This document shows positions 1 to 43,610 of a DNA stretch of 43,610 nucleotides, in pieces (the first letter of the stretch is position 1; every line of letters begins with the position of its first letter). The DNA is from Eggerthellaceae bacterium (lineage in GTDB: Bacteria > Actinomycetota > Coriobacteriia > Coriobacteriales > Eggerthellaceae). The position numbers were made by a program, and so were the translations under genes. Where the stretch lies: positions 1 to 43,610 of the forward strand of contig SUUI01000016.1 in assembly GCA_015062605.1 (NCBI GenBank). Reading direction: 5' to 3'. The notes under the pieces were generated by a model. The model ran no database searches. It was not told the DNA's origin and saw only the letters and a program-made list of their open reading frames with translations.

Positions 1-869
1 ATGATATCAGCGAAGGACGCGTCTTGAGCGGCAGCTTCCTTCATGATCGTGGAGAGGTTCATCGTGGTGCCCATGTAGACGAAGCATGCCAGGAACACGC
101 AGAGGAACATGATCCAGAACTTGTAGGTCTTGAGAATCTCGCCGAAGGTCAGCGGGAACAGGTTGCCGAGCTCGGCGAGGCGGATCTTGGCGTCGCCGGT
201 CTTCTGAGCTTCCTTCTGCTCAGCGAGGCGCTCCTTCCATCCCGGAGGAGTCCAGCCTTGCGGCGGGGTGGAGAAGGGCAGGAAGCCAAATACGAAGTAA
301 CCGATCATGCCGAGGATCATGAGGATCATGAAGCCCTTGCCGATGCCCACTTGCGGGATGACAGCGGCAGCGAACGGGGCAACCCAGACGGGAGCCAGGG
401 CCGGGCCCAGGTTGTCGATTGCGACGTAGAAGCCCAGGTTATCCGGGTTCCACTTGGCAACGGATGCGGAGATGGTACCCGAGGAGGTGCCAGCGCCCAT
501 GCCGATGCAGCAGGAGCCGAGGATCCACCAGATCTGGCCGCCACCCTCCCACACGGTGTTGTTCTCGATCTGGAACATGCACAGCATGGCGAGGAAGTAC
601 CAGCAGGTGTTCATGAGGAAGTTGATCTTGGGGCCGAACTTGTCCAGCAGCGGGCCGCCAATCAGCGGACCGAGGGTCATGCCAAGACCACCAACGATGG
701 AGGAGCCGATAGCGAACGGCGCTACGGTGTCCATACCGAACTGCTGTTGCAGCAGCGGGTAGAAGACGGAGTAAGCGGTGGAGACGACGGACAGCAAGGA
801 TACGATTGCACCAGACCAGGGCAGCAGCTTGCGGCCTTTCTCACCGAGTCCGAAAGTCCAAAAAGACAT
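1..869 (-). CDS. OFA-family MFS transporter (3' end outside window)
   Basis: Major facilitator superfamily permease, most like the oxalate/formate antiporter (OFA) group, which moves small carboxylates across the cytoplasmic membrane. The start is the ATG at 869, preceded by GGAAGGAAAG. About 289 codons are visible and the C-terminal part lies beyond base 1. The protein opens MSFWTFGLGEKGRKLLPWSG and then alternates hydrophobic helices with short polar loops; GGLGMTLGPLIGGPLLDKFG matches the helix 2-3 loop region of MFS proteins. A second OFA-type transporter lies 590 bp upstream in the same orientation, but the gap and lack of shared sequence argue against one operon. The substrate cannot be told from sequence. 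Confidence 0.85.
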   Translation of the reverse strand, partial: MSFWTFGLGEKGRKLLPWSGAIVSLLSVVSTAYSVFYPLLQQQFGMDTVAPFAIGSSIVGGLGMTLGPLIGGPLLDKFGPKINFLMNTCWYFLAMLCMFQIENNTVWEGGGQIWWILGSCCIGMGAGTSSGTISASVAKWNPDNLGFYVAIDNLGPALAPVWVAPFAAAVIPQVGIGKGFMILMILGMIGYFVFGFLPFSTPPQGWTPPGWKERLAEQKEAQKTGDAKIRLAELGNLFPLTFGEILKTYKFWIMFLCVFLACFVYMGTTMNLSTIMKEAAAQDASFADI

Positions 870-1456
870 ATTCTTTCCTTCCTTTAATGCTTACAGAGAC
901 TACACACTGATTCGTGTGCCGAGCGCCCCTAACGGAGGACATCAAACCAAACAGAGCATGTCTTCCTAAAGGTACGCTCTTGAGAAATGAGATAAAGCGC
1001 TGTGTCTGCAACCACCCCCTCTGCTTCGGTTACGCGATTCCATGGCGCCTCTCTCGAGGTTTTTCACGCAAAAGAACCGACGTGCCTTCTGCGTTGAAAA
1101 GCCGTGTACACAAAGCCAACACAGAATCTGCGCTTATACAACATACAATATTCTAGCATTTCTCAATGTATAAAAGCATACAAGTTTTGCATATTCTTCC
1201 GATTGATGTACTTTTTCCGAGACGACCTGCGTTTTTGCCTTTTTATCAACGGTTAAACAGGTCACTAATTGATTGATTATCAGTATATTTTCACGTGAAT
1301 TTTGCATAAAAAAGCTCTTTTTGAGGGCTATTGAGGCTCGGTTTTCGCGTCTTGCCGCGTCAACGGTCGATTTACGTGGAGTATCATTTGTTTTACAAAT
1401 ACGAGGGTCGGATCTTGTTGCTCGCATTCCCGCAAAAGTGCCGGTCTATCCTTCGT
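870..1456. other. 587-bp intergenic region between two transporter genes
   Basis: No convincing gene. The open frames here are short, rich in Arg, Ser or Lys, and lack ribosome binding sites. The part around 1130-1320 is AT-rich compared with its surroundings and should hold the promoter of the transporter at 869 and the 3' end of the transcript from 1457. I see no clear terminator or operator palindrome. Confidence 0.5.
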
Positions 1457-2770
1457 TTAGTCTTTCTTCGTAAACGATCTGCCTTTAGCAGAACGGTTAA
1501 CAAGCAGGATGCAAACGAGCGCGATGGAGAGCATGCAGACCACGCCGAAGAACATAGGATAGAAGCTTCCCGTCATATTGATGGTCGTTCCCCAAATGAC
1601 GCTACCGCCGAACGTACCCATTGTGCATGCCATCGATACTTTCGCAAAAATCAGACTGTAATCGCGCATGCCGAAATAGTACCTGGTCAGAATCGGTGTC
1701 GTTACCGTCGACAGTGCATAGAAGAACCCGAAGATCGTGCTTCCTCCGTAAAGCATCCATGACGCATCGTTTAAGAACGCAAGGCACAATACTCCCACGA
1801 TGCCCATCAACAGGCCGCCGATAACGCTTACCAGCGGGCGTTTGTCGGCAACGGCACCCCATAGCACCTTCGCAACGGTCTGCGCACCCATGATGAAAGA
1901 CACGCATGTCGCACCAAGCAGGGGCATTGCCGCTGCGAAATCGAGCGTACGCACATATGACGGCGTCATTGCGCATATGTACATTCCAAGATTCATGAAG
2001 AGGGCATACACGAGCAATAGCTTGAACGTTGGGGTGCGATAAGCATCGTGGGCCGACAGGCCGTCTTGATAGAGAGATGCTTGATCCTGATTGGAATCAA
2101 GACTATCGTCACGCGCCTCTTTCTCTGAAGAACACGCTTCTTCGCTTCCATACGGTACCAGGCCTTTGTCGGAAGGGTAATCACGTAGTACGAACAACGT
2201 GAATGGCAATCCGCTTACAAGGGTTATGATCGCGAAAATGCGATAGGTCGCTCGGAACCCATAATCTAGGATGAGTTCGCCGCTGACCATGTTCCAAAGC
2301 ACACCGCCAACCCCTGTTGATGCCAACACGATGCCGATGAAAAAGCCTGCACGCTTCGTGAACCAGCGATTAATGAGGTTTGCTGGCGCCATGAACAAAA
2401 GCGGAACAACCCCGAACGCCAATGGAACACCGCAAACGATGAATTGCCACGGCTCGGTCACCAATGATTGGCATGTGAACGATAAAGCCAAGGCGCAGAC
2501 GCCGAATGTGCACAGGATGCGCGAATCGTATTTCGCGAATAGCCGTCCGAACACGGGAAATAGCGCGGTGTTCCCTAATGAGAACACCGAGAGGATGTAT
2601 CCGATGACGCCGGGGGAAACATTCAGCGCGTCCGCAACGGCCGGCATGAACGTTGCATTGCAGCTCATGAACAGCGTAACCGGGATGAAATTGAGAACGA
2701 CGAGCGCTACGACGATCCAGTAGCCGTAGAAGATCTTGCCGCGCGAGTTCTGTGCGGAACGCGCGCCCAC
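1457..2770 (-). CDS. OFA-family MFS transporter
   Basis: 437-residue polytopic membrane protein of the MFS, OFA-like. The N-terminus GKIFYGYWIVVALVVLNFIP is the typical first helix of this group, and about twelve hydrophobic segments follow, with a charged cytoplasmic loop near residues 205-240 (EEACSSEKEARDDSLDSNQD) separating the two six-helix halves. The start is a GTG at 2770, directly after the TAA of the upstream gene (2771-2773), so the two are very likely translationally coupled. The coupling to a DUF2064 protein gives no clear substrate. Length is normal for the family. Confidence 0.88.
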   Translation of the reverse strand: MGARSAQNSRGKIFYGYWIVVALVVLNFIPVTLFMSCNATFMPAVADALNVSPGVIGYILSVFSLGNTALFPVFGRLFAKYDSRILCTFGVCALALSFTCQSLVTEPWQFIVCGVPLAFGVVPLLFMAPANLINRWFTKRAGFFIGIVLASTGVGGVLWNMVSGELILDYGFRATYRIFAIITLVSGLPFTLFVLRDYPSDKGLVPYGSEEACSSEKEARDDSLDSNQDQASLYQDGLSAHDAYRTPTFKLLLVYALFMNLGMYICAMTPSYVRTLDFAAAMPLLGATCVSFIMGAQTVAKVLWGAVADKRPLVSVIGGLLMGIVGVLCLAFLNDASWMLYGGSTIFGFFYALSTVTTPILTRYYFGMRDYSLIFAKVSMACTMGTFGGSVIWGTTINMTGSFYPMFFGVVCMLSIALVCILLVNRSAKGRSFTKKD

Positions 2771-3658
2771 TTAGCTCTCCTCACCAGAAGCGGAATCTTC
2801 CGTATCGATATGCTCGCGTGGATCATGCAAATCGTTTGGAGGAACGACGATGCGATCCCAACCAATTTGTTTAAGCGCATCGGCGGTACGCCATGGCGGT
2901 GTATTGTTGTCGTACGGTGCGCAATAGTTTAAAGCCTCGACAAGCGTCACGTTGTGCATGAGGTCGCCCATCGTGTCAATATCGGGCACGGCGGGAATAT
3001 ACCGTACAGGCAGTTCGCGTTCACGGGCTTTCTGAATATATGCTGGCAGCACCGTCAAGCCCGTTGGATTGTAATACACTCCTGTATGGTCGAAATTCGT
3101 CTTGCGTGGCCACCCTACAATGGACACTCCCATAGCTTGATCAGGCGAGAGAACGATGCCGCCTTGCGGAAGCTCATCAAGCTCGTGCACCACGTTGAAA
3201 CCGTTGATCACATCCCTTTCGGTGAGCGCCGGCATGTCCGCGCCCATCGAAAGGATGCATTCTGCGCCGCGCTCCCACGTTTGATTGAAGGAATCGTTGT
3301 AGTGTTCATCGAAGCTAGCACCTGTATCGGCAATGATCACGAGCTCGCGGGGCCATGTTCCCGATTCCTCAAACAACTCATGCATGACTTTGATGTTTTC
3401 GGGGGGTGTCGTGGAGATGATGAGTTCGTAGGTATCGAGCACCTCCCCGCCATTGGCTATATATTCTTTGGATTGCGCCTCGAGCTTTGACAGGGCTGCG
3501 CAACAGATTTCGACAACGTCGAAGAACATGCAGTGATAAAGTGCCGAGGCAACCTCGGGCTTGAAAACGCCATCCTTCAAGCGGGTCAGGCGCGTTTTCA
3601 CAAGACCCGGCTCAGGGACCTTGCTAAACAAGAGCAGTGCGTTCTTGCGTACGCGCAT
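2771..3658 (-). CDS. DUF2064 / TIGR04282-type glycosyltransferase-like protein
   Basis: 295-residue soluble protein with the layout of the DUF2064 family (nucleotide-diphospho-sugar transferase fold; some members are annotated in arsenosugar biosynthesis). The N-terminal FSKVPEPGLVKTRL is the family signature that replaces the usual nucleotide-binding loop, and ILSMGADMPALTERDV is the central DxD-like metal/nucleotide motif. DHTGVYYNPTGLTVLP near residue 190 is unusual in detail but falls where the acceptor-side strand is expected. ATG at 3658 follows AAAAGGAG. It is the first gene of a two-gene unit with the MFS transporter. The reaction is not established for this relative. Confidence 0.75.
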   Translation of the reverse strand: MRVRKNALLLFSKVPEPGLVKTRLTRLKDGVFKPEVASALYHCMFFDVVEICCAALSKLEAQSKEYIANGGEVLDTYELIISTTPPENIKVMHELFEESGTWPRELVIIADTGASFDEHYNDSFNQTWERGAECILSMGADMPALTERDVINGFNVVHELDELPQGGIVLSPDQAMGVSIVGWPRKTNFDHTGVYYNPTGLTVLPAYIQKARERELPVRYIPAVPDIDTMGDLMHNVTLVEALNYCAPYDNNTPPWRTADALKQIGWDRIVVPPNDLHDPREHIDTEDSASGEES

Positions 3659-3723
3659 CAGCTTCTCCTTTTAGGCGTGCATTACTTTCATGTACGGAGT
3701 ATACCCGAGGTGCCTAGCAAAAC

Positions 3724-3751
3724 ATAACGGCCTGCCGAGGCAGGCCGTTAT
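3724..3751 (-). terminator. Intrinsic terminator of htpG
   Basis: Perfect 13-bp inverted repeat (ATAACGGCCTGCC and GGCAGGCCGTTAT) with a 2-nt loop, about 35 nt past the htpG stop. On the minus strand it is followed by GTTTTG. Confidence 0.8.
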
Positions 3752-3784
3752 CGTTGCGGTTTGCGGCGCTATGCGATGCGAATA

Positions 3785-5692
3785 CTACACCATGAGCTTC
3801 GCGATCTCTTGCGCGAAAGCGATAGGGTCTTCAACCGGTATGCCTTCCATCAGCAAAGCCTGGTTATACAGCAAATCGGCATATGATGAGATCTTCTCAG
3901 AATCGCCTGCAGCCTGCGCGTCCTTGAGAACCTCGAAAACCGGGTGTGCAGGATTGAGCTCCAGAACGCGCTGGGTTTTGTATTCCTCGTTCTTCGACGG
4001 AGCGCTCGAAAGAATGCGCTCCATCTCGAGAGAGAGCGGACCCTCAGTCGTAATGCATGCAGCCGCGTCCGCAATTCTCGTGGATACGACGACTTGCGTA
4101 ACCTTGTCCCCGAGAGCTTCCTTCATGGCCTCGATAAGCGCTTTGTTCTCGTCGGCAATGACCTTTGCCGCTTCCTTCTCGTCCTCGGTGTCGAGTCCCA
4201 AATCGCTGCTTGACACGTTCTTGAGCGGTTTGCCTTGATAATCCATCAGCATGTCGAGCGCGAAATTATCCACGTCCTCGGTGCACAACAGCACATCGAA
4301 ACCGCGTGCTAGCACACCGTTTACCACGGGGAGTTTGGCAAGGCGGTCAGCCTGCTCTCCAGCCGCATAATAAATGGCGGTTTGTTCCTCGGGTGCGCCT
4401 GAGAGGTATTCGTCAAGCGTAACCATCTTCTTCTCGCGTGCGGAGTAGAACAAAAGCAGGTCGGCGAGCTTTTCTTTATCCTGGCCATATGAGGAATACA
4501 CGCCGTATTTCAAGCCGCGTCCGAAGTTCTCGAAGAATTTCTCGTATTCTTCGCGCGCATTGTCGCGCATGTCGACAAGTTCGGCGCGGATCTTCTTCTC
4601 GACACGGCGGGCGATGGCATGCAGCTGCCCATTATGCTGCAGCGTCTCGCGTGAGATGTTGAGCGATAAATCTTGACTGTCGACAACGCCATGCACGAAG
4701 TTGTAATAGTCGGGAAGAAGCTCTTCGCACTTCTCCATAATGAGAACATTGGAACTGTAGAGTGCAAGACCCTTCTGATACTGCTTGCTGTACAAATCGT
4801 ACGGACGATGGCTCGGGATGAACAGCAGCGCATCATAGGTCAGCTGTCCTTCGGCGTGCAGCGTGATGACACGTTGCGGATCGAAGAAGTCACGGAAATC
4901 GCTCTTGTAGAATTCGTTATATTCCTCTTCAGTCACATCATTTTTGTTGCGCTTCCAAATCGGAACCATCGAATTGATCGTCTCAAGTTCGGTGTATTGC
5001 TCGTACTGCGGCTTGTAATCATCACCGGCGTTGGCGGGCTTCGGCAGCTCACGCGAATGCGTGATGTTCATCTTGATCGGATAGCGCACATAGTTGCTAT
5101 AACGTCTGATCAGGCCCTCGAGCTCATATTCATCCGCAAAGCGATCGTAATCCTCATCATCGTCGTTTGGCTTGAGAACAAGCGTCACATCAGTGCCGTG
5201 GCTTATGCGCATGGCTGGCTCGAGCGTGTAGCCCTCGATACCGTCACTCTCCCATTCCCAAGCCTCCTCGCTACCATATGCCCGCGAAATAACGCTCACG
5301 TGGCTCGCTACCATGAAAGCGGAATAGAAGCCTACACCGAACTGGCCGATGATATCGATGTCATCGCCCTGGTTCTCCGCATTCTCATCTTTGAATGCCT
5401 GACTGTCGGAATGGGCGATGGTGCCGAGATTCTTGTCGAGCTCGTCTTTGGTCATGCCGATGCCGTTATCTGACACGGTTATGACGCGGGCGTTCTTGTC
5501 AAAGGAAATGCGGATGTCCAGGTCATCTTTGACGATTTCCACAGAACGATCGGTCAGGCTTTTGAAATAAAGCTTGTCGATAGCATCAGATGCGTTCGAA
5601 ATCAACTCACGCAGGAAGATCTCCTTGTTGGTGTAGATGGAGTTGATCATCAGGTCGAGGAGCTTCTTGCTCTCGGTTTTGAATTTTCTCAT
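3785..5692 (-). CDS. htpG: Molecular chaperone HtpG (Hsp90)
   Basis: 635-residue Hsp90 homologue, a cytosolic ATP-dependent chaperone. The GHKL ATPase domain is intact: ELISNASDAIDKL (N-box Asn), DNGIGMTKDEL and GQFGVGFYSAFMV (lid and glycine motifs). The middle domain has RGVVDSQDLSLNISRETLQ-like features (seen as HGVVDSQDLSLNISRE), and the C-terminal dimerisation region is complete. Length is normal for bacterial HtpG. ATG at 5692 follows GGAGATGAAACGAT. It stands alone, with a CIRCE operator and a sigma-70 promoter upstream and a strong terminator downstream. Confidence 0.98.
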   Translation of the reverse strand: MRKFKTESKKLLDLMINSIYTNKEIFLRELISNASDAIDKLYFKSLTDRSVEIVKDDLDIRISFDKNARVITVSDNGIGMTKDELDKNLGTIAHSDSQAFKDENAENQGDDIDIIGQFGVGFYSAFMVASHVSVISRAYGSEEAWEWESDGIEGYTLEPAMRISHGTDVTLVLKPNDDDEDYDRFADEYELEGLIRRYSNYVRYPIKMNITHSRELPKPANAGDDYKPQYEQYTELETINSMVPIWKRNKNDVTEEEYNEFYKSDFRDFFDPQRVITLHAEGQLTYDALLFIPSHRPYDLYSKQYQKGLALYSSNVLIMEKCEELLPDYYNFVHGVVDSQDLSLNISRETLQHNGQLHAIARRVEKKIRAELVDMRDNAREEYEKFFENFGRGLKYGVYSSYGQDKEKLADLLLFYSAREKKMVTLDEYLSGAPEEQTAIYYAAGEQADRLAKLPVVNGVLARGFDVLLCTEDVDNFALDMLMDYQGKPLKNVSSSDLGLDTEDEKEAAKVIADENKALIEAMKEALGDKVTQVVVSTRIADAAACITTEGPLSLEMERILSSAPSKNEEYKTQRVLELNPAHPVFEVLKDAQAAGDSEKISSYADLLYNQALLMEGIPVEDPIAFAQEIAKLMV

Positions 5693-5712
5693 ATCGTTTC
5701 ATCTCCAGTCGT

Positions 5713-5739
5713 TTAGCAGTCTTACCCTCAGAGTGCTAA
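5713..5739 (-). promoter_or_regulatory. CIRCE operator (HrcA site) upstream of htpG
   Basis: TTAGCAGTC-N9-GAGTGCTAA. This is the 9-9-9 CIRCE element (TTAGCACTC-N9-GAGTGCTAA) with one mismatch in one arm and the exact spacer length. It lies just downstream of the -10 box, overlapping the expected transcription start, where HrcA would repress. Confidence 0.88.
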
Positions 5740-5744
5740 AAAGC

Positions 5745-5772
5745 ATTGTAGTTCGCCCGATTTGCATGTCAA
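5745..5772 (-). promoter_or_regulatory. Sigma-70-type promoter of htpG
   Basis: On the minus strand: -35 TTGACA (5767-5772), 16-nt spacer, -10 TACAAT (5745-5750). It is close to consensus and immediately upstream of the CIRCE element. Confidence 0.8.
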
Positions 5773-5841
5773 GCGAAATGCGGTTTTTTCACTCGACCAT
5801 CACGCAGGTATCGGTTATAATCCTTTGTTGCCTTACGATGT

Positions 5842-5925
5842 GCCCGGGTGGCGGAATGGCAGACGCGTCGGTCTCAAAAACCGATATCGAAAGGTGTGTG
5901 GGTTCGAATCCCACTCCGGGCACCA
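5842..5925 (+). tRNA. tRNA-Leu (anticodon CAA)
   Basis: 84-nt tRNA including an encoded CCA end. The acceptor stem GCCCGGG pairs with TCCGGGC (one G-U). The anticodon stem-loop TCGGT-CTCAAAA-ACCGA gives CAA, and the long variable arm and GGTTCGAATCC T-arm fit a class II leucine tRNA. It is transcribed opposite to htpG. Confidence 0.96.
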
Positions 5926-5936
5926 TTTCACAAACG

Positions 5937-5959
5937 ACCCGCCATGAGCGGGTTTTGTT
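5937..5959 (+). terminator. Intrinsic terminator of tRNA-Leu
   Basis: ACCCGC-CATGA-GCGGGT followed by TTTGTTAT, 12 nt past the CCA end. Confidence 0.75.
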
Positions 5960-6048
5960 ATACGTGGCCACATACCATGTGGCATCGGCATTCGCTGCGG
6001 TGATTCAAGCTGTAGCCTGAAAGCAACCGCCTTGGTGAGGAGGATACC

Positions 6049-6414
6049 GTGAAACTCGAACGACTTCCGCACGCGCTGACCGTTTGCAAGGTCGCATCGG
6101 TAACAGACATCGATTTCGATAGCAGCTTCTTCTTCGTCGGAAAGACGGACGAGGAGATCTCGCTCGTCTGCATGACAGACCGCACGCCTGCAACCACGGT
6201 TGACCGCGAGGACGGCTGGAGAGCATTCCGCATCGTAGGGACACTCGATTTCTCGCTCATCGGCGTTCTGTCGAAGATTTCTGGCGTTTTGGCAGATGCG
6301 GGCATCGGCATCTTCGCCGTGTCGACCTACAACACGGATTACATTTTGACGAAAGATGCGGATTTCGAACGTGCGATGGAGGCCCTTACAGCCGCTGGAT
6401 ACAATGTTGTCTGA
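6049..6414 (+). CDS. ACT-domain protein (CASTOR-like ACT)
   Basis: 121-residue soluble protein. Its second half (about residues 58-121) has the ACT-type ligand-binding pattern: FSLIGVLSKISGVLADAGIG followed by IFAVSTYNTDYILTK and a helix ending AMEALTAAGYNVV. Small stand-alone proteins of this type bind amino acids or other small effectors, but the ligand here is unknown. The start is GTG at 6049, preceded by GAGGAGGATACC. It is the only clear plus-strand protein gene in the first 28 kb, and its tail-to-tail neighbour is the GNAT gene 21 bp away. Confidence 0.8.
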   Translation: MKLERLPHALTVCKVASVTDIDFDSSFFFVGKTDEEISLVCMTDRTPATTVDREDGWRAFRIVGTLDFSLIGVLSKISGVLADAGIGIFAVSTYNTDYILTKDADFERAMEALTAAGYNVV

Positions 6415-6435
6415 CAGGCTTTAATCTGAAAACAC

Positions 6436-6939
6436 TTAGCTCGGCAAGCTCCCTTTGTCCCCTTCCGCAGCAAGGCCCTCGAGGGTATCGCCCGTAATCC
6501 GATACGTCGTCCAGAGATCCATCTGCTGTGCGCCGAGCGACAGATAGAAGTCGATGCTCGGCTGATTCCAGTCGAGGCAATTCCACTCTAGACGCCCGCA
6601 CCCGCGTTCGCGCGCAATGCGAGCTAGCTGCACGAGCAGTCCCTTCCCGTATCCTTTGCCGCGATACCCGGGCATGACGAACAAATCCTCCAGGAAGATT
6701 CCCGCTCGTCCCAGAAACGTCGAGAAGCTATGGAAGAACAACGCGAAACCGACCTCAACACCCTCTTCCATGACGAAGAGCACCTCGGCCTTCCCCCGCT
6801 CGAAGACCCATTCGCGCAGCAGATCCTCGGTTGCAACAACCTCGTCACTCATGCGCTCATATTCGGCCAGATCCTTGATGAATCGCAAGATAAGGGCAGC
6901 ATCGTCAGGAGTCGCGAATCTGTATTCACCGGCAATCAT
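6436..6939 (-). CDS. GNAT-family N-acetyltransferase
   Basis: 167-residue acetyltransferase of the GCN5-related fold, using acetyl-CoA. The acetyl-CoA pyrophosphate loop is PGYRGKGYGKGLL (the R/QxxGxG/A motif), preceded by the strand IFLEDLFVMP and followed by LEWNCLDWNQPSIDFY, the usual motif B of diamine- or ribosomal-type GNATs. I chose the ATG at 6939 (MIAGEYRFATPDD) because it starts at the fold boundary and follows AAAGGAAA; the longer frame to 7023 adds a basic, unrelated stretch overlapping a terminator. The substrate is unknown; the general layout resembles spermidine/spermine-type acetyltransferases. Confidence 0.85.
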   Translation of the reverse strand: MIAGEYRFATPDDAALILRFIKDLAEYERMSDEVVATEDLLREWVFERGKAEVLFVMEEGVEVGFALFFHSFSTFLGRAGIFLEDLFVMPGYRGKGYGKGLLVQLARIARERGCGRLEWNCLDWNQPSIDFYLSLGAQQMDLWTTYRITGDTLEGLAAEGDKGSLPS

Positions 6940-6981
6940 GGGTTTCCTTTCACCAAAGTAACGTCGCCAAATATTGCTGAG

Positions 6982-7010
6982 AAAAAAGCGCCTCGAGAAT
7001 CCCGAGGCGC
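6982..7010 (-). terminator. Intrinsic terminator of the PNPOx-fold gene
   Basis: GCGCCTCG/CGAGGCGC stem, followed on the minus strand by six T residues; it starts 35 nt after the stop at 7045. Confidence 0.85.
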
Positions 7011-7044
7011 CTGCAAGAACCATTAGATGAAACGGCGATAAACC

Positions 7045-7440
7045 CTAGAAGGTCACCACGCGGTCGTCTTCGCCGAACTTGATGAAACGAGCGGTCGCAT
7101 CCTTGAGCTCAAGGACTACGCAATTGCCATCGCCTGGGGCATAGCCTTTCTGAAGCGCAGGATATTCGTCAAGCAAGGCCTTGGATGCTTCGATGCTGAG
7201 CTCGGGAACGGCCGTCGCATTGATGCGCAGCCATGTGCCATTGTTGTCCCAGCCGCAAATCGCGATCTTCGGGTTGGCTTCAATCTGCTTGAACACGTTC
7301 TTAACCATGCCTGTTTGGATATAAAGCTTGTCGTTGTACTTGCAGATGGTTGCAAACGGGCGGATCTCGGGATGATCGCCGTTAATCGTTGCGACGAAAT
7401 ACACCGGGTTCGCTTTCAGGAAAGCCAATACTTCATCCAT
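7045..7440 (-). CDS. Pyridoxamine 5'-phosphate oxidase-fold flavoprotein
   Basis: 131-residue protein with the split-barrel FMN-binding fold. MDEVLAFLKANPVYFVATI, then PEIRPFATICKYNDKLYIQT and the NPKIAICGW strand, are the usual elements of small PNPOx-like proteins. In this group the enzyme activity is often a general FMN- or F420-dependent reduction and not true PLP synthesis. ATG at 7440 follows GGAGGACATT, a strong ribosome binding site, so the longer frame to 7491 is rejected. It has its own terminator downstream. Confidence 0.85.
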   Translation of the reverse strand: MDEVLAFLKANPVYFVATINGDHPEIRPFATICKYNDKLYIQTGMVKNVFKQIEANPKIAICGWDNNGTWLRINATAVPELSIEASKALLDEYPALQKGYAPGDGNCVVLELKDATARFIKFGEDDRVVTF

Positions 7441-7512
7441 AATGTCCTCCTTCTCGTTGTGGGACCCCTTGTACCGTTTTCTTACGCTCAACTTGCCGCA
7501 TACGGCAAGATA

Positions 7513-8457
7513 TTACAGAGTGAAATCCTTCTCACCATTGAAGACCGCGAGAGCATCCTCGACCGAATAGTCGGCCAGGGTAATCGAGCTGATGGCCTTC
7601 GTCAGACGAACCGCCTCGTCGAGCGAGCGCTGGTGGATGTTTCGACCTGTTGCGTTGCCGCATGCACCGCCGATGTGGATTTGGTCGTACAGCTGCGAAA
7701 GGAATGTCTTCGCGTCAACCGTAGATCCGCCTGCGCACACCAAGCCAGTGCGCCCAGCAGCCGTCGAACAAACCTTGAGAGCCTCTGCCGGCGTACGCTT
7801 ATCGCTTACATCTGGCTTCGGAGGATTGACCTTCACGAAATCGGCGCCCAAGCACAGCGCGACACCCGCAGCACCCGCGATCAAGTCAGGATCCTTCTCC
7901 ATCGGAACAGCCTTGCCACGCGGATAAATCCACAGGACGACGAGCAGGCCGTTGGCATGCGCGTCGGCGATTAACTCTCCAGCCTCGGCCATCATGGTCG
8001 CCTCGTATTCGCTACCCAGATAGATGGTGTAGCCTAAACCGACGATGTTCACGCCTGCCTCACGCATGGCAAGTACGGCCTCGATGTCATAGAGCTGCGG
8101 AGAATACGGGTCGTCTTGAGAACCTTTGACAAGGTTCGTCTTCGAATTCATCTTCACTAGATAGTTGATGTCGGGGTAATCGGCCGCATATTGGGCGATC
8201 AAACCGCGCTGACCGGCAAGAACACCAATAACGCCCTTGCTGCCGATTTGGAACAGGTGCTCGGGCTCAAGATCGGCGATGTCGATGCCTGCACCATAGA
8301 AGTCCTTGTTCAAATGCTCGATCTTCTGGTCGCAAGCGAAGAGCATCAGTCGACCAGTGCCTTGCGTGGCTTTCATATAGTTGTCGATGTACGTCTCGCG
8401 TACGTCGGGCATGACATCGACAGGTACTTTGACTTGTTCGCGGGTAATCGTTGGCAT
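7513..8457 (-). CDS. Class I (DhnA/FbaB-type) fructose-bisphosphate aldolase
   Basis: 314-residue TIM-barrel aldolase of the DeoC/LacD/DhnA superfamily, acting through a Schiff base. Recognisable parts are LMLFACDQKIEHLN (N-terminal substrate loop), LVVLWIYPRGKAV, and GADFVKVNPPKP, which carries the likely Schiff-base lysine; GLVCAGGS and IGGACGNATGRNIHQ form the phosphate-binding end of the barrel. In glycolysis and gluconeogenesis such enzymes interconvert fructose 1,6-bisphosphate and triose phosphates; some paralogues act in other pathways, so the exact substrate is inferred. ATG at 8457 follows GGAGGACAGT. Confidence 0.85.
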   Translation of the reverse strand: MPTITREQVKVPVDVMPDVRETYIDNYMKATQGTGRLMLFACDQKIEHLNKDFYGAGIDIADLEPEHLFQIGSKGVIGVLAGQRGLIAQYAADYPDINYLVKMNSKTNLVKGSQDDPYSPQLYDIEAVLAMREAGVNIVGLGYTIYLGSEYEATMMAEAGELIADAHANGLLVVLWIYPRGKAVPMEKDPDLIAGAAGVALCLGADFVKVNPPKPDVSDKRTPAEALKVCSTAAGRTGLVCAGGSTVDAKTFLSQLYDQIHIGGACGNATGRNIHQRSLDEAVRLTKAISSITLADYSVEDALAVFNGEKDFTL

Positions 8458-8577
8458 ACTGTCCTCCTTAGCGGAACAACTTGGATCGTTTGATGGTTCC
8501 ATAGTAGCAAAAACAGCATGGCTCATGTGCGAGAACGCACAACAGAATTTTGATTTAAGTCGAATGAAGGAAAGGCA

Positions 8578-9882
8578 TTATCGTTTGTGAGACTGTGATT
8601 GCGCAGACCCTTGCGGCCGTTCTTTAGCGTTATTGGACGTCTGCTCTTGCGTGTAGGCTCTCGCTCGGGCAGCTTCGTATTGCTTTATGCGTGCTTGCGC
8701 CTGCTTGTATTCCTCGTATGCACGAGCCTGCTTCGTGGCTTTCCTTTTTGCCCTTTTCGCTTTATTCTTCGCTCTTTTTGCTTGACGGCTGGCTTTCTTT
8801 GCCTCCCGCTTCGCCTTTACCTCTTGCCAAGCTTCAGGGTCTTCCTTCTCCATCTTGTAGTCCATATACTTCCTGCCCGCAAAAAGACCGAGACAGGCAA
8901 GGACTGCAGCTGTCAGGAAAAGTATCACGCTGGTAAAGATATCGCCTTCAATGATGCCATTGGCGGCATAGGTGGAAAGCAAAACGCCGGGAATGCGCGC
9001 GATGTTCGAAAGAATCAAAAACGTTCCCATCCTCATGCGCGTCAAAGGAACAAGATAGGTGAACGTGTCCTTCGGAAGACCGGGAATTAGAAACAGGATG
9101 AAAACTACCACATTGAGCTTTCCGCTCGTTTCGAAGTCATTGATCCTGTTAAGGAATCGCTCCGGCACCATCGCCTGAACAAACGGCGCGCCGAGCTTGT
9201 GGACCAGCCAATAGATGAACGCACTGGACCCCACGCAGCCGACAATGATGACGAGCGCGCCCAACCATGGACCGTACATCATGCCGGCAGCTACCTGTAC
9301 GACCTCGCCCGGAATGAATGCCACAACGATTTGCAAGAACTGCAGTCCGAGCAACATCAAGACGCCTAACGGGCCAGCATTCCTGACGTCCTCGACAAGC
9401 CGCTCTGCCCCGCCTTCTTCGAAGATGCTGGAAATCGTCGGCCAAATCAGATACATGATCAAAGCCATGAGGCCGAAGAATACAAGTAATCCGGCAAACT
9501 TGAAGAGCATGCCGTAGTTGAGCGTATGGGCTCCCAGCTTGACTTCTTCCTCGGCTTTCCTCGCTGAGGCTTTTTCGCTGGATTTATCTGTTGTCGAAGA
9601 AGAAGCGTGCTCGCCGAGTCTCTTTTTCGGTGCATCTTCGCCTGTTCTTCTTGTTTGAAGACCCGCGCTTTGCTTTCCGGAAGCATCCTGCTGGACTTGA
9701 TTCGGTGATTCCGCTACCTCGGGAAGCGCTTTGGGGGAGTATTGCGTCTCGCTAGATACGACAACACCAACGCCTGTTGCCTCGGAAACCTTCTCATCGG
9801 ACATGGCGACCTGGTCAGCAGATTCGCATATCTCGGGAAGTTGCTCATTCGCCTCGTCAAAAGGATCTTCTCGCGGAATCAT
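8578..9882 (-). CDS. TVP38/TMEM64 (VTT/DedA-like) membrane protein with long charged tails
   Basis: 434 residues. Residues 1-120 are hydrophilic and low in complexity; a transmembrane helix follows (LFKFAGLLVFFGLMALIMYL), then a VTT domain from about 165 to 330 with FIPGEVVQVAAGMMYGPWLG and FLIPGLPKDTFTYLVPL, the two proline-centred re-entrant motifs of the family. The last 85 residues are a Lys/Arg/Ala-rich probable coiled coil. VTT proteins are implicated in membrane lipid transport; the role of the unusually long tails is unknown. The start ATG overlaps the stop of the PRC-barrel gene by 4 nt (ATGA), so they are coupled. Confidence 0.85.
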   Translation of the reverse strand: MIPREDPFDEANEQLPEICESADQVAMSDEKVSEATGVGVVVSSETQYSPKALPEVAESPNQVQQDASGKQSAGLQTRRTGEDAPKKRLGEHASSSTTDKSSEKASARKAEEEVKLGAHTLNYGMLFKFAGLLVFFGLMALIMYLIWPTISSIFEEGGAERLVEDVRNAGPLGVLMLLGLQFLQIVVAFIPGEVVQVAAGMMYGPWLGALVIIVGCVGSSAFIYWLVHKLGAPFVQAMVPERFLNRINDFETSGKLNVVVFILFLIPGLPKDTFTYLVPLTRMRMGTFLILSNIARIPGVLLSTYAANGIIEGDIFTSVILFLTAAVLACLGLFAGRKYMDYKMEKEDPEAWQEVKAKREAKKASRQAKRAKNKAKRAKRKATKQARAYEEYKQAQARIKQYEAARARAYTQEQTSNNAKERPQGSAQSQSHKR

Positions 9883-10844
9883 CGCTTCTCTACCCTGACC
9901 TTCTTGACCTTGCGCACTTTTGGCTTTTTCGTTACAGATTGCACCTCGGATTGCTGTGCTCGCGAGACCTCTTCTTGCACGGCAACGGCTTGCGGCTCTT
10001 CGGGCGTTTCATCCCTCATCGCCTTGTCGTATTCTTCTTTGAAAGCTGCGATCGCTGATCTCGTTTGGGCAAGCCTCTCTCCTGCGAGCTTCGCACCTTT
10101 ATTGATGGCTTTGCCTGCAGTTTGCGCTCCGCGGCTCGCGGCGTCTTTCGCCGTATTCGCAAGCGCCTCCGCCTTAGGCTTTGCCTGCGCAGCCTTCACG
10201 CGGGCTTTCACAGAAAGCTCGCCTGCTTTGCGACCAGCCATGTCCGCAAGACCCTCTGTCACGATGTCCTTAACTTCGTTTGCCACGAGAATTCCCCCGC
10301 ATACGGCCGCCGCATCATCGTTGTACTCAGCCATGTCGGTCGAAAGCAGCGGCGCACCGATGCCTGTCCGGAAACCCTTTATGAGCTCGGTATCGATGTT
10401 GCGCCTTCCGAGCAATGCGTTCGCAGAGGCGTTCGCGTCGACCTTCAAGGACTCAACAGCGCCCGTCCTGCCATCGTACACAACGTCACCGACGATACCG
10501 ATCGTCTCCCCTGCTTCGGTTACAACGGGCAAGCCGCGCCAGACCAAGCAGGTGTTCCAATCGATGCCGAGACGCTCACATGCCTTATTGCCCGTTGCGT
10601 CCGCTTTCTGCGAAACGTAGATGTCGCCATCGTCTTCGAGTTTGAAGCTGTCGAACGCGACGAACAGATCGTCCCTGTGAAACATCAGCGCCACGTCGGG
10701 TCGTTTTACCACGAACCCAACGCAGCGCTTTTCCTTCGGATGAAATATGAAAGCTTTGACTTTGCCTAAATGCTTGGCATGATCTTTGCCGCCAAAGACC
10801 TTCTTGTCAACAAGTTTGCGTGTTGAAACCAGTCCAAGCGACAT
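9879..10844 (-). CDS. PRC-barrel domain protein
   Basis: 321-residue cytosolic protein. The first 180 residues hold two PRC-barrel-like halves (LGKVKAFIFHPKEKRCVGFV and TIGIVGDVVYDGRTGAVESL are the tell-tale strand pairs). The remaining half is an Ala/Lys-rich stretch predicted helical (KARVKAAQAKPKAEALANTA), ending in a very basic tail (KKPKVRKVKKVRVEKR). PRC-barrels mediate protein-protein or protein-RNA contacts. It sits between the YtxH gene and the VTT gene with short gaps, so the three probably form one envelope-stress or membrane-organising operon. Confidence 0.8.
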   Translation of the reverse strand: MSLGLVSTRKLVDKKVFGGKDHAKHLGKVKAFIFHPKEKRCVGFVVKRPDVALMFHRDDLFVAFDSFKLEDDGDIYVSQKADATGNKACERLGIDWNTCLVWRGLPVVTEAGETIGIVGDVVYDGRTGAVESLKVDANASANALLGRRNIDTELIKGFRTGIGAPLLSTDMAEYNDDAAAVCGGILVANEVKDIVTEGLADMAGRKAGELSVKARVKAAQAKPKAEALANTAKDAASRGAQTAGKAINKGAKLAGERLAQTRSAIAAFKEEYDKAMRDETPEEPQAVAVQEEVSRAQQSEVQSVTKKPKVRKVKKVRVEKR

Positions 10845-10852
10845 GCGACCGA

Positions 10853-11326
10853 CTAATCCTGCTTTTCTTCAGCAGCCGGTGCTTCCTCGAGAAGGTCCTC
10901 GACTTTGTCCGCAACCTCTTCGATTGCGTCTTCGGCAGCGTCAAGAGCGTCTTCCACTGCTTCTTCGATCTCGTCCTTCTTCTCTTCAAGGCTTTCGGCG
11001 TTCTTTGCGATTTGCTCAGCGATGCGCTTGCGTGCAGCCTCGATCTTCTCGCGAAGCTCGTCGTTCTTTCCCGAAACGATCGGCTTCATGGTCTCGGCAG
11101 CTTCCTGCACGAACTCCTGGCCCTTTTCTGCGGCTTCTTGCATGAACTCGGAAGCTCCCTTTGCGGCAGCATCTGGATCCTTGATCAGCTGCTGTACCTG
11201 ATCGAACGTACCACCGAGTTTCTCTGCAACGAGCTCACGATTGCGCTCTCCCGAATTCGGAGAATAGAGAAGCGCAGCACCTGCGCCAATGAGTGCGCCA
11301 AAAATCAATGCGGTAAAACGACCCAT
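10853..11326 (-). CDS. YtxH-domain protein
   Basis: 157 residues. The N-terminal FTALIFGALIGAGAALLYSP is one membrane helix followed by NSGERNRE, the YtxH signature (small-residue helix plus P-x-SG-x-x-x-R). The rest is a Glu/Lys/Ala-rich coiled coil ending DLLEEAPAAEEKQD. YtxH proteins are small membrane-anchored, often stress-induced proteins of unknown biochemical role. ATG at 11326 follows GAGGAAGGAC. It is the first gene of the YtxH/PRC-barrel/VTT unit. Confidence 0.85.
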   Translation of the reverse strand: MGRFTALIFGALIGAGAALLYSPNSGERNRELVAEKLGGTFDQVQQLIKDPDAAAKGASEFMQEAAEKGQEFVQEAAETMKPIVSGKNDELREKIEAARKRIAEQIAKNAESLEEKKDEIEEAVEDALDAAEDAIEEVADKVEDLLEEAPAAEEKQD

Positions 11327-11400
11327 AACAGTCCTTCCTCTCTTAAATTTTCATGCATCGCCATTATATGACACTCGATTGTGAATCGATTGCATTTCCT

Positions 11401-11438
11401 TTGTAAAACAACAAATGCAAGCCGAGCTGCATTCGTTG
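11401..11438 (-). terminator. Intrinsic terminator of the ddl operon
   Basis: CAACAAATGCA (11409-11419) pairs with TGCATTCGTTG (11428-11438) with one mismatch; the minus strand continues TTTTACAAAG. Confidence 0.65.
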
Positions 11439-11465
11439 AGGGATGTGTTGGTTCGATGCGTCTTC

Positions 11466-12443
11466 TTATGCGCTTACAAGCTCATTGAGCACGGCGGAAA
11501 GGGAGAGCCCTGCCGCCTCGCATGCCATCGGGAAGAGTGATAGGGGCGTCATACCCGGAGAAACAGCGGTTTCGAGTACGCGTGCCTGCGCACCATCCCA
11601 GATCATGTCGATACGACCGAGGTCGCACATCTCATAAGCACGATATACCTCAAGCGCAGCACGTTCGATTTCCGCTCTGATGGCCTGAGCTTCGGCTTCG
11701 TTATTCGAAAGGGACTCCAGACGCAACGGCGCATAGTAATCGACCGCGTCAGCCTCAAGACGCGCCTGCGTGTCGTAGCGCCCATTGCGCGGAACGATTT
11801 CGACAGGAGGAAGAGCATATGCATCCCATCCTGTTCCCAAAATGGAAACTGCCAACTCGACGCCTTCGACCCACTGTTCGATGACAACATGATCGTCAAA
11901 CGATAATGCGTCGAGAATGGCTTCGCCTAAGTCTTCAACACAATCGACGCGATGCACGCCAAGAGCACTTCCTCCATGTGCCGGCTTCACCGCTACGGGA
12001 TAACCTCCATGGACACGCTCTTCAACCAAATCGAGCGCAGTCGCCGCACCCATGTCTTTAAACGCATCGCGTGCGATGCATACGCCCTGCGGCCACGAGG
12101 CGATCGGAGGTTCACCGGTAATGGCACGATACGATGCCATCGTGGAATGAAGGGAATCCTTATTCCATGTTGAACGGCATACGGAAGCGGGCGAGCCGAT
12201 GAAAGGAACGCCAACGAACTCCAACAAGCTTTGGATGGTTCCGTCTTCACCATGTTTGCCATGTAGGGCGATGAAGGCTACATCGGGGCGTTCGCTGCGC
12301 AATGTCGGCACGAGGGAAGATGTTGTGTCCAACGGCACGACCTTGTGGCCGGCTTCTTCCAGCGCTTCGCATACACGCTTGCCGCTTGCCAACGAGAACT
12401 CGCGTTCGAAAGACGAGCCTCCCATGAGAACCGCAACTTTCAT
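11466..12443 (-). CDS. ddl: D-alanine--D-alanine ligase-like ATP-grasp enzyme
   Basis: 325-residue ATP-grasp ligase; the family joins two D-Ala residues for peptidoglycan precursors. MKVAVLMGGSSFEREFSLAS is the Ddl N-terminal motif, ALHGKHGEDGTIQSLLE the substrate loop, VKPAHGGSALGVHRV the nucleotide loop, and IEQWVEGVELAVSILG the hinge. At the metal site, the usual E-x-N-T-x-P-G-M-T reads LETAVSPGMT here, so the conserved Asn is absent. ATG at 12443 follows GAAAGGAACG. It follows the aminotransferase gene by 11 bp and lies in a cluster ending with serS. Activity is likely but not certain because of the substitution. Confidence 0.82.
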   Translation of the reverse strand: MKVAVLMGGSSFEREFSLASGKRVCEALEEAGHKVVPLDTTSSLVPTLRSERPDVAFIALHGKHGEDGTIQSLLEFVGVPFIGSPASVCRSTWNKDSLHSTMASYRAITGEPPIASWPQGVCIARDAFKDMGAATALDLVEERVHGGYPVAVKPAHGGSALGVHRVDCVEDLGEAILDALSFDDHVVIEQWVEGVELAVSILGTGWDAYALPPVEIVPRNGRYDTQARLEADAVDYYAPLRLESLSNNEAEAQAIRAEIERAALEVYRAYEMCDLGRIDMIWDGAQARVLETAVSPGMTPLSLFPMACEAAGLSLSAVLNELVSA

Positions 12444-12454
12444 AACCGTTCCTT

Positions 12455-13717
12455 TCAGACCTTCAATGCACCTGCTTCGATGAAGGCGCGATAGAGTTCA
12501 AGTCGTGCCTCGATAACGCCGGCGAGGCGTTTGACCGCCTCTTCGATGCGCTCGGGGCTTTCGTAGCTGAAATTGATTCGCATGCAATTGCGCCCCGTGA
12601 CACCATCGGGGAAGAAACCTGTGCCAGGCACATAGGTCACGCCAGCCTCGAGTGCTTCCGAAAGCATCGAATCGGTGTCGACATACGAAGGAAGCGTCAC
12701 CCAGACGAAGAAACCGCCTTGCGGACGCGTATAGCTCGCCTCGGGTGGAAAATACTCATCGAGAGCTTTGAGCATCGCATCACGGCGCATGCGATAGGTC
12801 TTAACGAATTTCTGCAGGGTGCGCTGCCATGGCGTATCAGTGAAGTAATGCTCGACGACGACTTGGTCGAACGAGCTGCCGCACAGGTCGGCGCCCTGCT
12901 TCACTAGATTGATCTTGGACAGCACACCGCGCGGTGCAGCGATCCACCCTGTGCGAAGACCGGGTGCGAAGACCTTGCTGACCGTGCCCAGGTAAACGAC
13001 ATCGGGATCTAGTGCCTTAAGCGGCAGCATATGCCCACCGTCATAACGCAAGCGCCCATACGGATCGTCCTCGATCACCATGAAACCGTATTCATGGGAA
13101 AGCTCTATGAGACGTTTGCGGCGCTCGGGCACCATCGTAACGCCGCCAGGATTCTGGAAATTCGGAATCGTATAGAGGAATTTCAAGCGTGGATTGTCTT
13201 TGCCGATAAGCTTAAGCTCTTCTTCGAGCAAGTCCACACGAATGCCGTCATCGTCGAAGGGAATGCAGTGCACATCGGGCTCGAACGCAGAGAACGCTTG
13301 CAGAGCACCCAGATACGTGGGGCCTTCCGCTAAGATGATGTCGCCTGGATTGATAAAGGTTTCTGCGATTAGTGCGAGAGCCTCTTGCGCTCCCGTCGTG
13401 ATGAGCACCTGGTCGGGCTTGCATCTTATGCCGATATCGCGCATCAGGTCGCAGAACACCTGACGGGTTTGCACGCGACCGTCTGTACCGCCGTATTGCA
13501 GGGCGATTGCACGCTGGTCATCGGTTGCCGCCTTCACAGCCTTGCGAATCGCGTTGTAGGGCAGCAAAGACACGTCCGGCATGCCGCCAGAAAGCGAAAT
13601 GACGTCACCGCTCGTTGCCGCCGAGAACAAATCACGTACGGCACTCGAACGCATCTTCTTCACGCGCTCGGCAACCTTGTCGCTTGTTTTGTCGAAAACA
13701 ATATGTGCTGTAGTCAT
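12455..13717 (-). CDS. PLP-dependent class I/II aminotransferase
   Basis: 420-residue fold-type I aminotransferase, closest in layout to the LysN/AadAT/2-aminoadipate group. Visible features are ISLSGGMPDVSLLP (N-terminal arm), VLITTGAQEALALI (PLP phosphate loop), FLYTIPNFQNPGG (Asn contacting the cofactor), EDDPYGRLRYDG and GTVSKVFAPGLRTGWI with the PLP lysine; CMRINFSYESPERIEEA ends with the carboxylate-binding Arg. Length is normal. It starts 6 bp after the upstream stop and lacks an obvious Shine-Dalgarno site, so translational coupling is likely. The amino donor and acceptor are unknown. Confidence 0.88.
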   Translation of the reverse strand: MTTAHIVFDKTSDKVAERVKKMRSSAVRDLFSAATSGDVISLSGGMPDVSLLPYNAIRKAVKAATDDQRAIALQYGGTDGRVQTRQVFCDLMRDIGIRCKPDQVLITTGAQEALALIAETFINPGDIILAEGPTYLGALQAFSAFEPDVHCIPFDDDGIRVDLLEEELKLIGKDNPRLKFLYTIPNFQNPGGVTMVPERRKRLIELSHEYGFMVIEDDPYGRLRYDGGHMLPLKALDPDVVYLGTVSKVFAPGLRTGWIAAPRGVLSKINLVKQGADLCGSSFDQVVVEHYFTDTPWQRTLQKFVKTYRMRRDAMLKALDEYFPPEASYTRPQGGFFVWVTLPSYVDTDSMLSEALEAGVTYVPGTGFFPDGVTGRNCMRINFSYESPERIEEAVKRLAGVIEARLELYRAFIEAGALKV

Positions 13718-13723
13718 AATCAG

Positions 13724-14161
13724 TTAGGGTAGCAGAACATCGTTCAGAATATCCACGGAATCCGTCAGTGCCTTCAATACCACCAAATCATCTGCATAAT
13801 CGAGCTCGATTTTCGCACGTCCTTCGCTTGCGTTAATCCACTCGGTGGTTCCACGGAAGCTGCGCGTACGCATGCGGGCATTAGGGCTTTGCGCTGCTTG
13901 TTGCACCTGAAGATCGATGACTAGATGCTCAAGAACATGCGGAATCGATGTATGGTCCATAACATCCCCAAAGGTCGGACCCTTTTCATTGATGCAATCA
14001 TGATCGGGAAGCGACGGCATACGGCGAATGAGACGTTGGGCGATTTCGGGCGTCGTGAAACGCGGAGCAAGCGGATCGAGTGCGATGTAGCACACCACCC
14101 TATCCTTACGCACGATAATGCGTTGTACGCTGACGGCCCGCATCGCGCTAAGATGACCCAT
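13724..14161 (-). CDS. Uncharacterised protein, possible cyanophycin-synthetase N-terminal-like domain
   Basis: 145 residues, no membrane segment. The middle HVLEHLVIDLQ, followed by FRGTTEWI and a strand RAKIELDYADDLVVLKALTD, has the order of elements seen in the N-terminal domain of cyanophycin synthetases (H-x-x-E-H-x-x-x-x-L-Q, then a GRTRE-like turn and an F-E-Y-x-D-E strand). That likeness is by eye and weak. The start is either ATG 14161, overlapping the upstream stop by 14 nt, or ATG 14143; neither has a strong ribosome binding site, consistent with coupling. Its neighbours (ATP-grasp ligase, aminotransferase) would fit an amino-acid ligase context. Confidence 0.6.
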   Translation of the reverse strand: MGHLSAMRAVSVQRIIVRKDRVVCYIALDPLAPRFTTPEIAQRLIRRMPSLPDHDCINEKGPTFGDVMDHTSIPHVLEHLVIDLQVQQAAQSPNARMRTRSFRGTTEWINASEGRAKIELDYADDLVVLKALTDSVDILNDVLLP

Positions 14162-15638
14162 CCGATTCGGACGGCTGTTCCGAAGATGCTTCGTTCGAGG
14201 GGGCTGATTCTGCCGATTGCCCCGAAGAGGATGTTGAAGGCACTTCTACGATCAACGGTTTCTTCTTCTGGCTTGCGTCGGATTGCTCGTCAGCCTGCTC
14301 TTCCGATTGCGAGCCATTGAGCTCGATGACCATGACCGGCTTCTCGTCGTTTGGTATTTCAACAGGTTGGTCGGTGCGGATTAATAGCGTGCATTCCGTC
14401 GGAAGATCAACCGTTGCCCCCTCTTCCTTCTTAGCGCTCGAGCGAATGCCCTTGATTGCCTGGGCTTTCTTGATGAGCTGCGATCCGAGCACGTAATCAG
14501 ATGAAGCGGCGGCCTTTATCTCCTCGCCGGCAGCCTCTTGGGCTTCCTTTTCCTTTTCTTGGTCGATTTCGGCTTGCTTGGCTGCCTCTTTCTGGTTGCG
14601 CTGCGCCGTCGTTTCAACGCCAGGACTCACGATTTCCTGTGTGAATACCCACCAGAAGAACGAGCGGCCAAACCAGAAAGCGTCACTAAACGTATTGCCA
14701 ATCGTGGAAAAACTGGGGCCTTCGATGATGGCAAGCTGATTGCGGTCGATCGAGAAACGATAACGCCCAACTCCTGATAGTTCTGCGAAAGAGAACGTTA
14801 TGGTCTTCCCCGCCGTATCGATGGTGTAAGGATATTTCACATCGGGAGTCAGCTGGATATGGTCCTTCGTGATGGTTATCGTATTCTCCGTGCCCGCTAT
14901 CTGCCAAACACCTTGGATGTCGATTTCGTCATCACCGCGCATCCATTGGTTCCAACTGAAGCCCAACAGATACACGCATACCAAGGCAAGGACCACGATA
15001 AGAACGGTTCGCCTGACGCTTCTGCGTGGTTTCTTTTTTGTCTTCGCCGCGCTTTCGCTCGCGCTCGAAGAACGCTGCTTTTTTGCATCCCTGTTTGTTT
15101 TGGGTCCAAGTGGAACGGTCGGCGTCTTAGACAAGTCGGGCGTTGATTCTTCTTCCGCCTTGGAAGATCCATCCGCTTGGCTGGCTTTTTGCTCCTGCGA
15201 TTCCCGGGAAAGGGGCTGGGCTTCTGTTTGGATGTCGGTCTTTACGGGGGGCTGCGATAGCTCTTTCTCGGTAGCTTTCGTTTCCTCTGCTTGCCGATCT
15301 TGCGCGTCTGCTACCCACGAAGGCTCTCCGCCCGCCTGGCGCTTCTCCCTCTTCTCGAACTTAGACTCCTGTTTGAGTGCTTCCTTTTCGGATGCGAAAA
15401 TCTGATCGAGCGACAAATCCGATTCGACTGACGCTGTTTTGCCTGCGTCACCAGAAATCATCGGCAGCCGCTTAAGGTTCGCACGCGCTGCGTTTGCCAT
15501 AACGGGATCTTGTGCAGGCTCACGCTCGCCCGCCCTTTCGGCCGGCGTCGTAAGCATAGGATTCAGTTTGCCTGTTTGGCTGGGCGCATCCTGCGGCACG
15601 GAAAGCTGCGATGCTCCCGCCTGCTGCCGATCGTCCAT
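14148..15638 (-). CDS. Single-pass membrane protein with disordered ends
   Basis: 496 residues. The first 200 are hydrophilic and disordered (many Gln, Glu, Lys, Ser). One transmembrane helix (VLIVVLALVCVYLLGFSW) follows a basic patch (KKKPRRSVRRT), giving an inside-to-outside topology. Outside is a small beta-rich domain (DIQGVWQIAGTENTITITKD to IIEGPSFSTIGNTFSD), reminiscent of lipocalin-like domains attached to Gram-positive membranes, then a helix and a Ser/Glu-rich tail. I do not recognise the family. It starts 3 bp after the serS stop and is presumably in the serS transcript. Confidence 0.7.
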   Translation of the reverse strand: MDDRQQAGASQLSVPQDAPSQTGKLNPMLTTPAERAGEREPAQDPVMANAARANLKRLPMISGDAGKTASVESDLSLDQIFASEKEALKQESKFEKREKRQAGGEPSWVADAQDRQAEETKATEKELSQPPVKTDIQTEAQPLSRESQEQKASQADGSSKAEEESTPDLSKTPTVPLGPKTNRDAKKQRSSSASESAAKTKKKPRRSVRRTVLIVVLALVCVYLLGFSWNQWMRGDDEIDIQGVWQIAGTENTITITKDHIQLTPDVKYPYTIDTAGKTITFSFAELSGVGRYRFSIDRNQLAIIEGPSFSTIGNTFSDAFWFGRSFFWWVFTQEIVSPGVETTAQRNQKEAAKQAEIDQEKEKEAQEAAGEEIKAAASSDYVLGSQLIKKAQAIKGIRSSAKKEEGATVDLPTECTLLIRTDQPVEIPNDEKPVMVIELNGSQSEEQADEQSDASQKKKPLIVEVPSTSSSGQSAESAPSNEASSEQPSESDGSS

Positions 15639-15641
15639 ACG

Positions 15642-16925
15642 TTATTTCTGAGGGCCGATAACCGTTACGCCACCCATGTAGGGAACGAGTACGTCGGGCA
15701 CGGTAATCGTGCCGTCGGCATTCTGGTAATTCTCTATGATTGCGGCCATGGTGCGTCCAACCGCAAGACCGCTTCCGTTTAGCGTGTGAACATAACGCGT
15801 GCCCTTGAAGTTAGCAGGATCGCGGTATTTGATGTTCGCACGACGAGCTTGGAAGTCCCAGCAATCGCTGCAAGAAGAGATTTCCTTGTAACCGTTGTAG
15901 CATGGCAGCCACACTTCAAGGTCGTAGGTCTTGCATGCGGAGAATCCGATATCACCCGTGCACAGACTGATGACACGATATGGCAACTCTAGCTTCTGCA
16001 AGATGTTCTCGGCATCCTCGACCATCGCCTCGAGGTCATCGAGGCTCTCTTCGGGCTTCGCGAATTTGACCATCTCGACTTTGCTGAACTGATGCACACG
16101 AATGATGCCACGCGTATCGCGACCGGCACTACCCGCTTCTTCACGGAAGCAGGGCGTGAAACCGCAATATTTGAGAGGCAGCTGCTCCGCATCGAGAACC
16201 TCACCTGCATGGATGTTGGTAAGCTGAACCTCGGCGGTCGGAATCAGATACAGGCCTCCAGTGGTCTTAAATAGATCTTCTTCGAACTTGGGCAATTGCC
16301 CTGTACCCGTAAGCGTCGTCGCGTTCGCGAGAGCCGGACACCACCATTCCTTATACCCACGGGAAGTGTGCGTATCAGCCATGAAATTGATAAGGGAGCG
16401 CTCTAGGCGCGCACCCAGACCGCCTAGCAGATAGAAGCGGCTTTCAGCCAGCTTCACACCGCGTTCGAAATCGATGATTCCCAATTCGGGACCCAGATCC
16501 CAATGCGCCTTCGCCTCGAAGTCGAACGTACGAGGGGTACCCCAACGCCTGACTTCAGGATTGTCGTTCTCGTCGCGTCCAACAGGCGTGGTTTCGTGTG
16601 GCATATTCGGAGTCGCCATCAACATCTCGCTTAAGGCGGCTTCGGCCTCTTCGCGCACCTTGGATGCCTCTTCCAGCTGCGCGTTGATTTGACGCACTTG
16701 CTCCTTGGCTGCCTCGGCTTCTTCCTTTAAGCCCTGACCCATCATCTTGCCGATGGATTTCGAGGTCGCATTACGCTTTGCCTGCAACTCCTCGGCAGCG
16801 GCAATCGCCGTGCGACGCTCTTCGTCGAGTTGGGCGAAGCGCTCGCCATCCCAAGAGAAATTGCGGTTCGCCATCGCTTCAGCGACAGCATCGAGGTTTT
16901 CGCGAACGAATTTTGCATCCAACAT
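15642..16925 (-). CDS. serS: Serine--tRNA ligase
   Basis: 427-residue class II aminoacyl-tRNA synthetase charging tRNA-Ser. The N-terminal long coiled-coil arm (residues about 25-105) binds the variable arm of the tRNA. Motif 2 appears as [23 protein letters not shown] and motif 3 as [28 protein letters not shown] is the serine-site loop. Length is normal for bacteria. ATG at 16925 follows AAAAGGAGCG. Four genes (14148, 13724, 12455, 11466) follow closely in the same direction, so serS may lead the operon. Confidence 0.98.
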
Positions 16926-16976
16926 GAAAGCGCTCCTTTTCGGCCTTGCGTATAGTCCGATGAAATTATGAATGAG

Positions 16977-17018
16977 AAAAGGCCGTGCGGCTAGTATAGC
17001 GTACTCACCGCACGGCCT
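16977..17018 (-). terminator. Intrinsic terminator of the pyridoxamine kinase-like gene
   Basis: AGGCCGTGCGG (16980-16990) and CCGCACGGCCT (17008-17018) form an 11-bp stem with a 17-nt loop; the minus strand continues TTTTCTC. Confidence 0.8.
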
Positions 17019-17041
17019 GCGAATCCTTCAAAAACCCTTCG

Positions 17042-17935
17042 TTACTTCAACAAATCGCACACACGACCGAGTAGAAGCTCGAAGCTCACACCACGCTCGC
17101 GGAAGTTTGGCTGCTGGGCGGAAACCAACATCGCGTCATGCACCAGATCGCCTGCGAACACCGCAGCATCATACAAACCGCGACCCGTCATAACTGCAGC
17201 CATCAAAGCCGAGCAGTACAAATCGCCCGTACCATGCAACATATACGGCAGATAGGCGTTCGAGGCTTCCCGGATGGGCTCGCCCTGCACGCCTACGAAA
17301 TTGCGAACGATATCCTCGCCCTCACGCTGGATGCCCTTGAGCACGACGCTCTTGGCACCAAGCTCGAGCAGCCCATCCACCATCTCAATCGCTTTCTCGT
17401 CTGAGATATCGGTGCCAGGCCACTCGCAACCGAGAATGATGGACGCCTCGGTCAGGTTCGGCGTCAGGATATCTGCATCGCGCGCGAGGTCGGCCATGGC
17501 CTGGCAAAGCTCAGGCGTGTATGTGGGATACACCTTGCCATGGTCTGCCATTACCGGGTCAACCACGCGTAGCGCTTGCGGATAGAGCTCGTAGAGCTCC
17601 CTGATACGGTCAACATGCTCAGGAGCACCGAGAAAACCCGAATACACAGCATCGATTTGCACATCGATTTTCTTCCATGCATCGAGATATTCGGGAAGCA
17701 CCTCGGTGATGTCGTGCATATACCAACCGGGAAATGCCGTATGCGATGAAAAAACGCCGGTCGGCACGGGACACACATCGCAACCCGCCGCGGAAAGCAC
17801 GGGGATTGCTACACCAAGCGAACACTTGCCGTAACCGCACAGGTCGTGCACGGCGGCAACACGAGGAATGTACTCGCCGTTTCGCTTGAATGCCATGGTT
17901 TTTGGATCAAAAGGCGCGTCAGTCATGTTTGTCAT
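17042..17935 (-). CDS. Pyridoxamine/pyridoxal kinase-like protein (PfkB/ribokinase fold)
   Basis: About 297 residues. It phosphorylates vitamin B6 forms if the family call is right. AAVHDLCGYGKCSLGVAIPV is the substrate-side motif of PdxK/PdxY-type kinases; VDPVMADHGKVYPTY and ILTPNLTEASIIL are the strand motifs at the ATP side, and PYMLHGTGDLYCSALMAAV is the catalytic G-T/A-G-D motif with the base aspartate. The start is ATG 17935 or 17926 inside the end of the upstream small gene (overlap 8-17 nt), so the two are coupled. The frame to 18076 is only the shadow of the upstream gene. Confidence 0.85.
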   Translation of the reverse strand: MTNMTDAPFDPKTMAFKRNGEYIPRVAAVHDLCGYGKCSLGVAIPVLSAAGCDVCPVPTGVFSSHTAFPGWYMHDITEVLPEYLDAWKKIDVQIDAVYSGFLGAPEHVDRIRELYELYPQALRVVDPVMADHGKVYPTYTPELCQAMADLARDADILTPNLTEASIILGCEWPGTDISDEKAIEMVDGLLELGAKSVVLKGIQREGEDIVRNFVGVQGEPIREASNAYLPYMLHGTGDLYCSALMAAVMTGRGLYDAAVFAGDLVHDAMLVSAQQPNFRERGVSFELLLGRVCDLLK

Positions 17936-18122
17936 CTCTTTCTTCTTCTGCCTCAAGCTCATCGAAATCGTCTTCGGGGGCAGGCCGGTCCTTGTAGATG
18001 CGCCTCGTCCTGCGCTCAAGCAGGAAAGCAAGAAGCAGCGTGACAACGAGGCAGGCGCCAACCAAGCAGGCAACACCCTCGTACGTCTCGAACAAGAACG
18101 TATAGAATTGACCGATATCCAT
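17919..18122 (-). CDS. Small single-pass membrane protein
   Basis: 67 residues (MDIGQFYTFLFETYEG start). One hydrophobic helix (VACLVGACLVVTLLLAFLL) is followed by RRTRRIYKD and an acidic tail rich in Asp and Glu. ATG 18122 is preferred over 18140 because GGAGGAG lies just upstream of it. It overlaps the kinase-like gene and so may help produce or locate it, but no function can be assigned. The family is not recognised. Confidence 0.6.
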   Translation of the reverse strand: MDIGQFYTFLFETYEGVACLVGACLVVTLLLAFLLERRTRRIYKDRPAPEDDFDELEAEEERDDKHD

Positions 18123-18177
18123 GCGCTCGGGCTCCTCCATAATACATCGAGCTATCGCATGCTCCCGCTCGCAGCAT

Positions 18178-18222
18178 GCTTAAGGCTCGCGGCAACGCGC
18201 TTAAGCCGCAAAACCTTGCGGC
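18178..18222. other. Nested inverted repeats between kinase and small membrane gene
   Basis: GCTTAAG...CTTAAGC (about 18178-18206) and GCCGCAA-AACC-TTGCGGC just right of it. No T-tract follows on either strand, so this is more likely an operator or mRNA structure in the leader of the downstream gene pair than a terminator. Confidence 0.35.
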
Positions 18223-18248
18223 AAAGTATACCCTTTTAACGTGAAGAG

Positions 18249-20645
18249 TTATCGGCTATTGCGTGAACGTTCAGGAACCTTCGTGAAGGCTGCGGCAATG
18301 ACGACCACACCAAAGACCATTGTGGGTATCAACACATTTGTTGACGGGAAAACCTGGGTTTGGCCTGAGGCAAACCATTGGGCTGCACTGATTCCTAATA
18401 GAACCACCAACAAGCCTACGATGCATGCAAATCCCGCAAGGACGCGCTTTTTCGGAGAACAGCCGAGCGCAACGACGGCTGCTGACAAGAGCCAGCTTAC
18501 GATGATGCACCATGTCTTAGGCATCATCAGCATGCCGAGCACGGCATTCTGCACCGAGGCGTTGTGGATGTGGAAGTAAGTCACAGCATCCCAATTCAAG
18601 AGATCCGCAGTCCCGAATCCGGCAAGCGTAAGCGCGACGATGATCCCATAGACCGTGGTGATGAGCGCATCAATCGTGCGCAGGCAATACCCCGAAACCA
18701 ATGGCGCGATCTGAGCGAACCCGAACGCACCCATGAAAGGGAACGCGAGTGCTGCGTTCGTTGCCGCCTTGCCATGCCGCGCGCAGGCAAACCACCATGC
18801 AACCGTAGCTATCACGAATAGCGCCCCCAGCACATACGATCCGTTCATGCATAAGGCAACTGCAAGCAGCAAGAAAGCGAGACCCGCACTCACGAAGGGA
18901 ACGAATAGGCCTACGAGCGCGAAACCTGCAAGCACGATGAGGAATATCGGGTTGTCAAAGCCGCCGAATTGCGGGATGTTCGCATACGCGATAGTCGCTA
19001 CGAACGCGCTTCCCAGGGCGGCGAAAATGCGACCCAGCACCGAAAAGACCTTGTCGCTTCTTAAACGACTGAACAGGCTGCTTTTCGGGGGTTTAGGCTC
19101 GTATTCCTCATAGTCGTCATAGGGAAGCTCTTGCTGCTCTTCGACTGCAGGCACATAACGTTCAGGGTAAGGGTCTTCATGATAAGGAGCGGGATTGGCC
19201 TCATTAGCTTCCTGTTGACGTATCTCCTTTTTAAGCTGAGCGTTTTGACGGTGCTCAGCATGGGCACGCTTTATCTTCCCTAAAAACCCTTTCAGGCCGG
19301 ATTGGCCTTCATCAGCTGTATCATTGCCCGCCAGCTCTCCTTGGGCTGCCAAGCCTAGATTGCCTGCTTCGGCTATTATCGGAAGCTGTTTGGCCATGAG
19401 GCGCTCTTCAGCAGCTGCATCGGCTGCCATCATCTGCCGGATGTCCTCGTATCCCGCATCTGGATCCCCGAGAAGGGGTGCCATCGCATCCGCGAATTCT
19501 GCAATCGAACGGAATCTTTTCTCCCGATCGGGATCGAGTGCGTAGAACAACACATCATCGGCAGCAGGGTTGAGCTCATCCCATAGATATGACGGAAGAA
19601 CTAAGTCGGTTTCGCGAATTGCCCTTTCCGCGCGCTCCAGATCCTCGAACGTCAAAGGGTTATGCGCATCAACGATGAACGGATTCTCCCCTACGAGCAT
19701 CTGGTACAGAATGCTTGCGAACGCCCACTCGTCGCAACGTGCGTCAAGCGCCTCTCTGTGCATCTGCTCGGGCGGCATGTAGCCAATCGTACCGCCACCA
19801 GCATGGCCGTATCCCTGGAAATCCGTCAGGCTCGCCAATCCGAAATCGGTCACCTTCACCTGGCCTTGGAGGTTGATCAGGATATTGTCGGGCTTGATGT
19901 CCAGATGAAGCACCTTGTTCGCGTGTGCGACTTCGAGCGCGTGCGCGACGCTATCGAACACGGCTGCGATAGTGTCGAGCGTAAGCTCGGCGTCATGAAC
20001 CGAAAGGAATTTTTTTAGCGTAATGCCTTCAACGTACTCCATAACCAGATACGCCGTGTTGCCCTCTACTCCGAAGTCATAGAGCGTCACGATGTTCTCG
20101 TCGACGAGCTTGGCGACAGCGCGCGCTTCATCGAGTCCGGGCGTTTGATCGGAAATGGCATACGAGGGTTTTAAAGAGGATTCGCTTGGAGGCTCCTGTC
20201 GCACTGGGTCCGGTTGAGCAAACCTCGCCTCCGGACGGGAATAAACCGATTCAACGCGCATCGGCTCCCTGCGCTCGATTATGGGTTCTTGCTCGATGAC
20301 CTTTGTGGGGTTCGTGCGCGCAAAGCGCTCGATCGCATCCTGCGCATCCTCCCAGGGAAGAAGGAAGATAGGTGAGCCATCTGTGCTTTGAGACAACTTC
20401 GCTTGCTGGGAGGGCGTTGGAGCCGCATGACGAGGAAGTCGCTGTTGCGCAACGATGTCTTTCTCGCGCGAAGCGAGCTCGTCGCGGCGTGATGGAACAG
20501 CTTCTTGGGGTGCGCCGAGGGAAATGCATTTGATGGCCACTTTGCGCAGGATGACCGTATCCCACGCTTCGATAACCGAAGCTGATCCTCCAGAACCTAC
20601 TTCACCGCGTGGCTCGTATTTTCCCAAGATGAGCTTTGCAGCCAC
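18249..20645 (-). CDS. Transmembrane Ser/Thr protein kinase (PknB-like) with an insertion in the N-lobe
   Basis: 798 residues. Kinase domain about 8-395: glycine loop GEVGSGGSASV, Lys39 in VAIK, then about 115 extra polar residues before the alpha-C helix LDEARAVAKL (Glu173), NIVTLYDFG, catalytic loop VLHLDIKPDN (HLD, not HRD), DFGLASL and GTIGYMPPEQ. After a helical linker and an acidic Tyr/Pro-rich stretch, about eight hydrophobic segments fill residues 540-790, so the kinase is cytosolic and membrane-tethered. No PASTA repeats are present, so this is not a cell-wall-sensing PknB. The start is GTG 20645 after AGGAAGGAAAAC. Substrates and signal are unknown; it stands alone. Confidence 0.88.
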   Translation of the reverse strand: MAAKLILGKYEPRGEVGSGGSASVIEAWDTVILRKVAIKCISLGAPQEAVPSRRDELASREKDIVAQQRLPRHAAPTPSQQAKLSQSTDGSPIFLLPWEDAQDAIERFARTNPTKVIEQEPIIERREPMRVESVYSRPEARFAQPDPVRQEPPSESSLKPSYAISDQTPGLDEARAVAKLVDENIVTLYDFGVEGNTAYLVMEYVEGITLKKFLSVHDAELTLDTIAAVFDSVAHALEVAHANKVLHLDIKPDNILINLQGQVKVTDFGLASLTDFQGYGHAGGGTIGYMPPEQMHREALDARCDEWAFASILYQMLVGENPFIVDAHNPLTFEDLERAERAIRETDLVLPSYLWDELNPAADDVLFYALDPDREKRFRSIAEFADAMAPLLGDPDAGYEDIRQMMAADAAAEERLMAKQLPIIAEAGNLGLAAQGELAGNDTADEGQSGLKGFLGKIKRAHAEHRQNAQLKKEIRQQEANEANPAPYHEDPYPERYVPAVEEQQELPYDDYEEYEPKPPKSSLFSRLRSDKVFSVLGRIFAALGSAFVATIAYANIPQFGGFDNPIFLIVLAGFALVGLFVPFVSAGLAFLLLAVALCMNGSYVLGALFVIATVAWWFACARHGKAATNAALAFPFMGAFGFAQIAPLVSGYCLRTIDALITTVYGIIVALTLAGFGTADLLNWDAVTYFHIHNASVQNAVLGMLMMPKTWCIIVSWLLSAAVVALGCSPKKRVLAGFACIVGLLVVLLGISAAQWFASGQTQVFPSTNVLIPTMVFGVVVIAAAFTKVPERSRNSR

Positions 20646-20700
20646 CGTTTTCCTTCCTGATGCACGCGCGCTGTGATTATCTGTCTTTTACGCACATCGA

Positions 20701-20723
20701 GCGAAAGGGTTGAGCCCTTTCGC
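20701..20723 (-). terminator. Hairpin downstream of guanine deaminase, possible terminator
   Basis: GCGAAAGGG and CCCTTTCGC with a 5-nt loop, 57 nt after the stop at 20780. There is no T-tract, so the call is tentative. Confidence 0.45.
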
Positions 20724-20779
20724 CCTCAGTATACAAGTTTGCAGCCGCATACCTGGTCAAAACCACGAAACGCTCTCTT

Positions 20780-22162
20780 TTACGTGGCATCCTTGTCGCG
20801 AACCAGCTTGCCTTGGCAATAGATCTGGCGGATGTTCTCGGGCGTTGAGAGGTAAAGGATGCGAGCCAAACGATCTGCAGGCGAATTGAATACGCCGAAG
20901 CCCGTCAGGTTGGAATCAGGCAGCTTGGTGTCGATGACTTGCAAATCGAACGCACGACCAGGCTCGAATGTTCCCACGGGCAGACCGAGCGCTTCTCCGC
21001 CGCCGGCGGTCGCCATCCAGAATGCATCGACAAGCGAAACACGCGTATTGTTGCCGAGACCGCCGCGTCTGTCTTCCGGCAGCATGGCATCGACGCCCGT
21101 TTCGAGCAGGCGAGAGACGAGCACAGCTTGACGGATATTCTCGTACATGCTCGGGCTGTATCCTCCCGAAATGTCAGTACCTATGCCGACACGGATACCC
21201 TGTCTGCGGAAACGCGCAATCGGCGCGACAGCGCTCGAGAAATACGAGTTCGCCATCGGGCAATGGGCGATAACCGCTCCGACCTTAGCGAACAGCTCTC
21301 CTTCTTCTTCGGTGAGGTATGGGCAATGAGCCATGATGGACCGCTCATTGACAAGTCCGAAATCATAGAGCACGTACGGGTCGGTTTTACCGAAACGCTC
21401 GTATACGACATCGTGCTCCCATTGGCCTTCATTGCAGTGCGTCTGGATATATGCCCCTGTCTCGGCAGCAAGATCTCCCAAGCCCTTGAGCACCTCGTCA
21501 GTGCAGCTTGGAACGAAGCGCGGTGTGATGACTGGCCATACGCCAGCCCAGCTCGAACGCCCGATATCTTCGACCTCATGGATAAGCGTCTCGGTGTCAA
21601 CGACAGCTTGGGCGGCAGAAGCATCGCGATAATAATCTGGATTGGCATTCGGGTCGTCCATGACGGTTTTACCAACCAACGCGCGCTGGCCCTTGTCGGA
21701 GCAGATCTGCGCAAGCTGGATGCTGGATTCCAGATGCGCACTGCCCAAATACACCGTCGTCGTCGAACCACGTGCGATCAGCTGCTCGACCAGATGTTCA
21801 TAGACCTTGCGGCTGAATTCCAGATCCTTGAATTTAGATTCAAGAGGGAACGTACGCTGCTCGAGCCATAAATACAGCGGTTCATCGAGAGCGAGAGAAG
21901 CCTGCGGCCATTGCGGAGCATGCACGTGGATGTCAACAAAACCCGGGAGGCCATAGCGGTCGAAACCCAACTCTACCAGAATGTTTTGGTCACGATATTC
22001 GCGTAAAAGACTCGGCTGCTCCGGATCGTTGCGTTTGACGACGCGCTCGATATAGCCCTTGTCGTTTACTTCGATGAGCGCAAATTCCAAGAACTCGAAT
22101 TCGCCGTATACAGGAGCATGGAAAAACGATCCGTAGAACGCTTTCACTACTTCGCGATTCAT
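20780..22162 (-). CDS. guaD: Guanine deaminase
   Basis: 460-residue amidohydrolase that turns guanine into xanthine and ammonia. PGFVDIHVHAPQW holds the metal-binding HxH and the family's HAPQ signature; QTHCNEGQWE, MAHCPYLTEEEG and GIGTDISGGYSPSM carry the other metal ligands and the catalytic Asp. Length is typical. ATG 22162 follows GGAGAGGGAT. It lies next to adenine deaminase and xanthine phosphoribosyltransferase on the same strand. Together they turn guanine and adenine into xanthine and hypoxanthine and salvage xanthine to XMP. Confidence 0.92.
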   Translation of the reverse strand: MNREVVKAFYGSFFHAPVYGEFEFLEFALIEVNDKGYIERVVKRNDPEQPSLLREYRDQNILVELGFDRYGLPGFVDIHVHAPQWPQASLALDEPLYLWLEQRTFPLESKFKDLEFSRKVYEHLVEQLIARGSTTTVYLGSAHLESSIQLAQICSDKGQRALVGKTVMDDPNANPDYYRDASAAQAVVDTETLIHEVEDIGRSSWAGVWPVITPRFVPSCTDEVLKGLGDLAAETGAYIQTHCNEGQWEHDVVYERFGKTDPYVLYDFGLVNERSIMAHCPYLTEEEGELFAKVGAVIAHCPMANSYFSSAVAPIARFRRQGIRVGIGTDISGGYSPSMYENIRQAVLVSRLLETGVDAMLPEDRRGGLGNNTRVSLVDAFWMATAGGGEALGLPVGTFEPGRAFDLQVIDTKLPDSNLTGFGVFNSPADRLARILYLSTPENIRQIYCQGKLVRDKDAT

Positions 22163-22192
22163 ATCCCTCTCCGTTCACAACTAATTGGAAGG

Positions 22193-22226
22193 CGGGGCGC
22201 CTGCATGTTTTTGTGCAGGCGCCCCG
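22193..22226 (-). terminator. Strong hairpin downstream of adenine deaminase
   Basis: 13-bp perfect stem (CGGGGCGCCTGCA / TGCAGGCGCCCCG) with an 8-nt T-rich loop, 15 nt past the stop. The minus strand lacks a long T-tract after the stem, but the position fits a terminator. Confidence 0.75.
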
Positions 22227-22240
22227 TCTGATAAAGCGCA

Positions 22241-24010
22241 TTATTCGGCAACGCCGAGAATCGGATCCTCGATTTGCATGGTCAGCACGTTGATGAAACC
22301 ATGGTCGGTGATGGCCAAAGTCGGCAGTGCGGCCAAGCAGATGAACGACAGGAACATGCAGGTGATCGGGATGATGCAACCGCGCTCGGCAAGCGCGGCG
22401 TTCAGCTCTTCCTTCTCGGCTGCAAGTTCTTCGCAGGACAGGTCGGACAGAAGACCGCACACGGGATACGGAATATCCTTCACGACTTCGCCGTTCTCAA
22501 CGAAGCACTGACCGCCTTGGATGTCGACCAAGTGGTTGACGGCGACTGCCATGTCCTCGAAATTCGTGCCCATGACGATGATGTTGTGATTGTCATGGCC
22601 GACTGTCGAAGCGATGGCGCCGCTCTGCAGATGGAAGCCGCCCATGAACGCCTTGCCGATGTTGCCGTTCTTGCCGTAGCGCTCGACTTGGGCGATGTAC
22701 AAGACGTCTTGCGAAACGTCACATTGCACGTAACCGTCCACGACATCCAGCTCGACCTCGCGCGGTTGCGTGATCGGAATCCACGGCAGCGTATCCATGC
22801 ACTTGACCTTGACCTTCTTGGCGCCTTCGGGAGCGGCCATCTTGAAGCTATCGGGCGTGATGGGGTTCAGGAGCGTGCACGTGTTCAGGACGCACGGCTT
22901 GTGCTCGGCAACGGGATAATGAACGAGCGACTCGCCGTTCTCGGCGACCTTCTTACCCGCTGACCACGTAGCCTTGACCTCGAAGGTCTCAGCCGTATCG
23001 CCTGCAACGAGGTTGATGTCGGCACGCTTTCCCGGAGCAAGGCCACCGATGGTGCGGCCCATGTGGAAACTGCGAGCCGCATTGACAGTGACCATTTGAA
23101 TTGCCTTGATGAATGGCAAGCCTGCCTCGAGGGCAACCTTGATGTGGTGATCCATATGACCAGTATGAGCGAGGTCGATGCAATGCAGGTCATCGGAGAC
23201 GATGGAGGCGAACGTGGTGTCGACGCCGCTCTCAACCACGTATTTCACTTGGTCGGCAAGCGTACGAGCCGCAGAGGATTCGCGTAGCATCGCGTAGCAG
23301 CCGCCACGCAGGCGCTCGACGATTTCCGGACCGTCGAGGGCTTCGTGGTCGTTATTCACGCCGGCAGCAAGGCAAGCATTCAGCGCCGGACCCTTCATGT
23401 CGGGCAGGTGACCCGCTGCGACCAGTCCAGGCTTCTTCACAGCATCGATAGAATCCAGAAGGTCGGGGAAGCCAGCGAGAATGTAATGGCCGACGACCTC
23501 GGAAATGCCGACTGCGTCCTCACGCTCGAGCGCCTTCTTGATGATTTCGGCATTGAACACGCCACCGGAAGTCTCGAGCAACGGCGAGAACGGAACGTGC
23601 GAAGGAACGACGAAGAACATGTTCAGATCGGTGATCTCGTTCTCCTCGATGATTGCCTCGATACCCTCAAGACCGGACACAACGCCGATCTCGTGCAGGT
23701 CGGTCATGATCGTAGTGGTGCCATGCTTGAGCACAGCCTCGGCAAACGAACGGATGGACAAATCGGAGCTTTCGGGGTGGACGTGCGCGTCGATGAAGCC
23801 CGGCGTGATGAACATGCCACCTGCATCGACAACCTGCGTGGACGCACCCTTGCAATACTCCACGTCACCGACCGCGGCGATCCTATCGTCAACAATCGCG
23901 ACGCCACCATCGTAAATCTCGCCCGTGTAGACGTTGACGATTTTGCCATTTTCGATGACAACGTCAGCCGGGCCCTTTCCGCCAGCAACTGCCAGCAACT
24001 TCATGTTCAT
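22241..24010 (-). CDS. ade: Adenine deaminase
   Basis: 589-residue amidohydrolase of the bacterial adenine deaminase (Ade) type, converting adenine to hypoxanthine. ITPGFIDAHVHPESS carries the HxH metal ligands; AAGHLPDMKGPALNACLAAG, NNDHEALDG and SDDLHCIDL supply the remaining metal and base residues. The C-terminal domain from about 400 is the Ade-specific beta domain (TVGHDNHNIIVMGTNFEDMA). I chose ATG 24010, preceded by GGAGGATTCGA, and not the long frame to 24277, which is the shadow of xpt. Confidence 0.93.
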   Translation of the reverse strand: MNMKLLAVAGGKGPADVVIENGKIVNVYTGEIYDGGVAIVDDRIAAVGDVEYCKGASTQVVDAGGMFITPGFIDAHVHPESSDLSIRSFAEAVLKHGTTTIMTDLHEIGVVSGLEGIEAIIEENEITDLNMFFVVPSHVPFSPLLETSGGVFNAEIIKKALEREDAVGISEVVGHYILAGFPDLLDSIDAVKKPGLVAAGHLPDMKGPALNACLAAGVNNDHEALDGPEIVERLRGGCYAMLRESSAARTLADQVKYVVESGVDTTFASIVSDDLHCIDLAHTGHMDHHIKVALEAGLPFIKAIQMVTVNAARSFHMGRTIGGLAPGKRADINLVAGDTAETFEVKATWSAGKKVAENGESLVHYPVAEHKPCVLNTCTLLNPITPDSFKMAAPEGAKKVKVKCMDTLPWIPITQPREVELDVVDGYVQCDVSQDVLYIAQVERYGKNGNIGKAFMGGFHLQSGAIASTVGHDNHNIIVMGTNFEDMAVAVNHLVDIQGGQCFVENGEVVKDIPYPVCGLLSDLSCEELAAEKEELNAALAERGCIIPITCMFLSFICLAALPTLAITDHGFINVLTMQIEDPILGVAE

Positions 24011-24056
24011 TCGAATCCTCCTTGCTCCTACTCCCGTTTTTCCATTACCTATGAAA

Positions 24057-24084
24057 ATGCCGCCTGCACACAGCAGACGGCATC
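24057..24084 (-). terminator. Intrinsic terminator of xpt
   Basis: ATGCCGTCTGC (minus strand) pairs with GCAGGCGGCAT with one G-U, followed by TTTTCAT. Confidence 0.75.
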
Positions 24085-24089
24085 TGACG

Positions 24090-24668
24090 CTAATGCCTGA
24101 ACACGATTTCGCCCGTAGCCGCATCCATCGACTCGACGATAGCGAGCGATTCCACGCGGTATCCACGGTCCCGCAACTCCTGGCCCCCCTTTTGGAAGCC
24201 CTTCTCGACTGCGATACCGATACCCTCGATCGTTGCTCCTGCCTGTTCGACCAAATCGACAAGGCCGAGCGCCGCACAGCCGTTCGCCAGGAAATCGTCG
24301 ATGATCAGCACGTGGTCGTCTGCTGTGAGAAAGCGAGCTGACACGATGACATCGTACACACGCTTGTGTGTGAACGACTCGACTTTTGTGGCGTATAACG
24401 TGCCGTCAAGGTTGACGCTTTGGGCTTTCTTGGCGAAAAGCACGGGAACATGGAAATAACGCGCTGTAATGGACGCGATGGCGATGCCGCTCGCTTCGAT
24501 GGTGAGGATCTTAGTGACAGGAGCGTCCGCGAAACGCCGCGCGAACTCCGCGCCAAGCTCCTCGAATAGGTCGATATCGAGCTGGTGGTTGAGGAAGTTA
24601 TCGACCTTGAGGATATTGCCTTCTCGGACGATACCGTCACGGCGAATTCGCTCTTCAAGCAGCTCCAT
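24090..24668 (-). CDS. xpt: Xanthine phosphoribosyltransferase
   Basis: 192-residue type I phosphoribosyltransferase making XMP from xanthine and PRPP. The order [31 protein letters not shown] (substrate hood typical of Xpt) and [20 protein letters not shown] (PRPP-binding motif) is specific for this family. ATG 24668 follows GAGGGGTGGTT; an in-frame GTG at 24674 is less likely. The upstream region does not show the conserved core of a purine riboswitch that often controls xpt elsewhere. Confidence 0.94.
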
Positions 24669-24791
24669 AACCACCCCTCAAGTGCTTGTTTTTCTCACGT
24701 GTCAAGTGTACTTCACAAGACGTGCGAAGTCCATGATTTGAACAACGACAAACCCTGTTCCAACGCAAGAATCAAGCATCGGACAGCAGGC

Positions 24792-24816
24792 GGTTTACGC
24801 GGTTACCGCATAAACC
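24792..24816 (-). terminator. Hairpin overlapping the thiD stop codon
   Basis: GGTTTA-c-GCGG-TTA-CCGC-a-TAAACC, with the thiD stop in the loop. There is no T-tract; it may be a weak terminator or an mRNA 3'-end structure. Confidence 0.35.
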
Positions 24817-25630
24817 AGAAATGGTCGAGAGGGCCGCTTCCTTTGCCGAGGTCAAGCCATGCTTCCAGCGCATTTGTCAGGTATTCTTTAGCCTTACCAA
24901 CGGCCTTGAGCACGTCGTAGCCCGAAGCAAGGCCGGCGGCAATCGCGCTCGACAGAGTGCAACCCGTGCCGTGCGTATTAGGGTTGTCCACCCGCACGCC
25001 GTAGTACCACACAGCAGAGCCGTCTGGCAGGCAGAGCACGTCATCCGCGCACACTCCCGCTTCGTTTTCGGGACGTTCAGGCCCTCTCAGCCCGTGTCCG
25101 CCTTTGACGAGCACGGCTGCGCCGCACGCATCCGACACGAGCCGACCCGCGCGGACCGCATCGTCGGCTGTACGGATTTCGAAACCGGCCAGCACCTGCG
25201 CTTCCGCAAGGTTGGGCGTGATGATATCGGCATGGGGGAAAAGATATGTGCGCATTGCCTCAACGGCGCCATCCGCGGCAAGCGCCGATCCACTCGTCGC
25301 CACCATTACAGGGTCAACCACGATGTTTTCGGCTGCATGCTCTTTGAGCGACTCACCGATGACCCGAGCGATCTCGGCCGATGAAACCATGCCGACTTTG
25401 ATCGCGTCGGGACGGATATCGGCAAAGACAGCATCGATTTGGGCTTTCACAATGTCAGGCGGAATATCGTGAACGGCAGTCACGCCCATGGTGTTTTGCG
25501 CGGTGATGGCAGTGACGGCCGTTTGGGCGAACAACCCCATAGCCTGAATGGCTTTGATATCGGCTTGGATTCCTGCACCACCGCTTGAATCAGAACCAGC
25601 GATGCTCAATACGCTTTTCAGGGTGCTCAT
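24803..25630 (-). CDS. thiD: Hydroxymethylpyrimidine (phosphate) kinase
   Basis: 275-residue ribokinase-fold enzyme that phosphorylates HMP and HMP-P for thiamine synthesis. LSIAGSDSSGGAGIQADIKA is the N-terminal substrate motif, DPVMVATSGSAL and ITPNLAEAQVLA are the ATP-side strands, and NPNTHGTGCTLSSAIAAGLA is the anion hole with the catalytic residues. ATG 25630 overlaps the thiE stop by 4 nt (ATGA) and follows GAAAGGACC. It is the last gene of the cytX-thiM-thiE-thiD operon. Confidence 0.95.
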   Translation of the reverse strand: MSTLKSVLSIAGSDSSGGAGIQADIKAIQAMGLFAQTAVTAITAQNTMGVTAVHDIPPDIVKAQIDAVFADIRPDAIKVGMVSSAEIARVIGESLKEHAAENIVVDPVMVATSGSALAADGAVEAMRTYLFPHADIITPNLAEAQVLAGFEIRTADDAVRAGRLVSDACGAAVLVKGGHGLRGPERPENEAGVCADDVLCLPDGSAVWYYGVRVDNPNTHGTGCTLSSAIAAGLASGYDVLKAVGKAKEYLTNALEAWLDLGKGSGPLDHFWFMR

Positions 25631-26280
25631 ACAAAGGTCCTTTCACACTGCTTTCTTAATGTTGCTGCTGCTTTTTTACAATCAGGGGCTGCGAAAATGG
25701 CCGAAACAACTGCGGCACCAACCATACCCGTCCCCTTAAACTGTGCGATCGTGGACGCATTGAGGCCGCCGATGCCGACTACGGGGATGTCTACCACCCT
25801 GCAAATCTCGCACAGCTCCTCTTTGGTCACATCTACCGCTTCGGGCTTGGTTGCCGTAGGGAGGAGCGCACCGACGCCCAAGTAGTCTGCTCCTGCCTGC
25901 TGCGCCGCGAGTGCCTGGGCGACCGTCTGTGCGGAAACGCCGACGATCTTGTCCGGACCCAGCAGCGCTCGCGCCTTTTCACAAGCCATATCGGATTGGC
26001 CCACATGGACGCCATCTGCATCGATGGCTAGGGCAACGTCGACGTTGTCGTTGATTACGAAGGGCACGCCCGCCTGCTCGCAGATAGGCTTGAGCTCACG
26101 AGCAAGAGCTAAAAACTCATCAGGCGAGACGTTCTTTTCACGCAGCTGAACGAAAGTCGCACCTCCATCGATAGCCTCCTGAACGCAACTCGAAAGATTG
26201 CGCCCGCAAAGCCAAGAACGATCGGTGATCGCGTATAAGAGCAGATGCTCGCGTAAACCCTGCACAGAAAAGCTTGTCAT
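25627..26280 (-). CDS. thiE: Thiamine-phosphate synthase
   Basis: 217-residue TIM-barrel enzyme that condenses HMP-PP with hydroxyethylthiazole phosphate into thiamine phosphate. GATFVQLREKN (diphosphate site), PFVINDNVDVALAIDADGVHVGQ, VGVSAQT and DYLGVGALLPTATK are diagnostic motifs in the expected order. ATG 26280 lies just after the thiM stop; an upstream in-frame ATG at 26292 would place the start on the ribosome binding site of the gene itself. It overlaps thiD by 4 nt. Confidence 0.95.
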   Translation of the reverse strand: MTSFSVQGLREHLLLYAITDRSWLCGRNLSSCVQEAIDGGATFVQLREKNVSPDEFLALARELKPICEQAGVPFVINDNVDVALAIDADGVHVGQSDMACEKARALLGPDKIVGVSAQTVAQALAAQQAGADYLGVGALLPTATKPEAVDVTKEELCEICRVVDIPVVGIGGLNASTIAQFKGTGMVGAAVVSAIFAAPDCKKAAATLRKQCERTFV

Positions 26281-26281
26281 T

Positions 26282-27115
26282 CTATTGCACATCCTCTACC
26301 AAGGCACGGTTGGCAAGCGTCTCACCATCCAGTTTATACAGGGCATCGATCAGGTAGGTGCGGAAGCTTAAGTTGCCATCGAGCTCGCCCATGCGCTCTT
26401 CTGCAAGATTTCCCGCGACCCCCGTTGTGCACACGGCGCCCAGCGCAGCGAGCAATGCATCATCATTTGCAACAGCAAAGGCCCCCGTGATGCACGAGAG
26501 CATGCAGCCCGCGCCCGTGATACGTCCTTGAAGCTTACTGCCGTTGCGCACGGCGAAGGATCGCGTGGAATCTGCCACGATATCGATAGGCCCAGTGATG
26601 GCTACGACTGAACCCGTCCGCGCTGCGAAATCGCGCGCGAACGCAGCGCTGGCTTCCAAGTTCTCGTCAGTAACGATGTCATCCGGGCACACGTCGACTC
26701 CTCGCGTAGACGCCGCACCGTTTGCCAGCGCCTTGATTTCGCTGATATTGCCTCGAACGATGGCAATCGGATAGGCATCGAGGAGGTCGGCTGCCGTCTG
26801 CGTGCGTAAGGCCGAGGCTCCGGCTCCTACAGGATCGAGCACAATGGGGTGTCCCAACTCCGTAGCCACCTTTGCTGCTTCGTGCATGCCTGCAATCGTG
26901 CTTTGATTCAGCGTGCCGATATTGATGACCAGGCCTCCGCAGATGGTCTGGATGTCTCCCACATCCAGCGGCTCGTCGCTCATAATCGGACTCGCATCGA
27001 TTGCAAGCAGAGCGTTCGCGCAATCGTTTACGGTCACGTAGTTCGTGATGTTATGAACGAGAGGATGCGTGGTGCGCACCCTTTCCAGAGATGTCTTGAT
27101 GCTAGTAGTGTCCAT
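26282..27115 (-). CDS. thiM: Hydroxyethylthiazole kinase
   Basis: 277-residue salvage kinase phosphorylating 4-methyl-5-(2-hydroxyethyl)thiazole. HPLVHNITNYVTVNDCANALLA is the family N-terminal signature; VLDPVGAGASALR and GRITGAGCMLSCITGAF are the substrate and phosphate loops, the latter containing the catalytic Cys of ThiM. ATG 27115 follows AAAGGAGCC. With thiE and thiD it completes salvage of both halves of thiamine; no de novo thiC or thiG is in the window. Confidence 0.95.
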   Translation of the reverse strand: MDTTSIKTSLERVRTTHPLVHNITNYVTVNDCANALLAIDASPIMSDEPLDVGDIQTICGGLVINIGTLNQSTIAGMHEAAKVATELGHPIVLDPVGAGASALRTQTAADLLDAYPIAIVRGNISEIKALANGAASTRGVDVCPDDIVTDENLEASAAFARDFAARTGSVVAITGPIDIVADSTRSFAVRNGSKLQGRITGAGCMLSCITGAFAVANDDALLAALGAVCTTGVAGNLAEERMGELDGNLSFRTYLIDALYKLDGETLANRALVEDVQ

Positions 27116-27136
27116 GCAGGCTCCTTTCGTTTTCTT

Positions 27137-28396
27137 TCAGCCGTTTGTGTGACGATTGCGCCTGCGAACCAAGCCGACCAGCAGCGTTGCCAGCGCCACA
27201 ATGATCATCACAGGCAGTGTGTTCCCAAGTACGAAATCCCAGCTCATCGAGAAGCGGTACAGCACGAAACCCGCCAACCACAACACGAGATTGGGCGCAT
27301 TGGCGGGGTTTTTGCTTGAATCGTTGCCAAAAAGCAGATGGTCGGTAAGCAGTATTGCGACCATAGGCGCGAACACCGAGCCGATGAGATAGAGGAAGTT
27401 CTCGAAATCGCCTACGGGGGCTAAGGCGGCAGCGATAGCGCCGATGACCGCAACGCCCACTCCTAGCCATTTCGCAGGCAAGCTGGAGTGAATGGCTGCA
27501 GCTGAGACACCCGCGGATTGCGCGTCAAGGAAGGTGGTGGTAACCGTCGAGAGCACGACAACCAAAATACCGACAACACCCAACCCTGCGCCAGAAAGAA
27601 TCTCCGCTATATCGCCGGAGCCCGCAAAAAGGGCCATGCCTAAACCAATGGAAAACATCCAAATGCTACCCAGAGAGTAGGTGGTGGCAGCAGTAAGCGA
27701 ACCAGCCAGTGGCTTCTTTGCTTCGCGTGTGTAGTCGCCGACAACTGGAAGCCACGATAGGGGCATCGCGACCGCCAATTCCACGGCCGCCCCGAAGGAA
27801 AGCGGAGCATCAGTCCCAAGCGACGTGCCATCTGCGTAAAACACCGTAGTGCTGATGACGATCGTCAGAATGAAAAGGCATATGGATGCGACCGCTTGGA
27901 TGCGGCTCATGTTGCGCACGCCGATAGCTATCCACACAACGATGAGCGCCCCGATGATGGCGCACCAGCCAACCAGACCCACAACAGGAACCAAGAACGC
28001 TGCTGCGGCAGCACCCGATGCCACCATGATGGCGGTCCAACCCACCAGCTGCACGACGTTCGCAATCGAAAACACGAGCGAACCGTAACGCCCAAACGAT
28101 AGTTTTACCGCATCCATCGCACCTAAGCCTGTTTTCGCGCTTACATACGCCATAAGGGCGAACAAGCAAAAGCCGATGGCATGCCCAATCAGAATTGCCT
28201 GAAGGCCGACCATGAAGCCCAGGGGTGCAAAGAAGGTTCCTGTAAGGATTTCTGCTAAGGAAACCGATGCTCCGAACCACACGAGCCCCAATGCGGGAGT
28301 GGCAAGCACGCGTTTTCCGATGTGTTCACCTGCAGGGGCGAACTCGCCACGAGATGCATCTTTACGCGCTGCAGCATGTGCTGTGATGGTATTCAT
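27137..28396 (-). CDS. cytX: Putative hydroxymethylpyrimidine transporter CytX (NCS1 family)
   Basis: 419-residue polytopic permease of the cytosine/purine (NCS1) family, with about twelve membrane helices beginning at PALGLVWFGASVSLAEILTG, the usual helix 1 of this group. The operon position, first gene behind a TPP riboswitch and followed by thiM, thiE and thiD, is the standard context for CytX, the predicted HMP importer, and is stronger evidence than the sequence itself. ATG 28396 is 5-10 nt from GGAGGGA, which is the conserved 3' end of the riboswitch, so ligand binding can hide the ribosome binding site. Confidence 0.9.
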   Translation of the reverse strand: MNTITAHAAARKDASRGEFAPAGEHIGKRVLATPALGLVWFGASVSLAEILTGTFFAPLGFMVGLQAILIGHAIGFCLFALMAYVSAKTGLGAMDAVKLSFGRYGSLVFSIANVVQLVGWTAIMVASGAAAAAFLVPVVGLVGWCAIIGALIVVWIAIGVRNMSRIQAVASICLFILTIVISTTVFYADGTSLGTDAPLSFGAAVELAVAMPLSWLPVVGDYTREAKKPLAGSLTAATTYSLGSIWMFSIGLGMALFAGSGDIAEILSGAGLGVVGILVVVLSTVTTTFLDAQSAGVSAAAIHSSLPAKWLGVGVAVIGAIAAALAPVGDFENFLYLIGSVFAPMVAILLTDHLLFGNDSSKNPANAPNLVLWLAGFVLYRFSMSWDFVLGNTLPVMIIVALATLLVGLVRRRNRHTNG

Positions 28397-28401
28397 GTAG
28401 A

Positions 28402-28492
28402 TCTCCCTCCGCCGGCATTACCCGGATCAGGTTCTTAGGGTCGCGACCTTGCGGCGTCGCCTCTCAGCCGGGCCTATTCCCAGCTCCCCTTT
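28402..28492 (-). promoter_or_regulatory. TPP riboswitch (THI element)
   Basis: On the minus strand: GGGGAGC, then GGCTGAGAGG, a variable P3 arm, GACCCTAAGAACCTGATC, CGGGTAATGCCGGCG and finally GAGGGA. CTGAGA and CCTGATC...TAATGCCGGCG are the thiamine pyrophosphate-binding cores. The 3' end doubles as the ribosome binding site of cytX, which points to control of translation. Confidence 0.96.
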
Positions 28493-28693
28493 TCGTGTGA
28501 CAAGTCGGCTTATCGAAAAGACGCCCTTGTCTTTGGCCGTCAGTTTACACGCAATATGCTTACCTATCCAGAACGAACGGACGCATGGCGCTTTGTCGCC
28601 TTTTTGCGGTTCACCCTTATATCCATTGATGCCACAAAAGAACCGGGGGACGCGCAGAGAGAGCTCTGGCGCCATCAAACAAAAGAATTCCCC

Positions 28694-28722
28694 TTGCGAG
28701 CGTTCATGCAGTTCGCTATACT
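28694..28722 (+). promoter_or_regulatory. Promoter of tRNA-Thr
   Basis: -35 TTGCGA (28694-28699), 17-nt spacer, -10 TATACT (28717-28722), 24 nt upstream of the tRNA. Confidence 0.75.
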
Positions 28723-28746
28723 TACTGCCTGCGCGAAAGCGCTTTT

Positions 28747-28822
28747 GCCAATGTGGCTCAGTTGGTAGAGCAACGCACTCGTAATGCGTAGGTCAGCGGT
28801 TCGAGTCCGCTCATTGGCTCCA
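28747..28822 (+). tRNA. tRNA-Thr (anticodon CGT), integration target
   Basis: 76 nt with encoded CCA. Acceptor GCCAATG pairs with CATTGGC; the anticodon stem-loop ACGCA-CTCGTAA-TGCGT gives CGT; the T-arm is GCGGTTCGAGTCCGC. Its 3' half from the anticodon loop is the start of the 62-bp att repeat, so the tRNA is kept intact after integration. Confidence 0.96.
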
Positions 28823-28839
28823 CAAAATCGCAGGTCAGA
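28778..28839 (+). repeat. attL, left copy of the 62-bp direct repeat
   Basis: Identical over 62 bp to 43282-43343. It runs from the anticodon loop of tRNA-Thr through the CCA end and into the left arm of the tRNA terminator hairpin. Confidence 0.93.
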
Positions 28840-28868
28840 CAGCAAATTTGTCTGACCTGCTTTCTTTC
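28830..28868 (+). terminator. Intrinsic terminator of tRNA-Thr (element-side copy)
   Basis: GCAGGTCAGACA (28830-28841) and TGTCTGACCTGC (28849-28860) form a 12-bp stem with a 7-nt loop, followed by TTTCTTTC. The 5' arm lies mostly in the att repeat; the 3' arm is outside it. Confidence 0.85.
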
Positions 28869-28870
28869 AT

Positions 28871-29266
28871 TTACCCTTTATAAATCGATTTGGGTAGAAT
28901 TTTGGGTAGAACGTATATTTGTCGCGAAAATTTTTCATGTTTTCGCGACAAATAGGTTAGAGCGTTTTTAAAGAACGTACGCCGCCCCAACTGTACGTAA
29001 ATTCCACATGCCAACCATGATGGAAGGCTTTCAATGGTTAAGGCTTGGTTTGTTTGACTACTCGGACTTTCCGTATCTTGGAATCGCGGCTCGGCATCTG
29101 CCATCGTAGGATAAAGCCGGATGCGAACCCTGGTGCCGCCTTTGCGCTTGGTGTATCTGATGGTGTAGAAGCCACTGGCGTACTTGAGCACCATGGCCTC
29201 CTCGATAAGGCCCTTGTTGGCGCCCGAGAGGTAGACCGTCTGACCCGGTGAGTACTTGCTTTGCAT
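28871..29266 (-). CDS. Uncharacterised protein at the left end of the element
   Basis: 131 residues. The first 65 (SPGQTVYLSGANKGLIEEAM to VRIRLYP) look like a small beta-barrel with a KOW/SH3-like turn pattern. The rest is basic and its codons overlap the tandem TTTGGGTAGAA repeats (LPKILPKS) and a 13-bp inverted repeat at 28918-28952, so the C-terminus may be constrained by DNA function and not protein function. ATG 29266 follows GGAATCACC. It is 18 bp downstream of the CoiA-like gene. No family is recognised. Confidence 0.55.
   Translation of the reverse strand: MQSKYSPGQTVYLSGANKGLIEEAMVLKYASGFYTIRYTKRKGGTRVRIRLYPTMADAEPRFQDTESPSSQTNQALTIESLPSWLACGIYVQLGRRTFFKNALTYLSRKHEKFSRQIYVLPKILPKSIYKG
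28889..28911. repeat. Tandem TTTGGGTAGAA repeats, putative integrase arm sites (left)
   Basis: Two exact copies of TTTGGGTAGAA (28889-28899, 28901-28911) with a 12-nt period. The same pair, with the same period, occurs near the right end at 43164-43186. Confidence 0.6.
28918..28952. repeat. 13-bp perfect inverted repeat near the left end
   Basis: TTTGTCGCGAAAA and TTTTCGCGACAAA separated by 9 nt. It lies inside the 3' part of the small gene at 28871 and next to the putative arm sites. Possible excisionase or accessory factor site. Confidence 0.6.
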
Positions 29267-29284
29267 GTGCGGTGATTCCTTGGT

Positions 29285-30586
29285 CTATAGGCTTTTGGTG
29301 TACCGACATTCTGGGTAATTGCTGCATCCGAGGAATTCGCCGTATGGCCCCGATCTCTTAACGAGAGTTCCGCCATCGCACAGCGGACATGCCTCCCGAC
29401 TGCTCTCAACCGCCTTCTCGGTCTTTGGCTTCGTCGGTCTCACCTCTCGATTGGACTGGCGATGCAAGCATTCGTAGCATTGTCCGGTTCGGCTGTCCAG
29501 CTTATACATCCAGAATTCAGTCTCGTCGGCGGTCTTCCCGCAGGTTTCGCATGTGATTGGTTTCCCGAAGTTTTCTTCGTGCTCCTTGGGAAGGAGCGGC
29601 TTATCTATAGTGACGGGCACCTCGCTTATTTGCATTGGGTAACGATAATCATGAGATTCTGCGGCACTGTGCTGGTAAGGCTTCACGGCCTTTTGACGTT
29701 GAGGCTTCACGGCTCTGTGCTGGCAGGCAGAAACGTCCATACCCAGCTGCGTGAGCCAGTGTTCCTCGCTTTTGAAAAAGTCGTTCACATCAAGATTCTG
29801 ATTCATAAAGAATGCACGCACTGAAAGGACGATGTCCCTGAAGCCGCCCTCTTCGTCAACGATCTTGCGGATGGAATCGCCGTTCTCAGTACCGGTATAA
29901 AGAAATACAGCATAGTTCTGCAGATGATTATGCATCTTGATGTCAAGCTCGTCTCCCCAGCCGGTTAGGCATCTTCGTGGGCTATACCATACATAACACA
30001 GTTCGTTATACGGAGGATAGAGCCGCACCGAAGCCCAGCCATTTCTAGTCAAGTGATAAGCAGGGTAAGGATTGTTTACATCTTGGGCGAACACCCAAGC
30101 GATTTTTCGCTTATTCCTTAGATGAAAGGATGTCCTGCTCATGAATTCATCTATTGAAATAGGGCTTTTCTGGAATTCGATGACAATGCCACTCTCTTCA
30201 AGGAACACATCAGCCCGTCGTCGTTCGCCTGTCTCCGCATCGGTGAAGTAATATTCTGTGCTTTCAATGGGAAAGTAACTCTGCATTCGTCGGTGCCATT
30301 CTGACTTGCAATCCTTGTCTTCTGTGTATGTGCACGGATGGTCAGGGTAGTGGGCGAAGTGCGCTACTTTTATACTGCCCTTCTTAAGCATGACTTTTGC
30401 CTCGCAACCAGGGCAGTAATAGGTGGCTCCCTTAGGAGCATATTCGGCGAGTACGGATACATTGTTCTCGTCATGTGCTCTGAACATCTGCGAATAATCC
30501 TCTGCTGAAGCCTTTAAGCGTTCATGGTTGCGATTATAAGGCCTCCGCTGTCTCCGACTGTACCTAGATTCTCCCATGTCAACCAT
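29285..30586 (-). CDS. CoiA-like nuclease with extra zinc fingers
   Basis: About 433 residues from ATG 30586. Order: zinc-knuckle [15 protein letters not shown] with HFAH, helical [12 protein letters not shown], and a PD-(D/E)xK-like core [19 protein letters not shown] (Asp then E-x-Q), together the pattern of the competence protein CoiA family. A second knuckle CETCGK...CYECL follows, and a C-terminal topoisomerase-type finger [22 protein letters not shown] ends the protein. CoiA acts on incoming DNA in naturally competent bacteria; a copy on a mobile element may process transferred DNA or act in defence. The start is uncertain: ATG 30577 or 30616 are alternatives, and 30733 would overlap the divergent gene. 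Confidence 0.75.
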
Positions 30587-30735
30587 GGCGCCTGGCTTAC
30601 AATGGTACACGAGCATTGCACTTGTTTTTCGCACTTTTACCTTTTCCGCCCCTGTCCAATCTGCGGTACACGGCGCCTCGCCTTGATGTGGTTTCATATG
30701 CCCAGCAGTAGATGATTTGCCTTTTGGAGTCAAAG

Positions 30736-32121
30736 ATGTCTTACGAACACATTACCCAATATGCAGGATGGTTCCTCGCTTCTCCAAGCACTTGGCATCA
30801 TCACTTCTACGGGGAGCACTACGTCTCCGACTGGCGCATCGGCGAAGACGTGCCTCATTACATGATGCCAGGCGCTTTGGCAGGCTTTGCCGACCAATTC
30901 CTTTTCGATAGTCTCTATTACAGAGCACGCGATTATCGCGAAGTGCTTGACGAACGTGGAATCGAGGTACCCGACGATATGGAGGCGCTTGGCAAACTTG
31001 ACGTCACATTCCTCGACGCCGAATGCGTTCTTGCCATCATCAGCAAATGCGTCCATGAAGACCTGCGTTGCGAAGGCCTGCTCGTGAAGGCCGCCGCGAG
31101 TTCCCTCCTCGATAGGTGCCTTAAAAAGCTCGCCGACATCGACCGCATGGGCCATGCCTATTACGATTACTACAGGAGCAAAAGAGACTCTTCCTCTCCT
31201 AGCACTGAGGGGTCATGGTACGAATACGACGAGGACCACCTCCCCGAATGGGTATGGTGCCTCGTCGGAAACGTGGTCGACGAGCACCCACGGGGCGAAA
31301 GCCACGAAATCGCGCACGGGACGAAGCATTTCAGGCCGGGCACCAAGGTCTACTGCCTTCCGGTGCAATGGGGCGACGGCTACGAGCAGATCGCGGTCCT
31401 CGGAAAGCACAAGGGCCAACGGGGGCTGATAGCGATTGTCATGAACAGGCATCTCATCGAGAACTTCAGGTGCCAGAAGGTCTACTCCCCCTATGTCATA
31501 AGGAAAATGTATAGAAGCCGCTTCAGGCCTTGGGGAAACTCCGAAGACGAGCACGAGGACGTGCTGCGCATGGCCGAATGGCTGAACACGACGGAGGAGG
31601 AGGCAAAGAAGAAGGCGATTCTCTGGAAATCGTCGAAGATAGCGCTCTCCTCGCGCATCGAGGGCATCGACGGGGGCGCGGCGAAGCTCGTGATCGAGCG
31701 CAGGGATCGCCGCGACGGCTGCTATGGAGGCGCCTGGTACGGGTCCTGCAAGCTCGGCAATGAGGACTTGCGCGAGATCGGGCAGCTCGACTACTACGGG
31801 TATTGGCCAGAAGAAGCCTCATATGAGGAATGCAAGGGCAACTATCGCGATGACCGCGACCTGATTGGCGCCCTGTCGGATGCGGGAATCCACCGATGGG
31901 AAGAGAGGTATCTGGCAGAGTCTTCGAACGGCGCACCAGGATTCACGTGGTCGCTGACTATTTCCTCAGAGGAGGGGGAAATCCTATGCGGAGGGAGCAA
32001 CGCCTATCCCGAGGCCCTTCCTTTCGTTTACAGAGGTTTGGAGGCATGGGGCTTTCCGAGCATTTGGAACGAAGATTATGACGCGCCTGACGCGTTCCTC
32101 GACCATATGACAAAGGATTAG
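30736..32121 (+). CDS. Uncharacterised 461-residue protein, first gene of the cargo
   Basis: It starts [14 protein letters not shown] at ATG 30736 after TTTTGGAG. It is acidic and soluble, with no membrane segment. Residues 1-150 are helical; a linker rich in Ser and Tyr follows; from about 185 a beta-rich half contains [29 protein letters not shown] and a C-terminal part with [21 protein letters not shown]. Codon use is richer in G and C than in the following small genes. I recognise no family. It is divergent from the CoiA-like gene and leads into the repeat array. Confidence 0.7.
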
Positions 32122-32163
32122 AAAACTAAATCGTTTGAAAAAGATCTCCGGAGCTCAAGTCAA

Positions 32164-32403
32164 ATGCTTACATATGAATTGAAATATCTGGATGGCACAA
32201 GAGCTGATTACTTGTATTTCATCGAGGGAGACCGCACTAGATGTGGTTTGGTTTCTCTTTCGCGGGAAACAGGCGAACCGCGTGTGGTTGCACAGGCGCA
32301 GGGCGATCGTTTCAATCGATATGCCTTTCACTTGATTACTAGGCTACAAGAGTTCTGCGAAGATGGTTCGTTTAAGGAATCTGGTATTGTCGCTTGGCTT
32401 TAG
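32164..32403 (+). CDS. Small acidic cassette protein A
   Basis: 79 residues: LTYELKYLDGTRADYLYFIE, GDRTRCGLVSLSRETGEP, then DRFNRYAFHLITRL and a tail ending SGIVAWL. The pattern (strand, EGDR-x-x-G-x-V-S turn, RYAFH helix, G-x-VAW end) resembles small proteins that I associate with polymorphic-toxin neighbourhoods of Firmicutes, where they are candidate immunity proteins; this is from memory and unverified. ATG 32164 lies 42 nt after the large gene. Repeat R0 begins 2 nt past its stop. Confidence 0.65.
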   Translation: MLTYELKYLDGTRADYLYFIEGDRTRCGLVSLSRETGEPRVVAQAQGDRFNRYAFHLITRLQEFCEDGSFKESGIVAWL

Positions 32404-32405
32404 AT

Positions 32406-32441
32406 GCATCCAAGGAGTTAGGAGTCTAGGTTGTTGGGAGC
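32406..32441 (+). repeat. Array repeat R0 (diverged)
   Basis: 36 nt that align without gaps to the canonical repeat: GCAtCCAAG, TAGGA, TAGG and TGGG are kept. It contains AGGAG followed 6 nt later by the TTG that starts the next cassette. Confidence 0.7.
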
Positions 32442-32658
32442 TAGAATTATAAAAGTCTTAAAGGCAGGAAACATGAAGGTTCTCGTATTCGAAGGCCCTT
32501 TCCCTGTTGCATATAATCAAGCTGTGGAGATCAACGGCGTCATATTCAACGCAGTTCCTGCAAGTTGCGGACTGGACGATACGATCGGAATCAAGGTCGC
32601 TGAACCGGATCGCTACAAAGATGATTTTTTCATTGGCGCGAATGTAATTGCAAAGTAA
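32431..32658 (+). CDS. Small cassette protein B (paralogue of the 34483 and 36658 proteins)
   Basis: 75 residues from a TTG start inside repeat R0, with AGGAG 6 nt upstream, also in the repeat. Its sequence aligns with the cassette protein at 34483: VLVFEGPFPVAYNQAVEINGVIF against VMVLDGSFRVSFDEPVMINGSVF, and DDFFIGANV against SSFFIGSTV. It is beta-rich, has no membrane segment, and TAA is directly followed by repeat R1. Function unknown; immunity-like by context. Confidence 0.7.
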   Translation: MLGARIIKVLKAGNMKVLVFEGPFPVAYNQAVEINGVIFNAVPASCGLDDTIGIKVAEPDRYKDDFFIGANVIAK

Positions 32659-32694
32659 GCAACCAAGCGGGTAGGAACTTAGGCCATGGGTACC
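32659..32694 (+). repeat. Array repeat R1
   Basis: Canonical 36-bp copy with the core GCGGGTAGGAACTTAGGCC and a terminal ATGGGTACC. Confidence 0.92.
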
Positions 32695-32751
32695 GGTAAA
32701 GGAAACGAGCTTACAACTGCGATAGCCGAGATAATGGGTGATGCTCTATGA
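32686..32751 (+). CDS. 21-residue leader-type ORF starting in repeat R1
   Basis: It starts at the ATG of R1 (AGGA lies 9 nt upstream, in the repeat), encodes 21 residues (MGTGKGNEL start, IMGDAL end) and its TGA overlaps the ATG of cassette C in the ATGA style. It may be a translated leader that couples the next gene to the repeat, or a remnant of an older cassette. Confidence 0.35.
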   Translation: MGTGKGNELTTAIAEIMGDAL

Positions 32752-32933
32752 TTGGATATCCCGAAACGTTCATGATCGAGCAAGAGAATCTCGATAAAAA
32801 ATACCTAAAAGATTCCGAAGGCTTGGATCCAATGGAATATTTTGATAAGTATGCAAGCGAAGAGTATAAGATGTGGACCAATAAAGAAATTGCCCGCATT
32901 GAAGATCTCGAGAGACAAGGCATACTGGTTTAG
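32748..32933 (+). CDS. Small acidic cassette protein C
   Basis: 61 residues, strongly acidic and helical (LDKKYLKDSEGLDPMEYFDK, EIARIEDLERQGI). There is no membrane segment and no known family. The ATG overlaps the stop of the leader ORF coming from R1. A terminator hairpin and then repeat R2 follow, so the cassette reads repeat, gene, terminator, repeat. Confidence 0.6.
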   Translation: MIGYPETFMIEQENLDKKYLKDSEGLDPMEYFDKYASEEYKMWTNKEIARIEDLERQGILV

Positions 32934-32940
32934 TAGATTA

Positions 32941-32962
32941 GCCGCCTTCGGGCGGCTTCTTC
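32941..32962 (+). terminator. Terminator after cassette C
   Basis: GCCGCC-TTCG-GGCGGC with a UUCG tetraloop, followed by TTCTTC. The almost identical stem at 36889 also precedes a repeat. Confidence 0.7.
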
Positions 32963-32963
32963 G

Positions 32964-32999
32964 GCAACCAAGCGGGTAGGAACTTAGGCCATGGGCACC
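32964..32999 (+). repeat. Array repeat R2
   Basis: Canonical copy; the last bases are GGGCACC instead of GGGTACC. Confidence 0.92.
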
Positions 33000-33141
33000 A
33001 GGAACATGCAAGGCGTATATTAAAAATGGATTTGTTGTTTTATTAGACAGCAACGACGTTTTTGTGACAGCATTTAAGGAGGCCGAAGGTGGAAGCAATA
33101 CGCTCAATAAGGCGAGGGCTGCGATTTCCGGTGCGCAGTGA
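32980..33141 (+). pseudogene. Startless coding fragment resembling a toxin C-terminus
   Basis: 53 codons open from the TAG within R2 to TGA at 33139-33141, without any ATG. The part after the repeat reads TCKAYIKNGFVVLLDSNDV and FVTAFKEAEGGSNTLNKARA, a strand-strand-helix ending like the C-terminal part of compact RNase-type toxin domains (BECR-like), by eye only. It overlaps the following gene by 53 nt in another frame. Orphan toxin-tail plus immunity pairs of this shape are known from contact-dependent inhibition loci. It could also be chance coding in a leader. Confidence 0.35.
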
Positions 33142-33424
33142 CGATGCCGCCTTCCTTCCTTTCTTCGATTTAGTCCAAAATACGGCCTCGAAGCAAGGAA
33201 AGGTGTTCTTTCTCGATTGCGGTCAATCGCGCGAATTTGAAGATGAGAAAATGGCTGGAGAGGATCTTTCTGGGTGGTTGATAAGCGCTAATGAAGCTGA
33301 TGTTTTTGAATCCGAATGGAAGAAAGGCTGGAACTCCATAGAAGACAGATTTTTTAAAGACTTCGTCTGGGCAAAATGGAGAGAAGCAGAGGGGAAGATT
33401 CACATCGATTTTGTGAAAATGTAA
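33089..33424 (+). CDS. Cassette protein D (paralogue of the 33791 protein)
   Basis: 111 residues from GTG 33089, which has a perfect AAGGAGG 6 nt upstream. It aligns along its length with the protein at 33791: DLSGWLISANEADVFESEW against RSGWLVPIGEADDFERKW, and FVWAKWREAEGKIHIDFVKM against FVWEEWSQDDNGDIIIRFAKY. It is acidic with no membrane segment. TAA is followed directly by R3. Two diverged members of one family in neighbouring cassettes fit an immunity-type repertoire. Confidence 0.75.
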   Translation: MEAIRSIRRGLRFPVRSDDAAFLPFFDLVQNTASKQGKVFFLDCGQSREFEDEKMAGEDLSGWLISANEADVFESEWKKGWNSIEDRFFKDFVWAKWREAEGKIHIDFVKM

Positions 33425-33460
33425 GCAACCAAGCGGGTAGGAACTTAGGCCATGGGCACC
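33425..33460 (+). repeat. Array repeat R3
   Basis: Canonical copy starting on the base after the stop of cassette D. Its third reading frame is open and runs into the next gene. Confidence 0.92.
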
Positions 33461-33480
33461 CAGAAGGAGGTATGAGAGCA

Positions 33481-33711
33481 ATGGCAATCGTGGAATTGTC
33501 GGATGAGCAGACTCGCCTTCTTAAAGGTCTAGGTCTTCCGACTGTGATATCAACCGATATGCCCGATGAGCAATGGTGCGGTATCACCGAGCGGCTTTTG
33601 GACGAGGTCCAGATGCGCGGTCTTAACGAGCGGTTCGATGGCGAGAACGAATATGGTCTGCTTTGTTCGAGCGTTTACATGGCGATGATTGATGCCGATG
33701 ACGCTGTGTAG
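33481..33711 (+). CDS. Small acidic cassette protein E
   Basis: 76 residues: MAIVELSDEQTRLLKGLGLP, DEQWCGITERLLDEVQMRGL, NERFDGENEYGLLCSSVYMA. The order (small N-terminal segment, D-E-x-W helix, L-x-x-x-G-L-N-E turn, second helix) resembles short proteins often found beside polymorphic toxins; I am fairly but not fully confident. AGAAGGAGG lies 10 nt before ATG 33481; an in-frame ATG at 33472 is too close to it. Confidence 0.7.
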   Translation: MAIVELSDEQTRLLKGLGLPTVISTDMPDEQWCGITERLLDEVQMRGLNERFDGENEYGLLCSSVYMAMIDADDAV

Positions 33712-33713
33712 TC

Positions 33714-33731
33714 GCTGCATCGAAATGCAGC
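33714..33731 (+). other. Hairpin abutting repeat R4
   Basis: GCTGCAT-CGAA-ATGCAGC. The last two bases of the stem are the first two of repeat R4. There is no T-tract. Confidence 0.5.
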
Positions 33732-33765
33732 AACCAAGCGGGTAGGAACTTAGGCCATGGACGCC
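33730..33765 (+). repeat. Array repeat R4
   Basis: Canonical through GGCCATGG, then ACGCC. Its ATG opens a frame into the next cassette. Confidence 0.9.
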
Positions 33766-33790
33766 TTAATGAAGGGAGGCGAAGAGGCTC

Positions 33791-34117
33791 ATGAGCAAGT
33801 TCAAGCTTCGAGGACTGTATACGGGCGACAACGAGAAGATATTCAACTTCTGCAAACTTGTCGACGAGAAAGCACGGTCGATGGGGAAGGCCTTCTTCGT
33901 CGCAGACTGCGAAGGCCATGGAGCGCAAATCGGAGAATACTGCGCCGACGATCGGTCTGGGTGGCTTGTGCCGATTGGCGAGGCAGATGACTTCGAGAGA
34001 AAATGGGAGATGTTCCAAGAGGACAGGACGTGGCCGGATGCTTCAGGGTATTTCGTCTGGGAGGAATGGTCTCAGGACGATAACGGCGACATAATCATCC
34101 GCTTCGCTAAGTACTAA
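33791..34117 (+). CDS. Cassette protein F (paralogue of the 33089 protein)
   Basis: 108 residues starting MSKFKLRGLYTGDNEKI at ATG 33791; GAGG and GGGAGG lie 3 and 10 nt upstream. Homologous to cassette protein D over its full length (RSGWLVPIGEADDFERKW, GYFVWEEWSQDDNGDIII). Acidic, mixed alpha/beta, probably cytosolic. Its TAA lies 1 nt before the degenerate repeat R4b. Confidence 0.75.
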   Translation: MSKFKLRGLYTGDNEKIFNFCKLVDEKARSMGKAFFVADCEGHGAQIGEYCADDRSGWLVPIGEADDFERKWEMFQEDRTWPDASGYFVWEEWSQDDNGDIIIRFAKY

Positions 34118-34118
34118 T

Positions 34119-34154
34119 GTGACGATGCTGGTTATCATTTAGGTTGTTGTTACC
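34119..34154 (+). repeat. Array repeat R4b (degenerate)
   Basis: Aligns without gaps to the canonical repeat at about 22 of 36 positions, including TTTAGG and TACC, and shares TAGGTTGTTG with R0. It sits in the expected place between two cassettes. Confidence 0.55.
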
Positions 34155-34172
34155 GAGCGATTGAATGATCAT

Positions 34173-34391
34173 ATGGACATTTATGAAAAATACCGATATG
34201 GCCTCGACGGCGACCTCACGCGAATCTGGGCCTTACGGGCCTTCTCCGCTGCCGTCGACGGGACAGAGGGGCGGATGACCTATAAGATGGTCACGGACGA
34301 GCAGATGCGCACGGTCCTCGATGATGAGGACTATGCTCTTTGGATTGAGAAGAAAGCAAAACATGAAGCAACCAAGCGGGTAGGAACTTAG
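34173..34391 (+). CDS. Small cassette protein G
   Basis: 72 residues from ATG 34173: MDIYEKYRYGLDGDLTRIWA, then AVDGTEGRMTYKMVTDEQMR and DDEDYALWIEKKAKHE. The last seven residues (ATKRVGT) and the stop codon come from repeat R5, so the gene end was remade by the repeat or the repeat inserted there. No family is recognised and the ribosome binding site is poor. Confidence 0.6.
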   Translation: MDIYEKYRYGLDGDLTRIWALRAFSAAVDGTEGRMTYKMVTDEQMRTVLDDEDYALWIEKKAKHEATKRVGT

Positions 34392-34403
34392 GCCATGGGT
34401 GCC
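34368..34403 (+). repeat. Array repeat R5
   Basis: Canonical copy ending GGGTGCC. It supplies the end of cassette gene G and the ATG of a 41-codon ORF. Confidence 0.92.
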
Positions 34404-34520
34404 TCAGATGCAGAGATTCGTCTTACAATACACAATAGGGATTGGTATTACGAGACCTTGAAAGAATTAGGATTAGAGTCATATGCCGAGAATACAAGGA
34501 ATTCTTCGAGCTGGGGATAA
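34395..34520 (+). CDS. 41-residue leader-type ORF starting in repeat R5
   Basis: ATG within R5, AGGA 9 nt upstream. The first 29 codons lie before cassette gene H and encode a helical-looking segment (IRLTIHNRDWYYETLKELGL); the end overlaps H by 38 nt in another frame. It may be a coupling leader or the remains of an older gene. Confidence 0.3.
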   Translation: MGASDAEIRLTIHNRDWYYETLKELGLESYAENTRNSSSWG

Positions 34521-34719
34521 AACAGTTATGGTGCTCGATGGCTCATTTCGCGTATCCTTTGATGAGCCAGTAATGATTAACGGGTCCGTTTTTCATGCTA
34601 TTCCCCCTAGTGGCAGCATAGACGATTCATTCGCGATAGCTGATCGTGAGATTAAATCATTGCCTTCCTCGTTTTTTATTGGATCAACTGTCGAGCGGAT
34701 TAAGCAACCGAGTGGGTAG
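34483..34719 (+). CDS. Small cassette protein H (paralogue of the 32431 and 36658 proteins)
   Basis: 78 residues starting MPRIQGILRAGDKTVMVLDG. Aligns with cassette B through the strand pattern VMINGSVFHAIPPSGSIDDS and FFIGSTVERI. The C-terminal KQPSG and the TAG stop are encoded by repeat R6. Beta-rich, no membrane segment. Confidence 0.7.
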   Translation: MPRIQGILRAGDKTVMVLDGSFRVSFDEPVMINGSVFHAIPPSGSIDDSFAIADREIKSLPSSFFIGSTVERIKQPSG

Positions 34720-34740
34720 GAATCCGGGTCGTGGTTGTCC
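34704..34740 (+). repeat. Array repeat R6 (variant)
   Basis: 37 nt: GCAACCGAG, TGGGTAGGAA, then CCGGGTCGTGG. It has GTG where the canonical copies have ATG and shares GGTCGTGGT with R7. Confidence 0.8.
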
Positions 34741-34750
34741 CTAATTGCTC

Positions 34751-34774
34751 GGGACCTGGCGAAAGCCAGGTCCC
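34751..34774 (+). terminator. Terminator after repeat R6
   Basis: GGGACCTGGC-GAAA-GCCAGGTCCC: 10-bp stem with a GNRA loop, followed by AGTTTCG. It ends the first half of the array. Confidence 0.7.
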
Positions 34775-34806
34775 AGTTTCGTCCAAGACTGAATAACAAC
34801 CTCTAT

Positions 34807-34835
34807 TTGACACGCGGTGTCCCATCTTGTGTACA
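34807..34835 (+). promoter_or_regulatory. Promoter of the 34891 gene
   Basis: -35 TTGACA (34807-34812), 17-nt spacer, weak -10 TGTACA (34830-34835). Confidence 0.55.
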
Positions 34836-34890
34836 TACTTGCCGTTCGAGCCGTGCGAGAATCTTCCTATAACGGAAACGGGAGGACGAG

Positions 34891-35676
34891 ATGAGCCAGT
34901 GCTACGAGTGGACGAATTTCGACAAGCGGGAGCGCCTGGACAACGTATGGCAATGCGGGCTGAAGCTATGGGAGAGCGACTTCACCGGATGCGGTCAGAA
35001 CAATGCGGTACTCACCCTGCTCTCCGGCCGCTGGTCCGGGGACAGGCTCGTATGGTTTGGATGCGAGGGGCTCGGCTACATCAAGAACGACACCCCTTTC
35101 AAGGACCTCCTGCTCTCGATCGACTTCGAGGAAGAGTACTACACGTACGCCGACATCACGGGACTCTTCCCAGACGCCGCGGGTAAGCTCGGCGTCGACT
35201 GGTCGGGCGACGACGGAGGAAGAGACGTGCTCTACACGGGGCCGTTCGACACGGAGGTTCAATGGCTCCGGTATGTGGTCAACCTGGACAAAAAGCAGTT
35301 CATCGACCGCGAGAGAACGGCGGTGCACCTGGTCGTGCCAGGCGAGGTGTGGCGCGACGACCTGTTCCCCGTCCTGTCCGTCCCCTTCGACTGGGACCCC
35401 AAGACCAGCTACCTGGGCATGTGGTTCGGGGACCGGCTCACGGCGACGAACGTGCGCCCGCCGGAGGAATACGAGGACCTCTCGTATCTGAAATCGGAAC
35501 GGTCGGTAACAACCGGGCTCTCGAACGAGGAGATACTCGCGTATGTCAGCGAAGGCGCGCCTGAGGTCACAGAAGACCCCTCGACGCCCTATCGCGATAC
35601 TGCTTGGTATAAGTATGCGAACAAACGGCTAGACGAACTGATCGGATTGGATTTCTCAGGAGTAATCGTTAGTTAA
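34891..35676 (+). CDS. Uncharacterised 261-residue cassette protein I
   Basis: Starts MSQCYEWTNFDKRERLDNVW at ATG 34891 after GGAGGACG. Acidic, rich in Trp and Tyr, soluble. It contains LLSGRWSGDRLVWFGCEGLG and a run of beta strands. The opening W-T/V-N-x-D-K-(R/K) pattern resembles a widespread family of cytosolic proteins of unknown function; this is from memory. Its GC content looks higher than the other cassettes, it has its own promoter, and it is flanked by the matching variant repeats R6 and R7, so it probably arrived as a separate module. Confidence 0.7.
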   Translation: MSQCYEWTNFDKRERLDNVWQCGLKLWESDFTGCGQNNAVLTLLSGRWSGDRLVWFGCEGLGYIKNDTPFKDLLLSIDFEEEYYTYADITGLFPDAAGKLGVDWSGDDGGRDVLYTGPFDTEVQWLRYVVNLDKKQFIDRERTAVHLVVPGEVWRDDLFPVLSVPFDWDPKTSYLGMWFGDRLTATNVRPPEEYEDLSYLKSERSVTTGLSNEEILAYVSEGAPEVTEDPSTPYRDTAWYKYANKRLDELIGLDFSGVIVS

Positions 35677-35706
35677 AGTGGGCAATCGGTGCTCGACCTC
35701 TTCAAA

Positions 35707-35742
35707 GTAACCAACCGGGTGAAAAACTAGGTCGTGGTCGCC
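35707..35742 (+). repeat. Array repeat R7 (variant)
   Basis: GTAACCAACCGGGTGA, then ACTAGGTCGTGGTCGCC. TGA replaces TAG, and GTG replaces ATG. Confidence 0.8.
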
Positions 35743-35772
35743 ATGGTTATACAGACGAAACGGAAGAATAGA

Positions 35773-35946
35773 ATGGCCTGGAAGAACGATCGGCAGAGAA
35801 AGGCTCTTGCCGAAAAGCTTAATCACCCAGAACGCAGGGTGATCTGCCCGACATGCTCCGATGAGCTGCACTACGAAAAAGTAGGCAATTCATCTATCGC
35901 CGAGTGCAGAAAATGTAAAGTGTTCGCCGGAGCTCGAGGATTGTAG
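35773..35946 (+). CDS. Small zinc-ribbon cassette protein J
   Basis: 57 residues from ATG 35773 (GGAAG 6 nt upstream); a longer form could start at the GTG in R7 (35734). CPTCSDELHYEK and CRKCKVFAG form a two-knuckle zinc ribbon after a basic N-terminal helix (NDRQRKALAEKLNHPERRV). Unlike the other cassette proteins it is basic and could bind nucleic acid. No partner is evident. Confidence 0.6.
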   Translation: MAWKNDRQRKALAEKLNHPERRVICPTCSDELHYEKVGNSSIAECRKCKVFAGARGL

Positions 35947-35956
35947 TTCTATTTAG

Positions 35957-35992
35957 GCAACCAAGCGGGTAGGAACCTAGACCATGGGTACC
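35957..35992 (+). repeat. Array repeat R8
   Basis: Near-canonical copy with CCTAGACC instead of CTTAGGCC. Confidence 0.9.
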
Positions 35993-36041
35993 ATTGGCTG
36001 GAACAATCTGATTCTGGAATGCATGAGTTCAGGTGGAAACG

Positions 36042-36245
36042 ATGGAGAGAGACGTAAAAGGGAAAAAGGTTCGCTATATCGGCGATTATTACAAGGTGAC
36101 CTTCGAGAAGGGTAAAACCTATGATCTCTTAGGTATCGAGCCTGCTCCATGGGGTGAGGGCTACCGTGTTTATTCCCCCAATGTTGAGGACGATGGTGTT
36201 TTCCCTTTCTCTGAATTTGAAATTGTTGAGCAACCAAGCGGGTAG
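36042..36245 (+). CDS. Small cassette protein K
   Basis: 67 residues: VKGKKVRYIGDYYKVTFEKG, KTYDLLGIEPAPWGEGYRVY, then DDGVFPFSEFEIVE. The order (V-R-Y-I-G, F-x-x-G-K-x-Y, L-G-I-E, F-x-x-x-x-F-E-I-V) matches small SH3-like proteins seen beside polymorphic toxins and on mobile elements; probable immunity-type protein, not verified. AGGTGG lies 5 nt before ATG 36042. Its last four residues (QPSG) and stop come from repeat R9. Confidence 0.7.
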   Translation: MERDVKGKKVRYIGDYYKVTFEKGKTYDLLGIEPAPWGEGYRVYSPNVEDDGVFPFSEFEIVEQPSG

Positions 36246-36265
36246 GAACTTAGGCCATGGGTACC
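36230..36265 (+). repeat. Array repeat R9
   Basis: Canonical copy that encodes the QPSG-stop end of cassette protein K. Confidence 0.92.
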
Positions 36266-36326
36266 TCAATTACGGCTTCAATAATTATGTCGTAATCGAC
36301 GTTGAGCCGCTTGAATAGGATCTGCG

Positions 36327-36674
36327 ATGGAATATGCGAACGAACATGAGTTAAAAGAAGAACTCGAAAGGGTTCTCCGTGAGTTTTACTATGACGATGA
36401 TTTCGTTTATGGGACGATAAAACGAGCGCGAACTCCAGATAATTGGCTTACAATGCTTGATTTCGTTGACAAGGCAAAAGAAGCCGGAGATGTATTAACG
36501 CAAGACGATTTAATAGCATTGTCGATTGTCTTAAAGAAAAGGCTAAACGGACGGGACAATCAAGCCGTTGATAATCAAAGCAACCAACATGTTGAGAATT
36601 TAGGTCCTTGGAAACCAAAATTAAAGGAAAGCAAGGACGATCTCGAAAGGCTACTAAGTGAGTACTCCAATTAG
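36327..36674 (+). CDS. Cassette protein L, reads through repeat R10
   Basis: 115 residues from ATG 36327 (AGGAT upstream). Residues 1-80 look like a complete helical domain: TPDNWLTMLDFVDKAKEAGD, LTQDDLIALSIVLKKRL, a pattern I associate with small proteins near toxins. From residue 85 the frame runs through repeat R10 in its open frame (SNQHVENLGPWKP) and continues to a stop at 36672, so the last 30 residues are repeat-derived or a fusion of old and new sequence. It overlaps the next gene by 17 nt. Confidence 0.65.
   Translation: MEYANEHELKEELERVLREFYYDDDFVYGTIKRARTPDNWLTMLDFVDKAKEAGDVLTQDDLIALSIVLKKRLNGRDNQAVDNQSNQHVENLGPWKPKLKESKDDLERLLSEYSN
36580..36616 (+). repeat. Array repeat R10 (variant, within a gene)
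   Basis: 37 nt: GCAACCAACATGTTGAGAAT, then TTAGGTCCTTGGAAACC. Very similar to R11. It lies inside the coding frame of cassette gene L. Confidence 0.8.
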
Positions 36675-36879
36675 AATACGCAAGTGCGAGGATGTTTCCT
36701 GGATCGGGAAACCAATGACTTGTGTACTCTTGGACAAGCCTCGAGAAAAAAGCATATGGGAGAAAGTGCTTATAGACGGTAAGCAATACGCTCCTCATTT
36801 CCCAATGCCAGATAATGGTTCGGCTTTTTATCTCGATGGGCTCCATGATCTTACCGGGTGTACGGTGAGTTTCGAATGA
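36658..36879 (+). CDS. Small cassette protein M (probable third member of the 32431/34483 family)
   Basis: 73 residues from a GTG at 36658 that overlaps gene L by 17 nt. VLIDGKQYAPHFPMPDNG and LHDLTGCTVSFE can be aligned with the INGxxFxAxP and FFIGxxV parts of cassette proteins B and H, though more distantly. Beta-rich, cytosolic. A terminator and repeat R11 follow. Confidence 0.6.
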   Translation: MSTPIRIRKCEDVSWIGKPMTCVLLDKPREKSIWEKVLIDGKQYAPHFPMPDNGSAFYLDGLHDLTGCTVSFE

Positions 36880-36888
36880 GCAGAGCTA

Positions 36889-36913
36889 GCCGCCTCCGGG
36901 CGGCTTTTCTTTT
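36889..36913 (+). terminator. Terminator at the end of the cassette array
   Basis: GCCGCC-TCCG-GGCGGC followed by TTTTCTTTT. Best terminator in the array, and the same stem as at 32941. Confidence 0.85.
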
Positions 36914-36916
36914 GAA

Positions 36917-36953
36917 GCAATCGACATGTTGAGAATTAAGGTCCTTGGAAACC
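36917..36953 (+). repeat. Array repeat R11 (variant, last copy)
   Basis: 37 nt: GCAATCGACATGTTGAGAAT, then TAAGGTCCTTGGAAACC. Only three or four differences from R10. Confidence 0.8.
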
Positions 36954-37170
36954 AGAAGGCCCAGACTCCCTATCCAGAGCGCCCAGGCCTTCTAGAGATG
37001 CGGTTATACCACGCCCTCTAGGTCCTAGGCACTAGAAGAAGCATGTATCTAAGTCGTCAGAACCGTAAAACCGCAGGTCAGCGGCTTGTTCTAAGGCGAT
37101 TTAAGACCCTTTTTCGCTTTCGGATGACATGGTAGTCATTCTTTGAAACGTTTTTCGAACAATAAGGCAA
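36954..37170. other. Non-coding stretch between the array and the mobilisation genes
   Basis: No gene seen. Contains an 8-bp inverted repeat AGAAGGCC...GGCCTTCT just after R11 and some TAGG-containing sequence that may be the remains of further repeats, too decayed to call. Confidence 0.4.
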
Positions 37171-37206
37171 GAACAAGGGGCGGGTCTTCAGACCCGCCCC
37201 TTGTTC
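37171..37206. terminator. Strong bidirectional hairpin separating array and mobilisation operon
   Basis: 17-bp perfect stem around a 2-nt loop (GAACAAGGGGCGGGTCT and its complement), 22 nt past the stop of the 37228 gene. T-rich sequence follows on both strands, though not a long T run. Confidence 0.8.
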
Positions 37207-37227
37207 CTCTCGAATTCTGACTCGAAA

Positions 37228-37899
37228 TCATTCGACGAGGACGATTCTCGCCTCACCTGTGATGATGGGCTTTATGATTGAACAGGACGCCACCGACGTC
37301 ACTACCGAAAGCGCCAATACAACGATGAGCACGATGCGCATAACCGGCCCGAAGGTGTTCATCTTGGCTGCTTCAAGCGTATCGGAAATCTTCGCGGAAA
37401 CCCTCTCCATCCGGTCTTTGTTGAGATCAATTGCCTTGTCAAACTTCTCCGAGGCGTCGTTTAATCGTTCGCTTGATGCGCAATTCGCCTTCTCAACGGA
37501 TCTCTGGACATTGCTCTCGACTGCTTTCCTCACAGTGATTTCAATAGCATCGACGACCTGCTTTGAGATATCGTCTGCCATTGCCTTTGCGCCATACACT
37601 TCTGCACCGATGTTCTTCGAGATTACCTCAGCTTTTTTGCAGTAGTTCTCTATCACCTCTTCGGCATACGAAACGCTAAGCGCTGCGTCCTTGATGTCCT
37701 TTTGCGTCTCGGACATCTTCTGGATGTACTTGCTCATCCCCTTGTTCTGCGCTGCGATGTTAGCCGCGTTCTCGCGGATTGCGTTCGCAATGCGCGCCTC
37801 GATGGGCGTTCCCAGCCCATACCGCGTCTCGTTTATCAGCTCCTCGGCCTCCTCGGTGTGGAGCTCTATCATTTCCGATGGTCCGACTCTCTTCGCCAT
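37228..37899 (-). CDS. Coiled-coil membrane protein of the mobilisation operon
   Basis: 223 residues. A long helical region (residues 10-185, e.g. VVDAIEITVRKAVESNVQRS) is followed by one membrane helix near the C-terminus (PVMRIVLIVVLALSVVTSVA), so the coiled coil faces the cytosol. Third gene after mobC-like and relaxase genes; proteins of this layout often accompany relaxases and may couple the relaxosome to the membrane. ATG 37899 follows GGAGGAAAG; an ATG at 37914 overlaps the relaxase stop but has no ribosome binding site. Confidence 0.7.
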   Translation of the reverse strand: MAKRVGPSEMIELHTEEAEELINETRYGLGTPIEARIANAIRENAANIAAQNKGMSKYIQKMSETQKDIKDAALSVSYAEEVIENYCKKAEVISKNIGAEVYGAKAMADDISKQVVDAIEITVRKAVESNVQRSVEKANCASSERLNDASEKFDKAIDLNKDRMERVSAKISDTLEAAKMNTFGPVMRIVLIVVLALSVVTSVASCSIIKPIITGEARIVLVE

Positions 37900-37910
37900 C
37901 TTTCCTCCTA

Positions 37911-39038
37911 TCATCTTTCGTGACGGGGTCCCTCGTGCTTCAGCTCGCGCTCTTGTCGCAAACCTTCGGGCCCCCTGCTAATCTCCGGTAAAATCTTCCC
38001 GCGATTCAGCGCATGCGCTTGCTTCTCTTCCGCACGCTTGGGCGTCCTCTCCTTTGCTCGTTGCGGCTTACCCCTTTCCTGCTTGCGCGAGATCGCCTTG
38101 TCCCTCCGCATCTCCGCGACGAGCTCGTTCCGCCTGGCATCACCTTGGCCTTCCAGGCGCCCCCGCTCGATCTCGCGCCTGAGCTCGGTGGCGAGCCTCT
38201 TCTCGCGGATGCGCTCCTTGCCCCTCTGGTCGACCTTGAGCGAATCGGCGAAGACCCGCGAGAGCTCCTTCGCCGAGAGAGATCGGTCGAGGCGATCGGC
38301 GCGCACGGCATGGTCGCGGTTGTCGCGATCCACGAGATAGATGCGGTTCTTCCTGACCTCCATGTCGATGTCGGCCATGCGGAGGCACCCTTGGAACTCC
38401 CTCAAGGTTCCGGATTGCTCCCTCGCCTGTAGCGCCATGTCCCTCATGACGGCCTTCCACCCGTCCGCACCGCGGATCTCCATCTGGCGCTCGGCGTGCG
38501 TCATGCGGCGCTCCTGATGGCTCCGCAGGCGCTCGCCGACGCGGTAGTCCTCGATGCGGGAGAGACCCATCCTGCCGGCGATCTCCTGGGCGCTGTTGTG
38601 CAGCTCGCGGACGCGCTCGTTGGACACGTTCATCTTCCGGCCGCGCTCGAGATCTATCGAGTTCACGATCACGTGCGCGTGGACGATGCCATCCTCGCCG
38701 TGCTGCGCCCTTCCCCTGTTGTCGTCATGGAGCACGATGACGACCTCGTTCTCGGGGAAGTTGCGCTCCGCCCACTTCCAGGCGAGCTCCCTCATTTGGA
38801 CGGCCGTTGCGCGGTCGCCCTCCGAGGGGCTTATGACGTACTCCCTGTACGTCACGTCCCCGCGCAGCGCGTACGATGCGCGGCTCGCGTCGAGCTCCTT
38901 ATCCCAGGAGTCGGGTCTCACCACGTTGATCGTGTCCCGACAGATGTGCCGGCAATCCCTCTCGAGGTAAGCCCGCCTCTCGCGGCAGGATGCGTGGTGG
39001 CCTCCCTTGTGGAAGGTCTGCGCCTTAACGATCGGCAT
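37911..39038 (-). CDS. MobP-type relaxase (relaxase/mobilisation nuclease domain)
   Basis: 375 residues starting MPIVKAQTFHKGGHHASCRE at ATG 39038 (GGAGGGGG upstream). The HUH motif is VHAHVIVNSIDLERGRKM; upstream it has the YREYVISPSEGD strand and the WAERNFPENEVVIVLHDDN segment of Pfam Relaxase proteins. The C-terminal 150 residues are very basic and helical. It would nick at oriT and lead the strand during mobilisation. The gene overlaps the mobC-like gene by 14 nt. Base composition is much more GC-rich than the cassette array. Confidence 0.88.
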   Translation of the reverse strand: MPIVKAQTFHKGGHHASCRERRAYLERDCRHICRDTINVVRPDSWDKELDASRASYALRGDVTYREYVISPSEGDRATAVQMRELAWKWAERNFPENEVVIVLHDDNRGRAQHGEDGIVHAHVIVNSIDLERGRKMNVSNERVRELHNSAQEIAGRMGLSRIEDYRVGERLRSHQERRMTHAERQMEIRGADGWKAVMRDMALQAREQSGTLREFQGCLRMADIDMEVRKNRIYLVDRDNRDHAVRADRLDRSLSAKELSRVFADSLKVDQRGKERIREKRLATELRREIERGRLEGQGDARRNELVAEMRRDKAISRKQERGKPQRAKERTPKRAEEKQAHALNRGKILPEISRGPEGLRQERELKHEGPRHER

Positions 39039-39369
39039 GGCGGCCCCCTCCGAGCGCACCAATCACCGCATCGACGATGCGGGCGTTGGCCGCGGCGATA
39101 TCGGCCAGCGCCCCCTCATCAGCGCGCGTGAACTTGCCGACGTTGGCCGCATGCGCGATCTGGTTGAGGTTCACGCCCTGCCGCTTGAGCTCGCGCAGCA
39201 TCCGCCCGAGCACGTCCCTCTCCGCCGTGAAGACGTGCCCTGGGTCGGATATGAGCGCGCGCACGTACTCGCTCTCCGTGACTTCCGCCTCCGCCGCGAA
39301 GGCGGAGAGCTTGGCCGCCTCCCCGGCGGTCAGGCGGAAGTTCTTGCGGACGTCGTGCGGCGCGCTCAT
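39025..39369 (-). CDS. MobC-like relaxosome protein
   Basis: 114 residues from ATG 39369 (GGGGAGGCGCGG upstream). KNFRLTAGEAAKLSAFAAEA looks like a ribbon-helix-helix N-terminus, and RELKRQGVNLNQIAHAANVG is the conserved MobC core (L-x-x-x-G-x-N-L-N-Q-I-A-x-x-x-N). MobC-type proteins bind oriT and help the relaxase open the DNA. It directly follows the candidate oriT. Confidence 0.85.
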   Translation of the reverse strand: MSAPHDVRKNFRLTAGEAAKLSAFAAEAEVTESEYVRALISDPGHVFTAERDVLGRMLRELKRQGVNLNQIAHAANVGKFTRADEGALADIAAANARIVDAVIGALGGGRHADR

Positions 39370-39414
39370 CCGCGCCTCCCCGAAAAGGGGAGCGCGCCGG
39401 GCCCCGGAGGGAAC

Positions 39415-39720
39415 CCACATGCCGAAGGCATGCGGTAGTCCCGCCGGGGAGTGCGGGGTGCAGGGGCGGCGGCCCCTGCCAAGGGGAAACGGACGAGCCG
39501 AAGCGACGTACGTTTCCGTTCCTTGCCCCGATTGGGCATCGTGACTACATAGGGAAATCGGGGTGAGCGCATCATGCGCGCCGAACGCGATGAACGCGCC
39601 CTATGGAAGCGTTCAAAGAGCGCGGATGTGCGCATGATGCGCGAGAGCCGACAGGCGCGCGAGAGGCCGCGAGGCGGCATCTCGCGAGATGTCGGCGGGG
39701 CGACCGCAGATGAACCGCAG
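39415..39720. other. Candidate oriT region
   Basis: Non-coding, GC-rich, directly upstream of the mobC-like gene. It has several inverted repeats: CATGCC-GAA-GGCATG, GCAGGGGC-GGCG-GCCCCTGC, GGAAACG...CGTTTCC, and GCGCATCATGCGC...GCGCATGATGCGC about 65 nt apart. Location and structure fit an origin of transfer; the nic site is not recognised. Confidence 0.55.
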
Positions 39721-39765
39721 CCCCCTATGATGTTTACGACCTTGACCTCCGACATCTGGATCACC

Positions 39766-40650
39766 CTACTCGAACAGATGGAGCTCGGGAGTGTAGGTCA
39801 TCTCCAAATCGATGCCTGAAGCGCCGTTGCGATTCTTCTTGAGATGCCCCGTTACCGGTCTGACGCGACGACCCTGCAGTGACGACTCGGTCTCCAGATG
39901 CAGGTAGATGTCAGCAGCATGGAGGATATGCGCCGACCCGCGAGGCTCGTTTTGCTGTGAAAGCGACGTTAGAGCAATGATGGGAACATGCTCGGTATGC
40001 GCCAGTGAGGCAAGCTGCTTTGCCACGTGGTCAAGCAATTCCACAGTCGACGAGCCATCGAGCTTTGAGCTGCGGAGCTGCTGAAGGTAGTCGACGACCA
40101 AGGCGCATTCGACCCCGTTTCGGCGATAGCTGGAAATCAGCTCTCGGAGCCCTTCGATGGTGAACGAGTAGTCGTTCGTGCCATTGAGGGTTGTGTCGTC
40201 TGCGATGCACAGGTTCGAAGCTATTGCAGCGAACCTAGATTTCGTGCAGGAGATGAACACCTCGTCGTCATGCCTGCGCTCGCACAGGCGCTCCTCTGTA
40301 AGGCGTACATCCTTTTGAACCTGATTCGCGAAGCTCAAGAAGGCTCTGAGAAAGATCTGGTCGGGGGCCAGCTCCCCCGTCAGGTAGATTACCTTCCTGG
40401 TTTTTGCAAGGTTGACGGAGATGTCGCATGCCAAATCGGTTTTACCGACGCCGGATCTGGCACCGACGATCATGAGCTCGGAGGCGATGCCCCCTTGGGT
40501 TGCTGCATCGAGCGTCGGCACGCCCGTGCTGCATTTGGGACGACGCTCATCGATGACGCGATCGAGATTCTTGATCATCGATAAGCAGGAGTGTAATCCG
40601 TCGTCGTCCAACGCCCACGAACGGGCGTCGTCGTATACGCACTGCTCCAT
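39766..40650 (-). CDS. DnaB-type RecA-fold ATPase / helicase-like protein
   Basis: 294 residues. Walker A GARSGVGKTDLACDI, then VIYLTGELAPDQIFLR (the DnaB SLEM/GEL motif region), Walker B CALVVDYLQQL, ALTSLSQQNEPRGSAHILHA (DnaB H4-like) and VTGHLKKNRNGASGIDL. It lacks the DnaB N-terminal domain and is shorter than a replicative helicase. Such proteins occur on plasmids and mobile elements as replication helicases, which may mean that the excised circle can replicate. ATG 40650 is preceded by AAAGGG. Confidence 0.85.
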   Translation of the reverse strand: MEQCVYDDARSWALDDDGLHSCLSMIKNLDRVIDERRPKCSTGVPTLDAATQGGIASELMIVGARSGVGKTDLACDISVNLAKTRKVIYLTGELAPDQIFLRAFLSFANQVQKDVRLTEERLCERRHDDEVFISCTKSRFAAIASNLCIADDTTLNGTNDYSFTIEGLRELISSYRRNGVECALVVDYLQQLRSSKLDGSSTVELLDHVAKQLASLAHTEHVPIIALTSLSQQNEPRGSAHILHAADIYLHLETESSLQGRRVRPVTGHLKKNRNGASGIDLEMTYTPELHLFE

Positions 40651-40682
40651 AGCAATACACCCTTTCTTCTTTCCAATTGTCG

Positions 40683-40797
40683 AAGGGTGCGTTAAACTAT
40701 GGTTTGCTCTGAGTTTTCGCACCCTTGCGAAGACTTACCTGTCGCTGATTTGTTGCCGCAAATCAGCGACTTTCTTTTTTACCGGATGACCATCCGG
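40683..40797 (+). ncRNA. Structured leader / candidate antisense RNA next to the helicase gene
   Basis: Three inverted repeats in 115 bp: AAGGGTGCG...CGCACCCTT (40683-40726), GTCGCTGATTTG-TTGCCG-CAAATCAGCGAC (40741-40770) directly followed by TTTCTTTTTT on the plus strand, and CCGGATG-ac-CATCCGG (40782-40797). The plus-strand T-tract means a transcript running opposite to the helicase gene would end here, as in plasmid copy-control countertranscripts. No promoter is certain. Confidence 0.4.
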
Positions 40798-40798
40798 C

Positions 40799-41002
40799 CT
40801 AACTTGCAGCGCGTACACCCGCTTCGGTCGAAAGACTCTTCAGGAGTTTGAACAAATCGGTTTCGAAAACGTATTTACGGCTTCCGATCCTCACCACTGC
40901 GTTCGTCGACTCCATCAAGGCGTATGCCGTCTTCGAGCAAAGACCCGTGCATTCGACAACGTCCTCGACGCTCAGCAACCTATCGTTGCAAATAGCCCTC
41001 AC
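40799..41002 (-). CDS. Small helix-turn-helix protein, possible excisionase
   Basis: 67 residues from GTG 41002, which has the strong site GGAGGGAGGTGAAGG upstream. LLSVEDVVECTGLCSKTAYA is a MerR/Xis-type helix-turn-helix, followed by VVRIGSRKYVFETDLFKLLK, the wing and last helix of excisionase-like (HTH_17) proteins. Size and position, two genes from the integrase, fit Xis. It could also control the helicase gene downstream. Confidence 0.75.
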   Translation of the reverse strand: MRAICNDRLLSVEDVVECTGLCSKTAYALMESTNAVVRIGSRKYVFETDLFKLLKSLSTEAGVRAAS

Positions 41003-41018
41003 GACCTTCACCTCCCTC

Positions 41019-41753
41019 CTATTCTTCCCATGCTGAAGCGCAATCATCTATGCATCTCAGCAATTCAAAACGTAGCTCTGAAATCCGCTGGGAGAAGTAG
41101 ACGTCAAGACCCACAACATCTCTCCTGCCCTTGGAGATTCGACATATCTCGGCAAGAATCCCATAGGTGTACGGAGAAGTCTTAAGGTATTCCCAATCAC
41201 TCAATAGAGGAGTCACGAAATTTAGCGCAGGAACAGCATCGCCCTCGTTACGTGAGACGATTTCAAAAAAATCCCTTTTATGCTCAAGGTTCACCCTGAG
41301 ATCAATCAACTTTGTTCGGCAACCAGGATTGCCCTTTCCCTCCTCTTCTAATTCCTTGATTTTTTCCTCGAGGAGATAGCATATGGCTCTCCAATCGCTT
41401 CCAAGGCTTCTAGAAGCATCCCCATCGACGATTTTCTGATTTTCCCAGTGGAGCACCTTGTGAAACAGACGAACCAATGGCTCACCGTTGTCGCAGACCC
41501 CCTTGCCGTACAGCCCTCCAGCGTAATCCACGAAAACAGACTCAAAGATTTCCATCATGCTGCTATTATGCGAGAACATGCGCACAGCAAAACCTCGTGC
41601 GTACTCAGTGCGCAAATTAAGCCCCTCCTCGATGTAGAGGCGCATCGCCTGACCGAGATTTAACTCTTTCATGTATGCATAATTCTTTACGACGTTGCTC
41701 GTATAGTCTCTGTCGGCTTCGGTTGCAAAGGAATAGGCTAATTTGTATTGCAT
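41019..41753 (-). CDS. Uncharacterised protein next to the integrase
   Basis: 244 residues, from ATG 41753 after CGGAGTGAGCC. The first 50 (YKLAYSFATEADRDYTSNVV, LNLGQAMRLYIEEGLNL) are helical with a pattern reminiscent of ribbon-helix-helix-type DNA-binding domains; the rest is helical and acidic. There is no catalytic motif. It lies between int and the small HTH gene, where regulators or replication accessory proteins of such elements usually occur. Family not recognised. Confidence 0.6.
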   Translation of the reverse strand: MQYKLAYSFATEADRDYTSNVVKNYAYMKELNLGQAMRLYIEEGLNLRTEYARGFAVRMFSHNSSMMEIFESVFVDYAGGLYGKGVCDNGEPLVRLFHKVLHWENQKIVDGDASRSLGSDWRAICYLLEEKIKELEEEGKGNPGCRTKLIDLRVNLEHKRDFFEIVSRNEGDAVPALNFVTPLLSDWEYLKTSPYTYGILAEICRISKGRRDVVGLDVYFSQRISELRFELLRCIDDCASAWEE

Positions 41754-41845
41754 GGCTCACTCCGTTCCACTTGGTTTACTGTTAGTTTACTAAAAGGAAA
41801 CCAGAAGTCAACACCTGGTTTTTTGCAATTCGATTCTGTTGTTTT

Positions 41846-43069
41846 CTACAAGGAACGGTCCTGCTCTGTGAGCATCTGGGCATATAGCTCTGAGGCGCGA
41901 TATTGATTTTCCTCAATCGGGTGAACGTAATGCTGCGCAGTGACGGTTGCGTCCTCGTGACGCAGAAGCTTTGAGGCGGTTTCAAGGTCCACTCCGAGCG
42001 TCCCGATAAGGGCAGTCGGGAGAATGTCCCTGAACATGTTGGGGCACAACCCAACATATCCATTTCCGCGCTCGTAGATAATTCCATCTTGCTCGAACGT
42101 GTGCGTTACGTTCGTATACTCGCCGAAACCGTTATCGGCACAGAAATTACGGAACCAGCGACCGTAATTCGTTCCATCTATGCGCTTCCCTGCTTCGTTT
42201 GTAGCCACAGGAGTCTTTTCTGTGCAATCGATTCCGAATGCGTTCATCCACCTAGTTTGAATAGGTCGCCATGTCTTCAGATACTCCGCCAAAACGTAAT
42301 CCATCGGAACGCTGGCTTTGCTCGCCCGGCTTTTTGGAGCCCTTAGCTCCTTATCGTTTGAGTATTGATGACGAATGAATATCGATTCCTTCTTGAAATC
42401 AATGTCCTCCCAGCTGAGTCCGTAAGCTTCACCCGGTCTCATTCCGGTATGCAAAAGAATCTGAGCGATGACGATATTGCCCGAAACCTCTTGCTTGAAC
42501 AGAAGCTGTTGAAAAGATCTTAGCCTCTCGACATCCAGGTAGTCCTTCTCCTTCGGGACCGGCTTAGGAATGACAACCTTCTGCGCAGGATTCTTTCTGA
42601 TGACTCCATCCTCTACGGCCTCGTTGAGAATCTGCCTCAGCCGTTTATTAAGCTGGAAGGTGTTGCCTGGGGTCAGCCAATCGCTGTTCGCCTCATACGT
42701 TTCCTTTATCATGATTGGCGTCAGGCCTCTAATCTTCACATGGGGAAACAAGCGCTTGAGGCTCTTAACGTCTAAGCATTCCCTCTCGGCCGTTCGTGGA
42801 GATCTATGTGCACCCTTGCGCAGGGTCATCCATTTGTCAATGTATGCTTCCAGGTATTCCAGGTCTCTGTTGGGAATTCCGTTCTCTTCAAGCTCGCGGC
42901 GATATTCCTCAATCGCTTTATCGAGCTCCCACTGGCTCTTTGCGTGAACCGTCTTCCTTGGAGTGTAGGTGTATTTCCCAGGACGATCGGGATCTGGTCC
43001 AGTGTTGAACCTTATTGAGTACGTGTCTCCGCCCCGATAATAGACAGAGCCCTTGCCTTTTATTTCCAC
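41846..43069 (-). CDS. Tyrosine recombinase (integrase)
   Basis: 407 residues from GTG 43069 (AAGGAGAACCC upstream). The N-terminal arm-binding domain begins GKGSVYYRGGDTYSIRFNTG; a core-binding helical domain follows (KRLFPHVKIRGLTPIMIKE). Catalytic domain: LLHTGMRPGEAYGLSWEDID (box I Arg), a K-loop with KSRASKASVPM, NMFRDILPTALI where H-x-x-R-H is expected, LLRHEDATVTAQHYVH with the box II His and the nucleophilic Tyr. The first His of H-x-x-R reads Asn. It must have cut and joined the 62-bp att sites. It starts about 210 bp from attR. Confidence 0.9.
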   Translation of the reverse strand: MEIKGKGSVYYRGGDTYSIRFNTGPDPDRPGKYTYTPRKTVHAKSQWELDKAIEEYRRELEENGIPNRDLEYLEAYIDKWMTLRKGAHRSPRTAERECLDVKSLKRLFPHVKIRGLTPIMIKETYEANSDWLTPGNTFQLNKRLRQILNEAVEDGVIRKNPAQKVVIPKPVPKEKDYLDVERLRSFQQLLFKQEVSGNIVIAQILLHTGMRPGEAYGLSWEDIDFKKESIFIRHQYSNDKELRAPKSRASKASVPMDYVLAEYLKTWRPIQTRWMNAFGIDCTEKTPVATNEAGKRIDGTNYGRWFRNFCADNGFGEYTNVTHTFEQDGIIYERGNGYVGLCPNMFRDILPTALIGTLGVDLETASKLLRHEDATVTAQHYVHPIEENQYRASELYAQMLTEQDRSL

Positions 43070-43078
43070 GGGTTCTCC

Positions 43079-43140
43079 TTGTGCTAGGCTCGCCTTGCTG
43101 GGCTCTTGGATGGCCCAAGCCAAGGCCGAGCCTAGCACAA
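43079..43140. repeat. Long hairpin in the integrase leader
   Basis: TTGTGCTAGGCTCG (43079-43092) and its perfect complement (43127-43140); inside, CCTTG/CAAGG and GGGC/GCCC extend the stem. It lies between the integrase promoter region and its ribosome binding site. Confidence 0.75.
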
Positions 43141-43142
43141 AA

Positions 43143-43186
43143 TTCTACCCATTGCAAATTTTCTTTGGGTAGAAATTTGGGTAGAG
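43143..43186. repeat. Putative integrase arm sites (right)
   Basis: TTTGGGTAGAA (43164-43174) and TTTGGGTAGAG (43176-43186), 12-nt period as at the left end, plus an inverted TTCTACCCATT at 43143. Confidence 0.6.
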
Positions 43187-43281
43187 AGTAAAAAGGTGGT
43201 TTTTTGTTTCCGCAGGTCAAATTGATATTGTATTCTATCATATTCTGTTGGATTCCAATGTAAACGGCTGTTTTTCCCGCC

Positions 43282-43343
43282 CTCGTAATGCGTAGGTCAG
43301 CGGTTCGAGTCCGCTCATTGGCTCCACAAAATCGCAGGTCAGA
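43282..43343 (+). repeat. attR, right copy of the 62-bp direct repeat (tRNA-Thr 3' fragment)
   Basis: Identical to 28778-28839. It contains the 3' half of tRNA-Thr (43282-43326) without its 5' half, so it is not a working tRNA. Confidence 0.93.
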
Positions 43344-43372
43344 GCATGTTTTTGCCCTGACCTCTTTTTCTA
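43335..43372 (+). terminator. Terminator hairpin at attR
   Basis: AGGTCAG...CTGACCT followed by CTTTTTC. The 5' arm is in the att repeat; the 3' arm and loop differ from the attL copy. Confidence 0.7.
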
Positions 43373-43384
43373 TTATCGAAAAGT

Positions 43385-43405
43385 GGGGATATTTTCGGGG
43401 ATATT
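43385..43405. repeat. Tandem GGGGATATT repeats outside attR
   Basis: Two exact copies of GGGGATATT (43385-43393, 43397-43405), period 12 nt, 42 nt past the att repeat. This mirrors the position and spacing of the TTTGGGTAGAA pair at the left end. Confidence 0.5.
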
Positions 43406-43490
43406 CGCACGGAATAGGCGTTTTATTAGGAAGGTTTGAGGTATGTCAATACCGATTGATTCCCGGGTCGGGTTTCGTTTCGGCGGATCG

Positions 43491-43610
43491 TCATCGCTCG
43501 GCTTGTAATCGCGGCTCGCGCGCCGCTTGCGTTGCATCATCTGGGAGGAGTGCCACGGAAAGCCTCAGGTAGAACAGCTCGTCTTGGTCTTTGAAGTCGA
43601 TTCCCGTCAG
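43491..43610 (-). CDS. 3' end of an unidentified gene (5' part outside window)
   Basis: 39 codons and a TGA stop, open to the right edge: TGIDFKDQDELFYLRLSVAL, then LPDDATQAAREPRLQAER. It reads like a real helical C-terminus (acidic first, then Arg/Ala/Gln-rich). Too short to name. It is either the first chromosomal gene right of the island or part of a second element. Confidence 0.4.
   Translation of the reverse strand: MTGIDFKDQDELFYLRLSVALLPDDATQAAREPRLQAER

Follow-up and report, generated by a model that had tools for sequence, protein, structure and literature searches.

A likely second element in tandem at a tRNA-Thr gene, recognised from its left end at the edge of an Eggerthellaceae contig

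The window analysed here, a stretch of 43,610 nucleotides, is the whole of contig C6 (G000:C6, 43610 bp) of an Eggerthellaceae bacterium whose 1.70 Mb genome is assembled into 31 contigs. Behind a tRNA-Thr gene it carries an integrated element (element 1, 28.8-43.3 kb), and the short sequence that follows the right att copy of this element raises the question of what it belongs to. The right end of the window is considered likely to be the left end of a second tRNA-Thr element (element 2), standing in tandem with element 1, both having been inserted by tyrosine integrases. The features concerned are the following.

28747..28822, + strand: tRNA-Thr(CGT), the target gene (ARAGORN, Rfam), whose 3′ part supplies the left att copy of the array
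28774..28839, + strand: att copy 1 (attL of element 1), 98% over 66 nt against 43278-43343
28889..28911, + strand: putative left arm pair of element 1, TTTGGGTAGAA twice, 12-nt period
41846..43138, − strand: integrase of element 1 (Phage_integrase PF00589, E 3.5e-12)
43164..43186, + strand: putative right arm pair of element 1, TTTGGGTAGAA then TTTGGGTAGAG, 12-nt period
43278..43343, + strand: att copy 2, between the elements; 43282-43326 equals C25:920-964 in 45/45 nt
43336..43363, + strand: terminator-like hairpin at the likely left end of element 2, -15.3 kcal/mol, 0/200 shuffles as stable
43385..43405, + strand: putative left arm pair of element 2, GGGGATATT twice, 12-nt period
43491..43610, − strand: open frame cut by the contig end, the last 39 residues and stop of an unassigned protein; tests gave no integrase C-terminus

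On its left the tRNA-Thr gene is adjoined by a TPP riboswitch (28387-28500, Rfam), upstream of a cytosine/purine-type permease and thiamine-synthesis genes (24803-28396). Integrases of the 11-nt class described below adjoin tRNA-Thr(CGT) in three further genomes of the family (L205, L207, L214), which makes this gene a recurrent integration site.

Repeat pairs at the ends of element 1 and of the window

A first-pass annotation of this DNA had pointed to two repeat pairs with a 12-nt period, one beginning 50 nt beyond the att repeat at attL and the other 42 nt to the right of attR, and both pairs are found in these positions. The first consists of TTTGGGTAGAA at 28889 and 28901, 50 positions beyond the attL repeat. 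A further copy of TTTGGGTAGAA lies at 43164, followed at 43176 by one with a single change, TTGGGTAGA occurring again at 43177; the recurrence of the pair at the other end of element 1 is as expected of arm sites. Element 1 also encodes a MobA/VirD2-like relaxase and a DnaB-like helicase domain (37911-40722), given which it looks mobilizable. An inverted TGGGTAGAA word at 43143-43151, about 20 nt ahead of the right arm pair and at the start of the integrase gene, is a possible sign of self-regulation.

The second pair is formed by GGGGATATT, which occurs in the window at 43385 and 43397 only, on the + strand. It starts 42 positions beyond the end of the att repeat (43343) and 58 nt beyond the CCA end of the tRNA-Thr fragment. 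With the window modelled as a first-order Markov chain, two copies of GGGGATATT spaced by 12 nt have an expectation of 4e-7 per window; an exact run of at least 9 nt appeared at period 12 in 3 of 3000 simulated 267-nt regions, and at any period from 9 to 24 in 45 of 3000. Among 138 genomes of the family, the bacterium's own included, the exact pair pattern is present at three places in two genomes, all of them this tRNA-Thr locus, and the backwards-read control gave no match in the same set. The GGGGATATT pair is very probably an integrase arm site. The hairpin ahead of it could serve as the terminator of the tRNA gene; hairpins were folded for the left ends of element 1, element 2 and the congener genome G002, and palindromes in other left ends were recognised by eye.

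The third att copy and the probable opposite end on contig C25

Since the window is a complete contig, its rightward continuation was sought on the other contigs of the genome. A search with window 42900-43610 returned five matches, namely the window itself, its left att copy, two on C25 and one on C30, the last of which (C30:51486-51558, 76%) is by eye a different tRNA gene. The strong att copies found in the genome are the two in the window and one on C25. This third tRNA-Thr 3′ end, which the first-pass annotation had predicted, lies at C25:920-964, near the left end of a 60.9-kb contig, and agrees in 45 of 45 nt. GGGGATATT is found on its inner side at C25:806, 818 and 880, in the same orientation as in the window, and the pair at 806-826 is 94% identical to the window pair over the surrounding 33 nt. 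On the outer side, a terminator-like hairpin is followed by an aldo/keto reductase. Three att copies (28774-28839, 43278-43343 and C25:920-964, the last on a separate contig) thus flank two elements. Within the window, element 1 adjoins the likely left end of element 2, whose presumed right end lies on C25, with the stretch between the two ends unassembled; the same arm repeats are found at both ends, at a fixed distance from the core. The right arm, composed of the pair and the third copy, and the attR of element 2 would accordingly be located on C25.

C25 begins within a gene, the last 54 residues of which have matches in 9 of the 138 family genomes (own included) and represent the end of a URO-D family gene, according to Pfam on the relative in G112. 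The identity of this gene end to genes from a single other genus of the family reaches 93%. Its 5′ part is not in the assembly, where the best match is a 47% paralogue on C23, so that sequence is truly missing between the contigs. The gene end is read as presumptive cargo of element 2; a different URO-D gene is located outside attR (C25:2218-3309), and URO-D genes are therefore not special to this element.

The congener G002 links the two contigs, as it has the left flank of the window (19079-28867, 83-85% identity), tRNA-Thr and the reductase end of C25 (920-2121, 80%) as neighbours in this order. Of the first 20 kb compared, the G002 stretch matches C25 up to 2121 only, which speaks against full collinearity. 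Its interval between tRNA-Thr and the reductase contains one hairpin and one GGGGATATT pair, with no second att copy. Hairpin and pair are read as the probable scar of an element of the same type, and suggest that a GGGGATATT-type element was present at the tRNA-Thr locus earlier.

The pair also marks element ends at other tRNAs, on six contigs from five other Coriobacteriia genomes. A looser pattern, GGGGATATNNNNGGGGATAT, added four places in three of the 138 family genomes (its backwards-read control gave none in this set). Two of the five, G138 (RUG13125) and G139 (Olsenella RGIG8828), were reached through a scan of genome_contigs that gave 101 stretches; ARAGORN was run on all of these, each was judged from a context of about 80 nt, and four were pursued (L030, L036, L071, L098). 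Most of the remaining 97 resembled coding repeats, which we take to be DnaJ, and any arm site in this remainder could have escaped notice. The viral contigs had no match to GGGGATATTNNNGGGGATATTCGC or to a 25-mer from the window tail, and six matches to GGGGATATTNNNGGGGATATT, in whose contexts no tRNA end was recognised by eye.

In G124, a tRNA-Ala element has the pair at both ends on a single contig (L161, about 6040-15764, about 9.6 kb). This element, with GGGGATAT arms, encodes a phage replisome-type protein (Phg_2220_C) and an IstB-like ATPase, and may be a phage satellite or a defective prophage. G138 contains a 5.4-kb tRNA-Val element (L151 11435-16846) with GGGGATAT arms, the left pair being a variant, and in G139 the left and right ends lie on two contigs with an identical tRNA-Val 3′ end, a gene near the right end giving an endolysin-family match. 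A single end was found in each of two further genomes, a left one in G129 and a right one in G115. In the latter (L162 5683-8900), the 3′ end of a tRNA-Val is repeated 3.1 kb rightward, with GGGGATAT arms at the right end and no GGGGATAT pair behind the tRNA-Val on the left side, so ends need not come as matched pairs.

The distances are shared among these ends. From the right pair to the CCA end there are 159, 159, 159, 160 and 159 nt in C25, G124, G115, G138 and G139, respectively, and a third GGGGATA at +74 is present in C25, G124 and G115 and absent in G138 and G139. The left distance is 58, 58, 62, 58, 58 and 68 nt in the window, G002, G124, G129, G138 and G139. In these distances the window and C25 agree with the left and right ends of a single element type, and we infer that one element has its ends on C6 and C25. 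These contigs are not joined by any read or further contig; as the stretch between them is missing, the physical tandem is deduced from these ends, and a second element probably stands in tandem at tRNA-Thr.

Could the two ends come from different sources, 43385 being a solo left-end scar and C25 the right end of another element or of another strain? The assembly is fragmented, with a gap exactly at this point; a solo left end occurs in G002, and the nearest tRNA to the right end in G115 has no matching left pair. Against this, the sequence after the window pair does not enter the aldo/keto flank as it does in G002, the match stopping at 43408, strong att copies are limited to those in the window and on C25, and the contamination value of the assembly is 0.62%. 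Separate origins are considered improbable on this evidence. Even less credible is that the pair is a resident repeat of the chromosome that follows tRNA-Thr and is unrelated to any element. Within the genus the pair was found in two genomes and follows tRNA-Thr in each, but the C25 pair is located inward of the third att copy, element ends in tRNA-Ala and tRNA-Val elsewhere carry the pair at the same distances, and its exact form is absent from the other 136 of the 138 family genomes.

Integrases and arm words

In the tandem reading, element 2 would have been placed by an integrase of the GGGGATAT type. Those of G124, G129, G138 and G139 share 36-46% identity along most of their length, and the integrase of element 1 is distant from them (24-31% over parts). 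An integrase C-terminus adjoins the left pair in all four left ends outside the genus (G124, G129, G138, G139); none was found in the 205 nt after the window pair. DNA alignments of window 43406-43610 with five integrase C-termini were no better than shuffles in four cases, and in the fifth, with G124 as the target, 7 of 200 shuffles were equally good, so this match was not counted as evidence. The protein frames of the same stretch matched an integrase C-terminus no better than shuffles did, and none was found in C25:1-920. The 39-residue peptide at the right end of the window and the 54-residue peptide at the left end of C25 had no match in phage records, PHROGs or Pfam.

Five integrase-domain matches are found in the genome (C27, C16, C13, C3 and element 1). 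Those of C27 and C16 are situated in the interior of long contigs and show no more than distant similarity. A query made of the 270 N-terminal residues of the G124 protein found only C13 in the genome, even at E 10. The C13 integrase, of the same class and 47% identical to that of G124, was rejected as the integrase of element 2, since it belongs to its own 4.9-kb element in tRNA-Ala(GGC) (L181 4172-9069), each end of which carries TGCGTGACA pairs, at 57 and 163 nt from the respective CCA end. This element serves as a control within the genome; with it, three words stand at element ends in one genome, TTTGGGTAGAA, TGCGTGACA and GGGGATATT. The C3 integrase (G000:C3 1-1199, L011) is cut at the contig start and 93% identical to one in G002. 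It is disfavoured, as this relative has a C-terminus that by eye is unlike the window frame; no GGGGATATT occurs in the 193 nt after the stop of the relative. On this comparison, the C3 integrase would represent another element or a remnant common to the genus.

The first-pass annotation had proposed the left end of a second element after attR, followed by a second tyrosine integrase. The former is supported by the third att copy and by the same pair and geometry beside tyrosine integrases elsewhere. The latter was not recovered, either after the pair, in C25:1-920 or, with GGGGATATT arms, anywhere in the assembly; the integrase of element 2 is either in the unassembled stretch or lost. Its loss would make element 2 a special case within the tandem reading, an integrase-less, CIME-like remnant with attL, attR and both arm sets, between which and the tRNA gene element 1 integrated later. 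Consistent with such a remnant, an integrase was not found next to the left pair, the assembly yielded none with GGGGATATT arms, the att sites are retained, G002 retains the left end only, and exactly such a route is given for many tandems in the accessible portion of PMC5704250. The missing C6-C25 stretch could nevertheless hold the integrase, and as the 5′ portion of the gene truncated at C25:1 is likewise missing, absence from the assembly proves little. A remnant of this kind is a serious possibility that falls short of being probable.

A survey covered relatives of the G124 integrase, which number 38 matches in 26 of the 138 genomes at E 1e-50 or better. Thirty of these 38 were taken as loci together with those of G138 and G139, giving 32, of which one was too short and 31 were scored (match +1, mismatch -2; a run scoring at least 8 at period 11 or 12, at most 150 nt from the integrase stop). 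Five of the 31 had been known before the survey (L190, L191, L195, L151, L152). A strong pair stands beside the integrase stop in 23 of the 31 loci, with period 12 in nine and period 11 in 14; the shuffle expectation is 0.08 and 0.06 loci, respectively, and control stretches within the integrase gene gave one locus for each period. Two further loci score 7 at period 11, and six of the 31 are without such a pair (L193, L202, L213, L215, L217, L218).

The arm words vary widely among the surveyed integrases. In eight of the nine integrases of the 12-nt class (L196, without an N-terminus, was left out), word similarity correlates with identity of the N-terminal part, defined as the stretch aligned with residues 1-100 of the G124 protein (rho 0.63, a value reached in 34 of 5000 label permutations), and not with the rest of the integrase (rho -0.17). 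Without L197, rho is 0.51 (221 of 5040 permutations). Four of the eight were found through their shared word, so the sample is not neutral. Such tracking is predicted if an N-terminal arm-binding domain reads the arm sites, and it fits the other arm specificity that the first-pass annotation had ascribed to the second element, members of the class differing in their repeat word.

Both elements would thus have been inserted by tyrosine integrases recombining at the tRNA-Thr 3′ end, the catalytic part exchanging strands there and the N-terminal domain gripping the arm pairs. The integrase responsible for element 2 would bind the GGGGATATT pair as its left arm site through its N-terminal domain, and each of the stacked elements would be excised by the integrase that reads its own word, despite their alike cores. 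Two bolder proposals, rather doubtful when taken jointly, may be added. The 11- and 12-nt arm words of the tRNA-targeting integrases of Eggerthellaceae could form a code set by the N-terminal domain, making matches between integrases and stacked elements predictable from sequence, and element 2 could lack an integrase, carry URO-D cargo between two complete arm sets and await a GGGGATAT-type integrase acting in trans.

Comparison with known systems

A short repeat pair beside a tRNA gene can reveal the end of an element even though the remainder is unassembled. Stacked elements with a common core and distinct arm words should each use their own integrase, and related integrases with differing words are natural variants in which the choice of arm sites by the N-terminus can be studied. 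The survey of arm words is the more useful by-product. A literature search found no paper on arm words in Eggerthellaceae, which is no proof of absence.

Tandem accretion and repeated arm sites are both already known, and the present locus is a well-supported further case. The accretion of ICE, IME and CIME in tandem at one tRNA gene has been described, the neighbour of an IME often being a decayed element, in the accessible portion of PMC5704250. The present locus resembles the tandems treated there in having two elements on one tRNA 3′ end with three att copies, and differs from them in that element 2 is known from its two ends alone. For the tyrosine recombinases, recognition of arm sites close to the crossover site by an N-terminal arm-binding domain is established, as stated in the consulted part of PMC8138268; compared with the recombinases covered there, the link drawn here is a co-variation of N-terminus and repeat word alone. 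Another example is found in Oenococcus oeni, whose attB sites, in the sections of PMC8074189 at hand, include a prophage and remnant in tandem, direct-repeat arm sites and integrases with diverged N-termini. The likeness lies in the stacking beside a remnant and in short direct repeats that are proposed as arm sites and tied to the integrase N-terminus. The O. oeni repeats, as described in those sections, are of 10 bp, number up to six per attP and belong to closely related integrases, whereas the repeats studied here are pairs with an 11- or 12-nt period, and their many words are spread across a bacterial family.
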